Shown piece after piece: positions 1 to 33,524 of a stretch of 33,524 nucleotides of DNA. Within the stretch, counting starts at the first letter, position 1, and every line of letters begins with the position of its first letter. Location: NCBI GenBank assembly GCA_016342715.1, contig JAEINW010000029.1, forward strand, positions 1 through 33,524, read 5' to 3'. A program made the translations under genes and the position numbers. The notes under the pieces are model-generated. The model made no database searches and was not told the origin of the DNA. It saw nothing but the letters and a program-made list of their open reading frames with translations. The stretch is from Salinivirgaceae bacterium (lineage in GTDB: Bacteria; Bacteroidota; Bacteroidia; Bacteroidales; SZUA-534).

Positions 1-116
1 TTTTTTTCAAACATTGGAATAACCACTACATATAAGGCTATAACAAACAAGGTAATTGCCAAAATAGAAGGAACTACAATACTTATAAAAAACTTATTAA
101 GATTTCTGTCAGACAT
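1..116 (-). CDS. N-terminal fragment of a membrane-anchored protein, probably a Cache-type sensor
   Basis: This is the first 38 codons of a gene that runs off the left edge of the window. It begins with ATG (114-116), two bases after the stop of the metallophosphoesterase upstream, so the two are probably co-transcribed. The peptide starts with a short polar stretch (MSDRNLNKF) and then has one strongly hydrophobic helix (about residues 9-33) ending in VVVIPMFEK. A short cytoplasmic tail, one helix and an I-P-x-F-E-K exit into the periplasm is the pattern I associate with Cache-domain histidine kinases, diguanylate cyclases or chemoreceptors. No sensor or output domain is visible, so the class is inference only. 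Confidence 0.45.
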   Translation of the reverse strand, partial: MSDRNLNKFFISIVVPSILAITLFVIALYVVVIPMFEK

Positions 117-118
117 AT

Positions 119-865
119 TTAAATTCTTTTAGCTTCGATCGTTTTTTGGGTTGTATCAAAAATACAAATTCCACTTCCATATTTATTTCTAATTACTGGC
201 GGAACCAAAACAACATCCTGTTCTTTTACCAGATATTTTCTATTGTATCGCTTCTTTACAAGCATATTTTCTGAAGCTATTAATAGTCCTAAATAATGTT
301 GATGTCCCGAAAAGGAAACATGGCATTCATTCTCTTTCATAAACGATTTATGCAAATCAAATTCGTCTATTTCAGAATAGAAAACCTGCGCCGAACCGGT
401 AACATTCGGATAAATATAATGTGTGAAAAGAATTGATGTTTCCCCTACTTTTTCTATAATAACTTCAGGAATGCTTTTTAAAAACTCTTTATCTGCTGAT
501 GTAAATAATGGATCTAATTCATCGGCATCGTAAAGCCACACCTTTGATTTCGACAGGTCTTTTTTTGTTGGATAATCTAAGGCATACCAATCATGAGGAT
601 AACTAAATAAAATTGAATTTTCTGGAGTCTTCCTTGCCGAATGTAAATCGTGATTACCTGCAATTATTATTTTGCAATTTTCGCGCACTAAATGCAAACA
701 TTCACTGGCATTTCGAATATCGTAATGATCATAATTTCGAGCACTAAATCCAGAAATATCGCCTAAACATATAATTTCATCACAGCCTAGCTTTTCAATT
801 TTATTAAAAGCAAGTCGCAGATTTACAACATCCTCATGAATATCAGAAATAATGGCGTATTTCAT
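119..865 (-). CDS. Calcineurin-like metallophosphoesterase
   Basis: A 248-residue cytoplasmic protein with the full set of metallophosphoesterase motifs: D-I-H near residues 8-10, LGDISG at 34-39, GNHD at about 70-73, a lone metal histidine in FTHY near 148, and GHQH near 187-190. These residues bind a dinuclear metal centre. The size and GDxxG/GNHD/GHxH pattern match the YfcE/MJ0936-like group of phosphodiesterases and phosphatases; the substrate cannot be read from sequence. It is followed two bases later by a gene for a likely membrane sensor, which suggests a signalling role. No signal peptide is seen. The ATG at 863-865 is the only sensible start because the first motif begins at residue 8. 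Confidence 0.85.
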   Translation of the reverse strand: MKYAIISDIHEDVVNLRLAFNKIEKLGCDEIICLGDISGFSARNYDHYDIRNASECLHLVRENCKIIIAGNHDLHSARKTPENSILFSYPHDWYALDYPTKKDLSKSKVWLYDADELDPLFTSADKEFLKSIPEVIIEKVGETSILFTHYIYPNVTGSAQVFYSEIDEFDLHKSFMKENECHVSFSGHQHYLGLLIASENMLVKKRYNRKYLVKEQDVVLVPPVIRNKYGSGICIFDTTQKTIEAKRI

Positions 866-897
866 AAATGAACTATTTGGAGCAATGTAAGTTCAGA

Positions 898-945
898 AAA
901 AGGCTTCAGAATTGCAATGATTTTACAAAAAATGTGAAGCCTTTT
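898..945 (-). terminator. Candidate terminator after the TPR gene
   Basis: Two perfect 11-base arms (TGAAGCCTTTT at 935-945 and AAAAGGCTTCA at 898-908) are separated by 26 bases. Read on the minus strand the second arm ends in a T run, and the structure lies just past the stop of the TPR protein and before the metallophosphoesterase. The long loop makes it a non-ideal intrinsic terminator. Confidence 0.5.
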
Positions 946-972
946 GATGAAATCGTATTGCTATGAATAAAA

Positions 973-1755
973 TTACTTTTTCGCCTTATCTGGTGGAAAA
1001 AACTTATGAATTACTCTTCCTTTCTCTAAAGGACGGCCTAAAAGCACATTAATATTATTTTTTGCGCTAAGATTACGCTCCCATAATTCCAATGCTTTTA
1101 TATATAATTTAACTGCTTCTTCCAAATTTCCTGCATGTCGTTCAACAATACCTAAATTAGTATATGCAACACTTAATCGGCGTGGAGTTTCATATTTGGC
1201 TGTTTCAATCTCCTCCATTCGTTTCTCCAGAAATTTTAGACCATCAGCTTCTTTTTCCAAAGTTATGCCTTGAATATATTCTGATTTAATTTGAGTTGAA
1301 ATTTTGTCAAGCTCTTTTTCTGAAAAATAATCTAGCCAATTTTGATAAATTTCAATACTTGTTTTTGCATTTATTTTACCTAAACTTAAAAGCGAATCTG
1401 TTGAAAGAATAGTCACCCCATTTAAACTTAAACTACTATCGGCAAAATGAATGGCCATGGTTAAATAACTTGCTGCTCTATTATTATACAAAACTCCAAT
1501 TTCGTAAGAATTTTTATAATGTGCTATGTTTTTGTAAATAGTTTCAATGGAATCGAGTAAGCTAAAAACCGCAGAAAAATTATTGTCTTCGGCGTAGGCA
1601 TTGTATTTACTGTATAATTCACGTGCAGGGATTACTCTAGGGTCAACATATTTATTTTCATTGCTATAATAAAATTTTGCAACAGCAAAACCAATAACAA
1701 AAAGGGTTGACATTACTATGATTAGTGACCTTTTAGGATTACTTGATAAACTCAT
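973..1755 (-). CDS. TPR-containing single-pass membrane protein
   Basis: With the ATG at 1755 this is a 260-residue protein. A short basic N-terminus precedes one transmembrane helix (about residues 11-28, LIIVMSTLFVIGFAVAKFYY), so the rest is probably periplasmic. The C-terminal part has at least one clear TPR unit (AYTNLGIVERHAGNLEEAV) and the remainder is helical, consistent with further degenerate TPRs. An upstream in-frame TTG at 1782 could extend it by nine residues, but that codon lies inside a perfect TATATTTG promoter element at 1780-1787, so the ATG is preferred. No enzymatic motif is visible; such proteins usually act as scaffolds. Its partner is unknown. Confidence 0.7.
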   Translation of the reverse strand: MSLSSNPKRSLIIVMSTLFVIGFAVAKFYYSNENKYVDPRVIPARELYSKYNAYAEDNNFSAVFSLLDSIETIYKNIAHYKNSYEIGVLYNNRAASYLTMAIHFADSSLSLNGVTILSTDSLLSLGKINAKTSIEIYQNWLDYFSEKELDKISTQIKSEYIQGITLEKEADGLKFLEKRMEEIETAKYETPRRLSVAYTNLGIVERHAGNLEEAVKLYIKALELWERNLSAKNNINVLLGRPLEKGRVIHKFFPPDKAKK

Positions 1756-1779
1756 TTTACTCAATTTTTTATTTCCACT

Positions 1780-1787
1780 CAAATATA
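1780..1787 (-). promoter_or_regulatory. Bacteroidota -7 box (TATATTTG) for the TPR gene
   Basis: On the minus strand the sequence reads TATATTTG, an exact match to the TAnnTTTG -7 element of the Bacteroidota primary sigma factor. A transcript would start near 1773, about 18 bases before the ATG at 1755. No clear TTTG -33 element is present at the usual distance. Confidence 0.55.
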
Positions 1788-1867
1788 ATCTGCTTTTTGT
1801 TGCGATACAGTTATTATCTCATTTTCAAAAAAAAACTTTACTTGTATCGTTTAATAATATCAATAAA

Positions 1868-1912
1868 CCCGGGGCCTTGCCCCGGGCTATAACATTTAAG
1901 ACTTTCAGCCTT
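1868..1912. repeat. REP-like double hairpin
   Basis: A perfect GC-rich hairpin (CCCGGGGC at 1868-1875, loop CTT, GCCCCGGG at 1879-1886) is followed about 11 bases on by a second, imperfect hairpin (AAGACT at 1898-1903, AGCCTT at 1907-1912, one mismatch). A GC-rich palindrome plus a 'GGCTGAAAG.CTT' companion is the form I recall for small interspersed repeats in Bacteroidota genomes. It lies between the TPR gene start and the symporter stop and could also terminate the symporter transcript, which reads into it from the minus strand. Confidence 0.6.
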
Positions 1913-1995
1913 GTTCCTTTATGCTAATTATAAATTTCTAGAGTTAGTGCCAAATTAAAGATATATAACTTGAAACCTGTAACTCGCAACTTTTT

Positions 1996-3666
1996 TTAAC
2001 TATGAACTTGCTCAATTAAGAATTTACGTATTTCAATTGGTGTTTCTGGTGTTAATTTAGAAACAATAATGTTTGTTAAAATTGCCAGAGGTGCACCAAT
2101 CCATGCAAAATACCAAGCTCCTAAATAATAATTCATAAATTCACTAAATGGTAAAACAACACCCATTTTTCCAGCAACAAAATATGTAATTGAAAGAAGC
2201 GATACAAATCCACCCATGATTAAACCTGCAATAGCCCCTTCACGGTTTGAACCACTCCACCAAATTCCTAATAGGAATAGCGGGAAAATAGTACATCCAG
2301 CCAATGAAAATGCAACTGCAACTAACTGACTTATAAGTGCCAATTTTAACATGGCAATCATTGTCACAATAATAGCCATTAAAACAGTACCTAAACGAGC
2401 CATCCTTAATTGTCTGCTTGGAGAAGCTTCAGGATTAATAACTTTTACATATAAATCATGCGAGAATGCCGATGCTCCAGCTACTAATAAACCCGATACT
2501 GTTGAAAATGCAGCAGATACTCCACCTGCAGCTAATAATCCAACAATTAATGGATGAACATTACCTAACTGCGCAGTATAAACAACAATGGCATCTTTTG
2601 ATAATTTACCAACCTCTGGGTTCGCCGAAAGAATTTTACCAAATGCAGAATAAACAGGAGCACTCCAGTAAAGAAGACAAATAAAGAATAATCCCCATAC
2701 AACTGACCAACGGGCATCACTTGCTTTTGGAACCACGTAAAAACGTTGAATTACGTGAGGTAAACCAGCTGTTCCAATCATTAATGAGAAAGCAATAGCC
2801 ATCCATTGGAAGAAAGTTTTTCCGGTTGCAATATCCCAAGGCATTGAATATTCAGGAGAAGCAGTAATTGCAAAATCGTGTCCAAAAGAATTAACTAAGG
2901 ACGAAATATCGCTTTGAGCAATACCATATGTAATATCAGAAACAACCGAACCGTATCCTATTTGAGGTAAAATCCAGAAATAATCGAACTTGTATGTAAG
3001 AATGAATAAAGGAATTAAAAACGATACAATAATTATAATATATTGGATCTGCATGTTTTTAGTTACTCCTAACATACCTGAAATTAAGGTGTAGGTTAAA
3101 ACAACCGTTCCACCAATTATTACCGACCACGTAAAGTTAATTCCTAATATCCATTGAAACATTAAGCCAATTCCGGCAAATTGCCCAACACAATAAGAGA
3201 TTGAAATTAGAATTGCAATTATTGCACCTGTTGCTCTAAGTGATTGGGAATAAAAACGATCGCCAATAAAATCGGCAGCCGTATATTTTCCGTATTTTCT
3301 AATTTGACCAGCCATAAGTATTAACAGTAACACATAACCACCAGTCCAACCTACAACGTAAGCCAATCCATGGTAACCTGATCCGTACATAAGGGCAGCC
3401 ATCCCAAGAAATGATGCTGCACTCATCCAGTTTGAAGCAATGGCCATACCTGAACCAGTTCTTGAAATACTTCTTCCTGCTGCATAAAAGTCGGTAGTAT
3501 CTTTCGCACGAAATATAATACCTACCATTACAAATGCACATAAAATAGTAATTAATATAATTGCCGGACCTATTTTAAACCCGCCTTCAAGTTCCGTTGC
3601 CCCGGTTGCTGCATTTAATGCTACGGGTAATGCCAAGGCTATAAATGGAAGTATAATTTTTTTCAT
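1996..3666 (-). CDS. Sodium:solute symporter (SSS family, ActP-like)
   Basis: A 556-residue inner-membrane transporter of the solute:sodium symporter family. A short hydrophobic leader (MKKIILPFIALALPVALNA) precedes about 13 predicted helices. Recognisable family elements are the DFYAAGRSISRTGSGMAIAS segment near residues 58-77, SYCVGQFAGIG, the sodium-site region FSTVSGLLVAGASAF, and a late WWSGSNREG loop. These resemble the ActP/VC_2705-type subgroup that transports acetate and other small carboxylates and that pairs with a DUF4212-type small subunit, as found 26 bases upstream here. The substrate is not determinable. It is the second gene of a two-gene unit, downstream of the gene starting at 4442. 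Confidence 0.88.
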   Translation of the reverse strand: MKKIILPFIALALPVALNAATGATELEGGFKIGPAIILITILCAFVMVGIIFRAKDTTDFYAAGRSISRTGSGMAIASNWMSAASFLGMAALMYGSGYHGLAYVVGWTGGYVLLLILMAGQIRKYGKYTAADFIGDRFYSQSLRATGAIIAILISISYCVGQFAGIGLMFQWILGINFTWSVIIGGTVVLTYTLISGMLGVTKNMQIQYIIIIVSFLIPLFILTYKFDYFWILPQIGYGSVVSDITYGIAQSDISSLVNSFGHDFAITASPEYSMPWDIATGKTFFQWMAIAFSLMIGTAGLPHVIQRFYVVPKASDARWSVVWGLFFICLLYWSAPVYSAFGKILSANPEVGKLSKDAIVVYTAQLGNVHPLIVGLLAAGGVSAAFSTVSGLLVAGASAFSHDLYVKVINPEASPSRQLRMARLGTVLMAIIVTMIAMLKLALISQLVAVAFSLAGCTIFPLFLLGIWWSGSNREGAIAGLIMGGFVSLLSITYFVAGKMGVVLPFSEFMNYYLGAWYFAWIGAPLAILTNIIVSKLTPETPIEIRKFLIEQVHS

Positions 3667-3692
3667 TTTAATTTTTTTTGATGTTTTTATTA

Positions 3693-4442
3693 TTACTCAA
3701 CAATATCCATTCGTTTATTATAGCGATCGGTTAAAACGCAATAAGCGTAACATAAGGCAATAAAAAGTATTAATAAAAATACAGCTGAATAGAAATAATG
3801 AAATGGGAAGCCTAAAAATTTTGTATCTGTTAAAACCGAACGATTATGTGTCATGTATTTTGGCATACATGCCTCAACAATAGTCTGGTTTTCAGAAGTA
3901 AAAACATCAAAATAGGCGGCATGTAATTCAAAAGGTAGAATGCTTGCCAAAACACTATTTGGGCTTAATCCAATGATATTCTGTGAAATTCCAATCAAAT
4001 TTTTCTTTGCTGATATATAATCTGCATTTGTAATTGATGTTTTGCTGGCAATAACTTTTTCAAAGTCTACAACAGCAGTATTTACTGCTATTTTCTGTGC
4101 AGAATCGGCTAATTGCATAAGCGCCCAACTAATGCCATTATCCAGAGCTTTTTTGCTATCAGCATCAATAAATATTTTACCGGTAACATGTAATGCTGAT
4201 TGAGCAAATTTCATTACTTCATCATTACTTGCGTTTCCAGATTTTACATTTTCCCATACCTGATTAAAAGCAATCAATTCTGGTTCAGGAGTTGGTTTTT
4301 CAATTGCTCTCAAAAGAAAGTGAAAGCCAAATACAGCAACTGCCCAAATACTAATTAACCATAGAACCATATTTCTATTGGTTTTAGCCCTTTCGGTAGT
4401 GGGTTTAAAAAAACTAATGTGATAATCATTTTTCTGGTTCAT
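3693..4442 (-). CDS. DUF4212-like symporter small subunit with a large periplasmic insert
   Basis: A 249-residue protein with two transmembrane helices, about residues 24-46 (MVLWLISIWAVAVFGFHFLL) and 211-236. Both ends carry features of the DUF4212 small subunit of ActP-like symporters: a polar N-terminus leading into an I-W-x-V-x-x-F-G-F helix, and GFPFHYFYS before the last helix with a basic C-terminal tail. That family is normally about 80-100 residues with only a short link between the helices. Here about 160 extra residues (roughly 48-208) sit between them and would be periplasmic. They look helical and have no motif I recognise. It lies just upstream of the symporter, which supports a shared complex. 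The family assignment rests on the two ends and context. Confidence 0.65.
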   Translation of the reverse strand: MNQKNDYHISFFKPTTERAKTNRNMVLWLISIWAVAVFGFHFLLRAIEKPTPEPELIAFNQVWENVKSGNASNDEVMKFAQSALHVTGKIFIDADSKKALDNGISWALMQLADSAQKIAVNTAVVDFEKVIASKTSITNADYISAKKNLIGISQNIIGLSPNSVLASILPFELHAAYFDVFTSENQTIVEACMPKYMTHNRSVLTDTKFLGFPFHYFYSAVFLLILFIALCYAYCVLTDRYNKRMDIVE

Positions 4443-5119
4443 AAAAACAATGTTTAAGTTAATTTGTCGTTGAATGGTAAATATAATTTTTAAATGTTAC
4501 ATTATTGTTATATCACATTAACTATCAATTTATTAATATATACGAATAACTAAATATACATTTTCCATAACAACACCTCTCTTTTAACCTGTAGGTATAA
4601 ACTTGACTTCGCATCTTTTAATATCAGGCAATTAAGGCAACCATTCCTAATATAAATCAATTTATAAAGAATTGAAACAAAGGTTTTTGTACGTTATAAA
4701 ATATTGTTTTTTGAGAAATTATTAGAACATAAACAGGGTCACAGAAAAAAGTTGGGTTTTAAATAAAAACACCTTGATATTTAATGTTAAAGATGGCGAT
4801 GCATGCAGATAATTTCATAAAAATCAATTTTAAGCTTGCATCGCTTGTTGCTAAAAACAAACAAGAGGGTTTCAAAAAAGTACGAAACGAAAAAATATAG
4901 TTTCAGATTGAAAGTATAGTATAAAAATTACTAAGAAATAAGACGAATTTAATAGGTACTAAAAACCTTGGGGTACTTTATGAAACCTTTGTGCAACTAA
5001 GTGGTACAGCTATTACTCAAAGAGCACAAAGTAGCACCAGAGATTCACAAAGAATACAATAAGTTACACAAAGTAAAATAATAGTAATATACTTTTGGAG
5101 TACACTGTATGCTAATTCA
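4443..5119. other. Intergenic spacer of about 680 bases with decayed CTTTGTG repeats
   Basis: No convincing gene is present. A 38-codon open frame at 4784-4900 on the plus strand has no homologue I recognise and no promoter. Near 4478-4485 the minus strand reads TATATTTA, one mismatch from a -7 box, and could serve the small-subunit gene starting at 4442. At 4981-5073 there are four copies of a CTTTGTG/CACAAAG core, listed separately. Confidence 0.5.
4981..5073. repeat. Degenerate cluster of CTTTGTG-type repeats
   Basis: One CCTTTGTGCAACT (from about 4986) faces three CACAAAG cores (near 5025, 5045 and 5067) within about 90 bases. The flanks are related (GTTACACAAAG, GATTCACAAAG, GAGCACAAAG). 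This resembles non-coding 'ctttgtg...' repeats scattered in many genomes. It sits just beyond the 3' end of the SNF2 helicase gene. Confidence 0.45.
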
Positions 5120-8062
5120 CTAATCAAAAAGTTCTTTAATCTTATCTGGAGACAATGCTTTAAACGGGTTGTTTGAATTTATAAACAGATCAGCTAATTC
5201 AGATTTACGTTCTTGCAAATGCACAATTTTTTCCTCAATACTATCTTGAGAAATAAAACGATAAACGAAAACTTTCTTATCCTGCCCCATACGGTGCGCT
5301 CTGCTTATTGCCTGATTTTCTGCTGCTGGATTCCACCATGGATCGAGCAGAAAAACATAATCGGCGGCAGTTAAATTTAAACCTACCCCACCTGCTTTTA
5401 GTGAAATAAGAAACACCTGATTTTCCTGATCGTTCTGAAAATTATCAATTACTTCTTGCCTGTTTTTTGTTTGTCCGGTTAAAATGGAATATTTTAAATT
5501 ATTTTCTTCTAAGTACTTTTTATAAATCTCTAAATGCTGAACAAACGAACTAAATATTAGCACCTTATGATTCTCTGAAATGATATTTTCCAAAACTCTT
5601 ATCACCTCTTCAAACTTACCCGACTCGCCTTCAAGATCAACCAATTTTGGGTGATTTGCCAATTGTCGCAATCTGGTTAATGCCGCCAAAACAATCATCG
5701 AAGATTTCTCGACTCCTTGTTTCTCCATATTCTCCAAAATATTATTTCGAACCGCAGATTTTTCCTCTTCGTAAATTTTTCGTTGCGATTCACTCATCTC
5801 ACAAATCTGAATCTGCTCTGTTAATGCAGGCAAATCCTTGGCAACTTGCTCTTTTGTTCGTCGCAATATAAATGGGTGAATTAAGGTTTGAAGCTTTTCA
5901 CTCATTATTTCATCATTTTGTTTTTCAATGGGTGAAACAAACTCCTTTTTAAAGAAATTATAGTTTCCTAATAAGCCTTTATTCAAAAAATTCATCTGAC
6001 TCCACAAATCAGTTAAACTATTTTCAATGGGTGTTCCAGTCAAGACCAATCGATGCTTTGCTTGCAATTGAACTACCGATTTGTATATTTTAGAATCGGG
6101 GTTTTTTATAACCTGGCTCTCATCTAAAATTAAATATTGGAATGGAAAATATTTTAATGTTTCATATTCATTACGAATTACTCCATAGGTAGTCAATACA
6201 ATGTCATAATTTTTAAAGTCACTTAAATTTTTGCTTCTGTTGTTTCCTGTATGTCTAAAGGCCTTCAATTGCGGAGTAAACTTGGCAATTTCATTGTACC
6301 AATTATGAATTAACGATGCTGGCATAACAATTAAACTTGTAGGTTTTATTTTTTTACCATTTTTAGGTTTTTCAACCTTTGCAAATAAATCCAACTGTTC
6401 TTTGGGTTGAGCATCATGCAAAATAGGGTCGTCAATTTGCTGACCACTAATTTCTAACAATAAAGCCAAGGTTTGCAATGTTTTACCAAGCCCCATATCA
6501 TCGGCCAAACAACCCCCAAAATTGTTTTGCTGTAACTGGTTCATCCAATTGTAACCAGTAACCTGATAGGGTCGCAAATCTGCTTTTATGCCTTTAGGTA
6601 AATTACCGTTCTCATTATTTTTATTAGTGAATAGCTCATTAATTCTATTGGCATATTCACTTTTTAGTCCTACATATTTGGTGTTAAGTAAATTAAAATG
6701 AATTTTATTTAGTTTTAAACCATCCGCTTCGGCATCGGCAAACTGGAACAACTCTTTAAATCGAACAAACCATTCCGCTGGTAATATTGCAATTGTTCCA
6801 TCGGGCAATTCAAATTCACGAATATTTCTAATAATATTCTTGCGCAAGCGCATAAAGGGAATTTTAAATGCACCCACTTGTACTGTGCCTCGAATATCAA
6901 ACCAATCGTTCGAATCATCAATAGAAATATCAACACTTATGTGCTCTAAATGATATTTTCTATCGAAATACAATTGTTTAAGATCAATACCCAATTCAGT
7001 TAATTTCTCACTATTGGTATTTATCCAATTGATTATTTCATAAAGTAAATCTGCTTCTTTAATTGTCGTATCCAAAACTGGATAATAATGAATAGCATCT
7101 TTCGACAGCAAATCAATTTCTTTAAGCTGATCGTTTACTAATTTTTCATAAATATCGTGACGAACCGACTTTGTAAAAACATAGTCATCGTTTTCAACGT
7201 CCAACGATACGAAACTATTCTCTATATTATTTGCTAAAATTGTTTTTGAACCATACTGATATTTCATTAGTAACACCGGATTGCCTTGCATATCGTTTTG
7301 TAAATACAAAAAAGCCTTTGGTTTAGAATGATCTTCATTCACCTGAAAACCGGAGGCAACAACCGTATAATTTCTTATTGTATTTGTTACAAACTTCTCA
7401 AAGTAGACTTTTTCGGTTTGCTTTGGAATGCTAATATGATCTTTATCGAAAAAAGGCAAAAGCTTTTTACTATCAATATCTCTAAAATAGTACAGTACAT
7501 TATCAACCACAACAATTCCTGGTGACTCAGCAAGAATTAAAGCTTTGCGGTTTCGTAATTTTATATTTTGTTCTTTATGTTTAATGGAAAGAAAATACTG
7601 TATTCCATCGGCATTTCTGTTAAAATGAAAAATTGCCTCGGCCGTTTTATCGGCAAATTCAATTCTATCGGCTTCGTAAATTTTGCTGTATTTACGGTCT
7701 TTATAATAAATTTTGGTGTTGGTCTTTTTCAGTAATCGAACAATGTTAATAATTCGACGCTCAATGTGCGGACGAATGCGCTTTTCAATAAATTCATAAT
7801 CTACATTTTTAACAAACTCTTTTGCATCATTTGCCTTTTTTGTAAATAATGATGATATGTATGAATCATCGTATTCCGACAGCTGTTTAACAATGGCATA
7901 TTTTTCGTCACATATATCATCAATCTCTTTAACATTACTAATATTTGCACGCTCAATGCTCGAATAAAACGAAGAGCCTTGCAATTTTGTAATTATAAAA
8001 CCCGAAAAAATTACTCCAAACTTGCGATGCTTTGTTACTGCAAGAATTAATTCTTTTGCCAT
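5120..8062 (-). CDS. SNF2-family helicase-like ATPase
   Basis: A 980-residue protein with a long N-terminal region (about 1-490) of unclear fold and a complete SNF2/RapA-like ATPase core. Visible motifs are the Walker A stretch DDMGLGKT (about residue 518-526), motif Ia VMPASLIHNW, the DESQ box (LILDESQVIKN, about 643-653), motif III LVLTGTPIENSLTDLW, and in the second RecA domain LKAGGVGLNLTAADYVF and the arginine-finger region ENQAISRAHRMGQ near the C-terminus. Such proteins translocate on double-stranded DNA and remodel nucleoprotein or RNA polymerase complexes. No N-terminal CxC-type zinc motif is apparent. It starts 15 bases after the SUI1-like gene and is probably co-transcribed with it. 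Confidence 0.9.
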   Translation of the reverse strand: MAKELILAVTKHRKFGVIFSGFIITKLQGSSFYSSIERANISNVKEIDDICDEKYAIVKQLSEYDDSYISSLFTKKANDAKEFVKNVDYEFIEKRIRPHIERRIINIVRLLKKTNTKIYYKDRKYSKIYEADRIEFADKTAEAIFHFNRNADGIQYFLSIKHKEQNIKLRNRKALILAESPGIVVVDNVLYYFRDIDSKKLLPFFDKDHISIPKQTEKVYFEKFVTNTIRNYTVVASGFQVNEDHSKPKAFLYLQNDMQGNPVLLMKYQYGSKTILANNIENSFVSLDVENDDYVFTKSVRHDIYEKLVNDQLKEIDLLSKDAIHYYPVLDTTIKEADLLYEIINWINTNSEKLTELGIDLKQLYFDRKYHLEHISVDISIDDSNDWFDIRGTVQVGAFKIPFMRLRKNIIRNIREFELPDGTIAILPAEWFVRFKELFQFADAEADGLKLNKIHFNLLNTKYVGLKSEYANRINELFTNKNNENGNLPKGIKADLRPYQVTGYNWMNQLQQNNFGGCLADDMGLGKTLQTLALLLEISGQQIDDPILHDAQPKEQLDLFAKVEKPKNGKKIKPTSLIVMPASLIHNWYNEIAKFTPQLKAFRHTGNNRSKNLSDFKNYDIVLTTYGVIRNEYETLKYFPFQYLILDESQVIKNPDSKIYKSVVQLQAKHRLVLTGTPIENSLTDLWSQMNFLNKGLLGNYNFFKKEFVSPIEKQNDEIMSEKLQTLIHPFILRRTKEQVAKDLPALTEQIQICEMSESQRKIYEEEKSAVRNNILENMEKQGVEKSSMIVLAALTRLRQLANHPKLVDLEGESGKFEEVIRVLENIISENHKVLIFSSFVQHLEIYKKYLEENNLKYSILTGQTKNRQEVIDNFQNDQENQVFLISLKAGGVGLNLTAADYVFLLDPWWNPAAENQAISRAHRMGQDKKVFVYRFISQDSIEEKIVHLQERKSELADLFINSNNPFKALSPDKIKELFD

Positions 8063-8077
8063 TTTTAAATTTTCTTA

Positions 8078-8434
8078 TTAACCTCCAACCAATTTTGTTT
8101 TATAACCCAAGTTTTGAAGAATATCTGCAACCTTTTGCTTAAATTCTCCCTGAATAATAATTTCTCCATCTTTTGCCGAACCGCCTACTCCACATTTTGT
8201 TTTAAGAAACTTTGCCAACTCTTTTAAATCATCCTCTGTTCCAATAAAACCTTCAACTAAGGTTACCGATTTACCTTTACGTTTTTTTCTATCGATACTT
8301 ACTTTAAGTTTTTGTTTAGTGGCGTCCAATGTTTCATCCTCTTCTTCCTTATCACGATCGTAATTATAATCAGGATTTGTTGAGTAAACCACATTTAATC
8401 TGTCTTTCCAGTCTTGTTTTTCTTTCTTTGCCAT
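8078..8434 (-). CDS. SUI1/eIF1-like translation factor (YciH family)
   Basis: A 118-residue protein with a charged, probably disordered N-terminus (about 1-50) and a C-terminal SUI1 domain. Diagnostic pieces are the basic RKKRKGKSVTLVEGF strand, the TKCGVGGSAKDGEIIIQG hairpin and the closing VADILQNLGYKTKLVGG. The family binds the small ribosomal subunit and has been linked to start-codon fidelity; in bacteria it is non-essential. It begins the two-gene unit with the SNF2 helicase. A TATCTTTG -7 box lies about 70-76 bases upstream on the same strand. Confidence 0.9.
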   Translation of the reverse strand: MAKKEKQDWKDRLNVVYSTNPDYNYDRDKEEEDETLDATKQKLKVSIDRKKRKGKSVTLVEGFIGTEDDLKELAKFLKTKCGVGGSAKDGEIIIQGEFKQKVADILQNLGYKTKLVGG

Positions 8435-8502
8435 GATATTGTGAGTTTCAAAGTTTATTTAAAAACATCGGTAGTTTATCTGAAGTAACAAACTCAAACT
8501 GC

Positions 8503-8510
8503 CAAAGATA
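8503..8510 (-). promoter_or_regulatory. Bacteroidota -7 box (TATCTTTG) for the SUI1-helicase unit
   Basis: The minus strand reads TATCTTTG, an exact TAnnTTTG match, placing transcription start near 8496 and a leader of about 60 bases before the ATG at 8434. The -33 element is weak. Inverted 8-base arms (CATCGGTA 8466-8473, TACCGATG 8529-8536) flank this box and might be an operator or chance. Confidence 0.45.
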
Positions 8511-8700
8511 ATATAAGCTGTGAACATTTACCGATGAATATTAGGATTTTTTTTTAGATGTTTCGACTAAAAAAGTCAATCTCTGATAGTAAAAAAACGT
8601 TATTTTTCAGTTAGGAGTTTTACGTTCATTTTACTATTTCATCACCTAATGTTACTCCTACTTTGCAGTTTATTTATATATTTATCATAAAAAACAAACA

Positions 8701-9810
8701 ATGAACAAAGGAGTTTTAATCTGGGGATACCTTTCCTCATTTATTTTATTATTGGGTGCAATTTTCATGAACTTGAATTTAGTAGCTGGCAAAGTGCTTT
8801 ATTTAACGGGATTCTTTGCATTTAACTTAGGTTATTTAGTCCCGCTATTTTATGTTATTTTCAAAGAAAATCAAGAGAATAAAATTGGATTAGTTATTGT
8901 ATTTGGCATTTTAGGTTTTTTAACCTTTCTAACCGGGGTTTCGTTCTTTATGATTAATTGGGGCGGTGGCATTATTCTTATTTACACAGGTGGTAGCATT
9001 CTAATTTTAGCAATTCTCACTATTATTGCTTTATCGCGAAGATTCTACGAAACACATATTGATGCTTGGTTTCCGGTTCTAATATTTGGAGTTTTTATTG
9101 TAATAAGCATGCTAACAGGTATGGTTCACCGACATGTAATGCGTGTATTTACTATAAATAATAAAGAATCTATCGAACTAATTGAATCGGTTCAAATAAA
9201 AAACAAAATACTATTTAACCAACTAATTTTGCTCGACACAACAAATTATAAAGACTTAACTCAAATAAACCTAAACACAAAAATTCTTAGAAAAGAAACC
9301 CAATACATTAACGAATATATCGAAAATTTAAAATTCGAATTGATTAAAGAAGTTGAAGGAAGTGCTTACAAATTATTAAACAGCAAACGCCTTGAAAACT
9401 TAGTTCCAGTGCAATCTAATGTTGAAATAAATTCGGTAAATAGGTTCATGCTGAAACGTAAAAAAGGTAAAGCAAAAAAGTTGAAATTATCTTTAATCCA
9501 TTTTAAGGAAATTGTATCAGGACTAATACCTAAAAACGAGCAATGGTTAAAAAATTATGTGGAAATAAACCTAAACACGAAAACACATAAATTAGATAAT
9601 AGAAGATTTAATAGAGATTGGGAGAATCAACAATTTTATAGCTTTCCCTTAGTAACGGTTCTTAACCAATTATCAAAAATTCAGTTTCAAATTAACCTGG
9701 TTGAAGGTGAATTGTTAAATTATTATTATCAAGAAGCGTTGAAGCTTGGAAAAGGAAACATTGAAACTGTAATAAAAGATACCGCTTTTGTTGAAAACCA
9801 ATACAAATAG
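8701..9810 (+). CDS. Membrane protein of unknown function with cytoplasmic helical C-terminus
   Basis: A 369-residue protein that I do not recognise. The first 145 residues hold about five transmembrane helices (roughly 6-26, 33-53, 62-84, 87-110 and 122-141). One hairpin, FFMINWGGGIILIYTGG near 82-98, is loosely reminiscent of the F-K-x-M-H-W-P-G-A signature of GldL-type gliding/secretion motor proteins, but this is only suggestive. The remaining 220 residues are soluble, rich in Lys, Asn, Ile and Leu, and predicted helical. The gene is monocistronic, between the divergent SUI1 gene and rpmE2. A TACTTTG element at 8659-8665 is one base short of a -7 box. A weak AT-only hairpin (9813-9820/9830-9837) follows the stop. 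Confidence 0.7.
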   Translation: MNKGVLIWGYLSSFILLLGAIFMNLNLVAGKVLYLTGFFAFNLGYLVPLFYVIFKENQENKIGLVIVFGILGFLTFLTGVSFFMINWGGGIILIYTGGSILILAILTIIALSRRFYETHIDAWFPVLIFGVFIVISMLTGMVHRHVMRVFTINNKESIELIESVQIKNKILFNQLILLDTTNYKDLTQINLNTKILRKETQYINEYIENLKFELIKEVEGSAYKLLNSKRLENLVPVQSNVEINSVNRFMLKRKKGKAKKLKLSLIHFKEIVSGLIPKNEQWLKNYVEINLNTKTHKLDNRRFNRDWENQQFYSFPLVTVLNQLSKIQFQINLVEGELLNYYYQEALKLGKGNIETVIKDTAFVENQYK

Positions 9811-9859
9811 CCATAAAATTTTGCTTACTAATTTTATACAAATATCTTTTTTAAAATAT

Positions 9860-9890
9860 TTTGTTTTTTAAATACATTACTTTACCTTTG
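9860..9890 (+). promoter_or_regulatory. Consensus Bacteroidota promoter of rpmE2
   Basis: TTTG at 9860-9863, a 19-base spacer, then TACCTTTG at 9883-9890: an exact match to the TTTG-N19-TAnnTTTG consensus. Transcription would start near 9897, giving a leader of about 36 bases before the ATG at 9933. This is the best promoter in the window and supports the phylum assignment. Confidence 0.85.
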
Positions 9891-9932
9891 CAAGCCAATT
9901 ATTTAAGGTTAAATTATTAAATAAATATAAAG

Positions 9933-10196
9933 ATGAAAAAGGGAATACATCCTGAGAATTATCGCCTTGTTGTGTTCAAAGATATGTCGAACAGTGAGAC
10001 TTTCTTTACAAAATCAACAGTTAACACAAAAGATACGATTGAAATAGACGGGACAGAATATCCGTTAGTGAAGGTGGAGATTTCAAGTAAATCGCATCCA
10101 TTTTTTACTGGTAAGATGAAACTTGTTGATACTGCAGGTCGTGTTGATAAATTCCGCAACCGCTACGCTAAACACGCAGACAAAAACAAAAAGTAA
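9933..10196 (+). CDS. rpmE2: 50S ribosomal protein L31 type B
   Basis: An 87-residue protein matching bL31 type B from end to end: the N-terminal [17 protein letters not shown], the [21 protein letters not shown] core and the closing FRNRYAKH with a lysine-rich tail. Type B L31 lacks the zinc-binding cysteines of type A; this copy has no cysteine at all. It sits on the large subunit near the central protuberance and bridges to the small subunit. The gene stands alone with a consensus promoter and a strong terminator. No Zur-type operator is obvious, so it may be the ordinary L31 of this organism rather than a zinc-starvation paralogue. Confidence 0.95.
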
Positions 10197-10218
10197 AAAA
10201 TACTTAGATTTAAAAGAG

Positions 10219-10250
10219 AAAGCTGTTCGAAATGGAACAGCTTTTTTTTT
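10219..10250 (+). terminator. Intrinsic terminator of rpmE2
   Basis: Perfect 10-base stem (AAAGCTGTTC 10219-10228, GAACAGCTTT 10235-10244) with a 6-base loop, followed by an uninterrupted T run to 10250, 22 bases after the rpmE2 stop. Confidence 0.9.
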
Positions 10251-10280
10251 GCTGATTTTTTAAATAAACCCAAAATTGTC

Positions 10281-10427
10281 ATTAGCTTGTAGCTAATTGC
10301 CAACTCGAATGAACTACCTCGCTGCAGACGAGGTATCAAAATAGTAGAACTTTTGTTTTCTCGCAGCAAGCTGCGGGGAACCGACTGCAAGGAGCTCAAC
10401 GAAGTTAATATGAACCCACATTGTGGG
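10281..10427. repeat. Cluster of four perfect hairpins (REP-like) in the rpmE2-amidohydrolase spacer
   Basis: The spacer from 10251 to 10568 has no gene. It holds four separate palindromes: ATTAGCT/AGCTAAT (10281-10297, loop 3), TACCTCG/CGAGGTA (10315-10335, loop 7), CGCAGC/GCTGCG (10362-10375, loop 2) and CCCACA/TGTGGG (10415-10427, loop 1). The segments around the second and third hairpins (GCTGCAGACGAGG; CTCGCAGCAAGCTGCGGGGAA) look like sequences I recall as dispersed in Bacteroidota, the type mobilised by REP-associated tyrosine transposases. An open frame on the minus strand here is an artefact of the repeat. Confidence 0.6.
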
Positions 10428-10568
10428 ATTAAAATAATCTAAACTTTTCTGCTTCGCCTAAACTAAATCGTGATTTCCTCGATAGGCTTATAGCTATTGA
10501 CTTCTTAATGATTTTTCAAATCTCGGATAAAATAGTAACTTCCAGCAAATTTTACGAATAATAAACCA

Positions 10569-11810
10569 ATGTGGAATAAAAACGAAAAAACCATTTACAA
10601 TGCCACTATAATTACCATGAATAGCAATATGGAGCTTATTGAAAATGGATTTATAACAATTACACAAAATAAAATCACCAATATAGGAATTGGCAAACCA
10701 AGCCATCAAACAAACTTGATTGATGCCAAAGGAAAAATTATTATTCCTGGGTTTATCAATGCTCATACACATTTGCCTATGACAAATTTTAGAGGCCTTG
10801 CCGATGATTTACCTCTAAAAGAATGGCTTGAAGATCATATTTGGCCAGCTGAAGCTAAAAATAATAACGCAGAATATGTTCGCAAAGGAGCTCGTTTAGG
10901 CTTGCAAGAAATGATTAACACCGGAACAACCACATTCTCTGACATGTACTTTTTTGCCGATGTTGTTGCTCAGGAAACTGAAAAAGCTGGACTACGTGGA
11001 GTAATGAACGAAGCGATTCTCGAATTACCAACCAATAGTTACCAAACACCCGATGAGGCTTTAGAAATGGCAGAAGCATTTATTCAAAAATGGCAGGGGA
11101 ATTCTTTAATCATTCCAAATCTGGTTTTTCATGCTACCTACACTTGTAGTTTAAACACCATTGAAAAAATCAAACACCTTTCCGATAAATACAATATAAA
11201 TGTTACAACACATATTTTGGAAACGCAAACTGAAAATAACGACGTTATTGCTTACCAAAACATGGATGCGGTAGATGTTTTAATTGAAACTGGACTTTTC
11301 AACAAAAAGCTATACGCTGCACACTGCGTTTGGCTAAATAAAAAAGAACAAAAGTTTTTTGCCGAAAATAAAGTCTCAATTGTTCATTGCCCCAGTAGTA
11401 ACCTAAAATTAGGCAGCGGTATTGCACCTATACCCCTTTACTTAGAGCAAGGCATAAATGTGGCCTTAGGAACCGATGGTTGTGCTAGTAATAATAATTT
11501 AGATATGGTTGAAGAAATGCGATTGGCCGCATTAATTCACAAAGGAGTGAATCACAACCCGGAACTTATTCCTGCAAAAGAAGCATTAAAAATGGCAACT
11601 ATAAATGGAGCAAAAGCATTAGGCTTAGAAGATAAAATTGGCTCATTAGAAATTGGAAAACTTGCCGATTTCCTAATAATTGACACCAACAATACCTTTA
11701 TGCAACCTATTTACGACTATTATTCAGCCATAGTATATTCAATGAATAGTAGTTGTATTGAAACTGTTGTTGTTGATGGGAAGAACTTAATTAAAAAGAA
11801 AAAGTTATAA
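10569..11810 (+). CDS. mtaD: Amidohydrolase, 5'-methylthioadenosine/S-adenosylhomocysteine deaminase-like
   Basis: A 413-residue metal-dependent amidohydrolase of the MtaD/TrzN group. Metal ligands are in place: H66 and H68 (NAHTH), H215 with E218 (THILET), H252 (AAHC) and D303 (GTDG), plus H188 in VFHATYT as a probable substrate contact. The composite beta-sandwich is visible at both ends (AKGKIIIPGF near 53-62 and the C-terminal IGKLADFLIID). This arrangement, with the IWPAEA segment near 91-96, fits enzymes that deaminate S-adenosylhomocysteine and 5'-methylthioadenosine to inosine derivatives. Related guanine and chlorohydrolases share the fold, so the substrate is probable rather than certain. 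It is monocistronic; no clear promoter was found upstream. Confidence 0.8.
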   Translation: MWNKNEKTIYNATIITMNSNMELIENGFITITQNKITNIGIGKPSHQTNLIDAKGKIIIPGFINAHTHLPMTNFRGLADDLPLKEWLEDHIWPAEAKNNNAEYVRKGARLGLQEMINTGTTTFSDMYFFADVVAQETEKAGLRGVMNEAILELPTNSYQTPDEALEMAEAFIQKWQGNSLIIPNLVFHATYTCSLNTIEKIKHLSDKYNINVTTHILETQTENNDVIAYQNMDAVDVLIETGLFNKKLYAAHCVWLNKKEQKFFAENKVSIVHCPSSNLKLGSGIAPIPLYLEQGINVALGTDGCASNNNLDMVEEMRLAALIHKGVNHNPELIPAKEALKMATINGAKALGLEDKIGSLEIGKLADFLIIDTNNTFMQPIYDYYSAIVYSMNSSCIETVVVDGKNLIKKKKL

Positions 11811-11856
11811 AGGATTAATTTGAATCGATAAAAATATTTTTTATTTTCTTAAAAAC

Positions 11857-13362
11857 TTATCTTTTCCTAAGAATCAGTAAATGATTCTCATCATATAATA
11901 ATTCAAACTTATCTGATTCACGAAGGGTTACAAGTCTCTCATTAAACTTGTCCCTACTTAAAGGATAGCAAGTTCTTTTTGAGGTAAATAATATAATATA
12001 ATCAGCATCTTTTACATTCGGAAAGGTATATATTTTTTTCCTATTAGCTAAATGCGGTGACAGATTAGTGCTTACAGAAAGAATGGCATCATCAGGAATT
12101 TTATCAATTTGCTTATAAATTTCTTTTAAATTTAAATTAGATTCATAATGTCTTCTATCATAAAAGACTGCATTTGTTTTATGTTGCCCTGTGGATTTTC
12201 TATTCTCCAAAGTGTGTATGGTAAAAAAACAAGTCAAAACGGCAGTTGATATAGCGATCCAATATACCATTCTGATAGATTTTACTTTTGTTAAAAAACT
12301 AACTAAACAAAGGCTTAATATTGGTGCAAACTCAATTGAATACTGATTACTTATTCCCCAAAAACCGTAATTATTTGTTAACATCTTCTGAGCATAAATC
12401 GGCAGAAGCATTATTAAATACCTAGGTCGAAACAATAATGCATAGCCTCCTGAAACTAATACCATTAAATGTAATTCAGTCTTAATTCCTGCTAAAGATT
12501 CTTTATCCAATGGACTTGTAAAGAAAAGAGATATTACATATAAGGGCTTTCTAATTATAGTATTTATAACTTCAGGTAACGAATTCCCTAAATGGGAGTA
12601 TCTGGCAAGTTGGCTATGTCCGGCACCATCACGAATATATGGCATAATAAAACCAACTACAACAATGAAGTATAAAATTGAGAAAGCTAACAATGGTATT
12701 TCAAACTTTAAGTATTTTTTTAGATCGATGTTTTTTTTGTTTATCATTAATCCTAAAAGGATAAATGCCAACCACAAAACCATATTTTCTTTTGAAATTA
12801 ATATTAAGATAAAGAAAAGTAAAAACATTTTCTTTTCTTTTTTTTCATGGTAATAGATTAACCAAGGTACCATCATTGCAGCTACCACATTATTATGAAA
12901 ATCAAAAGATAGAGCCGAGTAAATTGCCCAAATACAAAAAAAGTGCGTCAGGATAATTAAAGAAATGGAAGAATTTTTAAAATAGATTTGTGAGTATTTA
13001 TATATGCCAAAACCGCCAAAAATAATAGATGCAATTTGAATAATTAATAATGTATATGAGCCAAAAATGAAGTAAAAAGGGGCATATAATATTGTTATGG
13101 GAGAGAAATGGTCAGCAAAATAATTCATTTCTGATCCTCCTAAGGAAAGAGTATAATAATTGTGCGTAAAATGGGCAAAACTATAAACTGCATGACTTAT
13201 CATACCTAAATCCTGAGATGCTGTACGAAATAAGTAGTGATTTGTTAAAGAAATCAAACTAAATATTATAGCAAAAAATATAAAAATACTTATTAATAAT
13301 GTATTTCTTGAAAACATATTTTCCTTTAACCTCATCAAATATATTCTTTTTATATTAAACAT
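11857..13362 (-). CDS. DUF2079 polytopic membrane protein (GT-C-like)
   Basis: A 501-residue inner-membrane protein with about ten helices and a soluble C-terminal domain of about 110 residues. It matches DUF2079 in its key spots: S-Q-D-L-G near 49-53, FADHFSPI near 82-89, the F-D-F-H motif at 153-156 and S-K-E-N at 190-193. DUF2079 proteins resemble GT-C glycosyltransferases that use polyprenyl-phosphate sugars, but no reaction is established. Three candidate starts (13362, 13335, 13317) exist; 13362 is kept because a promoter ends about 12 bases before it. The gene is divergent from the surface-glycan block, and its lipid-sugar link is plausible but unproven. Confidence 0.8.
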   Translation of the reverse strand: MFNIKRIYLMRLKENMFSRNTLLISIFIFFAIIFSLISLTNHYLFRTASQDLGMISHAVYSFAHFTHNYYTLSLGGSEMNYFADHFSPITILYAPFYFIFGSYTLLIIQIASIIFGGFGIYKYSQIYFKNSSISLIILTHFFCIWAIYSALSFDFHNNVVAAMMVPWLIYYHEKKEKKMFLLFFILILISKENMVLWLAFILLGLMINKKNIDLKKYLKFEIPLLAFSILYFIVVVGFIMPYIRDGAGHSQLARYSHLGNSLPEVINTIIRKPLYVISLFFTSPLDKESLAGIKTELHLMVLVSGGYALLFRPRYLIMLLPIYAQKMLTNNYGFWGISNQYSIEFAPILSLCLVSFLTKVKSIRMVYWIAISTAVLTCFFTIHTLENRKSTGQHKTNAVFYDRRHYESNLNLKEIYKQIDKIPDDAILSVSTNLSPHLANRKKIYTFPNVKDADYIILFTSKRTCYPLSRDKFNERLVTLRESDKFELLYDENHLLILRKR

Positions 13363-13380
13363 AATCTACATTTTCACATG

Positions 13381-13411
13381 TAAATATAATAGTTTAAATT
13401 AACCCTGCAAA
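13381..13411 (-). promoter_or_regulatory. Promoter of the DUF2079 gene
   Basis: On the minus strand: TTTG (13408-13411), 19 bases, TATATTTA (13381-13388), one mismatch from consensus at the last base. The start point would be near 13374, 12 bases upstream of the ATG. Confidence 0.65.
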
Positions 13412-13536
13412 CACAAACATTCATCACCAACTTTAATAATAAAAACATTCCTTTATATAAATTTCTATTAAACACGGATAAGTGAAATATCTTATCAAAA
13501 CACTGACTTAGAATGCTAAAAAAAATGATTAAAAAA

Positions 13537-13565
13537 TTGACTTTAAATATAAATTATTACATTTG
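13537..13565 (+). promoter_or_regulatory. Promoter of the MBOAT/phosphonate block
   Basis: TTG at 13537-13539, an 18-base spacer, then TACATTTG at 13558-13565 (exact -7 match). Transcription would begin near 13572 and the GTG start follows at 13596. It is the only strong promoter before the phosphonate genes other than the box at 16363. Confidence 0.65.
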
Positions 13566-13595
13566 TCCGATTAAATAAATAACAACAATAATATA

Positions 13596-15017
13596 GTGGT
13601 ATTTAGTAGTAGTCTTTTTCTTTTTCTTTTTCTCCCCATATTTTTAATCATATATTTCATTGTTCCTAAAAAGTTTAAAAATTATACAATACTTATTGCA
13701 AGTATATTCTTTTACGCTTGGGGGGCACCAAAATTTATTATTCTTGTTTTATCATCACTTAGCATTAACTTTTTTATAGTTAAACTTTTATCAAAAACCA
13801 CCTCTTATAAGAAATCACTGACAGTATTGTCTATTCTAATAAACATAGGTCTTTTAATTTATTTTAAGTACGCAAATTTCTTTATTGAAAATGTTCAGAC
13901 TATACTAAAAAGCTTCAATATTGAGTCGTTTAGTTGGGTAAATGTTGCGCTACCAATTGGTATATCATTTTTCACCTTTCAATCGCTTACTTATACAATC
14001 GATGTTTATAGAAAAGTACATGCTCCTTTGCAAAAATTAAGTGATTACTTACTTTATATTCTTATGTTTCCTCAATTAATTGCAGGACCCATTGTTCGAT
14101 TCAACACCATTGCTGATGATATATTAGACCGAAAAAAAAACGAAACATCGGAAAAAAGACTTTATGGGATATATCGATTTACAATTGGACTTGCAAAAAA
14201 AATATTAATTGCCAATGTGTTGGGAGAACAGGTAGATGCTATCTACGCATTACCCAATATCGAAATAAATACTATGCTATCATGGGTTGCTATAATAGCC
14301 TACTCATTTCAAATATATTTTGATTTTTCTGGTTATTCCGATATGGCCATTGGGCTTGGGAAATTAATGGGTTTTAACTTTCCTGAAAACTTCAATAATC
14401 CTTACGCATCTCAAAGCATAACTGAATTTTGGCGTCGTTGGCACATTACTTTAGGTGAATGGATGAAAGATTATTTGTATATCCCGCTTGGAGGAAACCG
14501 GGTAAACTCAAAAAACCGACTGTATTTAAACTTGCTTATCGTATTTTTTCTTTCGGGGCTGTGGCATGGTGCAAGCTGGAACTTTGTAATCTGGGGATTG
14601 TGGCATGGTATATTTTTAATTTTTGATCGCTTATTTTTAGTTAAAACTTTATCGAAAATTGGAAAGTACCCTCGTGTAATATTTAATTACATAGTTGTTT
14701 TGGTCGGCTGGGTATTTTTTAGAATTGAGGAGTTTAGTCAGTCTTTATTTTATATTAGAACAATGTTCATTTGTAAAAAAACTGATAATGAATTTCCCAC
14801 CAGTTCCCAATTTTGGGTTACGCTTATTTTTGCTGCTTTAGTCTCCTTTATAACCCTCTCTAAAATCGGATTAAAAACAGAGCAAATAGTTTATTATAAA
14901 AAACTAAATAAATATCAGCACATTATATTCTTTTTAATAAGTATTTTAATGCTCGCTTTAAGCGTTTCATATTTAAGTGGTTCCGGGTTTAATCCATTTA
15001 TATATTTCAGGTTTTAA
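13596..15017 (+). CDS. MBOAT-family O-acyltransferase (AlgI-like)
   Basis: A 473-residue polytopic membrane acyltransferase. AlgI-type signatures are present: FPQLIAGPIVRF near 158-169, YFDFSGYSDMAIG at 241-253, FWRRWHI with H283, IPLGGNR near 296-302 and the catalytic histidine H324 in GLWHGASW, closing with FNPFIYFRF. These enzymes take an acyl (usually acetyl) group across the inner membrane to a periplasmic partner that modifies a polysaccharide. The start is GTG; it is chosen because VFSSSLFLFLFLP aligns with the usual MBOAT N-terminus and a promoter ends just upstream. The next gene, 11 bases on, encodes the expected AlgJ/X-like partner. The acceptor glycan is unknown. Confidence 0.9.
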   Translation: MVFSSSLFLFLFLPIFLIIYFIVPKKFKNYTILIASIFFYAWGAPKFIILVLSSLSINFFIVKLLSKTTSYKKSLTVLSILINIGLLIYFKYANFFIENVQTILKSFNIESFSWVNVALPIGISFFTFQSLTYTIDVYRKVHAPLQKLSDYLLYILMFPQLIAGPIVRFNTIADDILDRKKNETSEKRLYGIYRFTIGLAKKILIANVLGEQVDAIYALPNIEINTMLSWVAIIAYSFQIYFDFSGYSDMAIGLGKLMGFNFPENFNNPYASQSITEFWRRWHITLGEWMKDYLYIPLGGNRVNSKNRLYLNLLIVFFLSGLWHGASWNFVIWGLWHGIFLIFDRLFLVKTLSKIGKYPRVIFNYIVVLVGWVFFRIEEFSQSLFYIRTMFICKKTDNEFPTSSQFWVTLIFAALVSFITLSKIGLKTEQIVYYKKLNKYQHIIFFLISILMLALSVSYLSGSGFNPFIYFRF

Positions 15018-15028
15018 TTGCAGAATCA

Positions 15029-16159
15029 ATGAAAAAATTGTATACAACTATTCTTATTTTATTTGTTATTGTTATTAGCATACCATTTCTGCAAATGCAT
15101 ACAGAAATAATTAATTTAAAACCACTTAAAGGTGCTATAACAAAAACAAAAAAACCAACATTCCACTTTAATAATTGGTTAAATATTAAGTATCAGGATT
15201 CCGTTGAAAACTATGTAAAAGACCATATTGGTTGTTATTCACTTTTTATAAGAATCAGAAATCAAATATCCTATTCCATTTTTAATGAAGCTAAGGCCAG
15301 AGATGTTGTTATAGGTATTAATAATTATTTATTTGAAAAAAATTATATAGATGCCTATAATGGAGATGATTTTATAGGTGAAGATTCAATTAAGGCACGG
15401 GTCAAAAGAATTGTTTCAATTGACAATTATTTAAAATCTAAAAACAAAACCTTAATAATTTGTTTTGCTGCTGGTAAGGGATCATATTACCCTGATTATT
15501 TTCCAGATAAGGATAAAAAAAAAGCCACTGATAGAACGAATTATAAACAATATGTTAAAGCATTAAGCAAAACTAATGTTAATTTACTTGATTTAAATAG
15601 ATGGTTTCTTCAAATGAAGGATACATCTAAGTTTATTTTATTTCCTAAATACTCGATTCACTGGAGTTATTACGGAGAATTTTTAGTGACAGATAGCTTG
15701 GTACGATACGTCGAACATTTACGAAATGAAGATTTACCAAACATTGAGCTAAAAAGCTATGAAATATGGGATAAACCCAAACCCACAGATCAGGATATAG
15801 TTGAAGGCATGAACCTTCTATTTAGATATAAAGAAAAACCTTTTTGCTACCCAAAATACATTTGGCAGAATAGTGTAGGGAAAACAAAACCCAAAACCAT
15901 TGTGGTTTCTGATAGTTTTTATTGGCAAATTTTTAATAACCAAACAAACACCAAGGCCTTTAGTCTAGGTGGATTTTGGTATTACAATTATAAAATATAT
16001 CCAGACAGCTACAAGAAGCCAACAAGAGTTTATCATAAAAACATAGTTGAAGAAATTGAAAACAATGATATTTTTATTATTATGGCAACCGAGGCAAATC
16101 TAAAATCTTTGGGCTGGGGATTTCTTGATAATGACATTTTTAAGGAATTAGATAATTAA
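15029..16159 (+). CDS. AlgJ/AlgX-like SGNH O-acetyltransferase partner
   Basis: A 376-residue periplasmic protein with an N-terminal hydrophobic anchor (about residues 4-21). It has the ALGX/AlgJ pattern: V-I-G-I-N-N-Y-L-F-E-K near 94-104, the Y-Y-P-D-Y segment near 153-157, the catalytic histidine in SIHWSYYG (H211) and the nucleophile serine in VVSDSFYW (S296). Such proteins receive an acetyl group from the MBOAT partner and transfer it to a surface polysaccharide. It lies 11 bases after the MBOAT gene. The usual D-x-H-W motif reads S-I-H-W here, so the aspartate of the dyad may be elsewhere or replaced. Confidence 0.8.
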   Translation: MKKLYTTILILFVIVISIPFLQMHTEIINLKPLKGAITKTKKPTFHFNNWLNIKYQDSVENYVKDHIGCYSLFIRIRNQISYSIFNEAKARDVVIGINNYLFEKNYIDAYNGDDFIGEDSIKARVKRIVSIDNYLKSKNKTLIICFAAGKGSYYPDYFPDKDKKKATDRTNYKQYVKALSKTNVNLLDLNRWFLQMKDTSKFILFPKYSIHWSYYGEFLVTDSLVRYVEHLRNEDLPNIELKSYEIWDKPKPTDQDIVEGMNLLFRYKEKPFCYPKYIWQNSVGKTKPKTIVVSDSFYWQIFNNQTNTKAFSLGGFWYYNYKIYPDSYKKPTRVYHKNIVEEIENNDIFIIMATEANLKSLGWGFLDNDIFKELDN

Positions 16160-16311
16160 ATTACGGGTCATTTTTATTACACAATATTTAATTGAGCTCA
16201 AATAAGTACTCTTAAACCAACCATTTGATATAGATTCTCATATTTCAGAACTGTCCATGTCATCCTAAAGAAACATTCAATCTAAAAGCCATTTATTAAA
16301 ACAAATACTCC

Positions 16312-16330
16312 TTCAATTAACTAAATTGAA
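16312..16330. promoter_or_regulatory. Inverted repeat upstream of the phosphonate genes
   Basis: TTCAATT (16312-16318) and AATTGAA (16324-16330) form perfect 7-base arms around a 5-base centre, about 55 bases before the predicted start of transcription. It could be an operator; AT-rich sequence makes chance quite possible. Confidence 0.25.
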
Positions 16331-16362
16331 TGAAATATTATGGATTAAACCACAATTATTTA

Positions 16363-16370
16363 TAGTTTTG
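16363..16370 (+). promoter_or_regulatory. -7 box (TAGTTTTG) before the PEP mutase gene
   Basis: TAGTTTTG matches TAnnTTTG exactly; no good -33 element is seen. Transcription from it would start near 16377, inside the longer open frame that begins with TTG at 16326, and nine bases before the ATG at 16386. It therefore supports 16386 as the true start. Confidence 0.5.
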
Positions 16371-16385
16371 CAAAAACTTAATTTT

Positions 16386-17687
16386 ATGGCTATAAAAGTA
16401 TATGTTGGAATGAGTGCCGATATGATCCATCCCGGACATTTAAATATTATAAAAGAAGCAAGTAAATTAGGCGAGGTAATTATTGGATTATTGACTGATA
16501 AAGCAATAGCCAGTTACAAAAGACTTCCGGCTTTAAAGTACGAACAAAGAAAATTAATTATTGAGAGTATCAGAGGTGTTTCAGAAGTTGTTGCGCAGAA
16601 TGAATTAGATTATTCTCCAAATTTACTAAAATTAAAACCCGACTATGTTGTTCATGGTGACGACTGGAAAAAAGGACCTCAACAACAAACTCGACAAAAA
16701 GTAATTGATACTCTAAAAGAATGGGGAGGACAGCTTCATGAAGTTCCTTACACTCAAGGAATATCATCTACCCAACTTAACCAAAGCATAAAAGAGATTG
16801 GTACAACACCTGAAATAAGAATGGATAGACTTCGCCGACTTATCGAATCAAAACCAGTTGTTAGGGTAATGGAAGCTCACAATGGACTTACGGGTTTAAT
16901 TGTTGAGAATATTACGGCGGAACAAGATGGCAGAACAAAAGAATTTGATGCCATGTGGTTAAGCAGTCTTACTGATTCTACTGCAAAAGGAAAACCTGAT
17001 ATTGAAGCTGTAGATGTAACTTCAAGACTTCATGGATTAAACGATATATTGGAAGTAACTACAAAACCAATTATATATGATGGTGATACTGGTGGCATTC
17101 CTGAACATTTTGTATTTACTGTAAAAAAACTAGAACGTTTAGGCGTATCTGCTATTATTATTGAAGATAAAACTGGTTTAAAAAAGAATTCCCTTTTTGG
17201 AACTGATGTAGCTCAGACTCAAGATACTATTGAAAAATTTTGCCATAAAATTAGTGAAGGTAAAAAAGCTCAGGTCACAAAGAGCTTTATGATTATTGCT
17301 CGTATCGAGAGTTTAATCCTTCAGCAAGGTATTGATGATGCTATTACACGTGCAAAAGCCTATATTGAAGCCGGAGCCGATGGTGTAATGATTCACAGTA
17401 AAGAAAAAAATGGCGAAGAAATAATGGAGTTCTGTAGAAGATACAATAAACTTGAAAAGCGAGTTCCTTTAGTTGCTGTTCCTTCAAGTTATAATCACAT
17501 GTATGAAGAGCAATTAAGAGAAGCCGGTATTAATGTAATAATATACGCCAACCATTTATTAAGAAGTGCATATCCTGCTATGGTTGAAGTGGCAAAATCA
17601 ATTCTTATACACGAACGTTCCTTTGAAGCTAACGATCAGTGCATGTCGATTAAAGAAATTCTAAACTTAATTCCAGGAACAAAATAA
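16386..17687 (+). CDS. aepX: Phosphoenolpyruvate mutase fused to an N-terminal cytidylyltransferase
   Basis: A 433-residue two-domain cytoplasmic enzyme. Residues about 1-135 are a TagD/GCT-type nucleotidyltransferase: [14 protein letters not shown] with the HxGH motif at 15-18, and TQGISST at 123-129, the counterpart of R-T-x-G-I-S-T. Residues about 145-433 are PEP mutase, with DGDTGG at 232-237, the catalytic [10 protein letters not shown] loop at 260-269 and a C-terminal [11 protein letters not shown]. The mutase rearranges phosphoenolpyruvate to phosphonopyruvate, making the C-P bond. The cytidylyltransferase probably activates the final phosphonate as a CMP ester. The ATG at 16386 is preferred over a TTG at 16326 because the first strand begins here and a -7 box lies between. 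The gene overlaps the decarboxylase gene by one base (TAATG). Confidence 0.92.
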
Positions 17688-18814
17688 TGATTAGCCCAAA
17701 AACTTTTTATACTTGGCTTGGTGAAAGCCAAGTAGATTTTTTTAGCGGTGTACCTGATTCTTTATTGAAGGATATTTGCGCATACATTACAGATAATGCG
17801 CCTAAGAAAAACCATATTATTGCAGCAAACGAAGGAAACTCTATTGCTTTAGCTGCTGGCTATCATATGGCCACCAATAAAATACCCTTAGTTTATATGC
17901 AAAATTCGGGTATTGGAAATGCTATAAACCCTCTTCTTTCACTTACCGATAAACAGGTTTATAATATTCCTTTATTACTTATGATAGGTTGGAGAGGAGA
18001 ACCTGGTAAAAAAGATGAACCTCAGCATGTGAAACAAGGGGAAGTTACTTTGGGTTTGCTAGATGCAATGAATATACCTTATTTAGTAATAAGTGAGGAT
18101 GAACAAAAAGCTTCTGAACAAATTAAGCTAGCTATTGCTCAAATAAAAGAAACAAATGAACCTTTTGCCATTGTAATAAAAAAAGGAACATTTGAAAAAT
18201 ATTCTCTCAAAGAAAGCATAAAGAATAATTACGAACTTTCCCGTGAAGATTCTATCAAACAAATAGTTAATCAACTACATGGTGATGAAATTATAGTTTC
18301 AACCACTGGCAAAACTTCACGCGAATTATTTGAGTGTAGAGCAAGTTTGAAACAAGCTCATAATTCCGATTTTCTTACTGTTGGATGCATGGGACATGCC
18401 AGTCAAATTGCTTTAGGAATTGCACTAAACAAACCTAACAAAAAAGTAATTTGCATTGATGGAGACGGAGCATTACTTATGCATATGGGAGGTTTAGCTA
18501 TTACGGGAAGTATGGCTCCAAATAATTTTACACATATAGTAATAAATAATGGAGCACACGAATCGGTTGGTGGACAACCTACGGTAGGTTTTGATATTGA
18601 TGTGCCAACATTAGCAAAAGCAAATAATTACAAATTTGCCACATCAGTTACAAATGCTAAAGAACTTGAGCAGGCACTTCAAAATATTACTGAAGATTCA
18701 TGTCCTAGTTTAATTGAGATAAAAGTTAGTATTGGTTCTAGAGACGATTTAGGACGTCCAACAATAAAACCAGTAGATAACAAGTTAGATTTTATGAAAA
18801 ATTTAAAATCGTAA
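17687..18814 (+). CDS. aepY: Phosphonopyruvate decarboxylase
   Basis: A 375-residue thiamine-diphosphate enzyme that decarboxylates phosphonopyruvate to phosphonoacetaldehyde, the step that pulls the unfavourable PEP mutase equilibrium forward. The N-terminal pyrimidine-binding half includes FFSGVPDSLLKD near 18-29 and the catalytic glutamate E49 in ANEGN. The ThDP-binding motif starts at GDG (259-261) and ends at NNG (287-289), with HESVGGQPT following. Length and motifs fit the Ppd/AepY family throughout. The gene overlaps both neighbours by one base (TAATG each side), so the three phosphonate genes are translationally coupled. Confidence 0.93.
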   Translation: MISPKTFYTWLGESQVDFFSGVPDSLLKDICAYITDNAPKKNHIIAANEGNSIALAAGYHMATNKIPLVYMQNSGIGNAINPLLSLTDKQVYNIPLLLMIGWRGEPGKKDEPQHVKQGEVTLGLLDAMNIPYLVISEDEQKASEQIKLAIAQIKETNEPFAIVIKKGTFEKYSLKESIKNNYELSREDSIKQIVNQLHGDEIIVSTTGKTSRELFECRASLKQAHNSDFLTVGCMGHASQIALGIALNKPNKKVICIDGDGALLMHMGGLAITGSMAPNNFTHIVINNGAHESVGGQPTVGFDIDVPTLAKANNYKFATSVTNAKELEQALQNITEDSCPSLIEIKVSIGSRDDLGRPTIKPVDNKLDFMKNLKS

Positions 18815-19932
18815 TGCAACAAAAGGTTTTTCGTGAAAATCAGCTAGATAATCTTAAGTCTTTAATAAAAAATATAGACTCGGAAAAAATATTTTTGGTT
18901 CGAGCCAATAAATCTTATCATACATCGGGAGCAGAGTTATTTATTAATCAATTAGTAAATAACTCAGCTCTTACTTCTTTTTATGATTTTGATCCCAATC
19001 CACAATTAGAAGATCTTAAAAAAGGAATTTCCATATTCCAAAAGGGTAATTTTGATTTAATATTATGTATTGGTGGTGGAAGTGTTTTGGATATGGCCAA
19101 GCTAATTAGTGTCTTTGCTCATCAGAATAACAATTTTGAAGACCTAGTGATTGGCAAAGCTAAATTAGAAAATACTAAAACACCAATAGTAGCCATTCCA
19201 ACCACAGCAGGTACAGGAGCTGAAGCAACTCATTTTGCAGTACTTTATATAAACAAAAAAAAGTACTCAATTGGTCATTCTGCAATTTTACCTGACATTG
19301 TTTATATTTCCGCTGATTTTTCCTTATCAGCAAATGCGTACTTAACTGCATGTACAGGTTTAGATGCATTTTGTCAGGCTGTAGAATCACTTTGGAGTGT
19401 AAATACCAATGCAGAATCTGAAATTTTTGCCTTAGAAGCTATTGAAATGATTTGGCACAATCTGCAAAAAGCAGTGCAAGAAAATGATAAAGCTTCCAAA
19501 TCCATAATGCAAGAAGCTTCTTTTTTAGCTGGAAAAGCAATCAATATCACAAAAACAACGGCACCTCATGCACTTTCATATGCTTTCACAAGTTATTATA
19601 ATATTCCTCATGGACATGCAGTTGCATTAAGCCTGCCTTTCTTTCTGGAATATAACTATGGGTTAACTAATATTGATTGTACAGATAAAAGTGACCCGCA
19701 AAAAGTAAAACAGAGAATTGATAAGCTATTGAATATTTTAAACATAAACATTAATGATTCACAAAATGTATTAGTGAAGTTCTTTGAATCATTAGGAGTT
19801 AATATAAATATATCTGAAATCATCGAAAATTTTGACCCAAATATTATTATAGATAATGTTAACTTTGAACGATTAAGCAACAACCCACGATTAGTTTCAA
19901 AAGAAGACATTAGCAACTTTTTAGGTCATTAA
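18814..19932 (+). CDS. Iron-type alcohol dehydrogenase, probable phosphonoacetaldehyde reductase
   Basis: A 372-residue group III alcohol dehydrogenase. The nucleotide-binding GGGSVLDMAK sits at 87-96 and TTAGTGAEATH near 130-140. Metal ligands are D184 (TGLDAFCQ), H252 (APHALSY) and H266 (IPHGHAV); the position of the usual second ligand histidine (D+4) is Q188. Its tight coupling to aepX and aepY indicates reduction of phosphonoacetaldehyde to 2-hydroxyethylphosphonate (HEP), as for PhpC-type reductases. No aminotransferase of the AepZ type is encoded in the window, so HEP rather than 2-aminoethylphosphonate is the predicted product. The substrate comes from context, not motif. Confidence 0.82.
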   Translation: MQQKVFRENQLDNLKSLIKNIDSEKIFLVRANKSYHTSGAELFINQLVNNSALTSFYDFDPNPQLEDLKKGISIFQKGNFDLILCIGGGSVLDMAKLISVFAHQNNNFEDLVIGKAKLENTKTPIVAIPTTAGTGAEATHFAVLYINKKKYSIGHSAILPDIVYISADFSLSANAYLTACTGLDAFCQAVESLWSVNTNAESEIFALEAIEMIWHNLQKAVQENDKASKSIMQEASFLAGKAINITKTTAPHALSYAFTSYYNIPHGHAVALSLPFFLEYNYGLTNIDCTDKSDPQKVKQRIDKLLNILNININDSQNVLVKFFESLGVNINISEIIENFDPNIIIDNVNFERLSNNPRLVSKEDISNFLGH

Positions 19933-19957
19933 TTGTAGCATAACTTAATACAAAATT

Positions 19958-20001
19958 TTATAAGAAAAGAGATGTACTTTAAAAATGAAATTATAAGAAA
20001 A
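19958..20001 (+). repeat. Short direct repeat before the TagB/TagF-like gene
   Basis: TTATAAGAAAA occurs at 19958-19968 and again at 19991-20001, 33 bases apart (about three helical turns), in the 117-base gap before the transferase gene. A small inverted repeat (TAGTAT 20004-20009, ATACTA 20019-20024) follows. A regulatory role is possible but AT-rich chance is not excluded. Confidence 0.25.
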
Positions 20002-20049
20002 TATAGTATCTCATCTCAATACTAAAATATCATTATTAAAAAATAACTA

Positions 20050-21309
20050 ATGACATTAATTATTCTTTACATCGACCCAGCATCAACCAGTGCTCTTTTA
20101 TATATTATTATTGCACTTGCTGCAACTCTTACATTTGCTTTACGTGGCTTTTTTTATAAAATTAAGAACTTGATTTTAGGAAAAGGCTTTATAAATAGTA
20201 ATGATTTTAAAAATACAGATATTATTTTTTATTCTGAAGGAAAACAATATTGGTCAGTATTTTTACCAGTAATAAAGGCTTTAGAAAATAAGAAAGTTCC
20301 ATGCGCATATTTAACATCCGATAAAGATGATCCAGGATTGAAATATCAGGCTGAAAATTATGCAAGTAAGTTTATTGGAAACCTAACCATGACCTCAGTA
20401 TATTTAAATAAATTGAAAGCTAAATTTGTGGGCATGACTACTCCTCAATTAGATGTTATGATGATACGACGTTCTAAAAACGTACAACATTATGGTCATA
20501 TAGTGCACGCTCCTATTGATGTTTTTACTTATAGAAAGTTTGCTTTTGATTATTTTGATTCTGTTTTTTGTTCAGGCCCTCACCAAATAGAAGGTATACA
20601 AAAACTAGAAGAAAAACGTGGAACTGATAAAAAAGCTTTACTAGAAACCGGATTAACTTACTACGACATAATGAAGGATGAAGTTGAAGCCTTTGGAAAA
20701 CCTGAGAAAAAAAATCCGGTGGTTTTAGTCGCTCCAACATGGAAAGAATACTCTATTTTGAACAGATTTGGAGCAAAATTCTTTGAGAGTTTGCTTGAAA
20801 ACAGCACCTACGATATTATTTTACGCCCGCACCCTCAAAGCTATGTTAGTTTTCCTGAATTAATTGGTGGAATTGAAGAACAATTTAAGGATGAACCTCG
20901 CATTTCATTTGATAGAAATCCATTGGGTACAGAAAGTATGGCAAAAGCCGATTTAATGATTGGAGACTTATCTGGTGTATTCTGGGATTTTGCATTCTTA
21001 TATTCGAAGCCATTATTATTATTAAAAACTGAATTTGACAGCATTGAAGGTTTTGAAGGTAGCGAATTAGATTACGAAATGTGGGAAATGCGTGAACGAG
21101 GACGCTTGGGTAAAATATTTGATGAAAATGATGTTGAAGGTATAAGCGATATTGTAAATAATTTATTGCAAAACCCTCCAAGTATGCAACTAGAACAATT
21201 AAAAAATGAATCGGTATTTAATTTTGGGAATGCTGGAGAAACTGCTGCCAGTCAGATAATTGACATTGTTCAAAAACTTAATAAAAATTCAGAGAATCAG
21301 CTTAATTAA
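20050..21309 (+). CDS. TagB/TagF-like CDP-glycerol glycerophosphotransferase-family protein
   Basis: A 419-residue protein with an N-terminal membrane anchor (about 5-33) and a GT-B-like glyphos-transferase domain. Family motifs are ETGLTYYD near 199-206, VLVAPTWKE at 225-233, ILRPHPQ at 257-263 and the long MAKADLMIGDLSGVFWDFAF near 297-316. Members transfer a phospho-polyol from a CDP-activated donor to a glycan or lipid, best known in teichoic acid synthesis. The anchor begins LYIDPASTS, a variant of the Y-x-D-P-G-T-G-S start found on many envelope-glycan proteins. Placed after the phosphonate genes it is the obvious candidate to use CMP-HEP as donor; that is inference. Confidence 0.82.
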   Translation: MTLIILYIDPASTSALLYIIIALAATLTFALRGFFYKIKNLILGKGFINSNDFKNTDIIFYSEGKQYWSVFLPVIKALENKKVPCAYLTSDKDDPGLKYQAENYASKFIGNLTMTSVYLNKLKAKFVGMTTPQLDVMMIRRSKNVQHYGHIVHAPIDVFTYRKFAFDYFDSVFCSGPHQIEGIQKLEEKRGTDKKALLETGLTYYDIMKDEVEAFGKPEKKNPVVLVAPTWKEYSILNRFGAKFFESLLENSTYDIILRPHPQSYVSFPELIGGIEEQFKDEPRISFDRNPLGTESMAKADLMIGDLSGVFWDFAFLYSKPLLLLKTEFDSIEGFEGSELDYEMWEMRERGRLGKIFDENDVEGISDIVNNLLQNPPSMQLEQLKNESVFNFGNAGETAASQIIDIVQKLNKNSENQLN

Positions 21310-21388
21310 TTGAATACTTGAAAAGCTATATTTTCCTTATTTTCCTGTAGATAAATTCACAGTCTCAATAATGTTTTAGGTAAAAAAA

Positions 21389-24300
21389 ATGAATATTTTC
21401 GAAATAATAATCTCCCCATTTATTTTTATAATAAAGGAAACTTTTTTGCTTAGTTATCAACTAACAGGTAATTACGGAATATCAATTATACTATTAAGTT
21501 TTTTTATTTCACTGCTTCTTTTGCCCATATTTATTCTAATTGAAAAGGCAAAAAAGAAAAATGATTCATTAAAGCTTAAAATGAAGCCTTTAATTGATGA
21601 AATTAAAAGATGCTACAAAGGTCAAGAAAGGTTTTACTACCTTAAAACTCTTAATAGACAATACAATTACAGTCCCTTTAAAGCATTAATACCAATATTA
21701 AGCTTATTACTTCAAATACCATTTTTCATTGCTGCTTATCAATTTTTAGAAAACTATGAACCATTAGCTGGTGTTAGTTTCTTATTTATTAAAAACTTAA
21801 ATGCTCCTGATGCATTATTTGGAGCTATCAATATTTTACCCATAGCAATGACTGTGGTAAATTTACTCACAGCATATTTCTATACTAGACATGGAAATAC
21901 TTCAGAACGTAAACAAATGCTTGTAATAGCAGGAGTTTTTCTTGTATTGCTATTTAACTTACCTTCTGGGCTGGTGCTGTATTGGGCCATGAATAATGTT
22001 TTTAGCTTTTTTAGGTTATTTATTACCAATAGAGAAGTGTTTAGGAAGAAAAAAGCAATCACATCTGAAGAAGGTAGGTCATATATAAAACTGAAACTTC
22101 AGATTCGGAATATTTTCCCAACTTTAAAAAAAATATTTATTGCAACAACTATTGTTGCGTCATTAAGCCAACTAAACTGGAGTTTTCAGAATAATTTTGA
22201 TCAAATAATATTACGATTATTTGGTTCTGTTTTATTTGGATTTATTATTACAATTGCTTTTGGTGTTTTTTCATTTACATACAAAAAATACAAACCTCAA
22301 TTACAAGACATTAAAATAAAACCTTCATATTTTTACTCTTTACTATTTTTTGCGCTATATTTTTGGGCAGCTGGTGAATTTTATTTTCTAAATAAGAATT
22401 TTATTCTATTAAAAATATCATTAGTGTTTCTTGTATGTTTTCAAATAATAGGTATTGTTTACATTCTACGAAATATTTCAACAAATCAAAACATACTATA
22501 TCAAATAGCATCATTTGCATTATTGTTTTCATTTATTTGTCAATTATTTTTAGGATACGTATATATTTCGCATAATGAAATTAATTTAACACTATCTAAT
22601 ATTAAAATGTCAGTAACTGATAGTTCACTGTCTGAATTAATTTTTTGCGGTATGCTATTTTCATTTTTCACCATATTTTTTTATTCAAAAGAGCATAGTA
22701 TTAAATTCTCAATACCCGATGAATCAAATTGGTTTATTTATTTACTTTCTATTTTTTATATTTCTGGCTTATTATATTTCTGGCATCCTTTGTTAATCTT
22801 CTCTTCTCATCCCCAAGCATTTGACTTTCCTGCTATAAATATTTTACAAAATAACTTAAATCTATTCATCATTTTTAATACAATTGCACTAATTTTTTAT
22901 TTATTATCACCTTTAAAAATTAAAAAAACAATATTACTTTCTATTCTATGTTTAGTTATAATTGTTTTCGTCAATTCTTCAATAATACCTTTAGATTTAG
23001 GATCTCTGCAAGAAACTAGATTTTCAGAACATGAAAAACTTGCTATTTCCCCAGGTTATTTCATTTTAGAAGCGATATTCATTTTAGCTTTATTTTACAC
23101 TGTATTATGGTTTTTAAAAAAGAAACGAAATGTCATTATTAAATATTTCTTAATCATTCTTAATTTGTTTCTAATACTTCAAAGTTTATATTCATCAATA
23201 CAAACAGGTAATTTCTTTAATTCAGGTAAAGAGATAACAAATACAAAATCTAATTTAATCCAAGGGGAATTTTCCTTTTCGAAGAATCATAAGAATGTTG
23301 TTTTTTATTTGGCTGATGGAGTTCAAGGCTGGTTTATTAAACAAATAATGGAGGAAAACCCTGATCTTAAAGAGACTTTCTCTGGTTTTACATGGTATCC
23401 AAACACCTTATCAATATCAAACTTCACTCATTCCTCAGTGCCCTCATTAATGGGAGGTTTTAATAATTCGGTTGCAAATATGAATGCTGACACTGAAAGA
23501 AATATCGAAGAAAAAGTAACTGATGCATCTATTAAATTTTATAACAAAATCAAATCGAAAGGATTTACTTTCACTAGTACTTATATGCATCATTCTAAAA
23601 TTGATAAAAGTGAATTTGATATTTATATTCCAGGATGGTATAGTAATTGGGAAAGATGGTCGCATAAATTAAATTTAGGCCCATTAAATGAAATATGGTA
23701 CTCGCGTCTTACTGAAAATGCTATATTTTATAGTGTCCCAATATTTCTTAAACCAAAAATATATAATAACAAAGAATGGCTACAATTCTATAAAAAATAT
23801 TTTTCTTCAATTGATTCCTTGGCTACCAAACAAAAAAGTCCAAGTTCATTTAAAAAATATAATTTTATAAGATTACTTCCATTTATATCTAATACTAAAA
23901 CAGATAAGCCTAGCTTTATTTATATTCATGATCAGGCTGCACATAACCCTTGGAATATTGTAAATAATAAAGGTAAAATGATTCAGAACGTATCTCCATA
24001 TGAAAATAACAAATGGATTATTGAACAATTGGGTAAGTGGATTGAATGGATGAAAGAAAATGATGTTTACAACAATACTCGAATTGTAGTTGTATCTGAC
24101 CATGGTCCAAGTTGGGGGCAATATGATGGCGAGTTTGATCTCAATTCTCCTGTTAATTGGGATAAAGATGATCCAAAAAAGATATCTCATGATAGATATT
24201 GGAGATTAAATGCTCTATTAATGGAAAAAGACTATGATAGCCAAGGAGAATTAATTGAAGACTGGCGTTTAATGAGTAATGCAGATGCCCCTGCTTTAGT

Positions 24301-24469
24301 TTTTGATGAAAATAGTCCAGCTAAAAATGATTCAACAAGTAGAGTATTAAACACATATTGGACGTTTTGGAAAAGCCATATTATTGAGCAAACAGAAATG
24401 GAAGTATTTAAACAATTTGAAGTTAAAGATAATGTGTTCGACCTAAAAAACTGGAAAAGAATTAAATAA
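21389..24469 (+). CDS. YidC/Oxa1-like domain fused to an alkaline-phosphatase/sulfatase-superfamily transferase
   Basis: A 1026-residue inner-membrane protein with three regions. Residues 1-215 are YidC/Oxa1-like: GNYGISIILLS (28-37), the KMKPLIDEIKRCYKG cytoplasmic hairpin (64-78), ALIPILSLLLQIPFFIA (99-115) and NLPSGLVLYWAMNN (190-203). Residues about 245-605 hold some eight to ten further helices. Residues about 635-1026 are a periplasmic alkaline-phosphatase-superfamily domain: metal aspartate D643 (YLADG), probable nucleophile T680 in NFTHSSVPSLMGG, H852 (AAHNPW) and D904-H905 (VVSDHG). The last part resembles LtaS/OpgB/EptA-type phospho(glycerol/ethanolamine) transferases. The YidC-groove arginine is Ser41. 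It lies 79 bases after the TagB-like gene and 7 bases before a paralogue. A role in transferring a phosphonate or phosphate group outside the membrane is inferred. Confidence 0.82.
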   Translation: MNIFEIIISPFIFIIKETFLLSYQLTGNYGISIILLSFFISLLLLPIFILIEKAKKKNDSLKLKMKPLIDEIKRCYKGQERFYYLKTLNRQYNYSPFKALIPILSLLLQIPFFIAAYQFLENYEPLAGVSFLFIKNLNAPDALFGAINILPIAMTVVNLLTAYFYTRHGNTSERKQMLVIAGVFLVLLFNLPSGLVLYWAMNNVFSFFRLFITNREVFRKKKAITSEEGRSYIKLKLQIRNIFPTLKKIFIATTIVASLSQLNWSFQNNFDQIILRLFGSVLFGFIITIAFGVFSFTYKKYKPQLQDIKIKPSYFYSLLFFALYFWAAGEFYFLNKNFILLKISLVFLVCFQIIGIVYILRNISTNQNILYQIASFALLFSFICQLFLGYVYISHNEINLTLSNIKMSVTDSSLSELIFCGMLFSFFTIFFYSKEHSIKFSIPDESNWFIYLLSIFYISGLLYFWHPLLIFSSHPQAFDFPAINILQNNLNLFIIFNTIALIFYLLSPLKIKKTILLSILCLVIIVFVNSSIIPLDLGSLQETRFSEHEKLAISPGYFILEAIFILALFYTVLWFLKKKRNVIIKYFLIILNLFLILQSLYSSIQTGNFFNSGKEITNTKSNLIQGEFSFSKNHKNVVFYLADGVQGWFIKQIMEENPDLKETFSGFTWYPNTLSISNFTHSSVPSLMGGFNNSVANMNADTERNIEEKVTDASIKFYNKIKSKGFTFTSTYMHHSKIDKSEFDIYIPGWYSNWERWSHKLNLGPLNEIWYSRLTENAIFYSVPIFLKPKIYNNKEWLQFYKKYFSSIDSLATKQKSPSSFKKYNFIRLLPFISNTKTDKPSFIYIHDQAAHNPWNIVNNKGKMIQNVSPYENNKWIIEQLGKWIEWMKENDVYNNTRIVVVSDHGPSWGQYDGEFDLNSPVNWDKDDPKKISHDRYWRLNALLMEKDYDSQGELIEDWRLMSNADAPALVFDENSPAKNDSTSRVLNTYWTFWKSHIIEQTEMEVFKQFEVKDNVFDLKNWKRIK

Positions 24470-24476
24470 TTATTTT

Positions 24477-26891
24477 ATGAATCTATTAGATATTATATTA
24501 TCACCCTTTCTGTTTATTATAAAGCAAACTTTTTTACTAAGTTACAATCTAACTGGAAATTATGGGATATCTATTATTCTATTAAGCTTCGCTATTTCTT
24601 TACTTCTATTACCTATTTTTATCTTAATTGAAAAAGCAAAAAAGAAGGATGATACAGTAAAATTTAGAATGCAACCTTTGCTTGATGAAATAAAAAGGTG
24701 CTATAAAGGACAAGAAAGATATTATTACATTCGTACTCTAAACAGACAATTTAGTTATAGTCCACTTCGGGCTTTAATTCCCATTTTAAGTTTGCTATTA
24801 CAGATACCTTTCTTTATTGCAGCATATCAATTCCTAGAAAGCTACGAACCTTTAGCAGGTATTGGTTTCTGGTTTATTAAAGACCTCAATGCACCGGATG
24901 CCCTATTTGGTGCAATAAATATCTTACCAATAGCCATGACATTGGTAAATTTACTTACTGCATATTTTTATACCCGAAATGGAAACACTTCAGAACGAAA
25001 ACAAATGCTAGTTGTAGCAGGGATATTTCTCATTTTACTATTTAAATTACCTGCGGGTCTTGTTCTTTATTGGACCATGAATAACGTGTTCAGTTTCTTT
25101 AGATTATTTATTACCAATAGAGAAGTTTTCAAAAAGGAAAAAACTAGAAAAAATATTCTCTCAATTGATATTAAAATATATAAAACTCGAATGCTAGCAA
25201 TTCGTTCCAAAATAATTAAAACATTTGCTTTTTTATCACTTATCGCCATTTTAAGTCAATTAAATTGGGCCTTCCAACATAGTTTTTCTGATATTAGTTA
25301 CAGGGTATTTATTGCCATCACTGTAAGTTTTATAATAACATTATTTATTGCAATTCTATGTATTTTTCACAAAATAGAAACAATAAATTTTAGAAAAAAC
25401 AGTATAAAAGAATTACTTATAATAGTTTGGTTAGCATTTAAACCTACTTTCATTTTTATTCTTACACTTGCAATTCTTTCTCAAATTAACTGGGCTTTAA
25501 AATTTAATTTCGATGATATATATCTTCGAATACTATTATCTTTCATTGCAAGCATTTTCACTACACTAATTTGTGCTGCAATAGTATATTTATATCAAAA
25601 TAAAATATTTCCAGTAAATAATAAAGTAAAATATACCTTATCATCATTTGGTATTTTATTTAAAATTAGTTTTATTATACTACTTTCAATGGCCATAATA
25701 TCTCAAATTAATTGGTCTATTATTCATAATTTTAACAGTATTATCCTGCGAATATCAATTGCCTTTATTGGTAGCTGGATACTAATTATATTTATAGCAA
25801 ATACTATTCATGCTATTTTGAGAGATCAAAATATTACTGCAATTGATTTTAGAAATTACATAACAAAGCCTAACCAATCGTTATTTATAAATTCTATTTT
25901 TATTGCTGGCCTAACCTTAATTTTGCTTGTTTATAATACTTTAAATACAAACGCTAACCACTTCATATGCAAATTATTAATAGCACTGCTTATTGGAGGA
26001 ATTGGCAGTATATTATTGTCGCCTATTTCATATATACTAAAAAAATGGGGAGTTTCAATTGTAAATTTGAAGGTTCGTCATGAGGTTTTCTTTTCATTAT
26101 TTTTTTTAGGAATATATTTTCACCTTTCATCAAAACTATATTATAGTGAACCGAATATTAATCTAAGTATTTTCGGTTTATTTTCAATAATAATGACCCA
26201 GTTTATAGCTTTGGCATATTTTATACGTTCCCGAAAATATAGTAATAATTCAATCTATCACATTGTCTCTTTTTCATTAGTTTTATTATTCATTTTCCAA
26301 TTAATTAATTCTTGGGTTTACTTTAAAGGTTCAGAATTGAGTTTTAGTATTTTTAATACTGAATGGTTAATATCAAATAGTCAAATAACTGATATTTCAC
26401 TCTTAGGAATTCTTTTTTCAACATTTTTACTTCCATTTTACTTTAAAGAATCGAAACTACTAGTACCAAAAACAAAACCCAATTGGATAATATATGCTTT
26501 ATGTGTGTTTTATTTATCTGGATTTATATTCTTATGGAATCCTTTAACTATATATTCAACTTTTCCTGAAACTTTCGAATTTCCTGCAATTAAAATATTA
26601 AGGAATAACCTACCATTATTTATTTCAACCATAGCGATTTTATCTATTTTTTACTTGATTTTACCCAAAAAATTTAAAAGAATTTGGCTAATTACTATAC
26701 TAACTTTAACGGTTCTTTCTTTTATTCATAATTCAATAATTCCAATACATGTAGGTACTTTGCAAGAAAATAAATTTGTTGAACAAGATAACTTATCAGC
26801 TTCAATACTATTATATTTACTTGAAGGAATAGCTATGATAAGTTTTTTCCTGGGCATAAAAAATATACGAAACAAATTATTTTTGGTTTAG
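24477..26891 (+). CDS. Second YidC-like fusion paralogue, N-terminal part up to a frame break
   Basis: An 804-codon frame that parallels the preceding protein from its first residue: the 1-215 YidC-like domain is nearly identical in pattern (ISIILLSFAISLLLLPI, LPAGLVLYWTMNN), again with Ser41 at the groove-arginine position. Three copies plus a degenerate fourth of a membrane module carrying S-Q-x-N-W follow (residues about 244-522), where the first paralogue has one copy. After a shared membrane region the frame ends abruptly at ...KNIRNKLFLV, just where the first paralogue enters its last helix. Homology resumes at once in the -1 frame. The real gene therefore most likely spans 24477-28165 (1229 residues if one base is restored). 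Confidence 0.75.
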   Translation: MNLLDIILSPFLFIIKQTFLLSYNLTGNYGISIILLSFAISLLLLPIFILIEKAKKKDDTVKFRMQPLLDEIKRCYKGQERYYYIRTLNRQFSYSPLRALIPILSLLLQIPFFIAAYQFLESYEPLAGIGFWFIKDLNAPDALFGAINILPIAMTLVNLLTAYFYTRNGNTSERKQMLVVAGIFLILLFKLPAGLVLYWTMNNVFSFFRLFITNREVFKKEKTRKNILSIDIKIYKTRMLAIRSKIIKTFAFLSLIAILSQLNWAFQHSFSDISYRVFIAITVSFIITLFIAILCIFHKIETINFRKNSIKELLIIVWLAFKPTFIFILTLAILSQINWALKFNFDDIYLRILLSFIASIFTTLICAAIVYLYQNKIFPVNNKVKYTLSSFGILFKISFIILLSMAIISQINWSIIHNFNSIILRISIAFIGSWILIIFIANTIHAILRDQNITAIDFRNYITKPNQSLFINSIFIAGLTLILLVYNTLNTNANHFICKLLIALLIGGIGSILLSPISYILKKWGVSIVNLKVRHEVFFSLFFLGIYFHLSSKLYYSEPNINLSIFGLFSIIMTQFIALAYFIRSRKYSNNSIYHIVSFSLVLLFIFQLINSWVYFKGSELSFSIFNTEWLISNSQITDISLLGILFSTFLLPFYFKESKLLVPKTKPNWIIYALCVFYLSGFIFLWNPLTIYSTFPETFEFPAIKILRNNLPLFISTIAILSIFYLILPKKFKRIWLITILTLTVLSFIHNSIIPIHVGTLQENKFVEQDNLSASILLYLLEGIAMISFFLGIKNIRNKLFLV
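25206..26042 (+). repeat. Tandem protein-level repeat of a roughly 75-residue membrane module
   Basis: The N of the S-Q-(L/I)-N-W motif falls at residues 263, 338 and 412, and a degenerate counterpart (LVYNT) at 487: spacings of 75, 74 and 75 residues, or about 225 bases. Each unit has a helix ending in the motif, a short N-F-x-x-I-x-x-R-I link and a second helix. DNA copies are diverged, so this is an old in-frame expansion. Confidence 0.75.
26858..26864 (+). other. Frame-break point: A-AAA-AAT in -1 slippery phase
   Basis: The reading frame of the N-terminal part is ATA AAA AAT, so the seven bases A AAA AAT have the X-XXY-YYZ phase of a -1 frameshift site. A -1 slip gives ...IKKYTKQIIFGLVLLN, which continues the homology to the first paralogue; the zero frame stops at TAG 26889-26891. 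No Shine-Dalgarno-like stimulator upstream or strong stem-loop downstream is evident, so a lost A in the A6 run or an assembly error is at least as likely as programmed recoding. Confidence 0.6.
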
Positions 26892-27040
26892 TACTATTAA
26901 ATATAATTCTTATTGCAACAAGTTTATATGAATCAATAAATACTGGAACTTTCTTAAAAAAGGCCAAAATTTCAACTGATATACCAAACTCCATTTCATT
27001 TTCAAAAGACAAAGAAAACATTGTTTTTATTATTTCGGAC

Positions 27041-28165
27041 ATGTTTCACGGATATTCAATGAATGATATTATTAAAGAAAAGCCAGAAATAAAAAATGAA
27101 TTGAATGGCTTTGTCTGGTATCCTAATACTCTGTCGGTTTCAACTATAACAAGCTCTTCTATATCTGCTATTCTTGGAGGACACAATTACACACCTGACA
27201 AATTAAATTTAGACTCAACCAGAACAATTAGAGAAAAAATTACAGAAGTAACCGAGAATTTTAAAAACAAAATTCAAGATAAAGGATATCATTTTACTAG
27301 TACTTCTATGATTTATTCCACAATTGATAAAAATTTATATGATACTTACCTTCCCAAATGGCATAAAAACTGGGATCAGTGGAATAAAAAATTAAACATT
27401 GGATATTCATCGGAAATTGGGTACAAAATACTTTGGGAAAATGCACTATTTTATAGCGCTCCTCTATTTGTTAAGGCTAAAATATATAATAAAGGAAATT
27501 GGTTTCATGGCAACATACCAATAAACGATAATACAAATAAAGCAAAGCCATATAATTTTTTACGATTATTACCTTTAATTTCAAACACTAATAATGATAA
27601 ACCCAATTTTATATATATCCATTCCATGGCATCTCATCACCCATGGGATTTAATTGATGATAAAGGTAATATGCATTCTAATGTTTCTCCTTATGAAAAC
27701 AATAAGTGGGTACTTAATACCTTAATTAAATGGATTGATTGGATGAAAGAAAATGATGTTTACGATAATACCAAAATTGTGATTTTGTCAGATCATGGAC
27801 CACACTGGAGTTTTCATGAAGGAGGAATAGATATTGATGTACCACTAATAAAAAACTCATCATTAAAAATTTGGGAAGGCTTAGCCTTATGCATGAATCC
27901 TTTAATGCTTGTAAAAGATTTTAATTCATTGGATACACTTAAACTTGATTGGCGGTTTATGAGTAACGCTGATGCATATGGAATTGTATTTAATGAAAAT
28001 GACATAACAAAAAAACCACCAATAAAAGACAGAATTCTAATTTCAACTCATCCTAAATGGGTTACAAAAATTGGAGAAGAATATAAATTTCAAGTTTTAT
28101 ATTCGTACTCAGTAAAAAATAATTATTTTGATATGAATAATTGGACCCCAATATTTGAAAAATAA
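27041..28165 (+). CDS. Second YidC-like fusion paralogue, C-terminal transferase domain after the frame break
   Basis: This 374-codon frame aligns with the periplasmic alkaline-phosphatase-superfamily domain of the first paralogue: W-Y-P-N-T-L-S-V-S, then TITSSSISAILGG for the nucleophile loop, ASHHPWD for the substrate/metal histidine, LSDHGPHWS for the metal Asp-His pair, and the shared MSNADA near the end. Same-frame homology reaches back to about 26861 without a start codon. The metal aspartate codon (27038-27040) is immediately upstream of this ATG, so a protein begun at 27041 would lack it. It is therefore the tail of the preceding frame, not a separate gene. All later catalytic positions look intact, which argues for a recent break or a recoded gene. 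Confidence 0.75.
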   Translation: MFHGYSMNDIIKEKPEIKNELNGFVWYPNTLSVSTITSSSISAILGGHNYTPDKLNLDSTRTIREKITEVTENFKNKIQDKGYHFTSTSMIYSTIDKNLYDTYLPKWHKNWDQWNKKLNIGYSSEIGYKILWENALFYSAPLFVKAKIYNKGNWFHGNIPINDNTNKAKPYNFLRLLPLISNTNNDKPNFIYIHSMASHHPWDLIDDKGNMHSNVSPYENNKWVLNTLIKWIDWMKENDVYDNTKIVILSDHGPHWSFHEGGIDIDVPLIKNSSLKIWEGLALCMNPLMLVKDFNSLDTLKLDWRFMSNADAYGIVFNENDITKKPPIKDRILISTHPKWVTKIGEEYKFQVLYSYSVKNNYFDMNNWTPIFEK

Positions 28166-28199
28166 AAGGAATGTCTGAAAACAGACATTCCTTTTATTT
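28160..28199. terminator. Strong intrinsic terminator closing the phosphonate/glycan block
   Basis: A perfect 18-base stem (28160-28177 with 28182-28199) and an AAAA loop; the GC-containing core is GGAATGTCTG/CAGACATTCC and the 3' arm ends in CTTTTATTT. It overlaps the stop codon of the last gene. Both arms end in A/T runs, so it could act in both directions. Confidence 0.88.
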
Positions 28200-28225
28200 A
28201 CGTTTTATAACATCAGACTTCCTGA

Positions 28226-28426
28226 CCCTCAATTTCCAACTACTTGAAAATTAGACCCGTAAAAAAGATAAAATAAAATTTGAGGGAAAATAGAATTGTA
28301 GAAGGTCAGTAGATAAGTTCATATATACAGACGCAGCAATTATACGGGCTTATTATATGTGCAAATGCTGTCAGGAGCTACGCACGCTGACAGATTTGAC
28401 CTGACAACGTACGAAGGTCTTGTCAG
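28226..28426. repeat. Inverted-repeat cluster including two matched REP-like hairpins
   Basis: The spacer 28200-28633 has no clear gene. It contains CCCTCAATTT (28226-28235) facing AAATTTGAGGG (28276-28286), then two consecutive hairpins of the same design: CTGTCAG/CTGACAG (28368-28374 and 28387-28393) and CTGACAA/TTGTCAG (28401-28407 and 28420-28426), each with a 12-base loop containing a TACG core. Two related stems in tandem resemble a REP doublet. Confidence 0.55.
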
Positions 28427-28451
28427 CGTCTCTCTCACGAAATGAAACTAA

Positions 28452-28490
28452 GTAGTTAACTACAGCCTCTATAAAATTGTTCTAATTTTG
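28452..28490 (+). promoter_or_regulatory. Palindrome plus -7-like box of unknown target
   Basis: GTAGTTAACTAC (28452-28463) is a perfect 12-base palindrome. TAATTTTG, a TAnnTTTG match, follows at 28483-28490. Downstream lies only a 22-codon open frame (ATG 28505 to TAA 28573) with no homologue I recognise. No -33 element is seen, so this may be chance or a remnant. Confidence 0.25.
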
Positions 28491-28633
28491 CATAAAAAAA
28501 ACAGATGCCACAAGATTTATTTCCAATTTTCCCTGACTTTGCTTTTATGAAAAAAAACCTTTTAATGCCTTAAAATTATTATTATAGTTTTTTCCCTTAC
28601 ATTAAAAAAAAACTGTTAAAATCAAATAAATAA

Positions 28634-30295
28634 TCAAATCCGAGCTCTTTTAATAAAACCAGGTTTTCTAAGTCTCAAAGGTTCTAATTCTAAAGTTCCT
28701 AACGTACCTTCAAATTTTGCATTGTCAAATTTATTTAATTTGAAGTTAAATATATAATTATCACTTTCTATTTTATCAGTCTTTTTATCAATGCGTTCCA
28801 TCAAAAATGGAACGAAAGAAATATCATGGTATTCCAATTTTTCATTTTTTAAGGAATCCATTGAATATTTATATCCATTAATTTGCTGATAAGTTGTGTC
28901 TAACTCCATTTTTTCGCAAGACATACCCGGTGCGGAATAACAAAAATAAATTAATTTATCATTACTGTACAACGAGAAATTTCCATTTTCATCAGTAAAG
29001 GTATTTAATCCTATTTTAAACCATTTTGTCCATCCTCTAATTACCGCACCTTCTATTGGTTCGCCAGTTTTTTTATTAATAATTTTTCCACACAGCTTTA
29101 TATTATCGTAGCCAAGCATATTATAATAATTTATTGGCTTTTCGTTATTTGTTTTTGATTTTACATAATTTAGTTTTTGTAATACTTTGCCAGCTGGTTT
29201 TATTGTACCAATAATTGTATGTAGACTATCTTTTGTAATTGTTTTTCCATCAAGATTTAACATACTTGTATAATCATGTTCAAAACCTCCCCATCTAACT
29301 TCTTGAAATCCCCACCATCCGTATCCGCATCCACCTAAATCAATTACTTTTTTATAGCTTTCAACCAAAAACTGTCTCTGTTCCTCATAAAATACTGAGT
29401 CATTATCTGCAGGTAACGATGTTTCTCCTATCATCCAAGGTTTTCCCACATAATTTGCATACCAATACATTTCACTAGGAATTCTTAATGGATGATATGT
29501 ATGAAATTGTACAAAATCAACCGGTAAAATACTTGGATCCCATTCAAAAACTTCAATTGGTTCAGAAAAACCAATAGTAAATAATTGATTTGGAGCATAT
29601 TTATCCATCATAATTTTCCATCTACTTACAATTTTAAAAGCATCTTTTTTATCTCTACTTCTATTCTTTAAATGTGAGTTATCAAAATATAATGGTTCAT
29701 TCATAAAATCGTAGGCAAAAACAACTGGTGAATCTTTAAACTTTTGCAATAGCAACTTTGTAAATACCTCAGCTTTAGGGACCATTGGTGCTTTAATTAA
29801 CAACATAATTCGAATATTTAATTCCTCCGAAATATCAAAAATTAATTGAAGAGCTTCAAAATACTTTTCGCTATATTCTATTGCATCAAACCATTTTGTT
29901 TTATTATCGTCGATATAAGATTTAAATATTATGCTATTATTTTCAATATCAATTCCAAAATTACTATCTGTACATAGCCTTATTGTATTAAAACCCATTT
30001 CTTTTATTAGCTTAAAATGACCTAATATTTGATTTTGAATTTCACTTATTGAATGTTTTTCATGTATTTTCGGAATTTCATAGTCACGAAAAGGAGCAAT
30101 AATAAAACTACTATCTTCCATAAATATATTAGTAGAATAATTTATCATTTTTGGAAAAAAATCATTTCCCTTATGCTTAAAAACATTCCCCTCAAGATAA
30201 ATAAAATCAGTTTCTTCAATTGGTTTATTAGGCTGGTTACAACTTGCAAATAAAATAATACCAATTAGTAGATAAGATATATATATATATTTCAT
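28634..30295 (-). CDS. GH5-like glycoside hydrolase lipoprotein
   Basis: A 553-residue lipoprotein: signal peptide with lipobox FASC and C19 as the acylated residue, so probably outer-membrane associated. Residues about 35-375 form a GH5/GH-A TIM barrel with the acid/base glutamate E200 (YDFMNEP), an aromatic/histidine cluster (FHTYHP, 264-269) and the nucleophile glutamate E291 (MIGETS). Residues about 400-475 are a carboxypeptidase-regulatory-like beta-sandwich (GKIINKKTGEPIEGAVIRG), followed by a beta-rich tail. Its linkage specificity cannot be read. It is the last gene after an MBOAT/SGNH pair on the same strand (56-base gap), so it may trim or remodel the glycan acylated by those proteins. 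Codons 3-6 sit on an (AT)7 run. Confidence 0.82.
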   Translation of the reverse strand: MKYIYISYLLIGIILFASCNQPNKPIEETDFIYLEGNVFKHKGNDFFPKMINYSTNIFMEDSSFIIAPFRDYEIPKIHEKHSISEIQNQILGHFKLIKEMGFNTIRLCTDSNFGIDIENNSIIFKSYIDDNKTKWFDAIEYSEKYFEALQLIFDISEELNIRIMLLIKAPMVPKAEVFTKLLLQKFKDSPVVFAYDFMNEPLYFDNSHLKNRSRDKKDAFKIVSRWKIMMDKYAPNQLFTIGFSEPIEVFEWDPSILPVDFVQFHTYHPLRIPSEMYWYANYVGKPWMIGETSLPADNDSVFYEEQRQFLVESYKKVIDLGGCGYGWWGFQEVRWGGFEHDYTSMLNLDGKTITKDSLHTIIGTIKPAGKVLQKLNYVKSKTNNEKPINYYNMLGYDNIKLCGKIINKKTGEPIEGAVIRGWTKWFKIGLNTFTDENGNFSLYSNDKLIYFCYSAPGMSCEKMELDTTYQQINGYKYSMDSLKNEKLEYHDISFVPFLMERIDKKTDKIESDNYIFNFKLNKFDNAKFEGTLGTLELEPLRLRKPGFIKRARI

Positions 30296-30351
30296 TATAA
30301 TTTTTTTTTCATATTTATTTATTTCCTTAGAATAAATTGGTGAACAATAAA

Positions 30352-31854
30352 CTAATTAAAATCAATGCGTAAATCGTCCACATATATCTCTTTTTTAGTG
30401 GGATTATAAATGTATATTTTAATTAAATCTGCATTTTTTTTATCTCTAGGAATCTTAAAATTGTATTCAATTTTTTTCCATTCGTTTTCCAGGGAACATA
30501 AATCCTTTATAAAAACCCCACCCCAATAATTATCGATAAATTCACCTTTTACTTCGCACACCAATTTTGCTTCTTCATTTTTAGCTTTCTGGTAAATATA
30601 TGCTTTCACTGATATTGTATTAAATAATGAATCTGGTATGCTTTTAACTGAATGTTCCAGAGTTAAACTAAAATCATTGCCCATTCCTGTTTTTGAGGAA
30701 TGGTTTCCAGAAAATGATTTTTCACTTGAAATCGTATTCATTTGTCCCCAATTTTCAGAAATCTCACAATCGTGGAAAAAATGTGTTTTTAATTTTAATT
30801 TCTCATATTCAACTTTAACATATTGCTTTGGGTAAAATTTCATTATTGAATCTGCTACATTTTTTGCAATTTTCTTTCTACCTTCTTCATTGTAATGTTC
30901 GGTAGTCCAGTCCTGATCAATAAATAATTCATTTCTAATATTATTTAAATTATCAACAACAATGACACCCTTACTTGAATATTTATCAACTAATAGTTTT
31001 TTATTCTGTTTAATTATATCAACAAGTTCACTGCCAACCAAATTCTGAGCCTTTTCTAAATTTTCAGCCAATAAATTAAAAACTAAATTCCAGTTTCGTT
31101 CTTTTGATAATTCAACTATTTCATCAAAATCTAATATTCGTTGATTAGTTGTTGTATCAATCTGAAAAGCGTATGTCTTAATATAGTGACAGGCTAATTC
31201 TGTTGCATTATAATCCATTATTCCATTTTCATTCACTACTCCTGCCTGCGCCATTGCATTATCCCATTCAATTACATTTTGGTAATGTAAATGATCAGGT
31301 AAAATAAGTGGGTCATTTTTCCACTTCCTTTTAAACTGCCTCTCTCTTTCCTTATTGTCTTTAATATCATAGCCTTTAAATGCTAAAACAAATCTATTAA
31401 AAAAGGCAGGTCGCGATTTCAGTAATACAATGCTTTTCTGTAAAGGAGTCTCTAAATCAGAATAAATCCAATTTGCGTTAAATGATCGAAGATTTAAGGT
31501 AACAATAACTGTTTTGACATTTGATGTTAAAGGAATTTGTTTTAACAATTCTTTATATATTCCTGAATGTAAGGCTCCTTTAGATATTGTTCCTAATTTT
31601 TTTTCTGGATAATATTCAGCAATAAACTCACTGATCGGTCGCTTATCATTATCATCTGACCTAAACGAAAAATTTGAAGATTCACCAATATATATTATAT
31701 CAGAACTATCTTGAACAGCTCTAACAAGGTTAATTATATTGGAATGCTTTTGCAAATCATCTTCGAAAAACCATAATTTATAAATTATCCCAGTTGATAT
31801 AACAAGTACACAAAACAGAATTAATTTTAAAAATACTTTTGTAATTGGGTTCAT
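30352..31854 (-). CDS. SGNH-fold acyltransferase partner with C-terminal jelly-roll domain
   Basis: With the ATG at 31854 this is a 500-residue protein; a longer frame from 31944 would overlap the MBOAT gene by 83 bases, whereas this start leaves a 5-base gap and puts a normal membrane anchor (about residues 8-27) at the N-terminus. An SGNH-like domain follows, with IYIGESSNFS near 55-63 (nucleophile S59 or S60) and the late D-W-T-T-E-H-Y-N-E-E-G block (H320). Residues about 370-500 look like a beta-sandwich of CBM type, ending in IYVDDLRIDFN. By context it accepts acyl groups from the upstream MBOAT protein and modifies a periplasmic or surface glycan. It is not obviously the same subfamily as the AlgJ-like protein at 15029. 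Confidence 0.72.
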   Translation of the reverse strand: MNPITKVFLKLILFCVLVISTGIIYKLWFFEDDLQKHSNIINLVRAVQDSSDIIYIGESSNFSFRSDDNDKRPISEFIAEYYPEKKLGTISKGALHSGIYKELLKQIPLTSNVKTVIVTLNLRSFNANWIYSDLETPLQKSIVLLKSRPAFFNRFVLAFKGYDIKDNKERERQFKRKWKNDPLILPDHLHYQNVIEWDNAMAQAGVVNENGIMDYNATELACHYIKTYAFQIDTTTNQRILDFDEIVELSKERNWNLVFNLLAENLEKAQNLVGSELVDIIKQNKKLLVDKYSSKGVIVVDNLNNIRNELFIDQDWTTEHYNEEGRKKIAKNVADSIMKFYPKQYVKVEYEKLKLKTHFFHDCEISENWGQMNTISSEKSFSGNHSSKTGMGNDFSLTLEHSVKSIPDSLFNTISVKAYIYQKAKNEEAKLVCEVKGEFIDNYWGGVFIKDLCSLENEWKKIEYNFKIPRDKKNADLIKIYIYNPTKKEIYVDDLRIDFN

Positions 31855-31859
31855 ATGTA

Positions 31860-33272
31860 TTAAAATTGAAAATAAATAAATTGGAAGTCTTCTACTCCTG
31901 AAAAAGAAATAATTGAAAAAGTAAGCATTATATATATTCCCCATCGAATTAAAAAATGCCTATTATTACACCAATTATCAAACCTATTATTATATAAAAT
32001 AATATCGAAAACAATAAACCCCAATAATAGTATAATTACTGTATAATCAACATTTAATATACTTTCAGAATTCCAATTCGATATCAATAAATTAAATATA
32101 TTAAATGCTTGATCGAGACTTTGACTTCTAAAAAACACCCAAATAAGAGTTACAAAGAAAAATGTTTTTAAGGCCAGTAAAATATGATTAAATGAAAAAT
32201 CTTTATTGTCTGTTTTTATTGAGAATGCTTTGTTAAAAATCTTTTCAAACAAATATATTATTCCAAAAAATGCACCCCAAAAAATAAATGTCCAGTTAGC
32301 ACCATGCCAAAAACCACTAATAGTAAATACTATCATTATATTAATTATCCATCGGTATTTTTTCGTTCTATTTCCACCTAATGGTAAATAAACATAATCT
32401 CGAAACCAAGTTGATAATGATATATGCCAGCGTTGCCAAAATTCACCAATATTTTTAGCAAGATATGGAGCCTTAAAATTATCCATTAAATGAATTCCCA
32501 TTATTCTCGCTGTTCCAATTGCAATTGTTGAATAACCAAAAAAGTCGCAATAAATTTGGAATGAATACATAAACATTCCAAATAATATATCTTTGGAACT
32601 ATATATATTTGGGTTATCATAAATTGCATCAACATATACTGATACATTATCAGCAATAACCATTTTCGCAAATAGACCAAATAATATCAACCTTAGACCA
32701 TTTACTAAATTATCATAAGTAAACTTATGGTGCATTTTTAATTGTGGTGTTAACCTTGAGAATCTTTCGATGGGACCAGCAACGAGTTGAGGAAAGAACG
32801 ACACATATAGTGCAAAATAACCTAAATGACGCTCTGCCTTTTGCCGACCATGGAATACGTCAATAGTATAACTTAATGTTTGGAAGGTGTAAAATGAAAT
32901 TCCAACAGGTAATAGCACCTTTAATTCGGGGAAACTGTAAGCAACATTTAAATGTTCAAATAAAACATTTCCGTTACTTGTGAAAAAATTAAAATACTTA
33001 AACGAAAATAATAACCCCAAATTTGTGAACAAACTTAATAGTAAAAAGATACTTTTCCCTTTCCATTGTTGCCTTTTTTCAAGTTGAATTCCTGCAAAAT
33101 AATCAATAAGTGTTGATGCAATTATTAATACTACATACTCCACCTTCCAACACATATAAAAATAGTAACTTGCACCTAACAGCAAGATCCATCTATATTT
33201 TGGTTTAATTAAAAAATAACAAATAATTACAATTGGGAAAAAAATCAGAAATTGGATGGTATTAAACAGCAT
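31860..33272 (-). CDS. MBOAT-family O-acyltransferase (AlgI-like), second copy
   Basis: A 470-residue polytopic membrane acyltransferase. Signatures are FFPQLVAGPIERFSRL near 159-174, QIYCDFFGYSTIAIG near 239-253, FWQRWHISL with H283, LPLGGNR near 296-302 and the catalytic H323 in GFWHGANW; it ends in FQFIYFQF as is usual for the family. It opens a three-gene minus-strand unit with the SGNH partner and the GH5-like lipoprotein. It is a distant paralogue of the MBOAT protein at 13596. The acyl group and acceptor are unknown. Confidence 0.9.
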   Translation of the reverse strand: MLFNTIQFLIFFPIVIICYFLIKPKYRWILLLGASYYFYMCWKVEYVVLIIASTLIDYFAGIQLEKRQQWKGKSIFLLLSLFTNLGLLFSFKYFNFFTSNGNVLFEHLNVAYSFPELKVLLPVGISFYTFQTLSYTIDVFHGRQKAERHLGYFALYVSFFPQLVAGPIERFSRLTPQLKMHHKFTYDNLVNGLRLILFGLFAKMVIADNVSVYVDAIYDNPNIYSSKDILFGMFMYSFQIYCDFFGYSTIAIGTARIMGIHLMDNFKAPYLAKNIGEFWQRWHISLSTWFRDYVYLPLGGNRTKKYRWIINIMIVFTISGFWHGANWTFIFWGAFFGIIYLFEKIFNKAFSIKTDNKDFSFNHILLALKTFFFVTLIWVFFRSQSLDQAFNIFNLLISNWNSESILNVDYTVIILLLGFIVFDIILYNNRFDNWCNNRHFLIRWGIYIMLTFSIISFSGVEDFQFIYFQF

Positions 33273-33297
33273 ATTAGTCTTTGGTTAACATATGTGA

Positions 33298-33318
33298 CAA
33301 AATTAATTGGCAAATATA
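33298..33318 (-). promoter_or_regulatory. Candidate -7 boxes upstream of the second MBOAT gene
   Basis: Two exact TAnnTTTG matches lie on the minus strand: TAATTTTG (33298-33305) and TATATTTG (33311-33318). Either would start a transcript within about 40 bases of the ATG at 33272. Neither has a clear TTTG -33 element. Confidence 0.4.
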
Positions 33319-33468
33319 GAAATTATGAATTAATTATTTGGGCTAATATTACGTTAAATTACTAATTATGGAATTCAATAAATCATTAATCGATTCAATT
33401 TCATATTTGAATTTCTAATTAATAAGTTATTTTTGTACGCTATTGATATAACAATAGTTCGTTAAATT

Positions 33469-33524
33469 TTAAGCGGCAATTTTGCCATAATCCAATAGTT
33501 CTTTGACAATTTTTTGATTTTTTA
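33469..33524 (-). CDS. Possible C-terminal tail of a gene entering from the right edge
   Basis: Seventeen codons read KNQKIVKELLDYGKIAA before a TAA at 33469-33471. The helical, coding-like composition suggests a real C-terminus, but the stretch is too short to identify. About 195 non-coding bases separate it from the MBOAT start. Confidence 0.25.
   Translation of the reverse strand, partial: KNQKIVKELLDYGKIAA

Follow-up and report, generated by a model that had tools for sequence, protein, structure and literature searches.

2-Hydroxyethylphosphonate (HEP) is among the most abundant phosphonates of high-molecular-weight marine dissolved organic phosphorus (PMC8931226), and the route by which activated phosphonates travel to cell surfaces is called enigmatic in PMC6697681. 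According to the latter source, the cytidylyltransferase (CyT) domain of Fom1 makes CMP-hydroxyethylphosphonate (CMP-HEP), an intermediate of a secreted antibiotic, and Pnt loci that carry a nucleotidyltransferase and a LicD-type transferase set nucleotidyl activation of phosphonates beside surface-glycan transferases; the Pnt enzymes assayed there, of the PF12804 class, prefer AEP. With regard to membrane components, E. coli YidC is reported to scramble lipids in vitro, and simulated insertion-reducing mutants, including one of Bacillus halodurans YidC, scramble less too (PMC10491306).

Here we compare with these systems a gene module from a Salinivirgaceae bacterium, encoded on the forward strand of contig JAEINW010000029.1 (assembly GCA_016342715.1), of which the whole analysed stretch of 33,524 nucleotides is referred to below as the window.

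Module layout and predicted HEP activation

The features of the module and its neighbours are as follows.

13596-15017, + strand: MBOAT acyltransferase gene, neighbour and optional partner (PF03062, 116 bits)
15029-16159, + strand: AlgX-like SGNH gene, neighbour and optional partner (PF16822, 34 bits)
16386-17687, + strand: pepM, PEP mutase with an N-terminal CyT domain (domain models)
17687-18814, + strand: ppd, phosphonopyruvate decarboxylase (TIGR03297, 510 bits, cutoff 313)
18814-19932, + strand: iron-type alcohol dehydrogenase (Fe-ADH), presumed phosphonoacetaldehyde reductase (PF00465, PF25137)
20050-21309, + strand: tagF, TagB/F-like transferase with one N-terminal hydrophobic helix at residues 13-31 (PF04464, hydropathy)
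21389-24469, + strand: fusion 1, intact, 1026 aa, with a YidC-like domain, a multi-TM region and an AP-superfamily domain
21389-22063, + strand: YidC/Oxa1-like domain of fusion 1, residues 1-225 (60KD_IMP at residues 29-215; Ser41)
23216-24466, + strand: AP-superfamily domain of fusion 1, residues 610-1026 (Sulfatase HMM at 654-915)
24477-26891, + strand: fusion 2, upstream ORF, encoding a YidC-like domain and a TM region that contains three SQxNW hairpin units
26858-28165, + strand: fusion 2, remainder in a different frame, encoding the AP-superfamily domain with active-site residues retained
28160-28199, + strand: terminator-like stem-loop with an 18-pair stem (terminator scan)

All module genes lie on the + strand and end at the terminator-like stem, as a preliminary description of this DNA had claimed, although the terminator scan as a whole returned 4 sites where shuffled sequences would give 6.9, which leaves the length of this stem as its only support. 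The MBOAT gene lies close to the module in 3 genomes. A D-alanylation (Dlt-like) role for this neighbour was considered and rejected, as its match to the DltB model (169 bits) falls below the cutoff of 375 and the highest score for the DltA model in the genome (274 bits, cutoff 560) comes from another contig.

Synthesis of HEP and its activation with CMP are predicted on the strength of homology, which supports both well. PepM carries CTP_transf_like and PEP_mutase domains, exceeds the cutoff of the PEP mutase family (TIGR02320, 414 bits against 320) and shows the motif EDKxxxxxNS in all nine aligned rows; its ATG start at 16386 agrees with the starts of aligned relatives. Ppd likewise exceeds the cutoff of its family model, and the Fe-ADH matches PF00465 with 127 bits. 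The latter scores 175 bits against the phosphonate-specific model TIGR03405, below its cutoff of 424, and its description as a phosphonoacetaldehyde reductase therefore follows from context only. The PF01467 domain fused to the N-terminus of PepM has PDB chain 5x3d as its nearest match (E 8.7e-55), with 83 of 134 positions identical (62%), and we take this chain to be the CyT domain of Fom1. In line with the one-base overlaps (TAATG) joining pepM to ppd and ppd to the Fe-ADH gene, these results uphold the earlier proposals that three coupled genes predict HEP from PEP and that pepM brings its own cytidylyltransferase domain; this half of the module is known chemistry.

The third proposal, that an enzyme of the CDP-glycerol phosphotransferase family follows the trio, holds for the C-terminal half of the tagF product, which matches Glyphos_transf (PF04464) with 35 bits against a gathering cutoff of 22. 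The protein is 22% identical to a 280-bit Glyphos_transf protein; hhalign aligned it with a protein of that score over 109 columns, and a PDB profile search with the TagF-like family gave no match up to E 0.1.

Conservation and genomic neighbourhood

Confinement of the conserved neighbourhood to this single genome, on which the preliminary description had staked its reading, is not what we observed: the module is present in 13 genomes, a recurrence of the gene set beyond chance. The pepM(CyT)-ppd-FeADH trio lies upstream of tagF at 12 of 13 tagF loci, and the fusion lies downstream of tagF at all 12 loci where the contig continues (a 3,179-base contig, L105, was set aside for these readings). 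The exception is G787, in which tagF stands apart from the trio and the fusion follows the trio directly. Among 393 genomes, tagF occurs in nine and the fusion in eight of these and in no other; in the ninth, the contig ends inside tagF. The assembly of G386 shows no fusion, and neither a carrier gene nor an acceptor gene is conserved alongside the module.

A scan of the phylum with a profile of the TM and AP regions matched 24 of 395 genomes, where the best match other than the window genome itself reached 35.5 bits and covered part of the AP region only. Other phyla were covered solely by a pattern scan of genome contigs, a method that picks up close relatives, and this gave 2 loci; no plasmid-borne copies were found in 72,556 records.

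In a first pepM tree, ten fusion-linked rows fell on one side with support of 44/52; a second, from which the long-branched rows L110 and L111 were omitted, grouped 11 of the 12 fusion-linked rows (96/93) and placed G782 elsewhere. The module pepM of G782 is sister to the other pepM of the window genome (100/99), and its module is still together. Eight sister trios are without a fusion, of which four adjoin LicD, one a 280-bit Glyphos_transf protein and one a Capsule_synth protein.

The fusion proteins and a candidate surface-transfer pathway

Of the two large YidC-like/AP fusions claimed in the preliminary description, the first is intact (60KD_IMP, 87 bits, cutoff 35; Sulfatase, 25.6 bits, cutoff 25), and the second is split here into two ORFs by a frameshift. 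The upstream ORF of fusion 2 stops at 26891, and the AP part resumes in a different frame that is open between about 26822 (ATG at 27041) and 28165; the frames overlap at 26822-26891, with an A AAA AAT run at 26858-26864, and each part aligns colinearly with fusion 1. Programmed frameshifting was considered, but there is no stable structure 3' of this run (z 0.35). Intact tandem copies occur in relatives (L039, L122), and the split may reflect a lesion, a rare variant or an error in the assembly.

Multiple fusion copies are found in G000, G199, G367, G053, G782, G783 and G787, whereas L005, G090, G347 and G296 have one each (stretch read or genome searched). Since each HEP molecule offers a single hydroxyl and a single phosphonate, it could be linked by TagF-like and LtaS-like activities into a poly-HEP resembling teichoic acid, in which case the tandem fusions would take the roles of primer enzyme and polymerase. 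The multiple copies, and the presence of TagF-like and LtaS/LtaP-like folds within one module, would suit such a polymer, but the single-fusion genomes count against it and we saw no sequence feature separating single transfer from polymerisation; we consider it quite improbable.

Our preferred reading, to which we give slightly better than an even chance, is a pathway of cell-surface phosphonylation, in which CMP-HEP is made, the TagF-like enzyme moves HEP to a carrier and the fusion carries it over and transfers it to an envelope acceptor. PepM, Ppd and the Fe-ADH would convert PEP to HEP, which the CyT domain of PepM would activate to CMP-HEP, both steps being predicted from strong homology. 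Judging from its family, the membrane-anchored TagB/F-like enzyme would then use CMP-HEP to load a membrane carrier with HEP at the cytosolic face. The fusion would bring this carrier to the outer face, with the YidC-like domain, lacking its groove charge, as a putative crossing path or dock. Finally, as its active-site residues suggest, the AP domain would hand the phosphonyl group, by way of an intermediate on threonine, to a glycan or lipid of the envelope, in the manner in which EptA/LtaS-type enzymes handle phosphate esters, and additional fusion copies may serve other acceptors. We infer carrier, crossing and acceptor; surface transfer is likewise suggested, with added weight from the threonine-type AP site and from the sister trios beside LicD or a strong Glyphos_transf. 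Counting against the pathway are the low score of the Fe-ADH with the phosphonate-specific model, the half-length match of the TagF-like protein, the separate tagF of G787, the missing fusion of G386, the want of a conserved carrier or acceptor gene, and the poor full-length model and tied fold scores of the fusion given below.

The YidC-like domain passes the cutoff of the YidC model (TIGR03592, 96 bits against 84). At groove position 41, however, 13 of 13 fusion copies have Ser, whereas 20 of 20 canonical YidCs have Lys (20 of 21 loci were used, one being without a match). Since the positive charge of the groove is absent, we do not class the domain as a YidC/Oxa1 insertase. It could nevertheless act as a dedicated insertase or chaperone, for the variable TM region of the fusion or the TagF-like anchor, without moving phosphonate, the carrier of the AP domain crossing otherwise. 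The model score fits this, as does mean pairwise identity, which is far higher in the YidC-like part (71.6%) than in the TM (32.4%) and AP (39.8%) parts (55 pairs, 11 sequences), as expected of a constant partner. Against it stand the groove Ser, a canonical YidC encoded elsewhere in the same genome and the occurrence of a YidC-like domain in cis in every fusion copy, and we regard it as somewhat unlikely.

The stronger version of surface phosphonylation, a one-protein flip-and-transfer machine in which an Oxa1-fold domain, freed from insertion, passes HEP-lipid to the AP phosphonyltransferase in cis, is a more doubtful proposition still. As insertion-reducing mutants scramble less in the simulations described in PMC10491306, the absence of charge in the groove may speak against crossing by this domain, in the preferred reading as well as in this one. 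If such a machine exists, an insertase fold would have become a specialised step in building glycans or lipids of the envelope; and if the YidC-like domain moves lipid, its tie to a transferase would make the module a natural test of the reported lipid scrambling by insertases.

In the AP domain, D643, T680, H852, D904 and H905 are invariant in 12 of 12 rows, indicating a threonine-type active site, in which Thr is presumably the nucleophile and the Asp and His residues are of the metal-binding type. AlphaFold2 gave a poor model of the full-length fusion (pLDDT 51), which was left out of the fold search; the predicted structure of the AP domain alone (pLDDT 58.6, pTM 0.68) would place the superfamily, not the subfamily. 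This model scored Z 16.8 with phosphonate monoester hydrolases and 15.4-15.6 with LtaP, LtaS and MCR-1, sulfatases also lying slightly above the latter, where differences up to about 1 are ties. PDB profile matches listed sulfatases first and LtaS at E 0.009. The nucleophile of sulfatases and phosphonate monoester hydrolases is a Cys- or Ser-derived residue.

These fold scores, tied as they are, would allow the AP domain to be a hydrolase, or the module to make a free, secreted phosphonate with no surface placement, as the passage of CMP-HEP towards a secreted antibiotic (PMC6697681) might also suggest. Yet the nucleophile position is Thr in every row and the module lacks genes for tailoring a free phosphonate, which together make this very unlikely.

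Comparison with known systems

As far as literature searches reach, the transfer half of the module is a new architecture. The searches brought up nothing against the earlier claim that no described system has these parts, but the HEP/CMP-HEP half is known. For what follows CMP-HEP, the module supplies a defined set of candidate genes.

With the early fosfomycin pathway, presumably formed by Fom1 (a PepM with CyT) and its partners Fom2 and FomC, the module has in common three enzyme classes and the CyT-PepM fusion, but the later fosfomycin genes are absent and membrane transferases are present instead. Like the Pnt loci, it sets phosphonate activation beside surface-glycan transferases, and LicD accompanies four sister trios of the order, as it does those loci; the module itself is without LicD and has in its place a divergent TagF-like protein and the YidC-like/AP fusion. 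TagB and TagF teichoic acid transferases (PF04464) share the C-terminal catalytic half of the module protein, whose N-terminal half is without a match and has its own membrane helix. The fusion domain passes the 60KD_IMP and TIGR03592 cutoffs as YidC/Oxa1 insertases do, but differs in having a groove Ser for Lys, in being fused to an enzyme and in being additional to a canonical YidC. Finally, the fusion resembles the LtaS/LtaP and EptA/MCR phosphotransferases in its AP-superfamily fold, its Thr at the nucleophile place and its Asp/His metal-type residues, whereas it has Asp at the first metal position, where these enzymes presumably have Glu, and it is distinguished from them by its longer TM region and by the YidC-like domain at its N-terminus.

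Gene order and conservation of the module

The candidate phosphonate genes of G000, the genome of the window (5.5 Mb in 358 contigs), form a single run on contig G000:C3, which the window covers as a whole; a terminator-like stem of 18 pairs closes the run.

Genes of the module in the window
16386-17687, + strand: pepM with cytidylyltransferase (CyT) domain
17687-18814, + strand: ppd
18814-19932, + strand: Fe-ADH gene
20050-21309, + strand: TagB/F-like gene (tagF)
21389-24469, + strand: fusion 1 (1026 aa), with YidC-like domain, multi-TM region and AP-superfamily domain
24477-26891, + strand: fusion 2, upstream ORF
up to 28165, + strand: fusion 2, remainder in another frame

We identified this module, consisting of the pepM-ppd-FeADH trio, tagF and fusion, in 13 genomes: G000, G367 (an uncultured Bacteroidetes MAG), the Salinivirgaceae MAG containing locus L005, G090, G199, G347, G053, G296, G049, G386, G782, G783 and G787. 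Its conservation is thus not limited to G000. The trio lies immediately upstream of tagF at 12 of the 13 tagF loci, and a fusion immediately downstream at all 12 loci whose contig continues past tagF; the G386 contig stops within tagF, and no fusion was found in that assembly. In G787, no Fe-ADH was found in the ~700 bases upstream of tagF, and the module is spread over two contigs, each with a fusion (L133 6338-13470 and L123; pepM-ppd-FeADH-fusion and tagF-fusion). Since the fusion here directly follows the trio without tagF, its link to the trio also extends to an arrangement lacking tagF.

A survey of 393 genomes from the order found the TagF-like gene in nine and the fusion in eight, all within those nine. 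PepM occurs in 18, at an identity of at least 78% in the TagF-bearing genomes and of 55-73% in the nine others; G000 carries an additional pepM in the latter range. TagF-like genes were present in 4/20 genomes of the window's own family and 2/11 of that of G347, and no additional full fusion was found among 395 genomes of the phylum. Furthermore, the module pepM of G782 (68% identity to that of the window) is the sister of G000's other pepM in the tree (support 100/99). In G782 at least, the module has therefore survived the swapping of its first gene, which points to a working link beyond shared descent alone. The module-linked pepM of G787 has 69% identity to that of the window.

MBOAT and AlgX-like genes adjoin module genes in three genomes (G000, G367 and G053); in G367 and G053, the adjoining module gene is a fusion carried by a second contig. 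This adjacency is possibly due to chance, because G000 has six MBOAT matches in all.

MBOAT and AlgX-like genes
window 13596-16159
L037 (locus in a relative) 12696-15235
L041 (locus in a relative) 9872-17106

A second MBOAT gene and a neighbour with an AlgX/SGNH look by eye (together at window 30352-33272, - strand) lie outside the module.

Predicted synthesis and activation of HEP

PepM and Ppd both score above their family-model cutoffs, and all 9 aligned rows contain the PepM motif; the Fe-ADH falls under the cutoff of the phosphonate-specific model. The PDB chain nearest to the CyT domain is 5x3d (E 8.7e-55; 83 of 134 residues identical), which we take to be the CyT domain of Fom1. In the extract of PMC6697681 used here, the N-terminal CyT domain of Fom1 converts 2-hydroxyethylphosphonate (HEP) to CMP-HEP, and a PF01467 domain of this kind is found on 23.6% of PEP mutases. 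Given the cutoffs, the motif, the likeness to 5x3d and the Fom1 reaction, HEP synthesis and cytidylyl activation, as put forward in the preliminary description, are known chemistry, predicted here by homology.

Ten other pepM loci served as controls, with a readable neighbourhood at nine. Eight encode ppd and Fe-ADH (L102-L104, L106-L109 and L111) and one, L110, ppd and an aminotransferase, so that, judged by gene content, HEP-type routes are commoner than AEP-type routes in this sample. LicD lies beside four of the eight sister trios (L104, L107, L108 and L111) and a Capsule_synth protein beside that of L103, while G000's second trio (L102, G000:C138) lies within a polysaccharide cluster and is followed by a 280-bit Glyphos_transf match; no transferase partner was identified among the neighbours scanned at L106 and L109. 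LicD and TagF-type enzymes take CDP-bound donors, which fits CMP-HEP as a substrate. The PepM of L111 (8880-10886) carries an extra ~240 N-terminal residues with a nucleotidyltransferase look by eye; PepM triple fusions of this kind are described in PMC6697681.

The fusion proteins and a proposed mechanism

The two YidC-like/AP fusions initially proposed were upheld in part: fusion 1 is intact, whereas fusion 2, starting 7 bases downstream, is split over two frames. The frameshift falls in a two-frame overlap (26822-26891) containing an A AAA AAT run (26858-26864), downstream of which no stable RNA structure was found. The AP half of the split copy retains its active-site residues, and relatives hold tandem copies without a break. 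The upstream ORF of fusion 2 contains three SQxNW membrane-hairpin units (residues 260-420; window 25254-25737), a pattern seen once or not at all per copy in 13 other fusion copies, and the second tandem fusion of G199 (L039 14873-18292) has ~130 additional C-terminal residues.

Over the 55 pairs formed by 11 sequences, the YidC-like domain is the most conserved part of the fusion, with a mean pairwise identity of 71.6%; the AP and TM parts average 39.8% and 32.4%, respectively. In the AP domain, D643, T680, H852, D904 and H905 (fusion 1 numbering) are invariant in 12/12 aligned rows, a set we take to be of the threonine type of EptA/LtaS and not the formylglycine type of sulfatases. A fold search with the predicted structure returned sulfatases (Z up to 16.9), phosphonate monoester hydrolase (16.8), LtaP (15.6), LtaS and MCR-1 (both 15.4), differences that amount to ties within a broad match at the level of the AP superfamily; a PDB profile search placed sulfatases on top and LtaS at E 0.009.

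We propose that CMP-HEP would be produced in the cytosol, that the TagF-like enzyme, which has a single, N-terminal hydrophobic helix, would load HEP onto a membrane carrier, and that the fusion would carry the HEP-bearing carrier across the membrane and then transfer HEP outside. The groove position is Ser in 13/13 fusion copies versus Lys in 20/20 canonical YidCs, and the canonical YidC that G000 encodes elsewhere has Lys at this position (read by eye). The crossing role draws on the reported scrambling of lipids in vitro by E. coli YidC; in simulations, insertion-weakening mutants, including one of Bacillus halodurans YidC, show reduced scrambling (PMC10491306, in extract). Should scrambling also depend on the missing charge, the YidC-like domain may act as no more than a dock, and for this reason a crossing role seems unlikely.

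Relation to known systems

Literature searches outside subscription journals and domain-architecture databases recovered no such fusion, whether for YidC with sulfatase and phosphonate, YidC with AP superfamily in Bacteroidetes, YidC with LTA synthase and phosphoethanolamine transferase, phosphonolipid with cytidylyltransferase, or phosphonate with CDP-glycerol. These searches did not contradict the initial suggestion that no described system has this set of parts, but three elements are already described (PMC6697681): fusions of PepM with CyT, the trio for HEP, and activation by a nucleotidyl group ahead of surface transfer. We class the module as a form of phosphonyl tailoring whose transfer architecture is, to judge from these searches, new.
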